Shown here: positions 1 to 64,000 of the stretch, piece after piece | How the letters are laid out: each line of letters starts with the position of its first letter | Numbering within the stretch: the first letter of the stretch is position 1 | Origin: Devosia litorisediminis | Lineage (GTDB): Bacteria > Pseudomonadota > Alphaproteobacteria > Rhizobiales > Devosiaceae | Assembly (NCBI RefSeq): GCF_018334155.1 | Contig: NZ_JAGXTP010000003.1 | Coordinates: 186,001 to 250,000 of the forward strand | Direction: 5' to 3' | DNA: 64,000 nucleotides | The notes under the pieces: generated by a model | The model's database searches: none | Told to the model about the DNA's origin: nothing | What the model saw: only the letters and a program-made list of their open reading frames with translations | Program-made: the position numbers and the translations under genes

Positions 1-837
1 CAGCCGCTCGATTTCCGCCATGGTATCGCGTGCCAGCTTTTCCGACGTCGTCAGCAAGATAGCCGGTGAGGTCGGACCATGCTCGGCCTGCCCCAATAGG
101 TCAGTAGCGCAGATTTCCCCGTCAACGCTCTCATCGGCGATGATCAGCGTTTCGGTCGGACCGGCGAACAGGTCGATACCGACCCGGCCAAACAGCTGCC
201 GCTTGGCCTCGGCAACAAAGGCATTGCCGGGGCCCACCAGCATATCGATGGGCGCGATTGTCTCGGTACCGATCGCCATGGCGCCAATGGCCTGAATGCC
301 ACCCAGCACGTAGATTTCGTCAGCGCCCGCCATGGCCTGCGCTGCCACCACCGCTGGGGCGGGCTTGCCGCCAAAAGGCGGCGCACAGGTAATTACCCGC
401 TCGCAACCGGCGACCTTGGCGGTGATCACCGACATATGGGCCGATGCCAGCAAGGGGTATTTCCCCCCCGGCACATAGCACCCCACCGCACTGATCGGCA
501 CATGCTTGTGACCCAGCGTCACGCCGGGCAGCGTCTCCACTTCGAGTTCAAGCATGGTGTCTTTTTGCAGTCGTGCGAAATTGCGCACCTGCGTCTGGGC
601 GAACTCGATATCGTGCAGATCCTGCGCGCTCAACTGTGCCAGGCAGGCATCGATGTCCCGCTGGCTGAGGCGGAATTCAGGGGCATGCCAATTGTCGAAC
701 TTTGCCGACAGCTCACGCACCGCCGTGTCACCGCGCGCATCGATATCGGCCAGAATGGCTTCCACCGTAGTGCGGACCTGTTGATCCGCCTGCGCGCGCG
801 CCGCAGCATCCTTGCCGCGCTTGAGCCATACCGGCAT
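1..837 (-). CDS. HisD-family NAD-dependent dehydrogenase (3' end outside window)
   Basis: The frame starts at the ATG whose complement is at 835-837, preceded by AGGAG at 8-nt spacing, and stays open to the window edge. It shows 279 codons of a protein that is usually about 430 residues. The translation contains [13 protein letters not shown], an AGPTE segment and the [10 protein letters not shown] motif, which carry zinc- and substrate-binding residues of histidinol dehydrogenases. The motif reads IDLFAGPTE rather than the IDMPAGPSE of biosynthetic HisD. With its position at the end of a sugar-uptake operon, this suggests a catabolic paralogue oxidising an alcohol or polyol (as the HisD homologue HpsN does) rather than histidine biosynthesis. 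The substrate is not determinable. It ends an operon running from base 7906. Confidence 0.88.
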
Positions 838-883
838 GCCTGCTTCTCCTCAAATTGTTGCGCCTGTGTGCAGAAAACGCGCG

Positions 884-1447
884 CTAGAGCGCGTCCAGAC
901 CATCGCGGAAATCGTTGAGATCAGCCTCGACCGTTGATGGCGCCTCGATCCACTCGATCATGGCTTCTCCGGTGACCGGATCGCGCGGGGGAATGGGCAG
1001 CATCATAATGCGCTTGGCTGCGGCACGCCGCAGCTCTTCGGTCAGATGCTCTTCCTGCATATTGTCCCAGTCGCGACCATCGGGATAACCGCCAACCATG
1101 AGCACATCATCGGACTGACCGACCATGCTGTGCGACACCCCGGCGGGCATCACGATCACATCGCCCGCATTCACGCGCATGCGCAGCCCGCCCTTGCCGA
1201 ACAGCTCGACCTCCATCCAGCCTGCGGCCACGCCCAGGCATTCATGCGTGGTCGAATGGAAATGGGGATAGGTATAGACCCCCGGATAGCGCCAGTTGTT
1301 CAGCCAGCCATTGCCGCGAAAACGTGCCTGAACGGCGTCCGCGCCGCCGCCCGGAATACCATTGCGATGCACCAGCAGCGGAAACCGGCTGTTTGGCAGC
1401 ATGCCATTGGGCCGCGACCAATGCTGCTCGACCTCGATCCTGGACAT
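884..1447 (-). CDS. YjlB-like cupin protein
   Basis: This 187-residue protein has a single cupin fold. A GW.NNWRYPG segment is followed by YPHFHSTTHECLGVAAG (cupin motif 1, with two His and a Glu as likely metal ligands), and by the motif-2 region around GDVIVMPAGVSHSM. The layout resembles Bacillus YjlB-type cupins, which have no firmly assigned reaction. It lies in the leftward catabolic operon, 12 bp downstream of the aldo/keto reductase and 46 bp upstream of the HisD-like gene. A sugar-binding or sugar-isomerising role would fit the neighbours, but that is inference. Confidence 0.8.
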   Translation of the reverse strand: MSRIEVEQHWSRPNGMLPNSRFPLLVHRNGIPGGGADAVQARFRGNGWLNNWRYPGVYTYPHFHSTTHECLGVAAGWMEVELFGKGGLRMRVNAGDVIVMPAGVSHSMVGQSDDVLMVGGYPDGRDWDNMQEEHLTEELRRAAAKRIMMLPIPPRDPVTGEAMIEWIEAPSTVEADLNDFRDGLDAL

Positions 1448-1459
1448 TGCTCTCTCCCT

Positions 1460-2308
1460 TCAGTTCTCAAATGGCGTTGCGGTACTAGACGTCCCAGACG
1501 GGACACCAGGGGCCGTTGACCAGCCGCATTCCCTTGTCGAGCGCCTCGATAGCCTTGATGTCCTGCGCATCGAGCTTGAGAAGACGTGCCGCAAATTGGC
1601 GATGATCCGCTCCTTCTTGCCCGAAGAGGGAATGACGATGTGCCCCCTGGCCATCAGGAAGGCCAGCGCCACCTGCTCGCCGGTAGCCTCATGGGCCTTG
1701 CCGATCCGTTCCAGCACGGCATCACCAACCACGGCCCCCCGCGCCAGCGGCGCATAGGCGGTGACGGGCATGCCCAGCCCCTCGCAATAATCAATGATTG
1801 GCCGGTTCTGCATATAGACGTGACACTCCACCTGGTTGGTGGTGATCGGCCGATCGCCAAGCAGCATTCTGGTTTCATCCAGCAGCGCCTTGGTGAAGTT
1901 GGATACCCCGATGCGCTTGGCCAATCCGGCGTCGAACGCCTCGGCGAACTGGCTCATATAGACTTCTAGCGGAAATTCATTGTGCGGCGATGGCCAGTGC
2001 AACAGCAGCAGATCGACCTGATCGGTCTGCAGCTTGTCGAGGCTTTCCCGCACGGAATCCACCAGCTTGCCAGGCCCGAAATTGTCCGGCTTCACCTTGG
2101 TGGTGATAAAGATGTCCTGCCGCGGCACGCCAGCCTCGGCGATGCCGCGCGCTACGTCCGCCTCATTGTCATAACCCTGCGCGGTATCGATGTGGCGGCA
2201 CCCGGCCTCCAGCGCCCAGCGCACACCATTGCTGGCTTCCGCGCCGGGACGGTTCCAGGTGCCATAGCCCATTTGCGGAATGCCGCTGACCATTGGTTCG
2301 CTGTGCAT
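1460..2308 (-). CDS. Aldo/keto reductase with an apparent 3' frameshift
   Basis: This is an NADPH-dependent aldo/keto reductase of the (alpha/beta)8 barrel type. The catalytic tetrad is visible as D41, Y46 (GYDNE), K71 (TTKV) and H104 (LLLHWP). The first about 240 residues match the family. The last about 48 residues of the open frame become Ser/Arg-rich and lose similarity. Reading one frame over from the TTT run at about 1593-1596 restores a normal C-terminus (FAARLLKLDAQDIKAIEALD, then NGPWCPVWDV) ending at a TAG at 1485-1487. One missing T would explain this, either a real mutation or a sequencing error in a homopolymer. The intended gene is therefore probably 1485-2308. It lies in the sugar catabolic operon. 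Confidence 0.82.
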   Translation of the reverse strand: MHSEPMVSGIPQMGYGTWNRPGAEASNGVRWALEAGCRHIDTAQGYDNEADVARGIAEAGVPRQDIFITTKVKPDNFGPGKLVDSVRESLDKLQTDQVDLLLLHWPSPHNEFPLEVYMSQFAEAFDAGLAKRIGVSNFTKALLDETRMLLGDRPITTNQVECHVYMQNRPIIDYCEGLGMPVTAYAPLARGAVVGDAVLERIGKAHEATGEQVALAFLMARGHIVIPSSGKKERIIANLRHVFSSSMRRTSRLSRRSTRECGWSTAPGVPSGTSSTATPFEN

Positions 2309-2337
2309 TGCCTTGCCTTTCCTGTCGCTGCGCGGCC

Positions 2338-3096
2338 CTAAAGGCCCAGCGCATTGAGGTGATTGATCGACCGGCTGGCAAAAGCCTGCCAGTCGCTTGG
2401 ATTATCGTGTTCGGTGACGAGGTGGTCAGCCTTGGTTTTCTCAAACAGCGGCGCGAGCGCCTGCCAGTCGATGATGCCATCGCCCGTGGCCGTCCAGCCA
2501 TCGTCCAGCTTGGTGCCCAGAGGCGCGGTGTCCTTGGTCTGGATGATCACGATGCGGTCCGCGAAACGGCGCAGTTCTGCCGCCGGGTCGGCCCCGGCAC
2601 GCACGATCCAGCCACAGTCGATCTCGAACTTCACGCCCGACCCGCCCGCCGCAAAGATATGGTCGATCGGCCGGCTGCCATCGGCCAGCGGCACGAACTC
2701 GAAATCATGATTGTGCCAGGCGACCTCGAGCCCCGCAGCATTTGCCAGTTCGGCGCCGCGGGCCAGTTTTTCGCCCAGCCCGCGCCAGTAGGAAACCGTC
2801 GGCTCGCGCTCTTCGGCGGTGACATAGGGCGGGATCAGATAGGTGGCCCCCAGCGTCTGGGCAATCTCGATATAACGCTGCGGCGCCTCGACAAGCCCGG
2901 CCAGCGGCATGTGAAAGCCATAACAGGCCAGCCCCGCATCATCGAGTTGCTGGCGGAACAACCCCGGATCTTCCTCATAGGCGGGCAACCAGGGCTCGAT
3001 GGCGTCGTATCCCATCGCCTTGAGGATCGGCAATTGCGCCGCCAGTGGCGGGAAATTGCGCGACGAATAGAGCTGATAGGCTTTGCGATAGGTCAT
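2338..3096 (-). CDS. Sugar phosphate isomerase/epimerase (xylose isomerase-like TIM barrel)
   Basis: This 252-residue protein is of the AP endonuclease family 2/xylose isomerase-like type. Motifs that line the metal site in this fold are visible: WHNHDFEF mid-protein, FEIDCGW, IIQTKD and VTEHDNP near the C-terminus, supplying Glu, His and Asp ligands at barrel strand ends. Such enzymes isomerise or epimerise keto-sugars or dehydrate inosose-type substrates. Homologues commonly sit in ABC sugar transporter operons, as here, between the VOC protein and the aldo/keto reductase. The exact substrate cannot be read from the sequence. Confidence 0.85.
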   Translation of the reverse strand: MTYRKAYQLYSSRNFPPLAAQLPILKAMGYDAIEPWLPAYEEDPGLFRQQLDDAGLACYGFHMPLAGLVEAPQRYIEIAQTLGATYLIPPYVTAEEREPTVSYWRGLGEKLARGAELANAAGLEVAWHNHDFEFVPLADGSRPIDHIFAAGGSGVKFEIDCGWIVRAGADPAAELRRFADRIVIIQTKDTAPLGTKLDDGWTATGDGIIDWQALAPLFEKTKADHLVTEHDNPSDWQAFASRSINHLNALGL

Positions 3097-3144
3097 GCGG
3101 CAGGTCTCGGTGTCAGGTGTTTGCAGTGGGGAACAGCGCCAGCC

Positions 3145-3624
3145 TCAGGGCTGGGCTTCCTTGTCCTTGTCGAACTCGAGCAGTTCGATCATCACGCCCA
3201 GATCCTTGACCGTGTCGTAATAGGCGTAGCGCCCATGGCTGCCGTCGAACTCGCCGCGCTGCAGCAACGGATGACCCTTGGATTCAAGATAGGCATCGCG
3301 CTTGGTCAGATTGCGCGTGCGGAAAGCGATGTGGTGACAACCCGGGCCCTTCTCCTCGAGCAGGTCGCGCCAGGCGCTCTTTTCAGGACCGGGTTCGAGA
3401 AATTCGACATCGATATTGCCGAATTTGAACATCATGATCCGGCAACCGACATCGCTGGGCTTGCCGCGATAGATGGCCTTGGCTTCCTCTGCCGGAGCGG
3501 CGCGGCCCTCGCTTGGCATCGGCTTGCCCGTCAGATCGGCAAACCACTGCGCAGACTTCACCACATCATCGGTGACAAAGCAGATCTGCATCACTTCGTC
3601 TTCATCAAGCAGGCGCTTGTCCAT
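3145..3624 (-). CDS. VOC-family (glyoxalase/dioxygenase fold) protein
   Basis: This 159-residue protein has the paired beta-alpha-beta-beta-beta modules of the vicinal oxygen chelate superfamily. An N-terminal QICFVTDDVVKSAQWF segment and C-terminal CHHIAFRTRN and VMIELLEFD segments supply a His and a Glu that could bind a divalent metal. It lies 87 bp downstream of the ABC binding-protein gene on the same strand. Members catalyse isomerisation, epimerisation or ring cleavage; the reaction here is unknown. A second VOC gene lies across the divergent promoter at 9027. Confidence 0.8.
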   Translation of the reverse strand: MDKRLLDEDEVMQICFVTDDVVKSAQWFADLTGKPMPSEGRAAPAEEAKAIYRGKPSDVGCRIMMFKFGNIDVEFLEPGPEKSAWRDLLEEKGPGCHHIAFRTRNLTKRDAYLESKGHPLLQRGEFDGSHGRYAYYDTVKDLGVMIELLEFDKDKEAQP

Positions 3625-3711
3625 TCTGCTCGTCCATTCATTGGGTTGAGGGGCGGCGGCCCGGCGCAGAACGCCGGGTCGCCAACCGCTGGGGGGACAG
3701 GGTGTGGGCGC

Positions 3712-4950
3712 TTAGCCCAGGATGGTCTCGTAATTGTCCTGCATCTGCGCGATGGCATCATCCACGCTCATGCTCGGATCGCTCCAGAAGTTGAACACCA
3801 CATCCCAGATCGAGTTCTGCCAGTCGGCATCGCTCATCGAATGCGGGTTCTGCACTTGGTGGGCCGGATCAGACAGGATGTGCAGCACTTCTTCGGAACA
3901 GGCATCCAGCGCAGATTCAGGCGCATCAAGCCGGACCGGGGTCGAGCCCTTGGCCATGGCGAAATCGGCCTGCACCTGCGGATCAACCACCACCGAGGCA
4001 AAGTCGAGTTCGGCCTGGTCCATTTCAGGCGACTGGCCGCCCAGCAGGCCCCAGCTATCGACCGTGGCCACAACGGCCTTGGCACCCGGGATCTGCATGC
4101 AGCCAAAGTCGGTGCCGGCAGTCTTGCCCGCAGCGGTCCATTCGCCCTTCATCCAGTCGCCATGGATCTGCATCAGCGCCTTGCCGGTGATCACCATATT
4201 GGTGGTCACGTTCCATTCGCGATTGGCCGAGCCTTCGTCGGCCGCTTCCTGGAAGCGCCGCAGCGTATCGAGCAGATTGCGCATTTCGGCACTGTCGAGC
4301 ACCGCCGGATCAGGCTCTGCGCCATAAACGCCATTGTAGAAGTCGACGCCGCCCGTGGCGGCCGCCAGCGCATGGAACAGATAGCCGACCTGCCACTGCT
4401 GCCCACCAATGGCCAGCGGTACATAGCCCGCATCGCTCACCTTCTGGAAATCAGCGAACATGGCGTCGAGCGAACCCCAACTGGAGGGATCGACCCCGGC
4501 AGCCTTGGCCACCTCCATATTGTAATACGCCATGCCATCGATATGCAGTGCAGTCGGGATCTTGACGATCTCGCCGTCCACCGTGATCGACTTGGCAACC
4601 GCCAGCGGCAGGTGCTCGGTGATACCCTGTTCATTGAAGAACGCGGTGACCGGACGACCAAAGCCAAGTGCGGCCAGATCGCGGAACACACCGGGATTGG
4701 ATTCCATGAACACATTTGGTGGGCTACCGCCGGTGACCAGGTTCATCAAATTCACATTGGAGCCGGTATCATGCGGAATGGCGATATCGGTCCAGGTGTG
4801 GCCTTTGGCTTCAATGCCATCCTTGATGATATTGAGCGCTGCCACTTCCGGGCCCGAAGACCAGGAGTGGTACACCACGATTTCGCTGGCATAGGCGGTA
4901 GAGCTGAGCAGGATGGCTGTAGCAAGTCCGGCTAGGGTCTTCTTCATCAT
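3712..4950 (-). CDS. ABC transporter extracellular solute-binding protein (CUT1 type)
   Basis: This periplasmic sugar-binding protein of about 412 residues starts MMKKTLAGLATAILLSSTAYA, a clear Sec signal peptide cleaved after AYA. The start at 4950 (or the adjacent ATG at 4947) is chosen over a longer open frame because GGGAGG lies 8 nt upstream and the signal peptide begins exactly here. The mature protein shows features of family-1 binding proteins: IVVYHSWSSG at the start, MESNPGVFRDLA and the hinge-region segment VDSWGLLGG. It lies 28 bp downstream of the ATPase gene, so the cassette order is permease-permease-ATPase-binding protein. The ligand is probably a carbohydrate or polyol. Confidence 0.93.
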   Translation of the reverse strand: MMKKTLAGLATAILLSSTAYASEIVVYHSWSSGPEVAALNIIKDGIEAKGHTWTDIAIPHDTGSNVNLMNLVTGGSPPNVFMESNPGVFRDLAALGFGRPVTAFFNEQGITEHLPLAVAKSITVDGEIVKIPTALHIDGMAYYNMEVAKAAGVDPSSWGSLDAMFADFQKVSDAGYVPLAIGGQQWQVGYLFHALAAATGGVDFYNGVYGAEPDPAVLDSAEMRNLLDTLRRFQEAADEGSANREWNVTTNMVITGKALMQIHGDWMKGEWTAAGKTAGTDFGCMQIPGAKAVVATVDSWGLLGGQSPEMDQAELDFASVVVDPQVQADFAMAKGSTPVRLDAPESALDACSEEVLHILSDPAHQVQNPHSMSDADWQNSIWDVVFNFWSDPSMSVDDAIAQMQDNYETILG

Positions 4951-4978
4951 CGTTGTTTCCTCCCTTACGATGCGTCGT

Positions 4979-6079
4979 TCACATCCGCCGCCCGGTCTGG
5001 GCGTCGAAGATATTGGCTTTGCCCGGCATGAAATCGACCGAGACGCTGGTGCCGGGCTTGAGCCGGCTTGCAGCGTCGGGAGCGACCCGCAGGGCAAGCA
5101 ATTGGTTGTCGAGACTGAGGTAGACGGTGGCATCCGAGCCGGTGCGTTCGGTGTATTGCACCGGCAGGGTGAAGCTGGCCGCCGCATTGGGCTCGGCCAT
5201 GTCGGGCACGCCAAAATGCTCGGGCCGCAACCCCACAATGATGCGGGTGCCGTCCTGCGGCGCAGTCTCGAAATCATAACCGGTCAGATCGAGCGCCATG
5301 CCCGCCGCCAGATCGGCGGTGACTTTTGATCCATTCACGCGCAGCGTGGCTTCACGCAAATTCATCGCGGGTGAACCGATAAACCCGGCCACGAACAGAT
5401 TGGCGGGCCGCTCATAGATTTCGTCGGGTGTGCCAAACTGCTGGATCACCCCGCCATCCATCACCGCGATCTTGGTGGCCATGGTCATGGCCTCGATCTG
5501 GTCGTGGGTGACATACACGATGGTGGACTTCAGCTCGTCGTGCAGCTTCTTGATCTCAAGCCGCATTTCGGTGCGCAGCTTGGCATCGAGATTGCTCAAC
5601 GGCTCATCAAAAAGGAACACCCCGACATTCTTGACCAGCGCCCGGCCAATGGCGACGCGCTGGCGCTGCCCACCCGAGAGCTGCCCCGGCTTGCGATGCA
5701 GCAGCGGCTCGATCTGCAGCAGCTTGGCCGCCCAGGCGATGCGTTGCTCGATCTCCTCGCGCGGCAGCTTGCTGGCCGAAAGGCCGAATTTGAGGTTCCC
5801 GTGCACGGTCTTGGTCGGATAGAGCGCATAGGACTGAAACACCATGGCCAGCCCACGATCCTTGGGGTCCAGATCAGTGACATCGCGATCCCCGATCATG
5901 ATGCGCCCGTCGGTCACCTCGAGCAGCCCGGCCAGCAGGTTGAGCAGCGTGGTCTTGCCGCAGCCACTTGGCCCCAGCAGCACCAGAAAGTCGCCGTCCT
6001 CCACCGCAAGGTTGAGGTCATTGAGGACCGTTAGGGACCCGTAGCTTTTGACGATGTGTTCGAAGCTGACAGTTGGCAT
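4979..6079 (-). CDS. ABC transporter ATP-binding protein, MalK/UgpC type
   Basis: This 366-residue ATPase energises the adjacent permeases. It shows Walker A GPSGCGKT (36-43), the Q-loop (Q82), signature LSGGQRQR (134-141), Walker B VFLFDEP (154-160), and an H-loop in YVTHDQ. A C-terminal TOBE-like regulatory region of about 120 residues is typical of MalK/UgpC ATPases serving CUT1 importers. It starts 4 bp after the MalG-type permease gene, consistent with translational coupling. Confidence 0.95.
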   Translation of the reverse strand: MPTVSFEHIVKSYGSLTVLNDLNLAVEDGDFLVLLGPSGCGKTTLLNLLAGLLEVTDGRIMIGDRDVTDLDPKDRGLAMVFQSYALYPTKTVHGNLKFGLSASKLPREEIEQRIAWAAKLLQIEPLLHRKPGQLSGGQRQRVAIGRALVKNVGVFLFDEPLSNLDAKLRTEMRLEIKKLHDELKSTIVYVTHDQIEAMTMATKIAVMDGGVIQQFGTPDEIYERPANLFVAGFIGSPAMNLREATLRVNGSKVTADLAAGMALDLTGYDFETAPQDGTRIIVGLRPEHFGVPDMAEPNAAASFTLPVQYTERTGSDATVYLSLDNQLLALRVAPDAASRLKPGTSVSVDFMPGKANIFDAQTGRRM

Positions 6080-6083
6080 GAGA

Positions 6084-7019
6084 TTATCCCTTGATCGCGC
6101 CGGAAGTGACGCCCTGCACGAACAGCTTTCCCACCACGAAATAGACGACGAGCGGAGGGATAGCGGTCAGCAGGGCGGCCGCCATGTTGTGTGCGTAATT
6201 GGTTGTACCGGTGGAGATGGTGACCAGATTGGCCAGATTGACCGTCATGGGCTGCCCGTTCAGGCCCCCAAAAGTCACCCCGATCAGATAGTCATTCCAG
6301 ATATTGGTGATCTGCAGGATCAGCACCACGATCAGGATATTGCCGCTCATGGGCAGGATGATCTCGATGAATATCTTCCAGAACGAGCCTGAATCCATGA
6401 CCGCTGCGCTCATGATCTCCTGCGGTATGTCTTTGTAGTAATTCCGGAAAATCAGCGTCAACACCGGCATGGCCAGCACGGCATGGATGATCGCCACGCC
6501 CCATAGGGTGCCGTAGACCTTGGCCGTCGAGGTCATCACGATCAGCGGATACATGATGATCTGGAACGGCACGAAAGCGCAGATGAACAGCAGGAACAAA
6601 AACCCGCCCGCCCAGCGCACATTCCACAGCGCCAGCGCATAGCCCGTCACCATTGATAGCCCGATGGACAGGGCCAGCGAGGGGAACAGGATCATGACCG
6701 AGTTCCAGAACCCGACCTTGAGCCCATTACAGTTGATACCCGAGCAGGCCTTGTTCCAGGCATGGTCCCACGCATCGAGCGTCCAGACCTGGGGCAGCGC
6801 GAAGATCGCCCCTTCGCGGATTTGATCCATGGTCTTGAACGAGGTCACCACCACCACATAGAGCGGGATGCAGAAGAACAGCGCGCACATGCTCAAAAAC
6901 ACGATGATGGCTATCGACTGCGGCGAGATCCCCTTCTTCTTGCGCGGGAAATAGGGCGCTCGGCTCACAGGCACTTCTGCAGCGCCGGCGGCGCGTTGGG
7001 TCACCGATATCTGGCTCAT
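6084..7019 (-). CDS. ABC sugar transporter permease, MalG type
   Basis: This 311-residue inner-membrane permease has about six hydrophobic segments. The first (about residues 30-60) follows a basic PRKKKG stretch. The cytoplasmic EAA loop, which docks on the ATPase, reads EIMSAAVMDSGSFWKIF. The C-terminus ends in the GAIKG tail common in MalG-type permeases. The start overlaps the stop of the upstream permease gene by 4 bp (ATGA), indicating coupled translation. Confidence 0.93.
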   Translation of the reverse strand: MSQISVTQRAAGAAEVPVSRAPYFPRKKKGISPQSIAIIVFLSMCALFFCIPLYVVVVTSFKTMDQIREGAIFALPQVWTLDAWDHAWNKACSGINCNGLKVGFWNSVMILFPSLALSIGLSMVTGYALALWNVRWAGGFLFLLFICAFVPFQIIMYPLIVMTSTAKVYGTLWGVAIIHAVLAMPVLTLIFRNYYKDIPQEIMSAAVMDSGSFWKIFIEIILPMSGNILIVVLILQITNIWNDYLIGVTFGGLNGQPMTVNLANLVTISTGTTNYAHNMAAALLTAIPPLVVYFVVGKLFVQGVTSGAIKG

Positions 7020-7906
7020 CGGGCAACTCCCTTGCGCTGCTGCCAGGCGGTCAGAGCCACCAGCGGCACGAATACGACCAGCGTAATGATCAGCATCATC
7101 ACCGCCGCAGCCGAGGCGTAGCCAAGATTGGATTTGGCCGAGAGCGCATTGATGGTGAAATAGGCAGGCACCCAGGTGGACTGGCCCGGCCCGCCATTGG
7201 TCATGGCGACCACCACGTCATAGGCCTTGATCACACCCAGAGAGAGCAGGATGGCACAGGTGATGAAGGTGAACTTCATCATCGGAATGACGATCTCGAC
7301 ATAGAGCCGCCATAACGGCACGCCGTCCAGCTTGGCCGCGCTCCAGATTTCAGAATTGATGCCTTTGAGCCCGGCCAGCATCAGGGCCATGTAAAAGCCC
7401 GCGCTCTGCCAGACCGAGGCCAGAATGATGGCGTACATTGCCGTATCGGGCTGCGCCAACCAGTTGAAATCGACCTGCCAGCCCAGCCCCCGCAGAAAGC
7501 TCTGGGCGCCCAGGGTCGGATTGAGGATCCAGCGCCAGGCAGCGCCGGTAACAATCAGCGACACCGCCAGCGGATACAGAAACACCGTGCGGAACAGGCT
7601 TTCGCCGCGCTTTTCCTTGTCGATCATTGCAGCCAGAATGAACCCGAAGACGATGGCCAGCGCGCTGCCCAGACCCAGGACGATCAGATTGCGCAGCGAG
7701 ATTTCCCAGCCGGCATCGCGGAACAGGCGGTTGTACTGCCGTCCCCATTCAGACCAGTCGATGCCATATTCGGGCAGACGGCGGCTGCGGGTAAAGCTGA
7801 GATAGACGGTCCACAGGATCGAGCCCACAAAGGCCACCAGCGTGACAGCGACCGCTGGCATCAGCGCAGCCTGTGGCGATATGCGACTCCATCGCATGGT
7901 CTTCAT
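7016..7906 (-). CDS. ABC sugar transporter permease, MalF type
   Basis: First gene of the leftward operon: a 296-residue permease with a membrane segment at about residues 15-40 and five more behind it. The EAA loop is EIWSAAKLDGVPLWRLY, followed by EIVIPMMK. Together with the MalG-type partner it forms the channel of a CUT1 importer. Upstream lies a 189-bp divergent region shared with the aldo/keto reductase at 8096. That region holds a candidate LacI operator, so the importer is probably repressed without substrate. Confidence 0.93.
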   Translation of the reverse strand: MKTMRWSRISPQAALMPAVAVTLVAFVGSILWTVYLSFTRSRRLPEYGIDWSEWGRQYNRLFRDAGWEISLRNLIVLGLGSALAIVFGFILAAMIDKEKRGESLFRTVFLYPLAVSLIVTGAAWRWILNPTLGAQSFLRGLGWQVDFNWLAQPDTAMYAIILASVWQSAGFYMALMLAGLKGINSEIWSAAKLDGVPLWRLYVEIVIPMMKFTFITCAILLSLGVIKAYDVVVAMTNGGPGQSTWVPAYFTINALSAKSNLGYASAAAVMMLIITLVVFVPLVALTAWQQRKGVAR

Positions 7907-7988
7907 TTAGTCCTCCTCACCTGCGTCTTGCGCGCAGTCGTCGGGTCGCCCCGCTCGAAAACACAGCCCGTTTCTGGTCCGGCTTGTG

Positions 7989-8003
7989 TTCGTATTAGCG
8001 TTA
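7989..8003. promoter_or_regulatory. Candidate LacI-family operator in the divergent promoter region
   Basis: The sequence TTCGTATTAGCGTTA shares the core TCGTATTA(A/G)CG with the site at 8943-8956. It lies between the divergent ABC-importer operon and the aldo/keto reductase gene. The LacI-family gene of the cluster is the obvious candidate to bind both. Assignment rests on the shared core and position only. Confidence 0.45.
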
Positions 8004-8095
8004 ATCTAGGTTGATGAAATGCAGATCGTCAACCGTCTTTGTTGGCATCATTGAAAAACAGGGTCAAAGGCCCGAACACAAACAGGAGAGGCGTC

Positions 8096-8905
8096 GTGAC
8101 ATCAAACCCAATCCCCATGCTCGGCTTCGGCACTTATGGCCGTAGAGGGCCCGAAGGCGTGGACGCCATGCTCACCGCGCTTGAAACCGGATACCGCCAC
8201 CTGGACACCGCACAGGACTATGAAAACGAGACCGAGGTCGGGCAGGCGGTTGCCCGCTCGGGCTTGCCGCGCGAGTCGATTTTCGTCACCACCAAGATTG
8301 CGCCGCGCCATTATCCCAGGGGGTCATTGCTGCCCTCACTGCGCGAAAGCCTGGACAAGCTGAGCCTGGACCAGGTTGACCTGACCCTGCTGCACTGGCC
8401 CTCCCCCAATGACGAAGTGCCACTGGCCCATTATGTCGAACAATTGGCGGAAGCCCGGAGTTCCGGGCTTTCCCGGCTAATCGGCGTCTCCAATTTCACG
8501 ATCGACCTGCTCGAGCAAACCATCGCTATGCTGGGCAAGGATGCCATTGCCAACAATCAGTTCGAGCTCAACCCCCATATGCAGAACAAGCGGCTGGCCG
8601 ATTTCTCTCAGTCCAAGGGCATCCTTGTGACCTGCTATCTGCCCATTGCCCACGGCACCCTGGGGGACGATCCCATCTTGCAGGACATTGCCCGGACCCA
8701 TGACGCGACGGTGGCGCAGATCGCCATCGCGTTCGAGCTGGCCAAGGGCTACGCGGCCATTCCGACCTCGGGCAAGCCGGAACGCATTCGCGAAAACTAC
8801 GCCGCCAGCAAGATCGTCCTGACGCCCCAGCAGATCGCCAGCATTGCCACGCTGGATCAGGGCAAGCGCCGCATCGATCCCGAATGGGGACCCAAATGGG
8901 ACTAA
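8096..8905 (+). CDS. Aldo/keto reductase (second copy in the locus)
   Basis: This 269-residue aldo/keto reductase has the intact tetrad D37, Y42, K67 and H100 (LLHWP). The GTG at 8096 is chosen because AGGAG lies 7 nt before it and the protein then begins MTSNPIPMLGFGTYG, like the family. A longer upstream frame has no ribosome binding site. It is a paralogue of the reductase at 1460-2308 (same DxxQxYxNE and VDLxLLHWPSP segments) and is intact at its C-terminus (PEWGPKWD). It is transcribed divergently from the importer and probably reduces or oxidises a sugar-derived carbonyl. Confidence 0.9.
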   Translation: MTSNPIPMLGFGTYGRRGPEGVDAMLTALETGYRHLDTAQDYENETEVGQAVARSGLPRESIFVTTKIAPRHYPRGSLLPSLRESLDKLSLDQVDLTLLHWPSPNDEVPLAHYVEQLAEARSSGLSRLIGVSNFTIDLLEQTIAMLGKDAIANNQFELNPHMQNKRLADFSQSKGILVTCYLPIAHGTLGDDPILQDIARTHDATVAQIAIAFELAKGYAAIPTSGKPERIRENYAASKIVLTPQQIASIATLDQGKRRIDPEWGPKWD

Positions 8906-8942
8906 GCCGACAACCCCGCCAAAACTTGCAATACAGCAAAAA

Positions 8943-8956
8943 ATCGTATTAACGAT
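8943..8956. promoter_or_regulatory. Candidate LacI-family operator upstream of the VOC-lacI pair
   Basis: ATCGTATTAACGAT is an imperfect palindrome with half-sites ATCGT and ACGAT. It lies 71 bp before the VOC gene and about 580 bp before the LacI-family gene. It shares its core with the site at 7989-8003, suggesting coordinated and autoregulated control. Confidence 0.45.
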
Positions 8957-9026
8957 GAGATAGGTCATCCATTCTGACCCAAAATTGCTGGCGTCAGAGA
9001 CACAAGAAGAGACCAAGGAGGATTCA

Positions 9027-9467
9027 ATGAAGGGTATTACGGGCTTTGGCCATCTGGCGATCAAGGTGAAGGACCTCGATAAGTCACTCGACTTCTGGGA
9101 GAAGCGCCTGGGTTTTCCCGAAATGCTGCGTCTCAAGCACGATAATGGCGAAACCTGGCTGGTGTATCTGCGCATCACCGATGATGTGTTTCTCGAAGTG
9201 TTTCCGGGCGCTGAAAATGATCGGGCACCGGGCTGGAACGCCAATGGCGCCAACCATCTGTGCCTGACCATCGACGATCTTGATGCCACGGTGGCGCGCA
9301 TTCAGGATGCCGGCATCGCGCTGACGTCCCAGATTCAGATGGGACTAGACGGCAATCGGCAGGCCTGGATTGAAGATCCCGATGGTAATCGGATCGAGCT
9401 TATGGAAATGAACCCCGATTGCCTGCAACTTCAGGCCATTGCGCGGCTCCATGCCGAAGGCCGATAA
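9027..9467 (+). CDS. VOC-family (glyoxalase-like) protein
   Basis: This 146-residue protein starts MKGITGFGHLAIKVKDLD. The ATG at 9027 is supported by AAGGAGG five nt upstream; a longer upstream frame exists but lacks such a site. The two-module VOC fold is visible, with candidate metal ligands His in FGHLAI, His in GANHLCLTIDD and Glu in IELMEMNPD. Its reaction is unknown. It lies downstream of a candidate LacI operator and 65 bp ahead of the regulator gene, so it is probably co-regulated with the sugar locus. Confidence 0.87.
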   Translation: MKGITGFGHLAIKVKDLDKSLDFWEKRLGFPEMLRLKHDNGETWLVYLRITDDVFLEVFPGAENDRAPGWNANGANHLCLTIDDLDATVARIQDAGIALTSQIQMGLDGNRQAWIEDPDGNRIELMEMNPDCLQLQAIARLHAEGR

Positions 9468-9532
9468 CGGTCAAACGAAACCAGGTGGTGCCGCCCTCGC
9501 GCCGGCATCACCCCAGCGGTGAACGGGACAAG

Positions 9533-10552
9533 ATGGGCAAGGGCACAGTTCGGCTAAAGGACATTGCCGACCGAACCGGTTTTTCAACGAACACGGTGTC
9601 CCTGGCGCTGCGCGACAGCCCGCGCATCCCGGCCGAGACACGTGAGCTGATCCGGCAGGCTGCCGCCAGCCTGAACTACCTGCCCAATTTCATCGCCAAA
9701 TCACTGGTCAGCCGCGAAACCAAGACCATCGGTCTGGTGCTCACCGATATCACCAATCCCACCCTGACCCATACTGCCCAGGCGATCGAACTGGCCCTGG
9801 CCGAGCGGGGCTATGCCACCCTGTTTGCCACCTCCAACAACAAACTGTCGGAGGAAAAAAAGGTGCTCGAACTGGTGCGCTCGCGCCAGGTCGACGGCAT
9901 ATTGATCTATCCCACCAGCCATCGCCAGATCGACCATATCCGCGCCCTGCGTCTGGCCAATTACCCCGTGGTGATGCTGGTCGGCGATCCCGATTCAGGG
10001 CTCGATGCGGTCTGCGTTGATGAATCGCGCGGCGCCTATAAGGCCACCAAGCATCTGATCGATATTGGTCACAAGCGGATCGGGCTGATTGATGGTGCCA
10101 ACCCGCTGGGCAACCGCGAAAAGCGCCAGGGCTATGTCGAAGCGCTCAATGAAGCGGGCCTGGAATTTGATCCCGCGCTGGCCGTTGATCCGCGCGGCCA
10201 TTCGGTGATCCGCGGCTATCTGGCCATGGAAGCGCTGATGGCCACGCCCGCCCAGCCCACCGCCGTATTCTCCGCCAATGACTCACTGGCGCTGGGCGCC
10301 CTGCGCTGGTGCATCAAGCACAAGCTCACCGTGCCCGACGACATGGCCATTATCGGCTTTGACAATATCGAATTTGCCGAACACGCCGTGGTGCCGCTCT
10401 CCAGCGTCAATTATCCGGTCGATATTGTCACCGAACTGGCCGTCGAGCGCCTGATGTCGCTGATCACCGCCGGCGACGAGCTTCCCACGCCCCGCGTCAC
10501 CCAGATCGACCCCGAAGTCATCGTCCGCGACAGCACCCTCACCAAGGGCTGA
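9533..10552 (+). CDS. LacI-family transcriptional regulator
   Basis: This 339-residue repressor-type regulator has an N-terminal helix-turn-helix (VRLKDIADRTGFSTNTVSLALR, residues 6-27) and hinge helix, then a periplasmic-binding-protein-like ligand domain from about residue 60 (TKTIGLVLTDITNP, VFSANDSLALGA, DDMAIIGFDN). The ATG at 9533 is chosen because the DNA-binding domain begins directly after it; a longer frame adds an unrelated leader. It is the likely local regulator of the importer operon and the divergent genes. It is the last gene before the genomic island. Confidence 0.93.
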   Translation: MGKGTVRLKDIADRTGFSTNTVSLALRDSPRIPAETRELIRQAAASLNYLPNFIAKSLVSRETKTIGLVLTDITNPTLTHTAQAIELALAERGYATLFATSNNKLSEEKKVLELVRSRQVDGILIYPTSHRQIDHIRALRLANYPVVMLVGDPDSGLDAVCVDESRGAYKATKHLIDIGHKRIGLIDGANPLGNREKRQGYVEALNEAGLEFDPALAVDPRGHSVIRGYLAMEALMATPAQPTAVFSANDSLALGALRWCIKHKLTVPDDMAIIGFDNIEFAEHAVVPLSSVNYPVDIVTELAVERLMSLITAGDELPTPRVTQIDPEVIVRDSTLTKG

Positions 10553-10636
10553 CCCTGCGGGACGGATCATTCAGCGCAAACCGTCCCAACCAGGCAAACC
10601 GGGCCTGGCGAACGATCGATGGCCATAGGGAAGAAG

Positions 10637-10650
10637 TGGCGGAGAGAGAG
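10637..10650. repeat. Left attachment-site direct repeat (attL/attR-type)
   Basis: TGGCGGAGAGAGAG matches exactly the 14 bases at 30401-30414, the 3' end of tRNA-Ser including CCA. Identity stops on both sides of these 14 bases. The copy also forms the left arm and spacer of an inverted repeat (TGGCGGA at 10637-10643, TCCGCCA at 10651-10657). Confidence 0.8.
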
Positions 10651-10778
10651 TCCGCCATACTGATGTTCTTGAATGTCTATAATTATGCGCGTTAATGCCG
10701 CATTCCCTTGACTTTTGTGTGTTCCAGAAGCTGTATTGTTCTCAGTTGTACTTCATAATCTCCGGCTATCTCCAACCT

Positions 10779-10801
10779 GAAGTGCACACGGAAGTGCACA
10801 C
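10779..10801 (+). repeat. Tandem GAAGTGCACAC repeat, candidate integrase arm site
   Basis: GAAGTGCACAC occurs at 10779-10789 and again at 10791-10801, a 12-nt period, immediately upstream of the integrase start codon. A matching tandem pair lies at 30324-30345, inside the other island end and in the same orientation. P4-type integrases bind short arm sites through their N-terminal domain, so these are good candidates. The position would also allow autoregulation of the integrase. Confidence 0.55.
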
Positions 10802-10802
10802 C

Positions 10803-11975
10803 ATGGCAAGAGCTCTCAACAAAATCTCGGATACCTTTGCAAAATCTGCACTGGAGCCAGGGCGTTATAGTGACGGCGGTGGGCTGTATCTCAACGTCAA
10901 GCCTGGCGGTGCGAAGAGCTGGATCTTCATGTTCGCTAGAGGCGGAAAGAGGCAGGCGGTAGGGCTGGGCCCCTACCCAGCGGTTCGTCTGGCATCGGCG
11001 CGCATCAAAGCTGTCGACCTGCGCTCGGCTATTGCTGAAGGGTCTGATCCAAAGGCATTGCGGACGCCGCAGAGGGAACTCAATTTTTCTGAATGCGCGG
11101 ACGAATTTTTGGCGTCAATGGAGCCCCAATGGCGCAACGCCAAGCATCGCGCACAATGGCGAATGACACTCGGCGATGCCTACTGCGCGGCCATCCTAGG
11201 TAAGCGCGTTTCGCATATAAAAACCGAGGACGTTCTCACGGTGCTCAAGCCCATATGGATGACAAAGCCAGAGACGGCCTCGCGCATCAGAGGACGCATC
11301 GAACGCGTGCTCGACTTCGCCAAAGCGCGAGGTTGGCGAACTGGAGAGAACCCTGCCCTCTGGCGTGGTCATTTGAAGAGCATTCTGCCACCGCGACAAA
11401 AGCTTAGCCGAGGGCACCACGCAGCGATGGACTACAGGGAGGTCCCTGCGCTCGTCGAACGGCTGCAGCATTCGGACGCGATGGCTGCAAGAGCATTGGA
11501 ATTCTTGATCTACTGCGCTGCTCGATCAGGAGAGGTCCTTGGGGCGCGGTGGGAGGAGTTCGACCTTGAGGCAAGCACCTGGAAAATTCCCGCAGAGCGG
11601 ATGAAGGCCGGCAGGCCGCATCGGGTCCCTCTATCGCAGCAGGCACGAAATCTCATAGAGGGTCTTGTCCGTACGAAGACATCGGAGTTCGTTTTTGCCG
11701 GCCAAAAGGCAGGCCGTCCCTTGTCGGCGATGGCGATGGAGATGTTGCTGCGCCGGCTTCGGGTCTCCAACGTCACCGTGCACGGGTTCCGGTCCTCATT
11801 CCGCGATTGGGCCGGCGAGGAAACGGCACACGCTCGCGAGACCGCTGAAGCCGCACTTGCCCACGTCGTTGGTGATGCGACCGAGCGAGCCTATCGGCGT
11901 GCGGACGCACTGGAGAAAAGACGACTCTTGATGCAGGAATGGGCCGAATACCTGGGCGATGGGGTCAAGAAATGA
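10803..11975 (+). CDS. int: P4-type tyrosine site-specific integrase
   Basis: This 390-residue integrase catalyses island integration and excision. The N-terminal about 90 residues form the arm-binding domain (formerly DUF4102; YSDGGGLYLNV and GLGPYPAVRLASAR). A SAM-like core-binding domain follows, then the catalytic domain with R241 (ARSGEVL), H327 and R330 (HGFRSSF), H354 and the nucleophile Y364 (ERAYRR). All residues needed for recombination are present. The ATG at 10803 gives the family-typical N-terminus; an upstream frame extension would translate the tandem repeat. It starts 153 bp inside the left attachment repeat and its stop overlaps the next ATG. Confidence 0.93.
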   Translation: MARALNKISDTFAKSALEPGRYSDGGGLYLNVKPGGAKSWIFMFARGGKRQAVGLGPYPAVRLASARIKAVDLRSAIAEGSDPKALRTPQRELNFSECADEFLASMEPQWRNAKHRAQWRMTLGDAYCAAILGKRVSHIKTEDVLTVLKPIWMTKPETASRIRGRIERVLDFAKARGWRTGENPALWRGHLKSILPPRQKLSRGHHAAMDYREVPALVERLQHSDAMAARALEFLIYCAARSGEVLGARWEEFDLEASTWKIPAERMKAGRPHRVPLSQQARNLIEGLVRTKTSEFVFAGQKAGRPLSAMAMEMLLRRLRVSNVTVHGFRSSFRDWAGEETAHARETAEAALAHVVGDATERAYRRADALEKRRLLMQEWAEYLGDGVKK

Positions 11976-12583
11976 CCCGAAAGCAAGACACAGAAAAGAA
12001 ACCCATCAAATTCTCACCGCAGAATCGAAAGAACAGGCCAACACCCCCTCTTCCAATGGTCGATCCAGCCGATAATCCGATGGCGCCAGGCATTATGCAT
12101 CCTGAATATAAGAGGGATCTTCGACTTCTCGATCGGGTACTTCCTGAACCCATATCTCAGACCGTTAGAAAAAAGCTGCCGACAGCGCTTCGAACCGTTG
12201 CGATTGCCTATGGCGTCGATACCAGCAGCACCCATTGGATAGCGGAGACACTATTCCATTTAGCCATTGAAAACCCGATCCTAGGCATCACAGAGAGGAA
12301 CCGTGGCTACCAGCACGGCCACCCTTTTGAGGTAGCTGACGATCGCAACTGGTTAAGGTTTGTTTTTCGGGAAAAGGCCGCAGTGGAACTGGATTTGAGG
12401 AAAACGATCAGTATCCGTGAGCTCGCGGCAAAAATTACAATTCTAGAGAATTTGGCAGGTGGAAAGAAGTTCAACGAAATTGATACGACCTCCCAAGAAT
12501 TTGCAGACAACAGGCGCCGCATCTACGAAAGAATTCTTGGACTGCGGAAGGCTTACCCTGACATTGCTCGCATACCGTTCTAG
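11972..12583 (+). CDS. Hypothetical protein of the integrase operon
   Basis: This protein of about 203 residues starts MTRKQDTEKKPIKF; its ATG overlaps the integrase stop codon (ATGA), implying coupled translation. The N-terminal 40 residues are basic and Pro-rich (probably disordered). The remainder is probably alpha-helical, with segments such as VRKKLPTALRTVAIAYG and RRRIYERILGLRKAYPDI. No catalytic motif is visible and I do not recognise the family. Codon use is richer in A/T than that of the chromosomal genes. Confidence 0.65.
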   Translation: MTRKQDTEKKPIKFSPQNRKNRPTPPLPMVDPADNPMAPGIMHPEYKRDLRLLDRVLPEPISQTVRKKLPTALRTVAIAYGVDTSSTHWIAETLFHLAIENPILGITERNRGYQHGHPFEVADDRNWLRFVFREKAAVELDLRKTISIRELAAKITILENLAGGKKFNEIDTTSQEFADNRRRIYERILGLRKAYPDIARIPF

Positions 12584-12664
12584 TCCGAATTAGAGCGGTA
12601 CATACCGGAACGAGCAGCGGCGTTAATCAAGGACTGTCTGAAACCTTCAAGGAAAGGGATAGTC

Positions 12665-12868
12665 ATGAGCGCACTGAACGTTCCATGGGCACCCAGCTCA
12701 CTTACCATCATGCAAGCTGCACGGTACTCGGGCCTGTCACGATCATATTTCTACAAGCTCTTTAATGCGGGCCTGCTGCCGCGTTTGAAGGCGGGTAAGC
12801 GTGTTCTGATCCTTCGTGCCGACCTCGACGCCTACCTTGAATCGATCAAGGAGGTTCACAAGCCATGA
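12665..12868 (+). CDS. AlpA/excisionase-like helix-turn-helix protein
   Basis: This 67-residue protein fits the helix-turn-helix type 17 (excisionase/AlpA-like) fold. LTIMQAARYSGLSRSYFYKL holds the recognition helices, followed by the wing GLLPRLKAGKRVLILRADLDAYL. Such proteins act as excisionases or as activators of integrase in satellites and islands. It lies 81 bp downstream of the hypothetical gene. GGAAAGG upstream is a plausible ribosome binding site. Confidence 0.8.
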   Translation: MSALNVPWAPSSLTIMQAARYSGLSRSYFYKLFNAGLLPRLKAGKRVLILRADLDAYLESIKEVHKP

Positions 12869-12984
12869 TGAGCCAGATCAAAAATATCTCCGCAGCTCAG
12901 AGCCCGCAAATTCTCAAGTTTATGGTGCTCCAAAGCTATGGCCGTACTCGGTTGCTTCACACTGTTCGGGAGGCAACGACTTAG
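12865..12984 (+). CDS. Small hypothetical ORF (39 codons)
   Basis: A 39-codon frame starts at the ATG overlapping the stop of the HTH gene (ATGA). GGAGG lies 10 nt upstream, inside that gene. The product (MMSQIKNISAAQ... ending REATT) has no recognised domain. Translational coupling makes expression plausible, but short length and lack of similarity leave it uncertain. Confidence 0.35.
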   Translation: MMSQIKNISAAQSPQILKFMVLQSYGRTRLLHTVREATT

Positions 12985-13001
12985 ATGAAAACGAAAAAGA
13001 A

Positions 13002-13030
13002 GGGCTCCGTAGTTTGCACCTACGGAGCCC
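13002..13030. other. Perfect 11-bp hairpin, terminator-like on the minus strand
   Basis: GGGCTCCGTAG (13002-13012) and CTACGGAGCCC (13020-13030) are exact complements around a 7-nt loop. On the minus strand the stem is followed by a T-rich tract, as in a rho-independent terminator. On the plus strand there is no T-run, so there it may act as a structured leader between the HTH genes and the replication-like gene. Confidence 0.55.
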
Positions 13031-13183
13031 GGATCAGCACAGCTTGTGACAGCACACGCCTACCCGCCATGATAGTCCGCCTTAAGCGCCTCTGCAAGAA
13101 AACGTGGAGCCGTGGGCATCTCTGTTGGAACCGGGCCGCTCTTGTCAGCGAAGGGCTCGCTGACGCGACGGGAGGTACTGACA

Positions 13184-13867
13184 ATGGCTAGTTTCACGTT
13201 CAACTGGAACCAGTGCATCCGGGAGTCTAGCCTCGAAAGCACGACGCGCTTCGTCTTGTTCACCCTGGCAACCTACATGGACGGTAAGGGGTACGCGTTT
13301 CCCGGTCAGGAAGAACTGGCAAAGGCGAGCGGACTGAGCCCGCGTAGCGTTGGCACGCACCTTCGGCGCGCGGCCAAGGCAGGCTGGATTTTAGTCAAGC
13401 AGACCCAGCGCCGTGGCAAGAAATGGACCAACAACACCTATCAGGCGACCATTCCCTCGACGCTGAAGCGTGAGGCACCTGAAGACAACGCCGTGGTCGC
13501 GGACGGGAATCTGATGCGCGATGGGGAGGCAACTGGCAGCACGGTCGTGCGGAACCAGATTCCGACTAACACTCCAAATAACACTCCAATGAACAACGGA
13601 GTGGAGGCCGACCATTCGGTGGAAGATGCGTTTGAGGTGCTGTGGATTACCTTCCCACGCAATCCTGCAAGCAATAAGCGGGCTGCACTCCTCGAGTGGA
13701 AGAAGCTGACCCCGGTGCAGCGTGACCGCTGTTTGATCGGGGCAGCAAACCACGCGCTCAGTGTCGACGGTCGGCAACCGTTTTCGTCGGGAACTAACGG
13801 CGCGTTGAAGTTCGTAAGCCACCTCTCCACCTGGTTGCGAGACTGCAAGTGGGAGAGCCAGCAATGA
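13184..13867 (+). CDS. Helix-turn-helix replication-initiator-like protein
   Basis: This protein of about 227 residues has an N-terminal winged HTH of the type found in phage and plasmid replication proteins. FTFNWNQCIRESSLES leads into AFPGQEELAKASGLSPRSVG and THLRRAAKAGWI. A hydrophilic linker follows. The C-terminal segment (AFEVLWITFPRNPASNKRAAL onward) resembles the C-terminal part of phage replication proteins. The ATG at 13184 is supported by GGAGG 8 nt upstream. It suggests that the island backbone derives from a phage-like or satellite element. The function is inferred from fold resemblance. Confidence 0.6.
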   Translation: MASFTFNWNQCIRESSLESTTRFVLFTLATYMDGKGYAFPGQEELAKASGLSPRSVGTHLRRAAKAGWILVKQTQRRGKKWTNNTYQATIPSTLKREAPEDNAVVADGNLMRDGEATGSTVVRNQIPTNTPNNTPMNNGVEADHSVEDAFEVLWITFPRNPASNKRAALLEWKKLTPVQRDRCLIGAANHALSVDGRQPFSSGTNGALKFVSHLSTWLRDCKWESQQ

Positions 13868-14346
13868 CGAAGCTCGAACGCATGCAACTGTGCTTCTTCG
13901 GTCCAGTCTACGCTGCGTCTGGCAATGATTTTCCAGACGCTGTGAAACGGTCGCTGGCGGACGAGCACGGTAACCTGGAGGTTCCATCGCTCCATGCCGC
14001 TGCAGGCTCTGTACTTCTCATTCCAAAGCCAACCTTTGTTGACTGCGTTGTGGCTTGCAAGAGGGAGGCCGAAAAGGAGCGCGCCCGGCGTGCGGCTCAA
14101 ACGTTTTCGGACGTATTGTCCAACTTTCCAGGTGAACCCATAACCATTCTACGCGGGCTGCCAGAATGGGATTGGTGGATAGAGTTCTTCAAAAGAACTG
14201 GGCTCAAATTCTGCCTACAAGAGATGCTCAACAAAGGATCGTGGACAGTGCCATGCCTCGATCCAATGGACGTTATTCGCTACTGCTCAAGCATTGGTCT
14301 GAAGATTGGCGCCGGAATTTCTTCCATCAGTCAACGATCAGCATAG
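13864..14346 (+). CDS. Hypothetical protein
   Basis: The ATG overlaps the stop of the preceding replication-like gene (ATGA), giving a protein of about 160 residues starting MTKLERMQLCFFGP. The middle is a charged helix (CKREAEKERARRAAQTF) and the C-terminal half contains WDWWIEFFKRTGLKF. No domain is recognised. The tight coupling suggests it works with, or is regulated like, the preceding gene. Confidence 0.55.
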   Translation: MTKLERMQLCFFGPVYAASGNDFPDAVKRSLADEHGNLEVPSLHAAAGSVLLIPKPTFVDCVVACKREAEKERARRAAQTFSDVLSNFPGEPITILRGLPEWDWWIEFFKRTGLKFCLQEMLNKGSWTVPCLDPMDVIRYCSSIGLKIGAGISSISQRSA

Positions 14347-14626
14347 ACCTCGGCCAGCGCGAGTTTTCTTCGACCGTGAATGACTAGATACAGATTTGTC
14401 GGCGGGCCTTTGAAACGTGTTTTGGGCAACGGCCCTCCAACCACATCCATGGGGTATTAGAGACAACGTGACAAAACCCCACTCTGAAAAATATAATTGC
14501 AGATCGCAGCCCACAAAAGGAGCCCAATTACCGGTGACCCATCACGCCATATCCGGCTTTCGGCAATGCCCATTTTTGGCGTCACGGCACCCCAGCAAAC
14601 GGCTGATGTGCGGCGAGTGTATAGCC

Positions 14627-14878
14627 ATGCGCTGCAAACTCATGGAGGAGTTGGGCTTGGGCGAGGATGGACGCCCTGTTCCCTTCTTGCAAAGATCTGT
14701 CTGTTGTGCCCGGACACGTGCCGGTGCCCAGTGTAGGAATAGGGTCGTACCAGGCAAGCGGCGCTGCCGGTTTCACGGCGGGCTTTCGACAGGTCCCAAA
14801 ACACATGCTGGCCGAAAAAGGATCGCGGACGCCCAAACGCAGCGGTGGGCGCTGTACCGTGCAGAAAAGAAGAAATGA
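14627..14878 (+). CDS. Small HGG-STGPKT motif protein
   Basis: The C-terminal half carries four cysteines and a His around CCARTRAGAQCRNRV and CRFHGGLSTGPKT, then RIADAQTQRWALYR. This pattern is common in small phage and mobile-element proteins and probably binds zinc. The start is uncertain: the frame is open back to a GTG at 14417, and an ATG at 14606 is also possible. No start has a strong ribosome binding site. It stands alone between the replication-like block and the restriction operon. Function unknown. Confidence 0.5.
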   Translation: MRCKLMEELGLGEDGRPVPFLQRSVCCARTRAGAQCRNRVVPGKRRCRFHGGLSTGPKTHAGRKRIADAQTQRWALYRAEKKK

Positions 14879-15141
14879 CTAATGGCTGCAGCTGGGGGGG
14901 GTGAAACCGCCACATAGCAGACGACCCACTATCGGGTCGGCACAACGTCGAAAAAGCCAGTGCCCTATGTTCCCCATCTGCAATGTGAACGAGACTCCAT
15001 GGCCGCCTGTCCAACGGATCGGCAACAGCCATTTCTCGTATGTCCTGGACAGCTATGCGATAGCCGTCCTCCACCTGCTTGCCTATCGCCTTCGACCCGC
15101 ATCATAGTGCGCGCCATAGCTGCCAACTGATTTGAGTGAGC
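14879..15141. other. Intergenic region upstream of the type I restriction operon
   Basis: About 260 bases separate the small HGG-motif gene from hsdM. I see no gene or RNA here. The operon promoter should lie here, but no clear -35/-10 pair or strong ribosome binding site stands out. Confidence 0.3.
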
Positions 15142-16590
15142 ATGTACGAGAACGCCTTCAACAGCATTGAAAAAGACCTTCGCGCCGAAGAAGGCATTGG
15201 CAATGAGCTTGATTATGTCGAGCAGATCTCGTGGGTACTGTTTCTCAAATATTTGCACGATCTGGAATCGGATCGCCGCGACCAGGCGGCGCTGGAAGGC
15301 AAGAGCTACTCGCCGATCATCGAGGGTGAGTACACCTGGGACCAGTGGGCGGCGCCGAAACAGGATGGGGCCTTCGACCACAATGCGGCGCTGATCGGCG
15401 ACGATCTGATTACCTTTGTTGACCAGAAGCTGTTCCCCTATCTCGGTAGCTTCCGCCAGTCGGCCACCGGGCCGCAGACGATCAATTACAAGATCGGCGA
15501 GGTGTTCACCGAGCTGCGCAACAAATTCCGCTCGGGCTATATCCTGCGCGATGTGCTGGAGCTGGTTGACGGTCTGAGCTTCAACACCCAGGCCGAACGC
15601 CACGAACTCTCCCAGCTCTACGAAACCCGCATCCGTCGCATGGGCAATGCCGGCCGCAATGGCGGCGAGTATTATACGCCCCGCCCGCTGATCCGCGCCA
15701 TGATCGCAGTAACCGACCCCAAGGTGGGCGAGACCGTCTATGACGGCGCTGTCGGCTCGGCCGGCTTCCTCTGCGAAGCCTATGATCATATGCGAAGCGA
15801 CGATCTCAGCGCCTCCGACTACGAGACGCTGCAGAAGCGCACCTTCTATGGCCAGGAAAAGAAGTCGCTCGCCTACATTATCGGGATCATGAACATGGTC
15901 CTGCACGGCATCGAGGCGCCCAATATCGTCCACACCAACTCGCTGAATGAGAACGTGATGGATATCCAGGAAAAGGACCGCCACGACATCATCCTCGCCA
16001 ATCCGCCCTTTGGCGGTGGCGAGCGGCGCGAGGTACAGCAGAACTTCCCCATTCGCACCGGCGAGACGGCCTATCTGTTCCTGCAGCATTTCATCCGCAA
16101 GCTGCGCGCCGGCGGCCGCGCAGCGGTGGTGATCAAGAACACCTTTCTGAGCAATACCGACAATGCCAGCGTGGCCTTGCGCAAGGAATTGCTGGAGGCC
16201 TGCACTCTGCACACAATCTTGGATCTGCCCGGCGGCACCTTCCAAGGGGCAGGGGTGAAGACGGTAGTCCTGTTCTTCGAAAAGGGCGCGCCGACCCGCG
16301 ACATCTGGTTTTACCAGCTCGATCCGGGTCGCAACATGGGCAAGACCAATCCGCTCAACGATGATGATCTGGCGGAGTTCGTGGCGCTGCAGCGCACCCG
16401 CCCCAATGGGCACAAGAGCTGGATCATCAACCGCGCTGACCTGGACCAGGAGACGTTTGATCTCCCGGTGAAAAACCCCAATGCGCCACAAGCGATGGCG
16501 CTACGCAGCCCGGAAGAGATCATCGCCGACATGCTGGCGCGCGATGTCGAGACGGCGGATATTCTGGAGAGCATCCGGGGGATGCTGTGA
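15142..16590 (+). CDS. hsdM: Type I restriction-modification system methyltransferase subunit
   Basis: This protein of about 482 residues methylates adenine at N6 within the type I target and, with HsdS, forms the modification enzyme. It has an N-terminal helical HsdM domain (MYENAFNSIEKDLRAEEGIG, then QISWVLFLKYLHDLE). The methyltransferase domain carries SAM motif I as VYDGAVGSAGFLCEA (usually DPACGTGGF) and catalytic motif IV as ILANPPFGGG. The start is ATG 15142 or GTG 15136, two codons apart. The stop overlaps the hsdS start, so the two are coupled. Confidence 0.93.
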   Translation: MYENAFNSIEKDLRAEEGIGNELDYVEQISWVLFLKYLHDLESDRRDQAALEGKSYSPIIEGEYTWDQWAAPKQDGAFDHNAALIGDDLITFVDQKLFPYLGSFRQSATGPQTINYKIGEVFTELRNKFRSGYILRDVLELVDGLSFNTQAERHELSQLYETRIRRMGNAGRNGGEYYTPRPLIRAMIAVTDPKVGETVYDGAVGSAGFLCEAYDHMRSDDLSASDYETLQKRTFYGQEKKSLAYIIGIMNMVLHGIEAPNIVHTNSLNENVMDIQEKDRHDIILANPPFGGGERREVQQNFPIRTGETAYLFLQHFIRKLRAGGRAAVVIKNTFLSNTDNASVALRKELLEACTLHTILDLPGGTFQGAGVKTVVLFFEKGAPTRDIWFYQLDPGRNMGKTNPLNDDDLAEFVALQRTRPNGHKSWIINRADLDQETFDLPVKNPNAPQAMALRSPEEIIADMLARDVETADILESIRGML

Positions 16591-17822
16591 AGCCGGGGTG
16601 GGAAATAAAGCAAATTGAGGAAATGGCCTTCATCCAAGAAGGGCCAGGAATCCGAAAGTACGAATATCAGGAGGATGGCTTCCCGATGATAAACGTCCGA
16701 TGCGTTCAGGATGGTTTTCTCGACATGTCGAGTGCCAGGGCGGCAAACACTGACCTTGCACTGGGCAAATGGAGGCACTTCCAGGTCGATGAGGGTGACA
16801 TCCTGTTCACTATCTCCGGCACTATCGGCCGTTGCGCGATCGTTACGAAGCATGACCTGCCCCTCCTGATGAACACCAGCGTAGTCCGTTTTCGCTCAAT
16901 CGATCCGAGGCTGGACACCAAATTTTTGTATCTGTTTTTGCAGTCCGACGGATTTCAATTGCCCCTCAAGCGGTTGTCGAGTGGAGCAGCAATACAAAAT
17001 GTCGGCCCCACCCACATAAAAATGCTCTCCATTCCCGTTCCCCCTCTCGAAGAACAACAGCGGATTGTTGCGATTCTGGACGAGGCCTTTGAGGGTCTGA
17101 CCCTCGCCCGCGCCAATGCCGAAGCCAATCTGCAGAACGCACGGGAATTGTTTGAGACATACGCAGCCGCACAGTTTGATGCCCTGACCAGTGATAGCTG
17201 CGTAGTGCTGTCTAGCGTCACAGGCGTCGCACTTCCGGACAAGGGAGCCATCCGCACCGGGCCATTTGGTAGTCAGTTGCTGCACAACGAATTCGTTGAT
17301 GAGGGCATTGCCGTACTCGGCATCGACAATGCGGTGGCCAATAAATTTCGCTGGGGGAAGAGCAGATTCATCACTGAAGAAAAATACGCGCAGCTGAAGC
17401 GTTATACGGTTAGACCGGGCGACGTGATAATAACGATCATGGGTACATGTGGCCGGTGTGCAGTTGTTCCTGACAACATACCACTCGCCATCAACACAAA
17501 GCACCTATGCTGTATTTCCCTTGACCGGACAAAGTGTCTGCCAGAATACCTGCATCATTACTTTCTGTTCAGTCCTGCGGCGCGGTCCTATCTATCTGCG
17601 CAGGCCTCAGGTTCTGTGATGGACGGTTTGAACATGGGTATCATCAAGGACATGCCGGTCCAATTACCCAGCATTGGTCGGCAAGAAACGATTATCGCAA
17701 ACGTCTCCAAACTGCAGAATGCAGCTGCAGAGCTCATTGATGACTATGAAACCAAGCTTCAAGGGCTTGGGGATCTCCGCCGATCCCTCTTGCAGAAGGC
17801 ATTCGCAGGCGAATTGACCTGA
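16587..17822 (+). CDS. hsdS: Type I restriction-modification specificity subunit
   Basis: This 411-residue specificity subunit has two target-recognition domains, one per half-site. The first is about residues 1-160, closed by the helical spacer IPVPPLEEQQRIVAILDEAF. The second is about 205-370, ending in the second helical region (LQGLGDLRRSLLQKAFAGEL). Repeated TRD-type segments are visible (GDILFTISGTIGRCAIV and GDVIITIMGTCGRCAVV). GTG start overlaps the hsdM stop (GTGA). The DNA target cannot be read from the sequence. Confidence 0.92.
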   Translation: MKPGWEIKQIEEMAFIQEGPGIRKYEYQEDGFPMINVRCVQDGFLDMSSARAANTDLALGKWRHFQVDEGDILFTISGTIGRCAIVTKHDLPLLMNTSVVRFRSIDPRLDTKFLYLFLQSDGFQLPLKRLSSGAAIQNVGPTHIKMLSIPVPPLEEQQRIVAILDEAFEGLTLARANAEANLQNARELFETYAAAQFDALTSDSCVVLSSVTGVALPDKGAIRTGPFGSQLLHNEFVDEGIAVLGIDNAVANKFRWGKSRFITEEKYAQLKRYTVRPGDVIITIMGTCGRCAVVPDNIPLAINTKHLCCISLDRTKCLPEYLHHYFLFSPAARSYLSAQASGSVMDGLNMGIIKDMPVQLPSIGRQETIIANVSKLQNAAAELIDDYETKLQGLGDLRRSLLQKAFAGELT

Positions 17823-17853
17823 GCCATAGTCAGCACTGATTGGAGAGTTTCTT

Positions 17854-18096
17854 TTGGCCGTATCGCAGCGCAAGCCGGGTGACATTAACCCGAATGACCA
17901 GATCCTGATTGCGCGCACTGATCGGCCCGGCACCGATTATCTGCAGTATGTCTGGGTCCTCGTCTGCGCGCGCCGCAATCCCGGTGGCGCGATCTGTGGC
18001 CATCGCTATGGCGCCAACGGCTCCGATTTCCACATCCGCAAATGCCCCTCCTGCCAACGCGGTGCGGCTGGGCTGGATATCGAGGGTCTATTGTGA
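17854..18096 (+). CDS. Small zinc-ribbon protein in the hsd operon
   Basis: This 80-residue protein starts at TTG 17854. It contains CARRNPGGAICGHRYGANG and RKCPSCQRGAAGL, a Cys pattern (CxxC at the C-terminal side) consistent with a zinc ribbon. It starts 31 bp after hsdS and its stop overlaps the start of the next gene (GTGA). My recollection is that similar small proteins recur in type I operons of alphaproteobacteria. The role is unknown; DNA binding or assembly with the OGG-fold partner is only a guess. Confidence 0.65.
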   Translation: MAVSQRKPGDINPNDQILIARTDRPGTDYLQYVWVLVCARRNPGGAICGHRYGANGSDFHIRKCPSCQRGAAGLDIEGLL

Positions 18097-18863
18097 CCGG
18101 TGCCGGACGCGGGGACCTTGCGAGCAATTTTGCCTCAGACCATCTTTCGCGCTTTGAGAAGTCACTGGCTGGTTTCCTCGATCTAGACAAACCAGGTGGC
18201 AAGCACGCACGGTCCTTCGCAACAGGAATTGCGCGAGCCCAATCTGACAGGCTGCCAGACGGTCAACTCAGTCGCAGCGATGTCCTCGGATTCAACGGAG
18301 ATCCAGATCTGGATACTCCCACCGTATGCGCTGCGATATTGGCTTGGGGCGGGATGCGGATGGACAATCGCAACCGGTTGTCTGCAGACCATGACTGGCT
18401 TTCTTTTGCGGACAATATTCGGAGAGGGGCGATCAGCCGTGCAGAAGCATTCCACCAGTTCCAGGATCTCAGGCGAGATAAGAGGCTCAAAGGCATGGGC
18501 CCGGCGTTCTTCACAAAGTTGATCTACTTCCTATCGCCGCGAGGAGGCGCTGCGCCGCCAGCTCATATATTGGATCAGTGGACAGGAAGTTCGGTGAACC
18601 TACTATCCGGCTCTGATGTCGTGCGGATGGACATCGTCACGACCTGCCTCTGGAAGCAAGACGGGAGCAGAACCATAGATACGGCCCACAATGTTTCGGA
18701 CCACAATACCGCTTTGCACTACGAGGCATTTTGCATCAAAATGGATGCTCTGGTCTCAATATTCAGCAGGTCAGTTGATGAGATTGACTGCGCACTCATG
18801 AGCGAAGGTTCTGATATCTCTTGGCGAGAGTACCTCAAGACTAGTCGTGTGCATCTGGCATGA
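18093..18863 (+). CDS. OGG-fold (8-oxoguanine glycosylase-like) protein in the hsd operon
   Basis: This protein of about 256 residues starts at a GTG overlapping the preceding stop. It resembles the family described as 8-oxoguanine DNA glycosylase OGG-fold proteins: AWGGMRMDNRNRL, an IRRGAISRAEAFHQF helix pair, a helix-hairpin-helix-like LKGMGPAFFTKLIYFL, then AHILDQWTGSSVNLL and YEAFCIKMDAL near the C-terminus. It is placed between hsdS and hsdR with 4-bp overlaps on both sides, so it is an integral operon member. It could recognise modified bases or be an accessory defence protein. The family call is from pattern memory and the role is inferred. Confidence 0.6.
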   Translation: MTGAGRGDLASNFASDHLSRFEKSLAGFLDLDKPGGKHARSFATGIARAQSDRLPDGQLSRSDVLGFNGDPDLDTPTVCAAILAWGGMRMDNRNRLSADHDWLSFADNIRRGAISRAEAFHQFQDLRRDKRLKGMGPAFFTKLIYFLSPRGGAAPPAHILDQWTGSSVNLLSGSDVVRMDIVTTCLWKQDGSRTIDTAHNVSDHNTALHYEAFCIKMDALVSIFSRSVDEIDCALMSEGSDISWREYLKTSRVHLA

Positions 18864-21178
18864 TGGAAGAAACTGAAGCCGACACACGCGCCGAACGGAT
18901 CGACCCGGTGCTGGCCGCTGCTGGCTGGGGCAAGGTTGAGGGCTCACGAGTCCGGCGAGAGGTGATTTGTCCCGGGCGCATTCAGACCGGTGGCAATCGC
19001 GGCAAGCCCCTGTCCTGCGACTATGTGTTGATCCACAAGGGCCACAAGCTGGCCGTACTGGAAGCCAAGAAAGCCGGCGTCAGCCACCGCAGTGGGGTCG
19101 GCCAGGCTAAGGACTATGCGCAGCGCCTCAAGGCCCGCTTTGCCTATGCGTCCAACGGGCTCAATTGGTACGGCATCGACATGGCGACCAGCAAGGAAGG
19201 CGACATCGCTTTGCCGTTCCCGACGCCGAGCGAATTGTGGGACCGCACCTTTGCCGACCACAATGCCTGGCGCGAGGCCTTCGGCGCGGTTGAATTCGAA
19301 ACCGATGGCGGCAAGTGGGAGCCGCGCTATTACCAGCACAATGCGATCACGGCTGTGCTGGACGCAATTTCCAGGCGTGACAGGCGCATCCTGCTGACCT
19401 TGGCGACAGGCACCGGCAAGACCTCTATCGCCTTCCAGATCGCCTGGAAGCTGTTCCAGGCCAAGTGGAACCTGACCAACGAGCCGACCCGCCGCCCGCG
19501 CGTCCTGTTTCTCGCCGATCGCAATATTCTGGACGATCAGGCCTACAACGCCTTCTCGGCCTTCCCCAACGATGCCATCACCCGCATCGACCCCGATACG
19601 ATCCGCAAGAACCACGGGAAGCCACCGAAAAACGCTAGCCTGTTCTTCACCATCTTCCAGACCTTCATGACCGGCGAAACCAAGCCGATCTATCTGCAAT
19701 ACCCGCCTGACTTCTTCGATTTCATCGTCATCGACGAATGCCATCGCGGCGGCGCCAAGGACGAAAGCGAATGGCGCAAGCTGCTCGAATATTTTGAGCC
19801 ATCAGTCCAGCTAGGAATGACAGCTACTCCCAAGCGCAAGAACAATGCCGATACCTATGCCTATTTTGGCGAGCCGGTTTACACCTACTCGCTGCGCGAA
19901 GGCATTGAAGACGGCTTCCTGACGCCCTTCAAGGTGCGCCAGATGGCCAGCACCATCGACGAATATGTCTATCACCCCGAAGACGAGGTGATATCCGGCG
20001 ACGTGGAAATCGGCGACAGCTTTGACGAGGGCGATTTCAACAATCGCATCATCATTGAAGACCGCGAACTGGCTCGCGTCCGCGAATTCATGAGCCAGAT
20101 CGACCAGCGCCAGAAGACCCTGGTGTTCTGCGCCACCCAGGAGCACGCCGCGCTGGTGCGCGACCTGATTAACCAGGTCAAGACCAGCTCCAATCCCGAT
20201 TATTGCCACCGCGTGACCGCTGAAGACGGCGAAATCGGCAATGCGCACCTTCGGGCGTTTCAGGACAACGACAAGACCATCCCGACCATCCTCACCACCT
20301 CGCAAAAGCTTTCCACGGGCGTTGACGCCCGCAACGTCCGCCATATCGTGCTGATGCGCCCGGTCCGCTCGATGATCGAGTTCAAGCAGATCATCGGCCG
20401 CGGCACCCGCACCTATGACGGCAAGGATCATTTCACGATCTGGGATTTCGTGCGGGCCCACGAAAACTTTGAAGATCCTGAATGGGACGGCGAACCACTG
20501 GATCCAGAGCCGCCGGTAAACCGCCCCGCCGTTGTCGAAGATGGTGACGGCCCCGAAATTGACGAAGAGGGGGATGAATACGACCCCGAACAGCCGGCGC
20601 AAAAGCTGGTCATCAAGCTGGCCGACGGCAAGGCACGGTCCATCCAATTCATCGCCACCACCACCTATTGGGGGCCAGACGGGAGGCCAATGTCAGCGCA
20701 GCAGTTTCTGGAAAGGCTGTTCGGCGACCTCAGCGGTCTGATCCTCGACGAAGACGCCCTGCGCGCTGAATGGAGCGATCCGGACCGTCGCGAAAAACTG
20801 ATCGCCGTGCTGGCCGACCGTGGCTATGACGGCGACAAGCTGAACGATATGCGCCAGCTTATTGACGCGCCCAATAGCGACCTGTTCGACGTGCTGGCCT
20901 ATATCCGCTTCACCATCCCCGCCAAGACCCGTGCGGAGCGCGCTGAGACCACCGCCAACGGCAATTTTGCCGCCAGCGACGGCGAGATGCACGAATTTCT
21001 CATCGGCGTCCTGCAGGCCTATGCCGCCCATGGCGAGAGTGAACTCTCCCTCTCCAAGCTCTCGTCCTTCCTGACAGCCCGCTACGGCACCCTCGCCGAC
21101 GCCAAGGCTAAGCTAGGAGACACCGCGGCGATCAAGGCTGCCTTCGTGGGCGTTCAGCGCGAGCTGTATCGCCAGTAG
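18860..21178 (+). CDS. hsdR: Type I restriction endonuclease/translocase subunit (EcoEI-like)
   Basis: This 772-residue motor-nuclease subunit has an N-terminal PD-(D/E)xK nuclease with D54 and E68-A-K70 (LAVLEAKK). The SF2 helicase has Walker A GTGKT (184-188), VIDECHRGG (motif II), GMTATPKR (motif III) and QIIGRGTRTY (motif VI). A C-terminal region follows (about 540-772) like that of EcoEI-type HsdR, including an acidic stretch. The length matches the short EcoEI group rather than the roughly 1000-residue type IA subunits. ATG overlaps the preceding stop. It should translocate and cut DNA unmethylated at the HsdS target. Confidence 0.93.
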   Translation: MMEETEADTRAERIDPVLAAAGWGKVEGSRVRREVICPGRIQTGGNRGKPLSCDYVLIHKGHKLAVLEAKKAGVSHRSGVGQAKDYAQRLKARFAYASNGLNWYGIDMATSKEGDIALPFPTPSELWDRTFADHNAWREAFGAVEFETDGGKWEPRYYQHNAITAVLDAISRRDRRILLTLATGTGKTSIAFQIAWKLFQAKWNLTNEPTRRPRVLFLADRNILDDQAYNAFSAFPNDAITRIDPDTIRKNHGKPPKNASLFFTIFQTFMTGETKPIYLQYPPDFFDFIVIDECHRGGAKDESEWRKLLEYFEPSVQLGMTATPKRKNNADTYAYFGEPVYTYSLREGIEDGFLTPFKVRQMASTIDEYVYHPEDEVISGDVEIGDSFDEGDFNNRIIIEDRELARVREFMSQIDQRQKTLVFCATQEHAALVRDLINQVKTSSNPDYCHRVTAEDGEIGNAHLRAFQDNDKTIPTILTTSQKLSTGVDARNVRHIVLMRPVRSMIEFKQIIGRGTRTYDGKDHFTIWDFVRAHENFEDPEWDGEPLDPEPPVNRPAVVEDGDGPEIDEEGDEYDPEQPAQKLVIKLADGKARSIQFIATTTYWGPDGRPMSAQQFLERLFGDLSGLILDEDALRAEWSDPDRREKLIAVLADRGYDGDKLNDMRQLIDAPNSDLFDVLAYIRFTIPAKTRAERAETTANGNFAASDGEMHEFLIGVLQAYAAHGESELSLSKLSSFLTARYGTLADAKAKLGDTAAIKAAFVGVQRELYRQ

Positions 21179-21260
21179 GGGTCCCAACATTCCCAGATGG
21201 ATGCAATTAGCACAATTGCCGGGAAAGCTGGTTAGGCATCATCCTCCTAGCGCAGGCCGC

Positions 21261-21461
21261 CTAGTTGTCGATGCCTTCAAGACGGGAAACGACGAGAGAC
21301 AGCTCCTCTTCAACGGTAATAACGTGAAGTCCGTTCGCATTCGCCGTCGTGACAATATCTGCGGTGCCTAAGACATTGCCGAGACGCACACAGACGACCT
21401 GCTCGGAATTGATGTACACCGCGTTTTCAGAGTCGACTTCAATAAATTCAATGAACGACAT
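21261..21461 (-). CDS. Small hypothetical protein downstream of the RT-exonuclease pair
   Basis: This 66-residue acidic protein (MSFIEFIEVDSENAVYINSE...) probably forms a compact beta-rich fold. Its ATG at 21461 has AGGA 7 nt upstream. It lies 63 bp downstream of the exonuclease gene on the same strand and so may be the third gene of the primase-RT operon. No family recognised. Confidence 0.5.
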   Translation of the reverse strand: MSFIEFIEVDSENAVYINSEQVVCVRLGNVLGTADIVTTANANGLHVITVEEELSLVVSRLEGIDN

Positions 21462-21524
21462 TTATAATCCTCTATTTGAACGAATTTTGGCGCAGCGAAA
21501 GTAGAGCGTGTAAAAATCTAACGC

Positions 21525-22424
21525 TTATCGAAGGCGCATAGAATAACGCTGAAAAGCTGTAATCTCGAACATAGGAAGCTGCACGGGCGATCGAAAGATC
21601 TCCGAACGAAGGAATTCGACCTCGGCGTCTACCCTGTCTGCAGTCAGATCCGTCCACCAAGCCCGAGGGCCAAGCTTATCATCTGAGTTCCATTTGTAGC
21701 CGCGATGTTTCAAAATATCCTTGCTCTCGAACGGCGCCGCTTCGGCGAAGATCCGCCACATCGGCTGGCGAGCTGATTTCAAGACCTTGCTAAGCACCCG
21801 TTCGCTGCTTTTTGGAAGCTTCATCGTCAACAGTGCGATGCCCGCCTCGCAATCATCGACCGCTCGGTGTGCATCGAAGAAGCATTGAAATCCGGACAAC
21901 AGGTCGGAAAGCCGCCGCCCTTCGACACCTTCCTGCTTCCAAGGTACGTCGAACATCGTGCAGGCCCAAGGCTTAGCCTCGAATATAGGTGAGATACGCT
22001 CAACGAAAGGCCGGTCGAATCCAGCATTGTGGGCAATAAGAATGTCCGCAGATGACACAAGTTTTTCGATCTCGGTAATATCGAGCTGGTGACCTTCCAC
22101 GAGCTCGTCCGTAAGCCCCGTGATAGCTGTTATTTCTGAAGGTATCGGCTTCGCCGGCTCATTGAACTGATGAAGAGATTGTCCAACCGAAACAATTCGG
22201 CCATCTACAGCATATTCGAACGGCACTATGGCAAGTTCGAGAATTTCACTAGTTTGAAAATCCAAACCTGTGGTCTCAACATCCAAAAACATGCCAGTCC
22301 GAACTCGGGAGCCGTCACTCGGCTCGATTCGATCACCAAGCCTTAGTCGTCGCAGCACCCTAAAATCGCCCGATGCATCAAGTCGGCGGGCAAGCTCCTC
22401 AAGATCGTCGTCGGCGTTTTTCAT
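21525..22424 (-). CDS. DEDDh 3'-5' exonuclease (DnaQ-like) of the primase-RT operon
   Basis: This protein of about 299 residues has a DnaQ-type exonuclease domain. ExoI is FLDVETTGLD (D48, E50), ExoII is HNAGFD (D137) and ExoIII is H186RAVDD with D191, so all four DEDD residues and the general-base His are present. The C-terminal extension contains HRGYKW and RAWWTDL, probably a small nucleic-acid-binding module. ATG 22424 is preferred (GGAG 7 nt upstream, 13 bp after the stop of the giant gene); a longer frame reaches 22463 and would overlap it. The tight linkage implies that it trims or removes DNA ends made or exposed by the primase-RT protein. Confidence 0.88.
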   Translation of the reverse strand: MKNADDDLEELARRLDASGDFRVLRRLRLGDRIEPSDGSRVRTGMFLDVETTGLDFQTSEILELAIVPFEYAVDGRIVSVGQSLHQFNEPAKPIPSEITAITGLTDELVEGHQLDITEIEKLVSSADILIAHNAGFDRPFVERISPIFEAKPWACTMFDVPWKQEGVEGRRLSDLLSGFQCFFDAHRAVDDCEAGIALLTMKLPKSSERVLSKVLKSARQPMWRIFAEAAPFESKDILKHRGYKWNSDDKLGPRAWWTDLTADRVDAEVEFLRSEIFRSPVQLPMFEITAFQRYSMRLR

Positions 22425-22437
22425 ATCTCGCTCCGCG

Positions 22438-25400
22438 TCAATCGATTGTCCGCGGCGGCTCATCCTGCATTGAGCGCGGAACGTTAAGCAATGACTTATC
22501 GCTGTTTAGCGGATCATCTCCGTCCAGGACCACTTCCGCGGCATATTTTTCGGGTAGCCATCGGTCGTCCACGTAGAGCCAGTCGACCAAGGCCGGTAGC
22601 GGGTTCATCGGTGGCATATCATAGAGTTCAGTCTTGAAAGAGTCGGTCCGCTTGCGAAGCCAACTTGGGTCGTCCGCGAAGTCTTCCAGTACACGGAGCG
22701 CCGCAAGTGTTTCCGCAATCGCGGCCTGATAGTCGGGCGGCAGATCCTCATCGGGGGATCCGACGTTAACTTTTGACCGCCAGACGGATTCTAGCTCCAA
22801 CGCCTTGGCGACCTTGATGCGGGCTTCCCCAAAAGTAAGTGCCTTTCCTTCGACTGTTCGAGTCCGTGGTTGACGCTGTTTGTTTGGATACGAGCCAGGA
22901 CCAGCGTGGCCCCCTTTCTCCGTGGCGAACAGAATAGGAAGGTGTGCAACAAGCCGCAGAGAGCGATGCTGATAATGCGGTCGGGGACGCTGATCGGTGG
23001 TTCTTAGCAGGTCCAGATCAGCAATAACCATTGCTGACTCAGTTTCTCCTAGCGGACCACTGTGCGAATCCCCGAGCTGGAATATACCCGGCGCTTTTGA
23101 TCCATACGGGGTTTTGATCCCTTCCGTTCGCTTCCACCCGTCAAGACCAATGAAACCGCTTTGGCCACAACTCGCGTGAGGAAGGACGGCATTGCAGAAT
23201 GCAGTTACAAGGCCAGCAGCCAGATACTGGTTCTGCCCGAAGATATGATAGTCGGCTGAGCGTGTCGTCATTGCGGGCAGGACAATAAGAGTCCGCTGGT
23301 GTTTTTCTCCTCTCACTAGCGCGCCGTCCGTGTCCCCGTCGACCTTCGCAGCGTTGCGAAACGCAGTCCAACGGGCAAACTCATAGATGTCTCTGCTGAT
23401 ATGAGAGAAGATGGTCTCGCCACCCTTACCCATACCGTATCGATCAGCGAGTTCCTTGGCTTCCTCAATGATACCGACAAAATTTGCACTGCTGGCGTGC
23501 GGGAACATTTCCGAGCAGACGAGCTCCAACGAGAACGTCCCAAGTGTGAACGCATCGTTTTCATCAACCAATAATGGAATCCATGGTTCTTTAAATGGTG
23601 GCCTGATCAATTCTCCAGCTGCGGCTGATGGGTAGCGTTTCGGTCGTGCGAAATGCTCAACCTTTATGAGTTGCTTCTCTACTATGGCGCGCAGGCAGGT
23701 CAGAACCGCCGTATGCGCGTCCCACCGGTTCATCAGTGTTGGCAGCGGTCCCGAACTACTGACGAAGGGGACTGCAGCCTTGGCGCTGAAATCCTGGTCA
23801 AGCTGCGTGCCACTGGGGACCCTAAACGTGCCGCACCACACAGTGATTTTCTGCGGCTGGGTTTTAAGCTGGCGTGCAAGCCAGTTGATGGTCTCCGGTC
23901 GCAAACTGTATTCCGGAAAAACAAGACCATCGACCTTTAAATCCGCGCAGGCTTTAAGAACTTCCCGAATTAGGGTCCGCCGGCGGTATTCAGAGGTTGA
24001 AAGGAACACACCACCGTCTTTGACCTTCGTCTGACCTGCAGGCTTGTCACCTTCTGGAGATACCAGACCTTCATACTGTCCGCCCTTATGTCCCGGGCTA
24101 TAGTAGCTGTCCACGACATCCCATTGCACTAGAGCAACCCGATGCGTACCGGGGTTCTTTGCAGAAGAACGTGCTTCCCAAGAGCTCAATCGCTTCTTGT
24201 CGATCAGCGCCAGCGCTTCATCCAGCACCGTCGAATTCGAAGCCGCTGACGAAACTGTTGCTTCTTCTGACAAGGTCTCAACGACGCTATCGGGCTTGGC
24301 TTGTTCTATGGAAACTTCAGCGGGCGGATCGGATTTCACGACCTGATCATCGTGGTTCTTAGTCGGTATCGAGACAATCTGGAACGACCGCCCGAATGCA
24401 GCTTCGCCCAGTTTGCGCGAAACGAGATGAAAGCCGAGCACCTGATCGCCGCGACGCGATATGGAATAAGGGAAACGCAGACGGTTCCCTGATGGATAAG
24501 TCTCCATGGCCGCGCCGCGCTCGCCGACCACATACGACACATCAATTTGCCAATCGGCAAGGCTTATGGAACTTCCGTCAGCCAGCCGCATGATTGGACG
24601 GCCACCCTGGCTGTCAGCGGTTCGAGGGGCAGACCACGATACTTCGTTGCTCACCTCTATTGCAGTTGCGTCGGTGAGCTGCCGAAGAAGCAGTGGTAAA
24701 TCGGCGGGACGTCGTTCAAGCAGTTGATCGAATACGTCCCATGGCCAATTTGGAGCATTTTCTGTCGTCGTCGAACTGCTCGCGAAATATCTTAGGAGGC
24801 CTTGGAGGGCGGCTTCTGCCTCAATCATTCCAGCATGTGTTTGCCATAGAGACGGCCGGCCAAAGTCGCTTCGCTGGCGCACAGGAACGACTTGAATCAG
24901 AATTGCGATTAGTACGACCCAACCTGCTGGCGTAATCTGATCGCGGACAAAATTGAGGCCTCCTCGCTTTCCAAGTACTACTTGGCAGAACGCGTGAACG
25001 ACCTTCGAAGTCTGCACTATCAGGCTAGGATCGAGGGTCGCAAACCTGTCATTGATCATAATCAAATCGAGGCCAACGGCGTCCGACACCCAGGCCAGAT
25101 CAAAGTCGGCGCCAATCAGACGTTCCAGCGAAGCCTCCGGTAAACTCGCTGCGATTTCAAAGGCCAGCGCTCGAAGATCAGCAATGGCCGCCAATGTTTC
25201 AGCACCAGCCTCAAGCGCGTTGAGCGGGGCCGCAGACTCGCCAGGAAGATTTCCATTCGCCTGCCCGATCGCCACTGACAGCGTCTGCCAGGCTGAAGCA
25301 CTGCGTCGGTAAGGAAGCGAAGGGGGGACAGTTATGTCCCAGTGCTTAGAAGCCTCGGGAAGCGCGCGGCCCACTCTTTTGGTCGCCCGAGCTAGAAGCT

Positions 25401-28400
25401 CTGCAGGGTTGCCGTTCGACTTAAGGTCGTGGAGCGCATTCACGCGCTCGCTCATGAACATTCCCTCGGAAACAGCCGCGACCAGATAAGATGCAGCCTG
25501 TGCCGCAGTGCTTGCTAGCTCAAAGTTCTCGAGCAGCGAGAGCGCACGGCGGATTCGTGTCGGAATTGGATTGCCAGGCGTACCCTCGCCCGGTCCCCAC
25601 TGGTCGGCTCCAGAAAGCCGCGGAAGTACGCGCGCAACAATTGCCTCTCGCCGATGAAATTCCTCATCAAGTGCGGTTGCGGCTTGGGCATCCATCCCGG
25701 CGTCATCATCTTGGGATGGCTCAGCGCGATTGCACGCGTCACGCACCGCCCACCCATAGCGCCAGAGATCAGCACCCTCAGCGTAGACGCTCCGCGCTTC
25801 CAGCGAGGGCCCCACACGTACGAAAGCATGGCCATCCACGCTCGACCTCAATGCCGGCCAAGAAATGAGCAGGACACTTGAGAAATCAATGACACCGTCT
25901 TCGATTTTGCCAAAGAACGAAAATGCCGTGGGCACGGGCACCCGCTCAGCGTCTAGATTAATCTGTTCATCGAAGCGGTTAAAACCTGCTCGATAAAGAC
26001 CTGCAATTTCTGAGGGCGACCACTTCCGGGTCTTTTCGACCAGCAACCTGCTTCCTGCTGGAAGCGTGGCCTCCTGCATAGCAATCCCAGGCACCAACTG
26101 CTCGCTCGAATCTCTCCATTTCACTCCCAGCGGCGATCCCTCCGCGGTACCGGCTGAAGCGAGCAGCAATCTACCATCTGGGCACCACAAGAGAATGCCG
26201 GAGGCCCTAAGGCCCGGGGGCGAGGGCAAGGGGATGGCGTCAGGTACGCCAGCAATCAACCGCGTCAAGCGTGGCCTGCGCAATGCGATCTCTGCGAACA
26301 CTGAGTACGTGAGATTTACGAGCGTTGCTGCAGCATCGAATTCGACATCAGTTGGAAGTGTGGTTCCACCCTCAGTATCAATACTCGGTGCCCAGATGCT
26401 CATGATTGTCTGGGATACGCTAACGACCTTGTTTGGTTCCTCCAAGTCGGAAAAGGAGAAAACGCTAGGGCCCTCTTCGGCACCATATGCTTGCGCGCGT
26501 TGGAGTTCGACTAGCGTCTGGTTGAGCCGTGAGAAAACGGCCTTCGAAGACTGTCCGCTCGCAACGATAAGGCTAGGCAATGGGCGCGCAAATGCGGCAT
26601 CATGCTTTAGTAAAGCGTGTAGCAAACCCTCCGGAAGAGCCTCGCCGCTGCTCGTGCCTGGGAGAAGGAATTTGTGTAGGAAGCTGAATTGGAAATCATT
26701 GTTCCTGACTCCCAAATTCTCCGAGGCAAGGCATGCGATGATCCCAATCTGGCAGCGCGTGTCGAAGCGCGAAAGCAGCTCACCTTTGTCACTCCCAAGG
26801 AGCAGTGTTTGGAGTGAAGTAAACGGGTCATCTAGGACAGACGCTGAAAGAGCCTTAAGGTTTCGGTCGATCCGGTCGCACAACTCTTGACCGAATGTTC
26901 CGGGCAGAACCGCAAATCGCAACGCCCTATCGAGCCCCTCCATTGCCGCCATCGCGATATCAAGGAGATCACTGTCAGAAATTAGGTGTAACGCTCGAGG
27001 TTCGGCGTCGGTCAAGAACCTTATGAAGCTCGCTGCTAGATCATCGCCTGACGGTTCAGCTAGCTTGTCGGCAGCAAAACACCATAGTCGACGATATGCA
27101 TTAGCCCGGTCGTTGAACCGGATATCAGCAGCGCCTAGCGCTATCCCAATCTTGGCCAATCCACCTTCGGCATTTGCTGGGTTATCGAGTTCGCGGTCAA
27201 AAAGCAGCCCAAGCGCGGTGCGGCGATCGATTTCGCCAGCGTCAGCAAGTGGGTCCATGGCCTCTGTGGTCGGCAAGTCTGCAAGAGGACCAGAAAAGCC
27301 GAAGCCAGCGCGATTATCAGTAATCCAGCCGCGGGCTTCAGCGCGTGACATTGGCGGTGGAGTCACGTTCTTGCGATTGAGCGACAAACCCTTATGGGAA
27401 ATGAATGTCTCGATTTTGCGGCGGAGTTGAGCAGCTGTTTCAAAATCTCTGCAGATGATGACTACGTCGTCTACATATCGGGCGTAGGCAGCCGAGCATC
27501 TGTCACTAGTGCCGACTTCCTCGGGCAAAGTATCTTGTTCATTTAGCTTAGAAACTTCGGCGCCCATCATGTCGTCAAGATCGAACAGCGAGATATTTGC
27601 TAGGTACGCTGAAAGATCGGGTCCTTGCGGAATCCCACTCTTCGCGTCACCTGAAACTACCTTGCCAGAAAGCGGATCAAAGTAACGAAGTCCGAAACTA
27701 TGCTGTAGCAGAAAACGGGTGAAAATCTCTGACCTTCCCGCTGCATCATCTGTCTCCGAAGGAGCAAGCAAAGGCGCAAAAGATCCGATATCGCCGTCGA
27801 CGAAATTTAGGCTGTGTAACGCACGTTCGAGAGGCTGTGTAAGCGCGTCGGTAAAGACATCTGATCGGATGTGGTCGTAAAATCCGGTGATATCGAGACG
27901 CACGATCTGCATCTCGTCATGGCGAAAATGCTTGATCCGATCATCAAGACAATCAACGAAAGCTCGCCAGCATTCGAAATATGGACGGAATATCCCTTCA
28001 CGCCGCGGCGGAGAAAGCCCGTTCACTATTGCCATGTCGATCTGATAAGCAAAGCTCAAAGCGGGTTGTTTGAATCCACGGCCGGTCTTGTAGATGCCCC
28101 CATCAAGTCCACCGTCGCGCGAGTACCGAATTGCCGGGATACTGTCCGCAAAACTAGGACAATCGTCGCGATCTCTCAGTAGCTCAACAAGTGCATATTG
28201 CAGCAGAATGGCATCGTGTGCCACGGGTCCCGACTTAAGCCGGTATTTTCCGCCTCCCTTAGGCACATGCCGTGCAAGTAGCGGGCTCGAAGGACCATCG
28301 ATGGCTGCCAATCTTTCACTATGAATATGAAAAAGTGGAGACGCAGCGATCGCAAGCCGTTCCCATGCATCGTCATCGAGAGGGTATTCTCGTCGCGATG

Positions 28401-29931
28401 TTGACGAGCGTCCGAGCGTCAGTGCGGTCAGGAGGTCTGACCTATCATCTGCCGGGTCGCGCAAAGGCTGAAGAACACGCTGCACCTCAGCAGGACTTGC
28501 TGGCGCGCCACCATAACTACGCACCAAGGCCGCGAACTGAGCCAAGCCGAGATTCTGGTCATCTATTGGCAAGGGCGCGATAATGCGCGACCAATCTGCA
28601 TGGTGAAGAGAGATCGCGACGCTTCTGGCGATAGACGCTAGCCGAAGGCGATTGATCGATGACCAATCCAGGCGTGAAGGATCCGTTCCCAGTCTATAAG
28701 CTGCTAGAAACTCTAGGGGGCCGGCGCTCGCAGACCTGATCCGATCCTGAGCATCCTCGAAAGAAAGGCCGCGCAAGAAAGTGTCCGGATCAACTTTTGT
28801 CGTGTCGGTCGCTGACGAGGCAATGATAGTCAGTTCGAATGGATGACCGTGCTGAAGCAGTCCTAAAAGCTGCAACGTGGCATCGTATGCCCCGCGTTTG
28901 CCTGCATCGTCCCAGTCGAAAAAAATGTGGATTCTGAGCTCGCCGTCGAACTCTCCGACCAATTCTTGAATTCGAGCAATTCGTTCGATCTGGCCGGGTG
29001 TGATCTGAGCGCCGAGCACGCCTAGCGCATGAAATCCCAACTGCTCAAGACGGAGAACATCAAAGATGCCCTCGACAAGGTAGATGTCGATGGCACCGCC
29101 ACGGCCGTTCCTGCCCAACTCCTCGACAGCCTTGATCAGTCGACTTTGACCATAGAGGGAGGTGCTACGAGGAAAATTGTAGGAGTAGAGATACTTCGGC
29201 TTTTGCTGGTCAAGTGCGCGTGCGGCGAAGCCGACGGTCTCGTCGTGCGGACCGTCGATGGGAAAAACGATGCGATTGCCGCCAAAAAAACCACGCAATT
29301 TGGGGCCGTAGAGGTCAGCGACCGGCTCGGCGGCGTCGTCTCGGCGAAGCACACCAGCTTCAACAAGCTGCTCTTCAATTGTCCGATCAGCTCTCGCCCG
29401 CTCGATCAAACCCGCAAGGCTTGTATTACCCGCGCCTGCACCACGAAGAAAGGTCGGATCAAATCCTCGCTCTTTCGAAAAGGCGACGAATTTTTCGTCG
29501 GTCTTAGACAACTCGCTAAGACGATGCGTGAGAACGCTAGCTCCAGTAGAACGGTCGACCACAGGGCGCCGCCTTGAATCGAGCTCGACCCCCTCAATCG
29601 CAGCGAGCCGTTGGATCGCCTCCCAAAACGTAACTTTCTCATAATTCTGAATGAGGGCGACCGCATCGCCGTGGGCGCCGCACACGAAGCAATGATAATG
29701 ATCGCGTTCAGTTCGCCCCCCACCACCACGATACAGGTTAAGTGATGGATCCTTGTCATCATGAAATGGGCAAAGGGCGCGCCGCGGCTGGCGTATCCGC
29801 TTGTCTACATGCAGTCCAAGCCGCTCGGCGACCGTGACTATATTGGCCTGTTCAACAAGCTTTGCGACGTCTGTAGATCCGTTGCTAGGTCTGCGAGCCA
29901 AATGATCCCCCTTTTGAGATCCATTTATCAA
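22438..29931 (-). CDS. Giant DnaG-type primase / reverse transcriptase / nitrilase fusion protein
   Basis: The frame spans 2497 codons in one uninterrupted reading frame. Residues 54-84 are a CHC2 zinc finger (C54, H57, C81, C84). Residues about 215-360 match the DnaG catalytic core: NRIVFPI, PKYLYS, LYG, then Toprim with E287 (VEGIFD) and D339-W-D341-D342. Residues about 610-880 are a reverse transcriptase: motif A around D680 (VRLDITGFYDHI), motif B SGIPQGPDLS (765-774), motif C YVDD (819-822). About 1000 residues of unassigned sequence follow. Residues about 1928-2360 are a nitrilase-like domain with E2007 (FPEYSL), K2090 and C2139 (LVCSEMF). RT-nitrilase fusions are known in type 1 defence RTs; the complete primase core is the unusual part. 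The start may be TTG 29931 or, better placed after AAGGGGG, TTG 29901. Confidence 0.9.
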   Translation of the reverse strand: MINGSQKGDHLARRPSNGSTDVAKLVEQANIVTVAERLGLHVDKRIRQPRRALCPFHDDKDPSLNLYRGGGGRTERDHYHCFVCGAHGDAVALIQNYEKVTFWEAIQRLAAIEGVELDSRRRPVVDRSTGASVLTHRLSELSKTDEKFVAFSKERGFDPTFLRGAGAGNTSLAGLIERARADRTIEEQLVEAGVLRRDDAAEPVADLYGPKLRGFFGGNRIVFPIDGPHDETVGFAARALDQQKPKYLYSYNFPRSTSLYGQSRLIKAVEELGRNGRGGAIDIYLVEGIFDVLRLEQLGFHALGVLGAQITPGQIERIARIQELVGEFDGELRIHIFFDWDDAGKRGAYDATLQLLGLLQHGHPFELTIIASSATDTTKVDPDTFLRGLSFEDAQDRIRSASAGPLEFLAAYRLGTDPSRLDWSSINRLRLASIARSVAISLHHADWSRIIAPLPIDDQNLGLAQFAALVRSYGGAPASPAEVQRVLQPLRDPADDRSDLLTALTLGRSSTSRREYPLDDDAWERLAIAASPLFHIHSERLAAIDGPSSPLLARHVPKGGGKYRLKSGPVAHDAILLQYALVELLRDRDDCPSFADSIPAIRYSRDGGLDGGIYKTGRGFKQPALSFAYQIDMAIVNGLSPPRREGIFRPYFECWRAFVDCLDDRIKHFRHDEMQIVRLDITGFYDHIRSDVFTDALTQPLERALHSLNFVDGDIGSFAPLLAPSETDDAAGRSEIFTRFLLQHSFGLRYFDPLSGKVVSGDAKSGIPQGPDLSAYLANISLFDLDDMMGAEVSKLNEQDTLPEEVGTSDRCSAAYARYVDDVVIICRDFETAAQLRRKIETFISHKGLSLNRKNVTPPPMSRAEARGWITDNRAGFGFSGPLADLPTTEAMDPLADAGEIDRRTALGLLFDRELDNPANAEGGLAKIGIALGAADIRFNDRANAYRRLWCFAADKLAEPSGDDLAASFIRFLTDAEPRALHLISDSDLLDIAMAAMEGLDRALRFAVLPGTFGQELCDRIDRNLKALSASVLDDPFTSLQTLLLGSDKGELLSRFDTRCQIGIIACLASENLGVRNNDFQFSFLHKFLLPGTSSGEALPEGLLHALLKHDAAFARPLPSLIVASGQSSKAVFSRLNQTLVELQRAQAYGAEEGPSVFSFSDLEEPNKVVSVSQTIMSIWAPSIDTEGGTTLPTDVEFDAAATLVNLTYSVFAEIALRRPRLTRLIAGVPDAIPLPSPPGLRASGILLWCPDGRLLLASAGTAEGSPLGVKWRDSSEQLVPGIAMQEATLPAGSRLLVEKTRKWSPSEIAGLYRAGFNRFDEQINLDAERVPVPTAFSFFGKIEDGVIDFSSVLLISWPALRSSVDGHAFVRVGPSLEARSVYAEGADLWRYGWAVRDACNRAEPSQDDDAGMDAQAATALDEEFHRREAIVARVLPRLSGADQWGPGEGTPGNPIPTRIRRALSLLENFELASTAAQAASYLVAAVSEGMFMSERVNALHDLKSNGNPAELLARATKRVGRALPEASKHWDITVPPSLPYRRSASAWQTLSVAIGQANGNLPGESAAPLNALEAGAETLAAIADLRALAFEIAASLPEASLERLIGADFDLAWVSDAVGLDLIMINDRFATLDPSLIVQTSKVVHAFCQVVLGKRGGLNFVRDQITPAGWVVLIAILIQVVPVRQRSDFGRPSLWQTHAGMIEAEAALQGLLRYFASSSTTTENAPNWPWDVFDQLLERRPADLPLLLRQLTDATAIEVSNEVSWSAPRTADSQGGRPIMRLADGSSISLADWQIDVSYVVGERGAAMETYPSGNRLRFPYSISRRGDQVLGFHLVSRKLGEAAFGRSFQIVSIPTKNHDDQVVKSDPPAEVSIEQAKPDSVVETLSEEATVSSAASNSTVLDEALALIDKKRLSSWEARSSAKNPGTHRVALVQWDVVDSYYSPGHKGGQYEGLVSPEGDKPAGQTKVKDGGVFLSTSEYRRRTLIREVLKACADLKVDGLVFPEYSLRPETINWLARQLKTQPQKITVWCGTFRVPSGTQLDQDFSAKAAVPFVSSSGPLPTLMNRWDAHTAVLTCLRAIVEKQLIKVEHFARPKRYPSAAAGELIRPPFKEPWIPLLVDENDAFTLGTFSLELVCSEMFPHASSANFVGIIEEAKELADRYGMGKGGETIFSHISRDIYEFARWTAFRNAAKVDGDTDGALVRGEKHQRTLIVLPAMTTRSADYHIFGQNQYLAAGLVTAFCNAVLPHASCGQSGFIGLDGWKRTEGIKTPYGSKAPGIFQLGDSHSGPLGETESAMVIADLDLLRTTDQRPRPHYQHRSLRLVAHLPILFATEKGGHAGPGSYPNKQRQPRTRTVEGKALTFGEARIKVAKALELESVWRSKVNVGSPDEDLPPDYQAAIAETLAALRVLEDFADDPSWLRKRTDSFKTELYDMPPMNPLPALVDWLYVDDRWLPEKYAAEVVLDGDDPLNSDKSLLNVPRSMQDEPPRTID

Positions 29932-30400
29932 CTCGAACCCCAGTCACTTTGCTATCATGCGCTCCGTTGAATCGTAAATCCTGAAGCAATGCAGGACTTT
30001 GGTTGGTCGCTCTTGAGTCGGGAAATGCAGCTTCATGGAGGCAGCTTCTCAGGCGGAGTGCGCGGGGCACGAAGTCGGTACATTGCTCTTGATTAGTCAG
30101 CGGCGCATCTCGAGCATGCAGACTTAGAACTTAGGCATGCTCGCAGACTGCCTTAGATTGCTCCCTATCGGGCTTTGAGCGCGATAGGGGCGACGCGCTG
30201 AATCCTAGCCCGCGCGGCCACTTTTTGCTGGTGACCGCATCGCGCTAGTTCGGTTTTGCAAGGTAACAGGGGATCCGCAGCCACGAGATCTATTATTGGG
30301 CATGCCATGAGCGGGTCCGGCGCAAGTGCACACAAAGGTGCACACGAACGCTCATTTCACCGAACCGATTCTGCAATATCAAACAGTTACGACAGTTCGA
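29932..30400. other. Gene-free right end of the island
   Basis: These 469 bases lie between the giant gene and the tRNA. They hold the presumed promoter of the minus-strand giant gene and the tandem GTGCACAC pair at 30324-30345. Open frames here are short and lack ribosome binding sites. No other gene or RNA is evident. Confidence 0.5.
30324..30345 (+). repeat. Tandem GTGCACAC repeat at the right island end
   Basis: AAGTGCACAC (30324-30333) is followed directly by AAAGGTGCACAC (30334-30345), so GTGCACAC recurs with a 12-nt period, the same period as at 10779-10801 and on the same strand. It lies 56 bp from the right attachment repeat. It is a candidate integrase arm site or accessory-factor site. 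Confidence 0.5.
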
Positions 30401-30414
30401 TGGCGGAGAGAGAG
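30401..30414. repeat. Right attachment-site direct repeat, 3' end of tRNA-Ser
   Basis: TGGCGGAGAGAGAG is the reverse complement of the final 14 nt of tRNA-Ser including CCA. It is identical to 10637-10650. The tRNA remains intact on this side. Confidence 0.8.
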
Positions 30415-30490
30415 GGATTCGAACCCCCGATGGAGTTGCCCCCATGCCGCATTTCGAGTGCGGTGCATTCGACCACTCTGCCATCTCTCC
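30401..30490 (-). tRNA. tRNA-Ser (anticodon CGA)
   Basis: On the minus strand, 90 nt fold into a class II tRNA. The acceptor GGAGAGA pairs with TCTCTCC, followed by discriminator G and an encoded CCA. The anticodon loop CTCGAAA carries CGA (complement of 30454-30456). A long variable arm (about GCAUGGGGGCAACUCCAUC) and the TTCGAATCC T-loop identify serine. It reads UCG codons. Its 3' end served as the integration site of the island. Confidence 0.95.
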
Positions 30491-30710
30491 GCAAGATCGA
30501 TGCTACCCCTTGTGGGGGCGCGTGTGGTCAACACGGGCGGGCTTATGGCATAGCAGCCATCGGGCCGCAACACTTCTTGTAAGCTTTCATTGCGCTTTGG
30601 CCGCCATTGGCCGACGATCACCTCGACCTCACGTTTCCGTGCTTGAGCAAACCATGCCGTCTGTCCTTGCGTTCAAGGAACGCAAGATTTGCTGATAATG
30701 GGAGAAACCA

Positions 30711-31484
30711 ATGGTTAGACGTCGTGAAATGGTTGCCGGAATGGCGACACTGTCCCTGCTGTCTCTGGGCGGCGGATTTGCAACTACAGCCCTGGCACAG
30801 GAGGCCACATTGGACGGCGACACGATTCCGACCGCACAGGGCGACATCACCGTCCACCCTGTTGACCATGCCAGCCTGCTGCTCGGCTATGGCGATCAGA
30901 CCATCTACATCGACCCTGTTGGCGGCGCCGAGCGCTATGCCGGCCTGCCAGCCGCCACCGCCATCCTGATCACCCACGGCCATGGCGACCATTTTGATGT
31001 GCCCACCCTTGAGGCGATTGCCGGGGACGCACCGATCATCACCAATCAGGACGTGTTCGACAAGCTGCCCGAGGCCCTCAGAGCCCAGGCTACCGCCATG
31101 GCCAATGGCGATGATGGTGACATCAATGGCATCGCGCTGAGCGCCGTGCCGGCGCACAACACTACCGAAGGCCGCATGCGCTATCATCCCGTCGGTGTCG
31201 GCAATGGTTATCTGCTGACCCTGGGCGACAAGGTGGTCTATGTGGCCGGCGATACCGAACCGACTCCCGAAATGCTCGCCATGACCGGGATCGCCGTGGC
31301 TTTCCTGCCCATGAACCTGCCCTATACAATGACACCTGAGCAGGCAGCAGAAGCCATCAACACCTTCAAGCCCGCCATTGTTTATCCCTATCACTATGGC
31401 GAGAGTGATCTGAGCGTGCTCGAAACCGCCATTGGGGCCGATACCGAACTGCGTCTGCGCAACTGGTATCCCAACGGCGGCTAG
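30711..31484 (+). CDS. Exported MBL-fold metallo-hydrolase (UlaG-like)
   Basis: This 257-residue protein has a signal peptide (VRRREMVAGMATLSLLSL, cleavage near ALA-QE at about residue 30). The twin basic start could suit Tat or Sec export. The metallo-beta-lactamase fold is shown by H89-x-H91-x-D93-H94 (ITHGHGDHFD), a later VPAHNT His, VAGDTE, and YPYHYGE near the C-terminus. This matches UlaG/YtnP-like hydrolases, whose substrates vary. It is the first chromosomal gene right of the tRNA and stands apart from the ribosomal genes downstream. Confidence 0.87.
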   Translation: MVRRREMVAGMATLSLLSLGGGFATTALAQEATLDGDTIPTAQGDITVHPVDHASLLLGYGDQTIYIDPVGGAERYAGLPAATAILITHGHGDHFDVPTLEAIAGDAPIITNQDVFDKLPEALRAQATAMANGDDGDINGIALSAVPAHNTTEGRMRYHPVGVGNGYLLTLGDKVVYVAGDTEPTPEMLAMTGIAVAFLPMNLPYTMTPEQAAEAINTFKPAIVYPYHYGESDLSVLETAIGADTELRLRNWYPNGG

Positions 31485-31498
31485 ACAGGCTCGCACGC

Positions 31499-31527
31499 TT
31501 GACTCTTGGGGCATTTGCCCTGATAAG
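31499..31527 (+). promoter_or_regulatory. Candidate sigma-70 promoter for rplU-rpmA
   Basis: TTGACT at 31499-31504 and GATAAG at 31522-31527 are separated by 17 bp, a near-consensus arrangement. It lies about 180 bp before rplU, leaving a leader with a hairpin next to the start codon. Confidence 0.5.
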
Positions 31528-31680
31528 CGCCCTCGGAATTGCGCGCAGGCTGGTCTTGCGCGCTTCCTTTGTTTGAAAACGCTGTTCGAGGTTGCCCCGC
31601 TGGTTTGATCGCCAGCAGCATTCACGAAGACCGCAGGATCAGGGCTTGCCCTGCGGCGCCACAGGACGCGACACAATGGG

Positions 31681-31703
31681 ACCGGGCGTTTAACGCTCCC
31701 GGT
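31681..31703 (+). promoter_or_regulatory. Leader hairpin just before the rplU start codon
   Basis: ACCGGGCG pairs with CG-CT-CCCGGT (2-nt bulge, TTTAA loop), ending 6 nt before the rplU ATG, where no Shine-Dalgarno sequence is visible. It could control translation of L21, possibly by autoregulation. That role is inferred from position alone. Confidence 0.35.
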
Positions 31704-31709
31704 TATGCT

Positions 31710-32432
31710 ATGACTTTTGCCGTGATCAAAACCGGTGGCAAGCAGTACAAGGTTGCCGCCAACGACGTTCTCAAGATTGAAAAGCTCGATGCCGAAGCCG
31801 GCACGATCGTCACCTTCGACCAGGTGCTGATGGTTGGCGACGAAGTCGGCGCGCCGCTCATCGAAGGCGCCACTGTCGCTGCTGAGCTGCTCGAGACTCG
31901 CAAGCAGAAGACGGTCATCATTTTCAAGAAGAACCGTCGCCACAATTATCGTCGTCGCAACGGCCACCGCCAGTTGCTCTCGACCGTGCGCATCACCGAA
32001 ATCCTGACCGGCGGCGCCAAGCCAACGATCAAGGCTGCCGGCGTTGCGGCCAAGACTGACGCAGTCAGCGAAGCCAAGCCTGCCAAGGCCAAGACCGCTG
32101 CCAAGGCACCGGCCGCTGACGCCAAGGCTGCTGCACCAAAGAAGGCTGCCGCCAAGGCGGACGCCGATTTCAACGACGACATCAAGCTCATTGGTGGCGT
32201 TGGCCCCGCCCTGGAAAAGAAGCTGAACGCCGCTGGCGTGACCAGCCTGACCCAGATCGCTGCCTGGACGGCTGACGACGTCGTCAAGTTTGACGACCTG
32301 CTCAGCTTCAAGGGCCGCATCGAGCGCGACGAGTGGATTACCCAGGCCCAGGATCTGGTGGCCGGCAAGCCCCCTCGCTCCAAGGTTGACCAGGACGCTG
32401 CGGCCGACAAGGCCGAAGACAAGACGAAGTAA
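31710..32432 (+). CDS. rplU: 50S ribosomal protein L21 with C-terminal helix-hairpin-helix extension
   Basis: Residues 1-103 are a standard L21 ([32 protein letters not shown]), which binds 23S rRNA in the large subunit. An Ala/Lys/Pro-rich linker (about 104-150) follows, then a domain with [20 protein letters not shown] and [14 protein letters not shown], a helix-hairpin-helix-type fold. The total is about 240 residues against about 103 for E. coli L21. Extended L21 proteins of this type occur in Hyphomicrobiales. The ATG at 31710 is chosen because L21 similarity begins exactly there. Confidence 0.95.
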
Positions 32433-32447
32433 GGATCGACAAGCACC

Positions 32448-32714
<267 letters not shown>

Positions 32715-32784
32715 CCCGGCAGGTCCTGTGAACCTGGCCGGTGACCCGTTCCCCGGCTCGTGTTCGCAACCACGCGAAATTGAC

Positions 32785-32814
32785 AAGGGGAACCGGTCTG
32801 CCGGTTCCCCTTTT
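32785..32814 (+). terminator. Rho-independent terminator after rpmA
   Basis: AAGGGGAACCGG and CCGGTTCCCCTT form a perfect GC-rich stem around the loop TCTG and are followed by a T-run. It ends the rplU-rpmA transcript 24 bp before the next gene. Confidence 0.85.
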
Positions 32815-32838
32815 CGCATTCTACAGCTAGAGCGCACC

Positions 32839-33378
32839 ATGGACAGCATCACCAAAAACCTGCCCGCTTCGATTGAAACGGATCGACTGGTGCTGACCAC
32901 GCCTACGCTGGCGCACGTGCCCGAGATGGCCGTGCTGGCCAATAGCGAGGCGATTTACAGCGTGCTTTCGCGCCTGCCTCATCCCTATGCCCAGAGCGAC
33001 GGGAAGTTCTTTGTCGAGTCCATCGCGCGCGGCGATAGCGAATTCGCCTGGTCGATCCTGTTGCAGGACAAATTCATCGGCGTCGTCGGCCTGCATCTGT
33101 TCGCCGACAAACCCGCCGAACTCGGCTATTGGCTGGGAGAACCCCATTGGGGCATGGGCTATGGTTCAGAAGCAGCCAGTGCTGTTGTCGCCGCTGCGCG
33201 CAATGCCGGATTTGTCACGCTGAGCGCCTGCGCACTGACTACAAACACCGCCTCACTAAACCTGCTGCGCAGGATTGGTTTCTCACAAACCCACCAGGGT
33301 CCGGGCCCACAAGGCACCAATGCCGGCGCGCCGACCACATTTATGCGGCTCGACTTTGCCAATGGGGAGACAACATGA
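32839..33378 (+). CDS. GNAT-family N-acetyltransferase
   Basis: This protein of about 179 residues is of the RimJ/RimL-like type: IETDRLVLTTPTLAHVPEM at the N-terminus, GYWLGEPHWGMGYGSEAA as the acetyl-CoA-binding motif A region, and NTASLNLLRRIGF near the C-terminus. It probably acetylates an N-terminal amine or small molecule. It begins just after the rpmA terminator and overlaps the next GNAT gene by 4 bp. Such a pair between rpmA and obgE recurs in Hyphomicrobiales as I recall. Confidence 0.88.
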   Translation: MDSITKNLPASIETDRLVLTTPTLAHVPEMAVLANSEAIYSVLSRLPHPYAQSDGKFFVESIARGDSEFAWSILLQDKFIGVVGLHLFADKPAELGYWLGEPHWGMGYGSEAASAVVAAARNAGFVTLSACALTTNTASLNLLRRIGFSQTHQGPGPQGTNAGAPTTFMRLDFANGETT

Positions 33379-33911
33379 ACGTCACCCTGCACACAGCCCG
33401 GCTCATTCTGCGCCAACCCCAGATCGGCGATGCCGAACCCATCGCGCGCTATCTCAATGACTTTGAGGTGGCCGGCAATCTTGCGCGCGTGCCCTTTCCC
33501 TACCATGTCTCTGATGCACGAGCCTGGCTGGCCACCCGGCGCGCGCACCTGCCAGCGCAGGAAACCACGTTCTCGATTGAAATTCCTGACCACGGCTTTG
33601 TTGGCCATATCGGGTTTCACGCCAGCCCGAAAGGGCCCATTCTGGGCTATTGGCTGGGGCGGCCATTCTGGAACCGTGGCATCATGACCGAGGCGGTGGT
33701 CGCCAGCCTTGACTGGTTCTTTGACACTGTCGCGGTCGACACAATTGTTTCCGGGGTGTTCCACTTCAATACCGCATCCTTGGCCATTCAGACCAAGCTC
33801 GGATTTACCGAAACTGGACGCTCCACCCTCCTCTGCCTTGCGCGCGACGCCGAGGTAGAGCATATCGACACACAAATGACGCGTAGCGTCTGGAAGGCCA
33901 GACCGAAATGA
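33375..33911 (+). CDS. GNAT-family N-acetyltransferase (second)
   Basis: This 178-residue RimJ/RimL-like acetyltransferase has [37 protein letters not shown] (acetyl-CoA loop) and [14 protein letters not shown]. It appears to be a tandem paralogue of the preceding gene. The ATG at 33375 overlaps the stop of that gene, and its own stop overlaps the obgE start, so the three are probably translated together. The substrate is unknown. Confidence 0.88.
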
Positions 33912-34951
33912 AATTTCTCGATCAAGCCAAGGTCTTTATCCGTTCCGGCGATGGCGGGGGTGGGGCCGTGTCCTTCCTGCGTGAAAAATTCGTCGAATTC
34001 GGCGGTCCCAATGGTGGCAATGGCGGCCGCGGCGGTGACGTCGTGCTCGAATGCGTCGACGGGCTCAACACCCTGATCGACTATCGCTACCAGCAGCACT
34101 TCAAGGCCAATACCGGCACCCATGGTATGGGCAAGAACCGCACCGGTGCCGATGGGCAGGATACCGTACTGCGTGTGCCAGTGGGCACCCAGGTCTTTGA
34201 AGACGACAACGAGACCCTGATCGCCGACATGACCGAAGTGGGTCAGCGCGTGGTCCTGCTCTCGGGCGGCAATGGCGGCTTCGGCAATGCCCACTTCAAG
34301 ACCAGCGCCAATCAGGCGCCGCGCCGCGCCAATCCGGGCCAGGAAGGCATCGAAAAGTGGGTATGGTTGCGCCTCAAACTGATCGCCGACGCCGGTCTGG
34401 TCGGTCAGCCCAATGCAGGCAAGTCGACCTTTCTGGCCGCCGTCTCGGCGGCCAAGCCCAAGATCGCCGACTATCCCTTCACCACCCTGCACCCCAATCT
34501 GGGCGTGGTCTCGATCGGCGAGCGCGATTTCGTGCTGGCCGATATTCCCGGCCTGATTGAAGGCGCCAGCGAAGGCGTGGGTATTGGCGACCGCTTCCTG
34601 GGCCATATCGAGCGTTGCGGCGTTCTGATCCACCTGATCGATGGCACCCAGGCCGACGTCAAGCGCGCCTATGAATCGATCCGTTTCGAACTGGCCGCCT
34701 ATGACGAGCGTCTGGGCGAAAAGCCCGAGATCGTGGTGCTCAACAAGGTCGATTCCATCCCTGCCGACGAGCTCAAGGAAAAGGTCAAAATCCTCAAGCA
34801 GGTCAGCAAGCAGAACGTGCTGCAGGTTTCGGCCGTTACCGGCAAGGGTACCGACATGGTGCTCTATGGGGTTATCGAGACCCTTGATGCCGAAAAGGCC
34901 GCCAAGGCCGAACTGGAACGCCGCAAGATCGAGCCGAACTGGGCTCCCTGA
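33908..34951 (+). CDS. obgE: GTPase ObgE/CgtA
   Basis: This 347-residue ribosome-assembly GTPase binds the 50S subunit and links GTP/ppGpp status to growth. The N-terminal Obg domain is Gly-rich ([23 protein letters not shown]). The G domain has P-loop GQPNAGKST, switch [11 protein letters not shown] and NKVD. It lacks the long C-terminal extension of some homologues. ATGA overlap with the GNAT gene; its stop overlaps the proB start. Confidence 0.97.
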
Positions 34952-36096
34952 TGCGCGCCAATGCCCTCGCGTCTTATCGGCGCCTGACCATCAAGATCGG
35001 TTCGGCCCTGCTTGTCGACAAGCAGGGGGCGCTGCGGGCTGCCTGGCTGGCCGATCTGGCAGCCGATATTGCCGCCCTCAAGGCGCAGGCTATCGAGGTG
35101 GTCATCGTTTCCTCGGGCGCCATCGCACTGGGGCGTGGCCTGCTGGGTCTGTCGGCCACCGCGCTGACGCTCGAACAGAGCCAGGCGGCCGCCAGCGCTG
35201 GCCAGATCGCCTTGAGCCAGGCCTGGGCGCAGGCATTGGGCGCCCATGACATCGTGACCGGGCAGATCCTGATCACGCCCAATATTACCGAAGAGCGCCG
35301 CTACTATCTCAATGCCCGCACCACCATCGCCACGCTGCTGGGGCTGGGTGCGGTGCCCATCATCAATGAGAATGACAGCGTTGCCACCGCCGAAATCCGC
35401 TATGGCGACAATGACCGTCTCTCCGCCCGTGTCGCCACCATGATCGAGGCCGATTGCCTCGTCCTGCTCAGCGATATTGATGGGCTCTATACCGCCCCGC
35501 CTGCCGCCAACCCCGATGCCACCCATTTGCCGGACGTGCATGCCATCACCCCCGCGATCGAGGCGATGGCCGGCGGCGCCGCCAGCCACCTGTCGCGCGG
35601 CGGCATGACCACCAAGGTGGAAGCCGGCAAGATTGCCACCCAGGCCGGCACCGCCATGATCATTGCCAAGGGCACCCAGAACCATCCACTGGCCGCCTTG
35701 GCCGAAGGCGCGCGGCACACCCTGTTCCACCCCGCCAGTTCGCGGGCACAGGCGCGCAAGCGCTGGATCATGGGGACCCTCGCCGTTTCGGGCACCCTGC
35801 AGGTCGATGCCGGCGCCGCCCGTGCGCTGCAGACCGGCAAGTCGCTACTGCCCGTCGGCGTCACCAAAGTATCGGGCCAGTTTGAACGTGGCGACGCCAT
35901 TGGCGTGCTCAATCCCGATGGCGTTGAAATTGCGCGCGGACTGGCGGGACTGGATAGCCAGGAAGCCCTGCTGGTGATGGGCAAGCACAGCGACACGGTG
36001 CTTGAACTGCTGGGCGCCAGCAATCGCGCCGCCTTGATACATCGTGACAATATGGTGCTGGTGGGCACGCAGGAGGACAGCCATGAGCCACGCTGA
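34951..36096 (+). CDS. proB: Glutamate 5-kinase
   Basis: This 381-residue enzyme phosphorylates glutamate in the first step of proline synthesis. The amino-acid kinase domain (1-about 255) shows [37 protein letters not shown] and LLSDIDGLY; a C-terminal PUA domain spans about 275-360. The start overlaps the obgE stop by one base, and the 3' end overlaps proA by 14 bp, so the proline genes are tightly coupled. Confidence 0.97.
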
Positions 36097-37363
36097 AACC
36101 GCAACAGCGCTAACCGACACCATGGCCGAGCTCGGCCGCAATGCCCGCCTCGGCGCCAGGGCACTGGCTATCGCCACCCCCGAGCAGAAACGCACGGCCC
36201 TGATGACCGCTGCCGGCGCCATCAATGCCCATCGCAAGAAGATCCTGGCTGCCAATGCCAAGGATATGGCAACAGCGCAGGCCAAGGGGATATCCGCCGC
36301 ATTTCTTGATCGTCTCGAGCTGACCGACGCCCGCATTGACGGCATCATCGAAGCGGTCAAGACCATTGCCGAACTGCCCGACCCCGTCGGCAGCGTCATC
36401 GCCGAATGGGACCGCCCCAACGGACTGCACATCGAACGCGTCCGCACCCCGCTCGGGGTGATCGGCGTGATCTTTGAATCGCGCCCCAATGTGACAGCCG
36501 ACGCCGGTGCTCTATGCATCAAATCGGGCAATGCAGTGATTTTGCGCGGCGGCAGCGACAGTTTCCATTCCAGCCACGCCATTGTCGAATGCATGCTTGA
36601 TGGCTTGCATCTGGCCGGTCTGCCCGTCGAATGCGTGCAACTGGTGCCCACCACCGATCGCGCTGCCGTGGGCGAAATGCTCAAGGGGCTTGATGGCAAT
36701 ATCGATGTCATCGTGCCGCGTGGTGGCAAGACGCTTGTCGCGCGCGTGCAGGACGAGGCCCGGGTGCCGGTCTTTGCCCATCTTGAAGGCCTGGTGCATG
36801 TGTACATCGACAAGTCAGCCGATCTCGACAAAGCCGTGGCCATCACCCTGAACGCCAAGATGCGCCGCACCGGTATTTGCGGGGCGGCCGAGACCCTGCT
36901 GGTGCACCGCGATGTGCTTGCCACCCATCTTGGCCCCATTATTGATGCGCTGATCGCCAAGGGCTGCGAAATCCGTGGTGACCAGACCGTCATGGATGCC
37001 ATTCCCAACGCCAAGCCAGCGACCGAGCAGGATTGGCGCACCGAATACGAAGACGCCATCATCGCTGTCAAAGTCGTCGACAGTCTGGACGATGCGATCG
37101 CCCATATCGAAAAATATTCCAGCCACCACACCGAGGCGATCATCGCCGAGGATGCCGAGGCGGTCGAAAAATTCTTCAACCAGATCGACAGCGCAATTCT
37201 GGTCCACAATGCCTCCACCCAGTTTGCCGATGGCGGCGAGTTCGGTTTTGGCGGCGAGATCGGCATTGCCACCGGCAAGATGCATGCGCGCGGCCCCGTC
37301 GGGGTCGAACAGCTTACCAGCTTCAAGTACCGCGTTCGCGGCACTGGCCAGACGAGACCCTGA
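36083..37363 (+). CDS. proA: Glutamate-5-semialdehyde dehydrogenase (gamma-glutamyl phosphate reductase)
   Basis: This protein of about 426 residues reduces glutamyl-5-phosphate to the semialdehyde, the second proline step. Landmarks are [32 protein letters not shown] and [11 protein letters not shown], which carries the catalytic Cys. The ATG at 36083 has AGGAGG 6 nt upstream, inside the end of proB; a longer frame starts at 36044 without support. Confidence 0.96.
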
Positions 37364-37369
37364 TCCCTT

Positions 37370-38011
37370 TTGACCTATCGCCAACCCCTTCGTATCCCCG
37401 GCATCACCGAGCTGCCAACCTCCGGCGCCGGCATGCGGATCGGTCTGTTCGGCGGCAGCTTCAATCCGATCCATCAGGGCCATCGACTGGTGGTCGAAGA
37501 GACCCTGCGCCGGCTTTATCTCGACGCTTTATGGGTTCTGGTGACGCCCGGCAATCCGTTGAAAAACCACGATGATCTGGCACCACTGGCCGACCGGGTA
37601 ACGGCAGCACGCGACTTGCTCAATCACCCCAAGGTGCGGGTGACCGGCTTTGAGGCCGCCCATGGCTTCACCTATTCGTGGCAGACCATCGCCTATCTCA
37701 CCCAGGCCATGCCCGACCGCAATTTTGTCTGGATCATGGGCGCCGACAATCTGGTCCATTTCAGCCGCTGGGAACGCTGGCGCGATATCGCCGCCATGGT
37801 CCCCATGGCGGTCTATGTCCGCCCCGGTTCGGGTCGACGCGCCCCGGTCTCCATGGCCGCCAGTGCGCTGGCCCAATGGCGCATTGATGAGGACGACGCC
37901 ACCCGTCTGGCAACGCTTGAAGCACCCGCCTGGGTGTATCTGCATGGTCGCCAGTCACCCCTGTCTTCGTCGGCCATAAGGGCACGGCGGCAACACGTTA
38001 AGCCAAAATGA
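37370..38011 (+). CDS. nadD: Nicotinate-nucleotide adenylyltransferase
   Basis: This enzyme makes deamido-NAD from nicotinate mononucleotide and ATP. The nucleotidyltransferase signature GLFGGSFNPIHQGH is followed by WVLVTPGNPLK, WIMGADNLVHFSRW and the C-terminal SPLSSSAIRARR (ISSTxIR-like). The TTG at 37370 gives 213 residues; an ATG at 37433, directly before RIGLFGG, gives 192. Neither has a strong ribosome binding site. Homologues in this order often carry a short N-terminal extension. It follows proA by 6 bp. Confidence 0.93.
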   Translation: MTYRQPLRIPGITELPTSGAGMRIGLFGGSFNPIHQGHRLVVEETLRRLYLDALWVLVTPGNPLKNHDDLAPLADRVTAARDLLNHPKVRVTGFEAAHGFTYSWQTIAYLTQAMPDRNFVWIMGADNLVHFSRWERWRDIAAMVPMAVYVRPGSGRRAPVSMAASALAQWRIDEDDATRLATLEAPAWVYLHGRQSPLSSSAIRARRQHVKPK

Positions 38012-38189
38012 ATCGCCAATCTTGCGAAACCGTCATCAAGAGCGCATATTCTGGACGTGTGATACTAGTCACCGGAACAGGAACTGACTGCTTGCCGTTT
38101 GCAAAGACGCCTGCACATTCCGATCAACAACCAAGGATGCTGATCCCCCGCATGACCCATGCACTCGCATGGGCGGAAGGCCATTGCTG

Positions 38190-38582
38190 ATGGCCGCTCT
38201 GCCCGAAAACACCACCCCATCCGCCGAAACGCCCGCTGTGGCACCGGAACGCCCTATGATCGATGTGATCCTTGACTGCCTTGACGACGCCAAGGCCGAG
38301 GAAATCGTTGCTGTCGATATCGTCGGCAAGTCCTCGCTGGCCGACCACATGGTCGTTGCCTCGGGTCGCTCGCAGCGCCATGTCGGCGCCGTGGCCGATC
38401 AGATGGTCAACGCCCTGCGCGAAGCCGGTTACGGCAAGCCCCGCATTGAAGGCCTGCCCCATTGCGATTGGGTTCTGGTCGATGCTGGCGATGTGATCGT
38501 CCACATCTTCCGTCCCGAAGTGCGCGAATTCTACAACATCGAAAAGATGTGGCAGGCCGATTTCGCTGCTGACGCGCACTAG
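38190..38582 (+). CDS. rsfS: Ribosome silencing factor RsfS
   Basis: This protein of about 130 residues binds L14 and blocks subunit joining. The family core is clear: LDDAKAEEIVAVDIVGKSS, DHMVVASGRSQRHV, GLPHCDWVLVDAGDVIVHIF and EVREFYNIEKMW. The ATG at 38190 is chosen for the GGAAGG about 9 nt upstream. The 178 bp after nadD contain no gene. RlmH follows 9 bp downstream, as usual. Confidence 0.95.
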   Translation: MAALPENTTPSAETPAVAPERPMIDVILDCLDDAKAEEIVAVDIVGKSSLADHMVVASGRSQRHVGAVADQMVNALREAGYGKPRIEGLPHCDWVLVDAGDVIVHIFRPEVREFYNIEKMWQADFAADAH

Positions 38583-38591
38583 AGCGATCCA

Positions 38592-39074
38592 GTGCGCCTA
38601 ACGATTGCGGCTGTCGGCCGAATGAAGGCCGGGCCGGAACGCGAAATGGTGGCGCGCTATCTCGATCGCGCAGTCGGCGGCGGCAAGCCGCTCGCCCTGA
38701 CCGGTTTCGACGTGATCGAGCTGACCGAATCGCGCGCCTCCTCTTCGGCCAGCCGCAAGGCTGACGAAGCCAAGGCGCTGCGGGCCGCCCTGCCCGACGG
38801 CATTGTTGTGGCGCTCGACGAGCGCGGCAAATCCATCGCTTCGGAACCCTTTGCCAACCAGATTGGCCGCTGGCGCGATGATGGCCGCCCCGCGGTCAGC
38901 TTCGTAATCGGCGGTGCCGACGGGCTTGATCCCGATTTCGTGACCAAGGCCGATTTGGTGCTGAGCTTTTCGCCCCTGACCTGGCCGCACCAGCTGGTCC
39001 GCATCATGCTCGCCGAGCAGCTTTATCGCACCACCACCATCCTGGCCGGCCATCCCTATCACCGGGGCGACTAG
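38592..39074 (+). CDS. rlmH: 23S rRNA (pseudouridine1915-N3)-methyltransferase RlmH
   Basis: This 160-residue SPOUT methyltransferase acts on 23S rRNA helix 69. The knotted C-terminal half shows VALDERGKSIASEPFA, FVIGGADGLD and SFSPLTWPHQLVRIMLAEQLYR, ending in the diagnostic HPYHR. The start is GTG 38592. It is co-transcribed with rsfS in the conserved pair. Confidence 0.96.
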   Translation: MRLTIAAVGRMKAGPEREMVARYLDRAVGGGKPLALTGFDVIELTESRASSSASRKADEAKALRAALPDGIVVALDERGKSIASEPFANQIGRWRDDGRPAVSFVIGGADGLDPDFVTKADLVLSFSPLTWPHQLVRIMLAEQLYRTTTILAGHPYHRGD

Positions 39075-39187
39075 CCAATTCCAATTCCAATTCCATCAAG
39101 GTTAAGCCGCATTAACCTGCAGTTTTCTGCGTGCTTGCTATGGTGCGAGCATTGATTCGGGCGCGTGCCGCCCTCGCTGGAGACGTC

Positions 39188-40564
39188 ATGGCGCTGTGGC
39201 CGGGCAACAGACTGGGATTGCTGCTCGCCAGCATCGTGCTGGTGGGGCTATCGCCCCTGCCATTGCTGGCTCAGAGCGATACCGCCACGCCGGCGCCGAC
39301 AGAGGCTGCCCCGTCAGCCGATACGCCAGCAACGGCCGAGCCTGCCGCAGACACACAACCCGAACCCCAGGCCACCCAGTCCGATCTTGAAGCTGTCGAG
39401 GACTCGATCTCGCTCAGCCAGCAGCGAATTGACGAGCTCAAGGCCGAGATCGCGGCAATGGAAGGCGATCGTACCAAGCAGAACGCAGCACTGATTGCCG
39501 CGGCCCAGCGCGTCAAGCTGGCCGAGATCGAAGTCGCCGATGTCGAATCCCGCCTTTCGGACCTCATCATTGCCGAACTCGAAGTGCGTGGCCGTCTTGA
39601 TGGCTCCAATGCAGAAATTGCCAATGTGCTCGCAGCACTTGAACGCATCTCACTAAATCCGCCCCCCGCACTGATTGTCGATCCCGATGACGCGCTGGGT
39701 TCGGCCCGCAGCGCCATTCTGATCGCGGCCATCGTGCCGCAATTGCGTGCCAAGGCCGATTCTGTCACCGCCGATCTCAAGGCGCTGACCGACATCAAGC
39801 TTGCAGCACTGGCCGAAGAAGCCACGCTGCGCGCCAACCATGCCGTGCTCGAGGAAGAGCAATTGCGCATCGCCACCCTGATTGCCGCCCGCAAGCAGGG
39901 CATTGGCATGCGCACCGCCCAGCTCGAGGAAGAGCAGCGCGACGCCGAAGCACTGGCCGCCCGGGCCACCTCGCTCAAGGAACTGGTCAACAGCCTTTCC
40001 GCTCAGGTTACCTCGGTTTCCACTGCCGCCGCTGCCGCTGACGCATCGATCGATCCAAGCCTGCCGGTCATGAGCCAGGCGGACATCGAACTGGCGCTGG
40101 CCAACACCGCCCGTACCGAGCCCGCCATCCCTTTTGGCCTGGCCAAGGGCTTTCTGGCCATGCCCGCCAATGGGGTCAATGTCCTCGATTTTGGGGCCAG
40201 CGACGGCTTTGGTGGCATCAGCCACGGCATCTCGCTGGTCACCCGGGCCGAGGCCCAGGTGATTGCCCCGGCCGATGGCTGGGTGCTCTATAAGGGTCCT
40301 TACCTCAATTACGGCCAAATCATCATTCTCAATACGGGTCAAAGCTACACCGCGCTCCTGGCCGGGCTGGACACCGTGACCGTCGAAATCGGTCAATTCG
40401 TGCATATGGGCATGCCCCTGGGCACGATGGGTTCACGCACAATTGGGCGCACGGTGACCACCAATGCTGGCGCTGCCCAGCCGACCCTCTATATTGAACT
40501 TCGACAGAACAATGAGCCCGTCGATCCCACCGGCTGGTGGGCGACCCCGACACAGAGTGGATAG
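39188..40564 (+). CDS. EnvC-like murein hydrolase activator (degenerate M23 domain)
   Basis: This periplasmic protein of about 458 residues has a signal peptide ending near LLAQ (about residue 29). An Ala/Pro/Glu-rich stretch follows, then coiled-coil segments (about 60-290; repeated E/A/L heptads such as LEEEQLRIATLIAARK). The C-terminal LytM/M23 domain is about 330-445. The catalytic HxH of active M23 peptidases is replaced (LYIELRQN where active enzymes have LHFE-like), so it probably activates amidases at division rather than cutting itself. ATG 39188 has GGAG 5 nt upstream. The neighbour ctpA follows by 7 bp. Confidence 0.88.
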   Translation: MALWPGNRLGLLLASIVLVGLSPLPLLAQSDTATPAPTEAAPSADTPATAEPAADTQPEPQATQSDLEAVEDSISLSQQRIDELKAEIAAMEGDRTKQNAALIAAAQRVKLAEIEVADVESRLSDLIIAELEVRGRLDGSNAEIANVLAALERISLNPPPALIVDPDDALGSARSAILIAAIVPQLRAKADSVTADLKALTDIKLAALAEEATLRANHAVLEEEQLRIATLIAARKQGIGMRTAQLEEEQRDAEALAARATSLKELVNSLSAQVTSVSTAAAAADASIDPSLPVMSQADIELALANTARTEPAIPFGLAKGFLAMPANGVNVLDFGASDGFGGISHGISLVTRAEAQVIAPADGWVLYKGPYLNYGQIIILNTGQSYTALLAGLDTVTVEIGQFVHMGMPLGTMGSRTIGRTVTTNAGAAQPTLYIELRQNNEPVDPTGWWATPTQSG

Positions 40565-40571
40565 AACCCTC

Positions 40572-41948
40572 ATGCGCCTTTCTCCCCTTCGCGCCTCAGC
40601 TCTCGCCCTGGCGCTGCTGCTGCCGGTTGGTCATTCTTTTGCCCAGCAGGCGCCTGCGCCGGTCGATCCCGTACCGGGTGCTGAGCAGCTCGACCCCAAT
40701 ATGGAAATGGACGCGCCGACCCCGCGCGACCCGCTCGAGATCTATGCCGATCTCAATCTGTTCGGCGAAATCTTCGATCGCATCCGCGCTGAATATGTCG
40801 ATCCACCTGATGAGCAGGAACTGGTCCGCGCCGCCATTCAGGGCATGCTGACCTCGCTTGATCCCCATTCGGGCTACCTGCCCCCGGCAGACTATAACGA
40901 CATGCGCCAGGACACTTCTGGCGAATTTGGCGGCCTGGGCATCGAAGTCACCATGGAAGAAGGCGTCATCAAGGTGGTCTCCCCCATCGATGACACACCT
41001 GCTGCCAATGCGGGCATCATGGCCAATGACCTGATTGTCGAACTCGATGGCGTGCAGGTTCAGGGGCTGACCCTGGATGAAGCAGTGGGCAAGATGCGCG
41101 GCCCGATCGGCACCGACATCAAGGTCACCGTCATTCGCGAAGGCCTCGACAAGCCGCTCGATTTTGAACTTACCCGCGCCACCATTGCCATGCGCGCCGT
41201 GCGCTATTCGCTGGAAGGCGACGTCGCCGTTGTACGCCTGTCGCGCTTCTCCGAGCAGGCCTTTGTCGGCATTGAAGGCGCCATCAAGGACATCTTTGCC
41301 GATCGTGACGGCGTGGCGCCCAAGGGCATCATTCTCGATCTGCGCAACAATCCCGGTGGTCTGGTCGATCAGTCGGTCTATGTCGCCGACGCCTTCCTCA
41401 AGCAGGGTGCTGTCGTGCTGACACGCGGTCGCGTGCCAGAGGAAAGCGCCCGCTATGACGCCCAGCCTGACGCCCTCGACGCCCAGATCGCCGACGTGCC
41501 GCTGATCGTGCTGATCAATGGCGGCTCGGCCTCTGCCTCCGAAATCGTCGCCGGCGCCCTGCAGGATCACAAGCGGGCCACCCTGGTGGGCACCCGCTCT
41601 TTCGGCAAGGGATCGGTGCAGTCGATCATCTCGCTGGGCCCCGACGGGGCCATGCGCCTGACGACCGCCCGCTACTACACGCCCAACAACCGTTCCATTC
41701 AGGCGCTTGGGATCACCCCTGACATCGAAATTCTCCAGGACGTGCCTGAGGAGTTCCAGGGCCGTGACGAGATCATTGGTGAAGCGGGCCTTGCCGGTCA
41801 CATCACCATTGAGGGCCAGGAGGAAACCACTGTTGGCTCGTCCGTCTATGTCCCGGCTGAAAAGGCCGACGACAACCAGCTGCAATACGCCATCCGCCTG
41901 ATTGAAGGCCTTGAGACCAATGAGGCGTTCCCGCCCAAGGCGGAATAG
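40572..41948 (+). CDS. ctpA: S41-family carboxy-terminal processing peptidase
   Basis: This protein of about 458 residues has an N-terminal signal peptide (cleavage near HSFAQ, residue 25). A PDZ domain is at about 115-205 (FGGLGIEVTMEEG) and an S41 protease domain follows. The serine/lysine dyad is visible as S321 in NGGSASASEIV and K346 in RSFGKGSVQ. It degrades or trims periplasmic proteins by C-terminal recognition and probably works with the upstream murein-activator gene in envelope remodelling. The ATG at 40572 is preferred because the signal peptide begins there. Confidence 0.94.
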   Translation: MRLSPLRASALALALLLPVGHSFAQQAPAPVDPVPGAEQLDPNMEMDAPTPRDPLEIYADLNLFGEIFDRIRAEYVDPPDEQELVRAAIQGMLTSLDPHSGYLPPADYNDMRQDTSGEFGGLGIEVTMEEGVIKVVSPIDDTPAANAGIMANDLIVELDGVQVQGLTLDEAVGKMRGPIGTDIKVTVIREGLDKPLDFELTRATIAMRAVRYSLEGDVAVVRLSRFSEQAFVGIEGAIKDIFADRDGVAPKGIILDLRNNPGGLVDQSVYVADAFLKQGAVVLTRGRVPEESARYDAQPDALDAQIADVPLIVLINGGSASASEIVAGALQDHKRATLVGTRSFGKGSVQSIISLGPDGAMRLTTARYYTPNNRSIQALGITPDIEILQDVPEEFQGRDEIIGEAGLAGHITIEGQEETTVGSSVYVPAEKADDNQLQYAIRLIEGLETNEAFPPKAE

Positions 41949-42028
41949 GCCTTCATTGTGCTATGAAATTGCTGGGGCGAGGCTGCTGATTCGCCGCCTC
42001 GCCCCAGCTGTTTTCGGGACCCTGCTGA

Positions 42029-43153
42029 ATGACCGATGACCTGACCACGCCACTCACCGGTCGCAAGCGCAAGCCCGGCTCCCGCCGCGGTCTGCCTATC
42101 GCCCGTGTCCTGTTCGGCCTGCTGGCACTGCTGGCCATTGGCTTTGTGGCGCGCGTGCTCATGGTTGATGACCCCAATGGGGGGCGACCCAGCCAGGAAG
42201 TGGCCATCACCTCCACCCGCAACGCCAACGAGGTGGCCAATTCGGTTGCTGATGGCCCAGTGGTGATCGAGGCCGATCCCCAGCAATATCCCGCTGGCGG
42301 CTCGATTACCGGTGTGACCACAGGCGCCGGTGGCCCCAGCTCGGTTGTGGGCCTGCCCGATATTTTCGGCGCCTTGCCCGATCTGAGCGAAGAGACCGCC
42401 GACGGTCCCATTCCCCGCATTTCGGCGACCGGGCTGACCCCGTTCCAGGCCTATGCGCATCCACCCGGCAATGCGCTGGACAGCGGCATGCCGCTGGTCG
42501 CCATTGTGGTGACCGGACTGGGCATCAACGAACAGGGATCACTCAACGCCATCGACAAGCTGCCCAGCTTTATGACGCTGGGCTTTGCCCCCTATGGCAA
42601 GGCGCTCTCCACCACAGTGGCCGCCGCGCGCAGTGCTGGCCATGAAGTGCTGCTTGAAGTGCCCCTGGAGCCCTTTGATTATCCCCAGAATGACCCTGGC
42701 CCCGAAACCCTGCTGACCGGCGAGCCGCCCCGCGCCAATCTCGACAAGCTGTTCTGGCTGATGTCGCGCTTTGGCGGCTATACCGGCCTGATCAACAATA
42801 TGGGCGCCCGCTTTACCGCATCGGCGGCAGACTTCTCGCCCATGATGGAAGAGCTGGGTGCGCGCGGCCTGGGCTATCTTGATGATGGCTCGTCCAACCG
42901 ATCACTGGCGCCGCAGCTGGCCCAGGGCAATGGCGTACCCTTTGCCCGCGCCGATACGATGATCGATGCCAATCCATCGCGCACATCCATTCTCGCAGCG
43001 CTTGCCAGCCTTGAAGCCAAAGCGGTGGAGAATGGTCAGGCAATTGGTATTGTCAGCGCGCTGCCCATATCGATCTCCACGATAGCCGAATGGTCACGAG
43101 ACCTTGAGGCAAGGGGCATATTGCTGGTGCCCGCCAGCGCATTGATGAAATAG
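42029..43153 (+). CDS. Divergent polysaccharide deacetylase family protein
   Basis: This 374-residue protein has a basic N-terminus and one membrane segment at about 24-45, then a periplasmic Pro/Gly-rich linker. The C-terminal domain (about 150-374) is of the divergent polysaccharide deacetylase type (YibQ-like): VAIVVTGLGINEQG, HEVLLEVPLEPFDYPQNDPG and YTGLINNMGARFTA. Catalytic competence is unclear in this family. It lies between ctpA and rppH, the usual place in Hyphomicrobiales. Confidence 0.88.
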   Translation: MTDDLTTPLTGRKRKPGSRRGLPIARVLFGLLALLAIGFVARVLMVDDPNGGRPSQEVAITSTRNANEVANSVADGPVVIEADPQQYPAGGSITGVTTGAGGPSSVVGLPDIFGALPDLSEETADGPIPRISATGLTPFQAYAHPPGNALDSGMPLVAIVVTGLGINEQGSLNAIDKLPSFMTLGFAPYGKALSTTVAAARSAGHEVLLEVPLEPFDYPQNDPGPETLLTGEPPRANLDKLFWLMSRFGGYTGLINNMGARFTASAADFSPMMEELGARGLGYLDDGSSNRSLAPQLAQGNGVPFARADTMIDANPSRTSILAALASLEAKAVENGQAIGIVSALPISISTIAEWSRDLEARGILLVPASALMK

Positions 43154-43162
43154 AGCTTTGCC

Positions 43163-43702
43163 ATGACTGCGCCCCGTCCCGACCGCCAATCCCTGCCCTA
43201 TCGCGACTGCGTGGGGGTGACCATTTTCAATCAGCAGGGCAATGTTTTCATTGGCCGCCGGATTGCCGACCACGACTCCGAAGACAAGACGGAAGTCGAG
43301 GCACCCTGGCAAATGCCCCAGGGCGGTATCGACAAGGGCGAGGACCCCTTGCGTGCCGCGCTGCGTGAGCTGCACGAGGAAACCAATATCACCTCCGTCA
43401 GCCTGCTCGCCGAGGCGCCCGAGTGGATCCATTACGATCTGCCCGATGAAGCCCTCGGCATCGCCCTCAAGGGCAAATATCGCGGTCAGCGCCAGCGCTG
43501 GTTCGCCTTCGCCTTTACCGGCAAGGAAACCGAGATCGACGTGCACAACCCCGGTGCCGGCAAGTTCACCGCCGAATTCGATGCCTGGCGCTGGGAACGG
43601 CTCAGCCGCACACCGGCCCTGATCGTGCCTTTCAAAAAGGATGCCTATGATCAGGTCGTGGCAGCCTTTGCCGATATTCCGCAACGTTTCACCCATATCT
43701 GA
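43163..43702 (+). CDS. rppH: RNA pyrophosphohydrolase
   Basis: This 179-residue Nudix hydrolase removes pyrophosphate from mRNA 5' ends and starts RNase E-dependent decay. The Nudix box reads GGIDKGEDPLRAALRELHEE. WQMPQGG before it and QRQRWFAFAFTG after it are typical of RppH. It starts 9 bp after the deacetylase-family gene. Confidence 0.94.
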   Translation: MTAPRPDRQSLPYRDCVGVTIFNQQGNVFIGRRIADHDSEDKTEVEAPWQMPQGGIDKGEDPLRAALRELHEETNITSVSLLAEAPEWIHYDLPDEALGIALKGKYRGQRQRWFAFAFTGKETEIDVHNPGAGKFTAEFDAWRWERLSRTPALIVPFKKDAYDQVVAAFADIPQRFTHI

Positions 43703-43705
43703 GCC

Positions 43706-44392
43706 ATGAAAACCATCGGCCTGATCGGCGGTATGAGCTGGGAATCCACGGCGCACTATTATCGTGTGCTCAATCAGGAAACCGCGCGACAACGTGGCGG
43801 ACTGCATTCAGCGCCGCTGATCGTGCATTCGGTAGATTTTGCACCCATTGCGCAGTTGCAGGCGGACGGCAACTGGGACGCTGCCGGCGAACAGCTGGCG
43901 ACAATTGCCAAGGGTCTGCAAACGGCCGGCGCCGAAGTCATTGGGCTGGCCACCAACACCATGCACATCGTGGCCGACACCATTACCCGCGATTTGCAGG
44001 TGCCCTTCGTCCATATCGCCGACCCGACCAGCGACGCCCTGCTGGCGGACGGCTTCACAACGATTGGCCTGCTGGGCACCCGCTTCACCATGGAGATGGG
44101 GTTCTACAGGGACCGTCTGGCGAGCCGTGGTCTGCAGGCACTGATCCCCGAGGTTGATCGCACCAATCTCAACGCCATCATCTATGAAGAATTGTGCCGC
44201 GGCATTGTGCGCGAACAATCGCGGCGTACCTATGTCAGCGCGATTGAACGTCTGGCCGCGCGGGGCGCCGAAGCGGTGATCCTGGGGTGCACCGAAATCA
44301 CCATGCTCATTGATGACGATGTCAGCCCTATCCCGGTCTATGACACCACCGACCTGCACGCCAAAGCACTGATCGCGGCGGCCCTGTCATAG
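43706..44392 (+). CDS. Aspartate/glutamate racemase family protein
   Basis: This 228-residue racemase of the pseudo-symmetric two-domain fold shows GLIGGMSWESTAHYY at the N-terminus. The active-site pair appears as T83 (LATNTMH) and C195 (LGCTEI). The first position is Thr rather than Cys, as in the E. coli L-Asp/Glu-specific racemase YgeA, so activity toward L-amino acids is plausible. It starts 3 bp after rppH and ends the rightward housekeeping run. The next genes are convergent. Confidence 0.88.
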   Translation: MKTIGLIGGMSWESTAHYYRVLNQETARQRGGLHSAPLIVHSVDFAPIAQLQADGNWDAAGEQLATIAKGLQTAGAEVIGLATNTMHIVADTITRDLQVPFVHIADPTSDALLADGFTTIGLLGTRFTMEMGFYRDRLASRGLQALIPEVDRTNLNAIIYEELCRGIVREQSRRTYVSAIERLAARGAEAVILGCTEITMLIDDDVSPIPVYDTTDLHAKALIAAALS

Positions 44393-44445
44393 GGCACACC
44401 GCGATCAGGCATTCTTGACGTATCGGACGGTCGTCGACGGTTTAT

Positions 44446-46419
44446 CTAGAACTCGTTCCAGTCCTGCGCCACAGCGGCATTGCCGTGGCTGATATAGGCC
44501 TTGGCAGCCTGCTTGACCTTGTCCTGCAGCCCCTTGATGCCGCCGCGGGGTTCTTCGACCAGCGGCGCCTTGGCAGCAACCGGGCCATCCTCGAGCACGA
44601 AGATATCCACGATCCGGTCCAGTTCGGACGCCTGACCTTCAGTCTGTTCAATGGCCGCATTGGTTTCTTCAACCAGTGCCGCATTGTGCTGGGTCATCTC
44701 GTCCATCAGCCGCACCGCGACATTGACCTCTTCGATCGAAGACGCCTGTTCCTTGCTGTCGCGGGCAATCCCTTCCATCACCAGACTGTTCTCGCGAATG
44801 CCTTCAAGGATGGCTTCGAGCTTGCCGGCGGCATCGGCCACCAGCTTGGAGCCACCAGCCACCTCCTCGGCACTCTGCTCGATCAGCACCTTCACATCAG
44901 CCGAAGCCGATGCTGCCGACTGCGCCAGGCGGCGCACTTCCACGGCCACCACGGCAAAGCCCTTGCCCGCATCACCGGCCCGCGCCGCTTCCACCGAGGC
45001 GTTCAGCGCCAGCAGATTGGTCTGGAAGGCGATATCGTCGATCATGCCGATAATGTTGGAGATCTTGGCCGATGAGCTGGTGATCTTTTCCATCGCGCCT
45101 GTGGCCTGGTTCATCACCTCGCCACCTTCGGCGGCAGTCTGCGACACCGTCTTGGACTTGACGCTGGCCTCTTCGGCCTTCTTGGCGCTTTCGAGCACGG
45201 TTGAAGCCAGCTGTTCCATGGTCGCCGAGGTTTCCTCGATGGTGGCCGCCTGCTTGGTGGTGCGCTCGCTCAGATCATTGGCACCGGCCAGAATTTCTCC
45301 GGTCGCCGAGCGGACACCGCGCGATGTGCTGCGCAGCTGGCCAACAATATCGGTCAGCTTGTCGGCAACCGCATTGGTGTCGTCCTTGAGCTTGGCAAAG
45401 GCACCCTTGTACTCGCCATTGACCCGCTTGGTCAGATTGGTGTCGGCCAGCGAGGCCAGCACCTGACCGGTCTCATCAAGACCCCGATTAACCGTTTCGA
45501 CCAGCGTGTTGACCGAGCCGGCCAGCGTGTTGAGTTCGGCGTCGGGAAATTCTGCTTCCACCCGCTTGGAGAAGTCACCAGCAATGGCGGCATCAACCAC
45601 ATTGCCAAAGGCACGCTGCAATTCCTGCATCATGGTCGCGCGTTCAGCCTGGTTCCGGAGCACCTGGGCGGCCTCCGCCTCGGTCATCTGCGCCACCTTC
45701 TGCCCGTTTTCGCGGAACACCTCGACGGCCCGGGCCATGGCGCCCAGCTCATCGCTGCGATCGGTTGCGGGCACTTCATCCACCGATGACGGGTCGTCGG
45801 CGATCTCGGTCGCGATGCGCACCAGGTTGACCAGCGGACCGGTCACACTGATGCGAATGAAGAAGTAGACCGCCAGCACCAGGACGATCGTTACAACAGC
45901 GCCAACTATTGCCGAGGTGATCACGGTCTGGCTCTGCATTTCCAGCGCTTCGCTCATGTCCCATGCGAAGGCCGAAATGCCAACCGTGGCGCCTTCAGGT
46001 CCGAAATGGGCCGGTACCGCCACATAGGCAATATTCCCCGAGGAAGCCATTTCAATGTCTTCGCTGGCCAGTGCCAGCTTGGCCACGTCACCCAGAGCGG
46101 CATTGGTCGCGGCATCTTCAGAGGTCGATACGATCGCCGCGCCGTCCATATTGAAGCTGGCGCCATTCGAGAACTGTTTGCCCAATGTGGCGTCCAGCTT
46201 TGCATAGACTGTGAGCAGGGCGTCTGCCTTGCCGAAGCGAATGCCGCCTGCCAGTTGTTCGGTGCTGGCGGCCGAAAGCGTGGAGTTGGCATGCTCCAAC
46301 TCGGCACGCAGCAACGCAGCATTCTGCGTGGCACCGACATAGCTGATTGTCGCGGACCCTATCACCAGGGCCAGCACGACGAGGCCAACGATTTTCTGAG
46401 TAAGTGAAAGTTTGATCAT
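44446..46419 (-). CDS. Methyl-accepting chemotaxis protein
   Basis: This 657-residue chemoreceptor has TM1 at about 8-28, a periplasmic single-Cache-like sensor (about 30-165), TM2 at about 166-190, HAMP segments (about 190-330) and a cytoplasmic signalling domain (about 385-625). The hairpin tip is [25 protein letters not shown] in type. The C-terminal tail ends AQDWNEF; aromatic pentapeptide tails can tether adaptation enzymes. The signalling part is almost identical to that of the receptor at 47166-49337. It is the last gene of a three-gene leftward group. Confidence 0.95.
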
Positions 46420-46466
46420 CCTTGGCCTCGACGCTGTTTAGGTAGGATTGAAAGGGGCAGATGCCG

Positions 46467-47063
46467 CTAGAGCATCGAGACGTCGACACCGACGGTGATG
46501 GCACCGATCAGTTCACCGGTCGCTGGATCCGAAATCGGGATCGATACCTGGCTCTGGAATGCCTGAGTGCTTTCGTCCTGCTCGATTTCGCCGATATGGA
46601 CAGAACCTGCGCCCGCACCATAGCTGGCGGTGAACTTGTCTTCATCGCCCTGCCAGTAATCGGAGGTCAGCGTGCTCTGAGCCACGTTGAGGCCCTTGGC
46701 ATCCATGGCGAAGATTTCGGTATACTTGCCCAGCGATTCTTCCTGGACCCCAACCAGATACTGCGAAGCAGCATTGGCCAGCGTCGCATCGATCAGGGGC
46801 TTGCTCGCGGCGCCCACTTCAGCGCGCCATTGGGCATCGAGTTCATCGATCTTGGCCTGATCATAGCTGCTCGACATGGCATTCTGCGCGTTGATCGCAT
46901 CGATCAATACGGGGTCAGTTGCAAAAGCGGCAATATCGCTGGCCGCGAGCGCCGTGAGCGGCGCAGTGAATTCATCCTGCGCCTGGGGAGCAGCGCTCAC
47001 CGACAGCAGGGTTGCAAAAGCGAGAGCGGCCAGGGTTGGTCGCATCATTACAGGTGTGGACAT
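46467..47063 (-). CDS. Secreted stand-alone sensor-like (Cache-like) protein
   Basis: This 198-residue protein has a signal peptide (cleavage near APQAQ, about residue 29) and no membrane anchor or signalling domain. The C-terminal segment YLVGVQEESLGKYTEIFAMD, then VSIPISDPATGELIGAITVGVDV, resembles the membrane-distal beta-sheet of periplasmic Cache/PDC sensors. AGGAG lies 9 nt before the ATG. It sits between two chemoreceptor genes on the same strand (102 and 47 bp gaps). It may act as a soluble ligand-binding partner; that is inferred from position and fold resemblance. Confidence 0.75.
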   Translation of the reverse strand: MSTPVMMRPTLAALAFATLLSVSAAPQAQDEFTAPLTALAASDIAAFATDPVLIDAINAQNAMSSSYDQAKIDELDAQWRAEVGAASKPLIDATLANAASQYLVGVQEESLGKYTEIFAMDAKGLNVAQSTLTSDYWQGDEDKFTASYGAGAGSVHIGEIEQDESTQAFQSQVSIPISDPATGELIGAITVGVDVSML

Positions 47064-47165
47064 CAGCTTGTTCTCCTCTGCCGCGCAAAGGGGCGGCCTG
47101 AGACAAGCATCCGCTAGCCTGGTAAAAATTCCATGAATTCAAATTCCTGAGGAATTTAAATTTGG

Positions 47166-49337
47166 TCAGGCCGCTCTTGACGTTGACGTAACCAGTTGAG
47201 AGCGCCCAAATTCGTCCGCATCGAGCACGAAAATGTCGACGATGCGGTCCAACTCGCTGGCCTGCCCTTCGGTCTGTTCAATGGCCGCATTGGTCTGTTC
47301 GACCAGCGCCGCATTGTGCTGGGTCATCTCATCCATCTGCCGCACGGCAACACTGACCTCTTCAATCGAAGACGCCTGCTCCTTGCTGTCTCGGGCAATA
47401 CCTTCCATCACCAGACTGTTCTCACGAATGCCTTCAAGGATCGCCTCGAGCTTGCCAGCGGCATCGGCCACCAGCTTGGTTCCCCCAGAGACCTCGCTGG
47501 CGCTCTGTTCGACCAGCAACTTCACATCAGCCGACGCCGAGGCCGCAGACTGCGCCAGACGGCGCACTTCCACGGCCACCACGGCAAAGCCCTTGCCCGC
47601 ATCACCAGCCCGCGCCGCTTCAACCGAGGCGTTGAGCGCCAGCAGGTTGGTCTGGAAGGCAATGTCGTCGATCATGCCGATAATGTTGGAAATCTTGCCC
47701 GACGAACTGGTGATCTTTTCCATCGCGCCGGTTGCCTGGCTCATCACATCGCCGCCTTCCTGGGCGGTGCGCGACACACCCCGCGATTTCATACTGGCCG
47801 CCTCAGCATTCTGGGCATTGCGCAAGACGGTGCTGGCAAGCTGCTCCATGGCCGCCGAGGTTTCCTCGATGGTGGCAGCCTGCTTGGTCGTGCGCTCGCT
47901 CAGATCATTGGCCCCACCCAGAATTTCGCCGGTGGCAACGCGAATGGAACGCGAGGTTTCGCGCAGCTGTCCGACAATGTCGGCAAACCGGGTCACGGTG
48001 CTGTTGAGCGCGTGGCGCAATTCCTCGAACTCGGCCTCGAAGGCGGTATCAATGCGCTGCGTCAGGTCACCATCCGCCAGAGCCAGCAGCGCGGCCCCCA
48101 CAGCAGCAACAGCCTGTTTGCGTGCTGTCACGTCGGTAGCGAACTGAACCACCTTGTATGGCGCTCCATCCAGCCCCAAAATGGGTGTGAATGTGCTTTG
48201 TATCCACACTTCGCGTCCATCGCGCGTGCGGCGGCGATATTCGCCTGATTTGAATGTACCCCCGGCAAGGTCGGCCCAGAACTGGCGATAGCCGGGATCA
48301 GATGCGCTGGCATCAAACAGCAATTGCGCATTGGGCTTGCCCACGATCTGCTCGGCGGAATACCCCAATAGCTGGAGAAACCGGTCATTGGCCGTGATCA
48401 GTTCGCCCCCCAGGGTAAACTCTGCAACCAGTTGCGACATGGAAATGGCGTTGAGCTGGCCGGTGTGATCCGCCGCCTCTTCGAGATGACGATTGGTCTC
48501 GGCGCCCAGCTGCGCGATGCGCTGGGAATTGGTGCGAAACACTTCCACGGCCCGCGCCATGGTGCCGATCTCATTGCCATTGCGGGTATAGGGCACCTCG
48601 GTTTCAAGCGCACCGTCTGCAATGGCGGTCATGGCCATCGACAATTGCGGAATAGGCCGTGTCAGTGCCCGTGACAGCAGCAGCGCCACAATACCGATGA
48701 CCAGCAGTGCCAGGCCACCCACAATGGCCAGCATCGTCATGCTCTGTCCAACGACCGCTTCGATCGGTGCGCGCTCGACAGCAACAAACAACGCGCCGAT
48801 CACCGTCCCGTCCGCCATCGCGATGGGCTGGTAGCGTGTAGCGTACTGAACCCCGTTAATGGTCTCGTTGACCCGCACGGTCTGGTTGGCCATCATCGAT
48901 TTGAACAGCTCGGTGCCCGCCATGATGGGGCGTTCCAGCAGCCGTTCTTCGGTACCTGCCATCAGGCTGGTTGTACCGACCAGAAAATCGGGGCCGACCT
49001 CGGCATCAAAGACATAGATCGCAGCCTGCTGCGCGGTAACGTCCGAGATGGTGTCGATCACCCCATGATTGCGGAAACGCGGCATCGATCGCATGGTCAG
49101 CCCGGCCACATTGCCCTGCTCATCGGGGACCACTTCCAGACTGGGCAGGTTGACCCGCAGGATTTCCGAGGTGATCCGCGTGGCGCTGGACAGCGCATTG
49201 GCCACATCAGTACTGGCCGTGCCCGACAGGCTGACAAACAGCCCCGCCACCACAGCCGCGATGGCTATGGTGATTGAGCCGATTGCCATGGCCGCAATCG
49301 CGAAGGTCAGGCGGATATTGCCCAGCAGGATAGCCAT
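47166..49337 (-). CDS. Methyl-accepting chemotaxis protein with PAS domain
   Basis: This 723-residue receptor has TM1 at about 12-38, a periplasmic Cache-like sensor to about 198, TM2 at about 200-223 and HAMP (about 222-275). A PAS domain follows (about 295-410: ITANDRFLQLLGYSAEQIVG, then EYRRRTRDGREVWIQSTFTP and a PAC-like VVQFATDVTARKQA), then a signalling domain (about 450-705). It thus combines external sensing with cytoplasmic, possibly redox or oxygen, sensing. GGAG lies 9 nt before the ATG at 49337. It is the first gene of the chemoreceptor group. Confidence 0.95.
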   Translation of the reverse strand: MAILLGNIRLTFAIAAMAIGSITIAIAAVVAGLFVSLSGTASTDVANALSSATRITSEILRVNLPSLEVVPDEQGNVAGLTMRSMPRFRNHGVIDTISDVTAQQAAIYVFDAEVGPDFLVGTTSLMAGTEERLLERPIMAGTELFKSMMANQTVRVNETINGVQYATRYQPIAMADGTVIGALFVAVERAPIEAVVGQSMTMLAIVGGLALLVIGIVALLLSRALTRPIPQLSMAMTAIADGALETEVPYTRNGNEIGTMARAVEVFRTNSQRIAQLGAETNRHLEEAADHTGQLNAISMSQLVAEFTLGGELITANDRFLQLLGYSAEQIVGKPNAQLLFDASASDPGYRQFWADLAGGTFKSGEYRRRTRDGREVWIQSTFTPILGLDGAPYKVVQFATDVTARKQAVAAVGAALLALADGDLTQRIDTAFEAEFEELRHALNSTVTRFADIVGQLRETSRSIRVATGEILGGANDLSERTTKQAATIEETSAAMEQLASTVLRNAQNAEAASMKSRGVSRTAQEGGDVMSQATGAMEKITSSSGKISNIIGMIDDIAFQTNLLALNASVEAARAGDAGKGFAVVAVEVRRLAQSAASASADVKLLVEQSASEVSGGTKLVADAAGKLEAILEGIRENSLVMEGIARDSKEQASSIEEVSVAVRQMDEMTQHNAALVEQTNAAIEQTEGQASELDRIVDIFVLDADEFGRSQLVTSTSRAA

Positions 49338-49531
49338 TATGATTTCTCCGAGAACGGGGCGCAGCAGCGCCAGCCTCTAACAATGTGTCGACCGCAATGA
49401 TCGCGACACTGGCGCGGGAAACTTAATGGACCGTTGATGTCATGCGAACATCATGGGCAATTTGGCCGGATGCCGCACAATTAGGCAGAATTCTCGGGTA
49501 ATGCCTGGTATCGCCCAATAAATGCGCAAAG

Positions 49532-49562
49532 AAAAACGCCCACAGAACGGATCCGTGGGCGT
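49532..49562 (-). terminator. Rho-independent terminator of the atp operon
   Basis: On the minus strand, ACGCCCAC pairs with GTGGGCGT around an 11-nt loop and is followed by a T-run. It lies 28 bp past the atpC stop. Confidence 0.8.
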
Positions 49563-49589
49563 CTTTGAAATCTTGGAGCCGAGGCGATC

Positions 49590-50015
49590 CTAGTGGACGT
49601 GGCCACCATTGATCTGGCCTGCCTCGATGGCCAGATTGGCCAGCGCGCTCACCACTTCCTGGGCATACGACTGCTCTTCAGGCGTCTTGGCTGTTGCCAG
49701 TTCCGCCTCGGCAGCCTTGATCTGCTCAGCCAGTTCGGCGTGATCAAACTCGACAATAGGGGACGACTGCTCTGCCAGGATGGTCAGGCCATCTGCCGAC
49801 ACGTCGGCAAAGCCGCCCTTGACGAAAAAGATCTCGTCGCGACCGTTCAGGCCATTCACGGTGATGAAACCACGACGCAGCGTCGTCATGAACGGCGCAT
49901 GGTCGTTCATCACGGTGAGGTAGCCTTCGCTGCCCGGCACGGTGACCGAAGTCACCACTTCCGACAGCACCAGACGCTCGGGCGACACGATCTCGATCTT
50001 GAGGCCTTCAGCCAT
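49590..50015 (-). CDS. atpC: ATP synthase F1 epsilon subunit
   Basis: This 141-residue epsilon subunit couples the rotor shaft to the c-ring and can inhibit hydrolysis. The N-terminal beta-sandwich is shown by IEIVSPERLVLSEVVTSVTVPG and EGYLTVMNDHAPFMTTLRRG. The C-terminal helical part is short (AELAEQIKAAEAELATAKTPEE). It is the last gene of atpHAGDC, 59 bp after atpD. Confidence 0.95.
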   Translation of the reverse strand: MAEGLKIEIVSPERLVLSEVVTSVTVPGSEGYLTVMNDHAPFMTTLRRGFITVNGLNGRDEIFFVKGGFADVSADGLTILAEQSSPIVEFDHAELAEQIKAAEAELATAKTPEEQSYAQEVVSALANLAIEAGQINGGHVH

Positions 50016-50074
50016 TGTTTTGGTCCCTTAACGGAAGGTCAGGCTCGCCGCGTGCGGCAAGCCCGAAGAATTCA

Positions 50075-52424
<2,350 letters not shown>

Positions 52425-52448
52425 TGGCCTTCGATCTCCCTGCTGGCC

Positions 52449-53984
52449 TTAGGCCGCGTAGGTCTTCTTGATCTCATCGAGTGCGGACTTGAGCGCGGCA
52501 CGGGTGTCGTCGCTCAGGGCCTTGTCGGTGGCGATGGTCTTGAGCAGATCAGCATACTTGCCACGCAGGGCGGAAAGCACGGTCTGTTCAAAATCGCCAA
52601 CCTTGTTGACGGGCACGCTATCGAGATAGCCATTGGCGCCAGCAAAGATCACCGCAACCTGCTCTTCCATCTTGAGCGGGCTGAACTGCGGCTGCTTGAG
52701 CAGCTCGGTCAGACGCGCACCACGATTGAGCAGACGCTGGGTGGCCGCATCCAGATCGGAACCGAACTGGGCGAAGGCCGCCATTTCGCGATACTGGCTC
52801 AGCTCACCCTTGAGCGAACCGGCAACCTGCTTCATCGCCTTGACCTGAGCCGACGAACCCACGCGGGACACCGACAGACCAACGTTCACAGCAGGACGGA
52901 TACCCTGGAAGAACAAATTGGTTTCCAGGAAGATCTGACCATCGGTGATCGAAATCACGTTGGTCGGGATATAGGCCGACACGTCGTTGGCCTGCGTTTC
53001 AATCACGGGCAGAGCGGTCAGCGAACCCAGGCCATGCTTTTCATTGAGCTTGGCCGCGCGCTCGAGCAGACGCGAATGCAGATAGAACACGTCGCCGGGA
53101 TAGGCTTCACGGCCTGGTGGACGACGCAGCAGCAGCGACATCTGACGGTAGGCAACGGCCTGCTTGGTCAGATCGTCATAGGCGATCACGGCATGCTTGC
53201 CGTTGTCGCGGAAGAACTCGCCAATGGCGCAGCCAGTGAATGGCGCGATGTACTGCAGTGGAGCGGGATCCGAAGCGGTTGCCGCGATCACCACCGAATA
53301 AGGCAGCGCGCCCGATTCTTCGAGCTGACGCACGAACTGCGCAACGGTCGAACGCTTCTGCCCGACTGCAACATAGATGCAATACAGCTTGTCAGTGTCC
53401 GAAGCATTGGCGTCATGCGCCGGCTTCTGGTTCAGGAAAGTATCAAGAATGATGGCCGACTTGCCGGTCTGGCGATCGCCAATGATCAGCTCGCGCTGGC
53501 CACGGCCAATGGGGATCAGCGCATCGATGGCCTTCAGGCCTGTCGACATTGGCTCATGCACCGACTTGCGGGGCAGAATGCCGGGCGCCTTGACGTCAAC
53601 GCGACTGCGTTCAGTGTGCTCGATCGGACCCTTGCCGTCGATCGGGTTACCCAGACCGTCAACAACGCGACCCAGCAGACCCATGCCGACCGGGGTATCC
53701 ACGATCGAACCGGTGCGCTTGACGACATCGCCTTCCTTGATGGAACGGTCATTGCCGAAGATCACGACACCGACATTGTCGGTTTCAAGGTTCAGGGCCA
53801 TGCCCTTAATGCCACCCGGGAACTCGACGAGTTCACCAGCCTGCACCTTGTCCAGACCGTAGACGCGGGCGATACCGTCACCGACGGAAAGCACCTGACC
53901 GACTTCGGAAACCTGGGCTTCCTGGCCGAAATTCTTGATCTGGTCCTTGAGGATCGCAGAAATTTCCGCGGCTTTGATGTCCAT
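52449..53984 (-). CDS. atpA: ATP synthase F1 alpha subunit
   Basis: This 511-residue non-catalytic nucleotide-binding subunit has the P-loop [28 protein letters not shown] in the N-terminal barrel, the [12 protein letters not shown] segment and the C-terminal helical bundle. Its start overlaps the atpH stop by one base, indicating coupled translation. Confidence 0.98.
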
Positions 53985-54544
53985 TATCCGACCTCTTTCA
54001 TGGCGATCTTCATCGCAGCGAGTTTTGTCTTGAGCGAGCTATCGATCATCTGGCTGCCGACCTTCACCTGAAGGCCGCCAATCAAGGATGGATCGACAAA
54101 TTGATTGAGCGTGACGGTCTTGCCAATCTTGGCCTTGAGCGTCTCGCCGAGCGCGGCAACCTGATCTGCGTTCAGCGGCGCCGAGGAGGTGACGTCAGCC
54201 GTCACCTCGCCACGCGCCTGCGCGGCCAGTTCGCGAAAGCCGGCAATAATGGCATCAAGCGCGAACAGGCGACCATTCTGGGCCACCAGGCGCAGGAAGT
54301 TGCCGACCAGTGGATTGGTCTTGGCCTTGCCCAGCAATGCATCGAGCGCGCTGGCCTTGTTGTCCGCGGAAATGACAGGCGACCGCAGGAAGCGCGAAAA
54401 GTCCGCGCTTTCTCCGATCAAACGGGAGACGTCAGATAGAGACGTCTCGACCGATGCCAACTGGTTCTCGCTGCTAGCGAGATCAAACAGCGCCGACGCA
54501 TATGGCCGAGCGATCTGGGTAAGCACTGAATTCTGCGCTGCCAA
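53984..54544 (-). CDS. atpH: ATP synthase F1 delta subunit
   Basis: This 186-residue delta (OSCP-like) subunit forms the peripheral stalk cap. It shows [17 protein letters not shown] at the N-terminus, [21 protein letters not shown] mid-protein and the [20 protein letters not shown] motif at the C-terminus. It is the first gene of the operon; the Fo genes are not adjacent, as is usual in alphaproteobacteria. Confidence 0.96.
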
Positions 54545-54860
54545 TGCCGCATCACCCTCTTGGTTGCTTGCCTGCTTGCCGCCTGATTTGGTTTGGAAAC
54601 CCGGGCGGTCGCTGACGCTTGTTCTTGTCTGGAAAAGAGGACGTCCGGAGCCCCCTTCAAAGTCGCGCTCGCTCTAGCACAAGGCTCGCGGGCCTTGCAA
54701 GGCTTGCAGGTGTGATTCACTGGCGGCGAAAGTGTCGCAGGGCACCTCAGGCAGCCGGGGGCGCACCTGCCCCGCTGCATCCACCAAAATAGAAATGTTT
54801 ACCAATTGTTAATTTAAGTATTAAGCTCCCCAACATCGGATCCGAGGGGAGAACGACAAG
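54545..54860. other. Divergent intergenic region between atpH and the RTX gene
   Basis: These 316 bases must hold the atp operon promoter (leftward) and the promoter of the RTX gene (rightward). The right half, about 54783-54826, is A/T-rich, unlike the surrounding DNA, and is a likely promoter zone for the RTX gene. No gene or RNA is seen. Confidence 0.35.
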
Positions 54861-57800
54861 ATGTCAAACGTAATGTTTACAGTTGGTATGCCAACATACG
54901 ACTGGAATGCGCTGTATCGTTCTGCACTGCAATCTGGCGTGTTCAACGTCACAGACAACTCACCTCAGACATCGATTAGCCTGACAACTGGCACAACCGT
55001 TCTGGTTATTAGCGGTATTGATCTGCGTGCTGATGCCGCGCGCAACATGACTTCTGGTGACATTACCGGTCTTGTTGTTTTCAGCGACGGGCAGGAAGTA
55101 GCCCGCATCGAAAACTTTGTCACGGCCGGTAGCTATACCGACTTGCAGACCATTCTGACCGAGTTTGACAACCCTGCTCCCAATGAAGGCGTCATCGGCT
55201 TCGCGCTGGCCAACCTGCTTTTGATGGAGCCGATCGATGTTGCCGGTTCGGCCGACCGAGACGTCTTTGGTAGCTCCATTGTCGGCGGGGACACCGTCGC
55301 GCTCAATGAGGGCAATGATGCCTATATCCTGGATACCCCTGCCGCCGCCGTTACGCTTGATGGCGGTAGCGGCAATGATTTCCTGCAAATGGGCTTTCAG
55401 CGCACCAATGGCGTCGTGATCGACTTTGGCACTGGTGAAGTCATTGAGCGCGCTACCCTGAACCTGCTGGCCAATTTCACCAGCTTTGAATCGGGTCGAG
55501 GCAGCCAGTTCGATGACGAGTTTTACGGCGCCGATATCGAGGGCGATGGCTATTTCATCGAAGCGTCACTGGGCAATGATAACTACTATATGCATGGCGA
55601 TAGCTATGTGCGGGTGAGCTATCGATTCTTCTTTGAGCAGACGGGCATTGCTGGCGGCATTGATGCCAATCTGGGCACGGGTATCGTGATCAAGCCCGGC
55701 GCTGGTGGGACCGATCGCCTCTTTGGTATCGATACTCTTCAGGGTACCAATTATGATGATGTTTTCTATGGCAGTGTCTTCAACAACGAATTTGAGGGCA
55801 TGGACGGCGCCGACACCATTAACGGCAGTGGCGGCTATGATCGCGTCAATTACTCGGCCGAACTGGGTTCCCGCGGGGTCTTCGTCAATCTCTCAGACAG
55901 TTCAGCCAACGGCGCCGTGACCGGCAGCGGCGGCGTGACCGTTGCGGCGCATGCCGCACTGGACAGCTACGGCAATACCGACAGCCTGATCAGCATTGAA
56001 CGCATCGTCGGCACCGATCTCAACGACCGCATCATCGGCGATAGCACCGACAACCGGTTTTGGGGTGAAGACGGCAATGACCGCCTCTACGGCCACGAAG
56101 GCCATGACCGCCTGTACGGCGGCGACGGCAATGACTTCCTTTATGGCGGCGATGGCGACGACGATCTGTTCGGTGGGCTGCGCAATGACACCATTTACGG
56201 CGAGGCTGGCGATGATTTCATTGCGGCAGGCGAAGGCCACGATTTCATCAATGCTGGCAGCGGCAATTTCGACTTCATCGCAGGCTCGGCTGGCAACGAC
56301 ACGATTGATGGCGATGCCGGCTATGACATGTATGCTTTTGACAATTATGACCGCAATCGAGACGCCAATGGGGATGGCAATTCGATTGAACATGGAGGCG
56401 ACAAAATTACAGTGACGCTGGAGAACGGTGTCGGCTCCGGTTCAATCACAGGCTATTTCGGCGTTAATCCCGCCTTTGCTGCCCCGCGCAAGCTGGCGCT
56501 AAACCAGACCTTCTCAAATCTTGAACGTATCCGCGGCACAGAGGGTCGAGATACATTCATTGTGGGCACCGGATTTTCTAACACCGCAGATACCAATGAT
56601 AGCTTCGACGACCCCATACGCTCTGGGGCCGGTGTCTTCGAGTTCGTTGGCGGCAAAGGCATCGACACATTTGCTGATGCCAATCTCACCGGCTTGGCAA
56701 TGATCAACTACGATGAAGAGAAATGGGCCCATCCTGAATTTGATGAGAACAACGGTGATTGGGGTGACCATGGAGAGATGGGCGTCGTCGTCAACTTGAG
56801 CGCCGACAACCGCAACATCGCAGGTTTCGGGTTTGTGGGTGCCGGACGTGCACTGGACACTTGGGGTGACTACGACGTCATTAACGGCATTACTGCCTTC
56901 CAGCTAACCGAGGCTGATGACTTGCTGCTCGCCGGCCAAGATGGCGTTGCAGTTCGCGGACGTGGTGGAAATGATTCCTTCACGGGGGGCGACGGGGCCG
57001 ACCAGTTCAGCGGCGGGGATGGCGATGACATCGCAACCGGCGGCAGCGGAAATGACGATCTTAATGGGGACGACGGTAATGACGTCCTCAGCGGCGGAGC
57101 CGGGCGCGATCACCTCAGCGGGCAAAGCGGCAATGACGTGCTCAGTGGCGACGACGGCAATGACAATCTAAACGGTGATGATGGCGACGACAGGCTACAT
57201 GGCGGCAACGGCCACGACGACGTGAATGGCGGAAGCGGCAACGATCAGCTCTACGGCGATTCAGGCAACGACTATCTATATGGTGACGACGGTGATGACC
57301 TGATTGATGGTGGAGTTGGCGACGACGACCTTAATGGGGGCAATGGCAAAGATACCATTTTCGGCGGGCTCGGTAATGATCGCGTGCGCGGGCAAGGCGA
57401 CAATGACACACTGATCGGTGACCGCGGCCATGACCGCATTGACGGCGACGATGGCGATGACAACATCCACGGTGACGACGATGCATCGCAAGACACAGCC
57501 GGCGGCAACGATACCCTCTTTGGCGGGCACGGAAATGACCTCATTTACGGCGGTTTTGGTCACGATCGAATTGAGGGCGATGACGGCGATGACATAGTCT
57601 ATGGCGGCTTCGGCCACGACGAGATCAATGGGGGATACGACCACGACACTATCTACGGCGAGAACGGGGAGGACCAGCTTTTCGGTGGGAGCGGTGACGA
57701 CCGGATAGACGGGGGAATGAGCGACGACGCTGTTCAAGGCGGTGAAGGCAACGACACCTTGTTTGGCGGCGCTGGTAATGACGACCTATACGGAGGTAAT

Positions 57801-58520
57801 GGTGATGATATTTTGGAAGGCGGTGCCGGCCAGGACTTTCTAGGTGGCGGTCTGGGCAATGACATTTTCGTTCTGGGGTCCGAAGCCGAAGGGATGGACA
57901 CGATCTGGGATGAAGGTGGCATCGATCTGGTCACATCCACGATTAGCCGCAGCATCGCCAACCTGCAGCAAATCGAAAACCTGACACTTCTTGGCACGGG
58001 CGTCGCGGACGCAACTGGCAACTATCTCGACAACGTCATAACCGGCAACGACAAGGCCAACACCATTTGGGGTGCTGATGGCAATGACACGCTATTCGGC
58101 CTGGACGGCGCCGATACGATACTCGGGGGTGGAGGGGATGATTGGATCAGCGGCGGCCTCCGCCGTGATGTCCTGAGCGGCGAAGGCGGTGACGACACCT
58201 TTGCATTCGCTCTGATCGAGGATGCAGGCGTTTACGGTCAGCGTGACGTTATTACGGACTTCTCACAGGTTCTGGGCAATCGCGACCTCTTTGATCTGGA
58301 GGGCATCGATGCCAGTACCTTGGTAGCGGGCAACGATGCGTTCAGTTTCAACGCCATCAAGGGTGCGGGCTTCTCCGGCGCAGGCTCGTTGACCTGGACA
58401 CAGCAAGTTGCGCAGAACCGCACGCTGATCATGGGTGACGTAGATGGCGACGGCTCAGCCGACTTCCACATTGAGCTGACGGGGCTCATTACGCTGACCA
58501 CCGATGATTTCCTGCTCTAG
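54861..58520 (+). CDS. RTX calcium-binding repeat protein, probably type I secreted
   Basis: This 1219-residue acidic protein contains many GGxGxDxxx-type nonapeptide repeats in three blocks (DNA about 56041-56300, 56960-57870 and 58060-58200) that form calcium-bound beta-rolls outside the cell. There is no N-terminal signal peptide. The end DFHIELTGLITLTTDDFLL resembles C-terminal type I secretion signals (acidic, then hydrophobic residues). The non-repeat parts show no enzyme motif, so it may be a surface-layer or adhesion protein. GAGGGGAG lies 9 nt before the ATG. No type I exporter genes are adjacent. Confidence 0.88.
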   Translation: MSNVMFTVGMPTYDWNALYRSALQSGVFNVTDNSPQTSISLTTGTTVLVISGIDLRADAARNMTSGDITGLVVFSDGQEVARIENFVTAGSYTDLQTILTEFDNPAPNEGVIGFALANLLLMEPIDVAGSADRDVFGSSIVGGDTVALNEGNDAYILDTPAAAVTLDGGSGNDFLQMGFQRTNGVVIDFGTGEVIERATLNLLANFTSFESGRGSQFDDEFYGADIEGDGYFIEASLGNDNYYMHGDSYVRVSYRFFFEQTGIAGGIDANLGTGIVIKPGAGGTDRLFGIDTLQGTNYDDVFYGSVFNNEFEGMDGADTINGSGGYDRVNYSAELGSRGVFVNLSDSSANGAVTGSGGVTVAAHAALDSYGNTDSLISIERIVGTDLNDRIIGDSTDNRFWGEDGNDRLYGHEGHDRLYGGDGNDFLYGGDGDDDLFGGLRNDTIYGEAGDDFIAAGEGHDFINAGSGNFDFIAGSAGNDTIDGDAGYDMYAFDNYDRNRDANGDGNSIEHGGDKITVTLENGVGSGSITGYFGVNPAFAAPRKLALNQTFSNLERIRGTEGRDTFIVGTGFSNTADTNDSFDDPIRSGAGVFEFVGGKGIDTFADANLTGLAMINYDEEKWAHPEFDENNGDWGDHGEMGVVVNLSADNRNIAGFGFVGAGRALDTWGDYDVINGITAFQLTEADDLLLAGQDGVAVRGRGGNDSFTGGDGADQFSGGDGDDIATGGSGNDDLNGDDGNDVLSGGAGRDHLSGQSGNDVLSGDDGNDNLNGDDGDDRLHGGNGHDDVNGGSGNDQLYGDSGNDYLYGDDGDDLIDGGVGDDDLNGGNGKDTIFGGLGNDRVRGQGDNDTLIGDRGHDRIDGDDGDDNIHGDDDASQDTAGGNDTLFGGHGNDLIYGGFGHDRIEGDDGDDIVYGGFGHDEINGGYDHDTIYGENGEDQLFGGSGDDRIDGGMSDDAVQGGEGNDTLFGGAGNDDLYGGNGDDILEGGAGQDFLGGGLGNDIFVLGSEAEGMDTIWDEGGIDLVTSTISRSIANLQQIENLTLLGTGVADATGNYLDNVITGNDKANTIWGADGNDTLFGLDGADTILGGGGDDWISGGLRRDVLSGEGGDDTFAFALIEDAGVYGQRDVITDFSQVLGNRDLFDLEGIDASTLVAGNDAFSFNAIKGAGFSGAGSLTWTQQVAQNRTLIMGDVDGDGSADFHIELTGLITLTTDDFLL

Positions 58521-58540
58521 TGGAGCCGGACGCACTCCTG

Positions 58541-58573
58541 ACCGGCCCCCTGTGCGTGCACGGGGCCGGTTTG
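58541..58573 (+). terminator. Hairpin terminator between the RTX gene and priA
   Basis: ACCGGCCCC (58541-58549) and GGGGCCGGT (58562-58570) form a 9-bp stem with a 12-nt loop and a short T-tract. It lies between convergent genes and could stop transcription from the RTX gene. Confidence 0.6.
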
Positions 58574-60742
58574 TCACATGAAACTCATCGGGTCTATATC
58601 CACCTGCACCCGCAGATTGCCTGTGGGTTTTTCGGCTGATCCGAGCCAGAACCGCACATAGCCCGACAGATCGAAATCCTTGCCCGACTGCGCCAGAAGC
58701 CGGACGCGGTAGCGGCCGCGGACCATGGAGATGGGGGCATCGGCCGGTCCGAACAGACGCACGCCTTCGGCCATTGGTGCCGCTGAAAGCAGGCGCTTGG
58801 CATAGGCCATCGCAACATCGTGCTCATTGGCCGAAATGATCAGCGCCGCCAGCCGCCCGAACGGGGGCAAGCCACCCGATTCGCGTGCCGCCAGTTCATG
58901 GGCATAAAATGCCTCGCGATCACCGGTCACCATGGCTTTCATAACCGCATGGTCGGGGTGGTAAGTCTGCAGAAATGCCTTGCCGGTTTTGGAGGCCCGC
59001 CCGGCCCGCCCCGCGACCTGTGTCAGAATCTGGAAGGTTTTTTCCGCGGCACGCGGATCGCCATGCGCCAGTCCAAGATCGGCATCCAGTACACCCACCA
59101 CCGTCAGCTTCTCGAAGTGATGCCCCTTGGACACCAGTTGCGTGCCGATGATCAGATCGAACTCGCCACGCTCAATCTCGCCGAGCCGTTCGCGCAATTG
59201 CGCATTGCTGCCCATGTCAGAGGACAGGATCACCCGACGTGCATCGGGGAACCGCGCCGCGGCCTCTTCGGCCACCCGTTCGATCCCGGGCCCCACCGCG
59301 ATCAGTGCATCCGCTTCCCCGCATTCACTGCATGCGGTGGGCGTCCGTACCTCATGCCCGCAATGGTGACACATCAACACCCCGCGAAAGCGATGTTCCA
59401 CCATCCAGGCGGAGCAGTCCGGACATTGATATTGGTGCCCGCACGAGCGGCACAGGGTCAGTGGCGCATAGCCGCGGCGATTGAGAAACAGCAGAGCCTG
59501 CTCGCCCCGATCAAGCGCGGCGAAGACCTCCCGCGCCAGCGTTGGCGCGATCCAGGCACCTTTTTCCGGCCCGTCTATCCGCATGTCGATAGTAGTGATA
59601 TTGGGCATGGCCGCCTCGGCATAGCGCGAGGTCAGCAGCACATGGGCATAGCGGCCGGTATTGGCGTTGTTGCGCGTTTCCACCGACGGCGTCGCCGAGG
59701 ACAGGATTACGCGCGCATGGCTCAGATGGGCGCGCACCACCGCCATGTCACGCGCATGATAGGTGATGCCATCGGCCTGCTTGTAGGCGCCATCATGCTC
59801 TTCATCGAGCACCAGAATGCCCAGCTCGCGAAACGGCAGAAACAGCGCCGAGCGCGCCCCGACAACTGCCCGCACCGTGCCATCCAGCACCCCACGCCAC
59901 ACCTTGGCACGCTGCAGCGGCGTCATGTCGGAATGCCATTCGGCAGGCCGGGTGCCAAAGCGCTTGGTGAAGCGATTGATAAAGGTATTGGTCAGTGCAA
60001 TTTCGGGCAGCAGGATCAGGGCCTGACGTCCGGCCCGCAGCGTGTCGGCGACTGCCTCAAAGAACACTTCGGTCTTGCCGCCCCCCGTCACCCCATCGAG
60101 CAGGGCAACGCCGAATTGATGCGGATCCAGTGCGAGAATGTCATCGAGCGCCTTTTGCTGCCCCTCAGACAACGTGGCGATGGCAGCCTCCGGATCGGGT
60201 TGCTCGACTATCGGCGGCGCGGGCGTTTCCAGCCGTTCAACGGCGCCAGCGCGTTCCAGTCCCTCAACGACCGAAGCCGAGACGCCAGCCGAGCCGATCA
60301 ACGCGGCCTTGGGCCACGCCATATCGTCCATCAACACGTCCAGCACCCGCAATCGGGCCGGAGTCATCCTGTCGGGATCCTTGCCGGTCCGGCGAAACGC
60401 CACCACCGGCTTGGGCGCGTCCAGTGCTTCGCTTGAACGCAAGACGGCCCGCAACACCTGCCCGGGCGCTGCCAGCGTGTAGCGTGCCACCCATTCGACC
60501 AGCTTGAGCAGTTCCTCGCTGAGCGGCGGCACATCATAGGCCATGGCGATATCGCGCAGCCGATTATGCGCCACCATATCCTTGGGCGGCCCCCACACCA
60601 CGCCCAGCACCAGGCGTGGTCCCAACGGCACAGAGACGATGGAGCCGCGCGCCACCGTCATGCCGTCGGGCACGTGATAGGTATAGGGTCCCTCCACGGC
60701 GACCCCCACCATAACCGCAACAATATCTGGACGTGACTGCAT
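58574..60742 (-). CDS. priA: Primosomal protein N' (replication restart helicase PriA)
   Basis: This 722-residue PriA reloads the replisome at stalled forks. Visible are the N-terminal 3'-DNA-binding domain (1-about 105), Walker A GVTGGGKT (217-224), DEEH box LVLDEEHDGAYK, and the zinc-binding insertion with CRSCGHQYQCPDCSAWM and later CHHCG and CSECG (eight Cys). C-terminal helicase motifs include LIIGTQLVSKGHHF and QVAGRAGR. A chromosomal location near xerC and atpH is typical in rhizobial relatives. Confidence 0.97.
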   Translation of the reverse strand: MQSRPDIVAVMVGVAVEGPYTYHVPDGMTVARGSIVSVPLGPRLVLGVVWGPPKDMVAHNRLRDIAMAYDVPPLSEELLKLVEWVARYTLAAPGQVLRAVLRSSEALDAPKPVVAFRRTGKDPDRMTPARLRVLDVLMDDMAWPKAALIGSAGVSASVVEGLERAGAVERLETPAPPIVEQPDPEAAIATLSEGQQKALDDILALDPHQFGVALLDGVTGGGKTEVFFEAVADTLRAGRQALILLPEIALTNTFINRFTKRFGTRPAEWHSDMTPLQRAKVWRGVLDGTVRAVVGARSALFLPFRELGILVLDEEHDGAYKQADGITYHARDMAVVRAHLSHARVILSSATPSVETRNNANTGRYAHVLLTSRYAEAAMPNITTIDMRIDGPEKGAWIAPTLAREVFAALDRGEQALLFLNRRGYAPLTLCRSCGHQYQCPDCSAWMVEHRFRGVLMCHHCGHEVRTPTACSECGEADALIAVGPGIERVAEEAAARFPDARRVILSSDMGSNAQLRERLGEIERGEFDLIIGTQLVSKGHHFEKLTVVGVLDADLGLAHGDPRAAEKTFQILTQVAGRAGRASKTGKAFLQTYHPDHAVMKAMVTGDREAFYAHELAARESGGLPPFGRLAALIISANEHDVAMAYAKRLLSAAPMAEGVRLFGPADAPISMVRGRYRVRLLAQSGKDFDLSGYVRFWLGSAEKPTGNLRVQVDIDPMSFM

Positions 60743-60820
60743 CTGTGCCTGTTCTGTTCGCCACGAACATAGGCAGCGTCCAGTGATTCTGCGACCGCTC
60801 AGACCATCAACCGCACCAGA

Positions 60821-61525
60821 CTAGAGCACCACCAATGGTGCACCGGCCTTCACCGCGCTGGCGAGATGGATCACATCCTGCTGCAGCAATCGCACACAAC
60901 CGCTCGAAACGGCCTTGCCGATACTGCGCTCATCCGAATTGCCATGCAGGCGGTAAAGCGTGTCCACATTGCCCTGATGGATATAGAGAGCACGCGCACC
61001 CAGCGGATTATCCACCCCGGCAGGCATACCGTGGCGATATTCCTCGAGCTCGGGTTGCCGCTCGATCATTTCGGCGGGCGGCGTCCAGGTTGGCCAGGCT
61101 TTCTTGTAGGCAATATGCGCCCGCCCGGCCCAGGCAAAACCGGCCCGGCCAATGCCCACGCCATAGCGGGTCGCCATGCCATTTTCGCCGACATGGTAGA
61201 GATGGCGCTGCGCAGTATCGACCACCACAGTACCGGGCGCCTCACCGGTGGGGTCGGTCACTTCCTGACGCCAATAGATCGGGTCTATCAGCGACATGTC
61301 GGCGGCGCGCACAACAAAGGGCTCGTCATAGATCGCGCCATACATGGCCTGCACATCGGCAGGAACGGGCTGGCGGACGGGCGCGGCCGCAGCAACGACA
61401 CGGCGAGGTGTGGTTGTGGTGCAGCCGGCCAGAGCCAGGGCAGAAAGACTGGTGGCGCCGACCATGAACTGGCGGCGACCGATGGAAAGACGGGTCATGT
61501 CGAAAACTCGAAAACGGGAGGCCAT
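60821..61525 (-). CDS. L,D-transpeptidase (YkuD fold), lipoprotein-like
   Basis: This 234-residue envelope enzyme makes 3-3 peptidoglycan cross-links or attaches proteins to murein. It has a Tat-like GRRQFMVG and a lipobox ALAGC (C35), so it may be a Tat-exported lipoprotein. The YkuD catalytic motif is H194 (LHGN) with SSGC210VR. An alternative start at 61498 (MTRLSIGRRQF) is as plausible as the first Met; neither has a clear ribosome binding site. Confidence 0.9.
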   Translation of the reverse strand: MASRFRVFDMTRLSIGRRQFMVGATSLSALALAGCTTTTPRRVVAAAAPVRQPVPADVQAMYGAIYDEPFVVRAADMSLIDPIYWRQEVTDPTGEAPGTVVVDTAQRHLYHVGENGMATRYGVGIGRAGFAWAGRAHIAYKKAWPTWTPPAEMIERQPELEEYRHGMPAGVDNPLGARALYIHQGNVDTLYRLHGNSDERSIGKAVSSGCVRLLQQDVIHLASAVKAGAPLVVL

Positions 61526-61563
61526 TTGGCCGCTGAAACCTGAGGATGAAACGATATCCGGCG

Positions 61564-61887
61564 TCAGGCCCGTCTGGGCGGCGGCAATTCGGCCTCAGGC
61601 CCAATCGTGGCAGGGGGCAGCAACACCGTCTGCTGCAGGGCAGGACGGATGGTGGGGCCTATGGCGGGCAGCGTGCTGGTAATCACACCCTGATCGGGAT
61701 GGCAGGGCAGCACGCGCTTGCCACCCAGTGATTTGCAGTGCACCAGCTTGGTTGGTGTGGGAGCCGAAACGCTGGTTTGTTCAATCGACCACACCGGTCC
61801 CGAAACACCGGCAGCCACCGACAGGCTGGGGGCGCTCAGGCCGACCAGTGCCAAAATCAGTACAGCAATGCCCAATAGACGTTTCAT
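61564..61887 (-). CDS. Small secreted hypothetical protein
   Basis: This 107-residue protein starts with a typical signal peptide (MKRLLGIAVLILALVGLSAP, cleavage near SVAAG). The mature part is short and Pro-rich, with two Cys (HCKSLGGKRVLPCHPDQG) that could form a disulphide. No family is recognised. It lies between the transpeptidase and omptin genes on the same strand. Confidence 0.6.
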   Translation of the reverse strand: MKRLLGIAVLILALVGLSAPSLSVAAGVSGPVWSIEQTSVSAPTPTKLVHCKSLGGKRVLPCHPDQGVITSTLPAIGPTIRPALQQTVLLPPATIGPEAELPPPRRA

Positions 61888-61967
61888 GCAATCGCCTTAG
61901 CGCGCCTGCCTTTGCGGCGGAAGACCGCTCACGGCAGCGTGTTTATGTTCTCGGCCTGACTGATTGC

Positions 61968-62921
61968 CTAAAACGCACCGCGCAGGCCTGCCGTGATTTC
62001 GGCGCTACGCAGATCCGCGCCCCCCAGATCGTTGCCCACAATGGTGCGCGCGCCGGTAGTGGTGTTGAAATACTCGGACTTCCCGCGCATCAAGAACATC
62101 TGGTCGTAGCGGGCGGCCACGTAGAACTCGGCCAGCGGACCCAGCGCGAAGCCGACATCGGCGCCCAGTGCAATGGTGGGTGCTGGATTGAAATTATCGA
62201 CCACCAGAAGATTGCGCATCCAGTGGTTGTCGCGCGTCTGCGCCATCACGGTCAGGCCACCGCGCAGCAAACCACCAATCCGCACATTGTCGTAATACTG
62301 ATCGCCATCAAAACCGACAAACAATTCGGGCAGTTTCTGCTGATAGGTAATTGCAGGCTCGCCATCGGCAAAATTGCCGGTTTTGTTGCGGAAGCCGCCA
62401 TCGCTATAGATGTAGGAACCGCCATAGGCCGACCATTTCACATCAGTGTATTTCAGGCCCGTGTGGAAACGGATGACGGCCTCGGGATCATTGACCAGCT
62501 CATAGCCAATCATCGCCGCGCCCGTCAGATAGTGATCAAGATTGGTGTCAGGGTGCTGCGAGCGGTGCGTCCAGTTGTCAAAGCTATCGGTCGAGACCAG
62601 CCAGTCATAGTCCTCCATATAGCTTGAGCCAAAGCCAGCAACGCTGCCTTCGGCACGAATGGAGAAGCCATTGCCCACATCAACTGCAATGCTGCCGCGC
62701 AGCATCGGGACGCGGGTCTGCCAGATCAGCTGGCTCAGCGTGCGCTCGCCATTGAAGACATATTCATTGCCCTCAAGATACATTGCGCCAATGCCACCAG
62801 TAACCCGGACGGTGTCGTCAGAGCTGGTATAGGCATAGCTTTGCGCCGCTGCCTGGCCGACTGATACAGCCAGCAAGCCCATGGCCAACACACCCGCTAA
62901 AGTATTGATACGTCTGGACAT
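61968..62921 (-). CDS. Omptin-family outer membrane protease
   Basis: This 317-residue protein has a signal peptide (cleavage near AAAQ, about 27) and a ten-strand beta-barrel of omptin length. The omptin active-site acids are visible as D104 and D106 in MEDYDW, and the Asp-His pair as D231 and H233 in RDNHW. Other omptin landmarks are HPDTNL, YGGSYIYS, GFRNKTGNF and ITYQQKL. It should cleave peptides between basic residues at the cell surface if lipopolysaccharide-activated. ATG 62921 has AGAGG 7 nt upstream; a longer frame adds unrelated sequence. The C-terminal Phe suits barrel assembly. Confidence 0.87.
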   Translation of the reverse strand: MSRRINTLAGVLAMGLLAVSVGQAAAQSYAYTSSDDTVRVTGGIGAMYLEGNEYVFNGERTLSQLIWQTRVPMLRGSIAVDVGNGFSIRAEGSVAGFGSSYMEDYDWLVSTDSFDNWTHRSQHPDTNLDHYLTGAAMIGYELVNDPEAVIRFHTGLKYTDVKWSAYGGSYIYSDGGFRNKTGNFADGEPAITYQQKLPELFVGFDGDQYYDNVRIGGLLRGGLTVMAQTRDNHWMRNLLVVDNFNPAPTIALGADVGFALGPLAEFYVAARYDQMFLMRGKSEYFNTTTGARTIVGNDLGGADLRSAEITAGLRGAF

Positions 62922-62979
62922 CGATCGGCCTCTTTGAGGATTCGCACAATGGCAGGCGCTGGTTAAACATCGGTTTACC

Positions 62980-63930
62980 ATGAAGGACCAGATTGCACCT
63001 ATGGTCGACTCTGCCTTTGCCACCGACGAGCTTGTCCGCGCCCGCATCAGCGATTGGCAGCGTGAGCTGGGATCAGTGCGTCGGCTCGCCGACAATACGC
63101 TCGAAGCCTATGGGCGGGACCTCGACCAGTTCCTGCAGTTTCTCGCCGGCCACACCGGCGGCCCGGTTTCTCTAAATACGCTCAAGGATTTACGCGGTGC
63201 CGATGTGCGCGCCTTCATGGCGCAGCGGCGCAATGAAAGTCTGGGGTCACGCTCGCTGGCCCGGGTCCTGTCAGCGCTCAAGAGCTTTTTCCGTTTCCTG
63301 GAACGCGAAGGGGTGATGAGCACCGAAGCGCTCAATGTCATCCGCACCCCCAAACTACCCAAATCCCTGCCCAAGGCGCTGACCGTGCTCGAGGCGCGCG
63401 ATACGATTTCCACCACCCAGGACATGGAAGAACGGCCCTGGGTCGCGGCCCGCGACATGGCCGTGCTCTCGCTGTGCTATGGCGCTGGCCTGCGTATTGC
63501 CGAAGCGCTGGCGCTGACCCGTGCGGACCTCGAAACCGAGGTTTTGCGGGTGACTGGCAAGGGTGGCAAGACCCGCATGGTGCCGCTGATCGCTGCTGTT
63601 CGCCGCAGTATTGACCTCTATCTCAAGCTCTGCCCCTTCGCCCCCCAGCCCGGCGAGCCGCTGTTTCGCGGGGTCAAGGGCGGGGTGTTGTCCCCGCGTC
63701 TGATCCAACTGCGCGTGGCGCAATTGCGCGGCGCGCTGGGCCTGCCGCCCTCGGCAACACCGCATGCGCTGCGCCATTCCTTTGCTACCCATCTGCTGGG
63801 CAAGGGCGGCGATCTGCGCGCCATCCAGGAATTGCTGGGCCATGCCAGCCTGTCCTCGACGCAGATCTACACCGCGGTGGACACCGACCGCCTGCTCGAC
63901 AGCTACCGCAAGGCGCACCCCAGAGGTTAA
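62980..63930 (+). CDS. xerC: Tyrosine recombinase XerC
   Basis: This 316-residue recombinase resolves chromosome dimers at dif together with XerD. The SAM-like N-terminal domain spans about 15-110. The catalytic domain holds R172 (GAGLRIAEAL), K194 or K197 (GKGGKTR), H262 and R265 (HALRHSFATHLL), H288 (LGHASLSSTQ) and nucleophile Y297. Its placement near priA supports XerC rather than XerD. It is divergent from the omptin gene across a 58-bp gap. Confidence 0.92.
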   Translation: MKDQIAPMVDSAFATDELVRARISDWQRELGSVRRLADNTLEAYGRDLDQFLQFLAGHTGGPVSLNTLKDLRGADVRAFMAQRRNESLGSRSLARVLSALKSFFRFLEREGVMSTEALNVIRTPKLPKSLPKALTVLEARDTISTTQDMEERPWVAARDMAVLSLCYGAGLRIAEALALTRADLETEVLRVTGKGGKTRMVPLIAAVRRSIDLYLKLCPFAPQPGEPLFRGVKGGVLSPRLIQLRVAQLRGALGLPPSATPHALRHSFATHLLGKGGDLRAIQELLGHASLSSTQIYTAVDTDRLLDSYRKAHPRG

Positions 63931-64000
63931 CACACTGTTAGCATCGAGCCTGTCCGGACGACCGAACGGTTCGCGTTGAGATGGACTTGCGTGCACCGCT

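Follow-up and report, generated by a model that had tools for sequence, protein, structure and literature searches.

The Locus and Its Genomic Setting

The DNA analyzed here, referred to throughout as the window, is a stretch of 64,000 nucleotides from Devosia litorisediminis (contig NZ_JAGXTP010000003.1, positions 186,001-250,000), and all coordinates given below are counted within it. On the minus strand lies a single long gene, here called UG29 after the family to which its product is assigned, that joins a DnaG-like primase, a reverse transcriptase (RT), and a nitrilase in one frame and overlaps by 26 bp at its 3' end the gene for an exonuclease. The genes and features of the locus are as follows.

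10637..10650, plus strand: direct repeat TGGCGGAGAGAGAG, 44 bp ahead of the integrase gene, probable island end (repeat search, aligned)
10695..11975, plus strand: tyrosine integrase (Pfam Phage_integrase, Arm-DNA-bind_3)
15136..16590, plus strand: HsdM, type I methyltransferase (Pfam N6_Mtase, HsdM_N)
16587..17822, plus strand: HsdS, specificity subunit (Pfam Methylase_S)
18042..18863, plus strand: OGG-like 8-oxoguanine glycosylase, between HsdS and HsdR (Pfam PF21790, 1.5e-17)
18860..21178, plus strand: HsdR, EcoAI type (NF046051, 781 bits, 550 required)
21525..22463, minus strand: DEDDh 3'-5' exonuclease, 312 aa (Pfam RNase_T, 7.4e-15; NF006615, 369.5 bits, 207 required)
22438..29931, minus strand: UG29 gene, comprising DnaG-like primase, RT, helical/beta middle region, and nitrilase (open reading frame; PADLOC RT_UG29, 1878 bits)
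29932..29984, minus strand: stretch of about 53 bp ahead of the frame (reaching 83 bp ahead of the probable start), the only upstream DNA found to be shared with the closest relatives (blastn against L005 and L007, 75-76% identity)
30401..30414, plus strand: direct repeat TGGCGGAGAGAGAG at the tRNA 3' end, probable island end (repeat search, aligned)
30401..30490, minus strand: tRNA-Ser (CGA), probable integration site (ARAGORN, Rfam)

From its sequence, the segment between 10637 and 30414 is best read as an integrated island of 19.8 kb that carries the integrase, HsdM, HsdS, the OGG-like glycosylase, HsdR, the exonuclease, and UG29. The reading is preferred because of where the two repeats lie, one next to the integrase and the other at the end of the tRNA gene, as a 14-base match alone is not strong; the 14-bp sequence recurs on the plus strand once within 6001-29000, at 10637. 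The tRNA-Ser gene itself lies about 470 bp upstream of UG29.

Several further features of the region can be mentioned in passing. The OGG-like gene overlaps hsdR by 4 bp within the type I restriction-modification run and represents unusual cargo. Past the tRNA, plus-strand reading frames at 30711-32432 appear by eye to encode metallo-hydrolase- and ribosomal protein L21-like products, which would place them on the core genome side. A 612-aa reading frame on the minus strand (30618-32456) was considered as a partner of UG29 and rejected, as it has no family match and is separated from UG29 by the tRNA and the probable island end.

Anatomy of the UG29 Protein

The UG29 frame extends over 2497 codons with no interruption, as an earlier preliminary description of the locus had it, and the concern raised there that separate genes might have been joined by an assembly artefact is answered by 31 full-length loci elsewhere. 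An in-frame TTG at 29901 has a GGGGGA motif ahead of it, and the database copy of the protein has 2487 residues; the true start is probably this TTG rather than the listed first codon, which gives a protein of that length. The domains of the protein, with residues numbered from the listed first codon, are arranged as follows.

29575..29871, minus strand: CHC2 zinc-binding domain, residues 21-119 (C54, H57, C81, C84; Pfam PF01807, 1.6e-17)
29149..29505, minus strand: DnaG catalytic core, N-terminal part, residues 143-261 (Pfam PF08275, 2.7e-8)
28873..29085, minus strand: Toprim part of the primase core, residues 283-353 (E287, D291, D339, D341; Pfam PF13662, 5.3e-6)
27217..28446, minus strand: RT domain, about residues 496-905 (D680; GIPQGP 766-771; YVDD 819-822; PADLOC RT-only, 557 bits; AlphaFold2 model against solved RTs)
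26242..27174, minus strand: helical region after the RT, about residues 920-1230 (structure model)
24382..26241, minus strand: middle region, helices and strands mixed, residues ~1231-1850 (structure models)
22966..24171, minus strand: nitrilase-fold domain, residues 1921-2322 (E2007, K2098, E2107, C2139; fold match)

Profile searches proposed in the preliminary description matched the CHC2 and Toprim domains, while the RT domain scored slightly below the Pfam cut-off and the CN_hydrolase profile gave no match, either in the window protein (E up to 0.1) or in any of the 32 full-length proteins described below (E up to 0.05). Sequence searches of the PDB likewise failed to detect the nitrilase domain. 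Its fold, in contrast to its sequence, matches solved nitrilases; Foldseek alone placed amidases at E 2.4e-3 and no match at or below 0.001. The N-terminus aligns with DnaG in both Pfam and TIGR01391, in accord with the original assignment of a DnaG-type rather than a PrimPol-type primase, and a DPD motif (residues 381-383) lies C-terminal of the Toprim part. No DnaB-binding domain appears among the Pfam matches of the protein, in which the RT follows the primase core instead. We take E287, D291, D339, D341, D381, and D383 to be the DnaG/Toprim catalytic acids, and E2007, K2098, E2107, and C2139 to be the Glu-Lys-(Glu)-Cys catalytic residues of the nitrilase, their roles being assigned from motifs and not from superposition.

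The helical region that follows the RT may, judging from the structure model, correspond to the one found in Abi/UG RTs. The top Foldseek matches for a model of the RT together with this region are UG15, DRT4, DRT9, and AbiK, and alignments of about 570-715 columns to these four and to Abi-P2 extend beyond the RT, that to AbiK spanning model residues 23 to 673, yet at an rmsd of 12-18 Å. DRT1 is absent among the 50 Foldseek matches listed for this model.

Relatives and Conservation

A protein search returned 62 proteins, one of which is the window's own, so that 61 are other homologues; alignment A1 consists of P0001 and 52 of the 62. An alignment-based scan of genome contigs recovered another 39 loci, which represent at least five phyla and are spread over Pseudomonadota (alpha, beta, and gamma), delta-proteobacterial/Myxococcota bins, Verrucomicrobiota, Planctomycetota, and Bacillota; scanning the same contigs with a single UG29 protein returned no relatives. 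Conservation was assessed in a set of 32 proteins composed of the window protein and those of the 31 loci with one reading frame above 2300 aa. The other eight of the 39 (L014, L017, L021, L026, L028, L031, L033, and L042) have reading frames below 2300 aa, being cut by a contig end, split, or shortened.

The full-length proteins of this set are 22-77% identical to the window protein, and the order of modules, primase-RT-nitrilase, is the same throughout the 31 relatives. The zinc ligands C54, H57, C81, and C84 and the primase acids E287, D291, D339, D341, and D381 are identical in all 32, as are D680, G766, Q769, and YVDD of the RT and E2007, K2098, E2107, and C2139 of the nitrilase; D383 is aspartate in 26 and asparagine in six. 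The zinc finger, primase acids (E287, D339, D341), and RT motifs named in the preliminary description are thereby borne out. Its nitrilase triad, E2007-K2090-C2139, stands in the glutamate and the cysteine and has to be corrected in the lysine, which is K2098, position 2090 being lysine in three of the 32.

Three of the incomplete loci show how the frame can vary. In Aureimonas phyllosphaerae (L017:813-8549) it carries two in-frame stop codons, at frame residues 418 and 1753, and no frameshift; the first falls where primase and RT are joined by a stretch of low conservation (window residues ~444-491) and the second in the middle region (~1730-1738), and the locus may represent fission or decay of UG29. 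In Pseudoalteromonas gelatinilytica (L033:9983-17382), two reading frames, 1182 and 1284 aa long and overlapping at an ATGA, encode UG29, the split lying within the helical region that follows the RT (window residues ~1164-1198). A third locus (L042:4357-7152) has a 931-aa UG29-like reading frame in which the match leaps from about window residue 653 to 2176, so that it is without the RT, the middle region, and nitrilase residues E2007, K2098, and C2139.

Relatives also occur on two plasmids, of which the copy from Polaromonas lies near a NACHT protein and an integrase. Among 50,697 phage records, none holds at least 80% of UG29; the phage matches listed (20 of 141 records) cover the primase part only, and viral contigs gave four weak matches, to the RT part only.

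The setting of UG29 fits the defensive role first suggested for it, with type I restriction-modification genes in the same island and defense genes near several relatives, the latter being descriptive counts that have no control set. Eight large neighbors from eight loci (that of L008 left out) were compared with PADLOC, again with no control, and four match defense families (L010, L015, L036, and L038), including Avs4 (L038), an RdrB-like protein (L036), and an MzaE/AbiU-like protein (L015). Ten neighbors picked by eye were compared with Pfam; HsdR (L027) and GmrSD (L029) are among those identified, and four of the ten are without a match. Behind UG29 in one locus (L010:15237-21376) come the genes for a PD-(D/E)XK protein and for a helicase of UvrD type, the latter matching RTasHel best in PADLOC; the two could be either AddAB-like housekeeping genes or a DRT partner.

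Family Identity and Comparison with Known RT Systems

The window protein is almost certainly a UG29 defense-associated reverse transcriptase. The RT_UG29 model of PADLOC-DB 2023 (PDLC03767; 2280 positions) aligns over model positions 3-2269 with residues 19-2462 at 1878 bits, compared with 62 bits for the next RT model; with the RT part alone, RT_UG29 scores 557 bits and the next group 68. Four relatives belonging to other lineages (L013, L018, L038, and L039) also match RT_UG29 nearly end to end, at 1483-2534 bits, and the runner-up RT group behind UG29 differs from member to member. Identity as a group II intron RT (46 bits, 300 required) or a retron RT (23 bits, 235 required) was rejected on these family cut-offs, in agreement with the preliminary description.

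Because the RT_UG29 model spans the entire fusion, the architecture is not new, contrary to the initial impression that no such combination was known: the primase-RT-nitrilase fusion is an already catalogued group, to which the window protein adds a member with a clade-specific partner. The model describes a single protein, without the exonuclease that is linked to it in the window's clade. PADLOC also holds, as an RT-associated DRT component, a separate RTasDnaG-like protein (PDLC03800), whose 550-position model matches UG29 residues 5-354 at 151 bits. The bacterial DnaG model (TIGR01391) aligns with residues 22-411 at 145.4 bits, below its equivalog cut-off of 283.6. Group UG29 reportedly originates in the 2022 UG/Abi survey by Mestre et al. 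A literature search, with that survey and most subscription journals outside its coverage, found no papers on UG29 function.

Comparison with two characterized systems helps to place UG29. DRT7 (UG10), like UG29, has its RT fused to a second priming polymerase, and UG10 provides the best non-UG29 RT model, at the 62 bits given above; we know of no nitrilase in DRT7. The two differ in the type of primase, which is AEP-type in DRT7 (PMC8934634) and DnaG/Toprim with a CHC2 zinc site in UG29 (Pfam Zn_ribbon_DnaG/DNAG_N/Toprim). UG10 was sought in 299 genomes and gave no match at 1e-30.

DRT1 (UG1), like UG29, combines an RT and a C-terminal nitrilase in one protein, the arrangement of class 3 (DRT1-like) UG/Abi RTs. 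In hhalign comparisons, the UG29 RT-part profile aligns with the DRT1 RT at 97.8% and the nitrilase part with the DRT1 nitrilase at 61% (E 8e-5), while the primase part, used as a negative control, reaches 0.5%. The differences are nevertheless substantial: DRT1 is a protein of 1229 aa, UG29 being twice that, and has no described primase (PMC13275509), and the middle region of UG29 has no DRT1 counterpart by hhalign. PADLOC keeps the two apart, and its Drt1a model scores 41.6 bits on the window protein.

A Partner Exonuclease in One Clade

The exonuclease encoded next to UG29 belongs to NF006615 (PRK09182), a family whose name says only 3'-5' exonuclease. Neighbor clustering by BLAST found it in nine of 40 loci (the 39 and the window), always on the same strand and adjoining UG29, downstream in eight (-50 to +43 bp) and 86 bp upstream in L010. 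These nine come from six named genera besides the window's host, and the DEDDh catalytic motifs are kept in all of them. On the RT tree they form one side of a branch with SH-aLRT support of 100, which amounts to one change, in a quick search that includes some long branches; L015, which stands beside this clade, has no exonuclease gene. None of the other 23 full-length loci showed the exonuclease among the genes called in its flanks; downstream DNA amounts to at least 1.3 kb in 20 of them and to less than 0.7 kb on the contig in three (L020, L027, and L030). A diverged exonuclease would escape this count because neighbors were linked by BLAST (E 1e-4, half of the query covered). The best plasmid relative, from Sphingomonas aerolata (52% identity, with UG29 reaching the record's origin), was examined after the clade pattern had emerged, and an annotated 3'-5' exonuclease follows at 208-1098.

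An unlikely alternative is that the exonuclease is a passenger that adjoins UG29 by chance in a single clade. Of 289 genomes of the class, 15 hold its family; in the 14 besides the window's, surroundings of 2.9-13 kb contain UG29 only once, as a remnant (G283), and 13 are without it; likewise, the exonuclease is not seen in other UG29 clades. Small pieces of UG29 could be missed in these 14 regions, as ORF calling missed the exonuclease itself in three of them (L074-L076). Against a chance association stand the common strand and tight spacing (overlap or a gap of at most 43 bp in eight of nine loci), the range of genera, the retained catalytic motifs, and the extent of shared DNA. The window and L005/L007 share DNA from about 53 bp ahead of UG29 to a point no more than about 10 bp from the stop codon of the exonuclease, and the pair thus behaves as a single cassette. 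That the exonuclease might be paralogous to a housekeeping gene was also considered and rejected, since the family has one match in the whole genome.

The same boundaries bear on the question of a flanking noncoding RNA, such as the cis ncRNA that serves class 2 DRTs as template. With about 53 bp conserved upstream in the closest relatives and the shared DNA ending no more than about 10 bp from the exonuclease stop, no long flanking ncRNA is apparent, and Rfam at the gathering score gave no match except the tRNA. These comparisons of sequence speak against a long ncRNA upstream, though one that is short or lies farther away may be present.

Other arrangements of these genes were observed. In G283 (L079:2270-3803), an apparently intact exonuclease adjoins a 204-aa remnant of the UG29 C-terminus. 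In G175 (L073, 3639-7949), the same exonuclease family comes right after genes that look by eye like SIR2 and HerA, neighbors which suggest that the exonuclease may be shared between defense systems. At L033:17369-18286 and L040:17748-18647, overlapping downstream genes of about 300 aa are homologous to each other and have no Pfam or NCBIfam match, and other UG29 clades may therefore have different partners.

A Possible Mechanism and Its Alternatives

By analogy with characterized systems, and with somewhat less than even confidence, we favor a scheme in which protein-primed DNA started by the RT receives a second strand primed by the DnaG domain, the nitrilase is gated by the resulting product, and the exonuclease keeps the system in check. 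The RT would begin DNA on the UG29 protein itself, with no cis-encoded RNA template, in the manner of DRT1 and AbiK. The DNA of DRT1 is template-free and protein-primed and activates the nitrilase, then locks it in filaments (PMC13275509), and AbiK is given as protein-primed (PMC13174585). The DnaG domain would then prime the complementary strand on this single-stranded product, and extension of the DnaG primer by the RT would yield double-stranded or hybrid DNA, as for the two-polymerase systems DRT3 and DRT7; DRT3 uses two RTs that make complementary strands (PMC13174585), and DRT7, an RT-primase fusion, is reported to make protein-primed duplex-like DNA (PMC13213688, a preprint). The state of the DNA product would assemble and gate the nitrilase, which would hit an essential amide- or amine-bearing metabolite so that growth stops. 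The exonuclease would trim 3' ends and so keep the product under the trigger level, and a phage that blocks trimming or feeds synthesis would provide the trigger. Restraint by nucleases has precedent, as RecBCD restrains DRT3 and ExoI restrains DRT9 (PMC13174585). The more specific version, in which the RT and DnaG build a double-stranded or RNA-DNA hybrid without a cis RNA template, this product switches the nitrilase, and one clade has acquired its own guard exonuclease as a cis-encoded counterpart of host ExoI/RecBCD, is possible but doubtful as a whole.

The main rival to protein-primed synthesis, close to the idea of the preliminary description and in our view somewhat unlikely, assigns the primase the first step: it would lay a short RNA on phage single-stranded DNA, the RT would extend this on the phage template, and the copy would serve as the infection signal for the nitrilase. 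The invariance of the CHC2 ligands and, D383 apart, of the Toprim acids in all 32 proteins is as expected for a template-reading primase, and the constant order of the three modules is consistent with it. Several defense RTs, however, initiate DNA without a nucleic-acid primer (PMC13174585, PMC13275509), and DRT1 shows that an RT-nitrilase is able to work by protein priming (PMC13275509).

In another scheme, which we regard as improbable, the primase would be a sensor, or the source of a small RNA or oligonucleotide bound by the nitrilase module, and RT and primase would have no common product. Such independence would agree with the separability of the modules, UG29 being split after the RT in L033 and interrupted twice in L017, once between primase and RT and once in the middle region, but L017 may be mere decay, and a single-chain fusion with conserved order suggests coupled chemistry.

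It is very improbable that UG29 serves the replication or transposition of a mobile element rather than defense: its place beside a tRNA gene in a segment that carries an integrase, a cluster including integrases near several relatives (three genes scanned), and the two plasmid copies would fit such a role, yet no replication gene is found among the conserved neighbor clusters, the flanks carry varied defense genes (HsdR, GmrSD, Avs4, RdrB-like, and MzaE-like), phage records holding most of UG29 are absent from the 50,697, and we know of no role for nitrilases in element replication.

Implications for Defense RTs

The DNA written by defense RTs is unusual, and in two cases it is kept in check by nucleases of the host (PMC13174585). 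In UG29 such an RT is combined with a primase of DnaG type and with a nitrilase, and the window's clade adds an adjacent exonuclease. As the architecture has already been catalogued, the surprise for specialists comes from the conserved exonuclease partner and from how strictly all the active sites are preserved. The two-gene cassette makes testable both the role of a replication-type primase inside an immune RT and the idea of a guard nuclease as part of the defense system itself.
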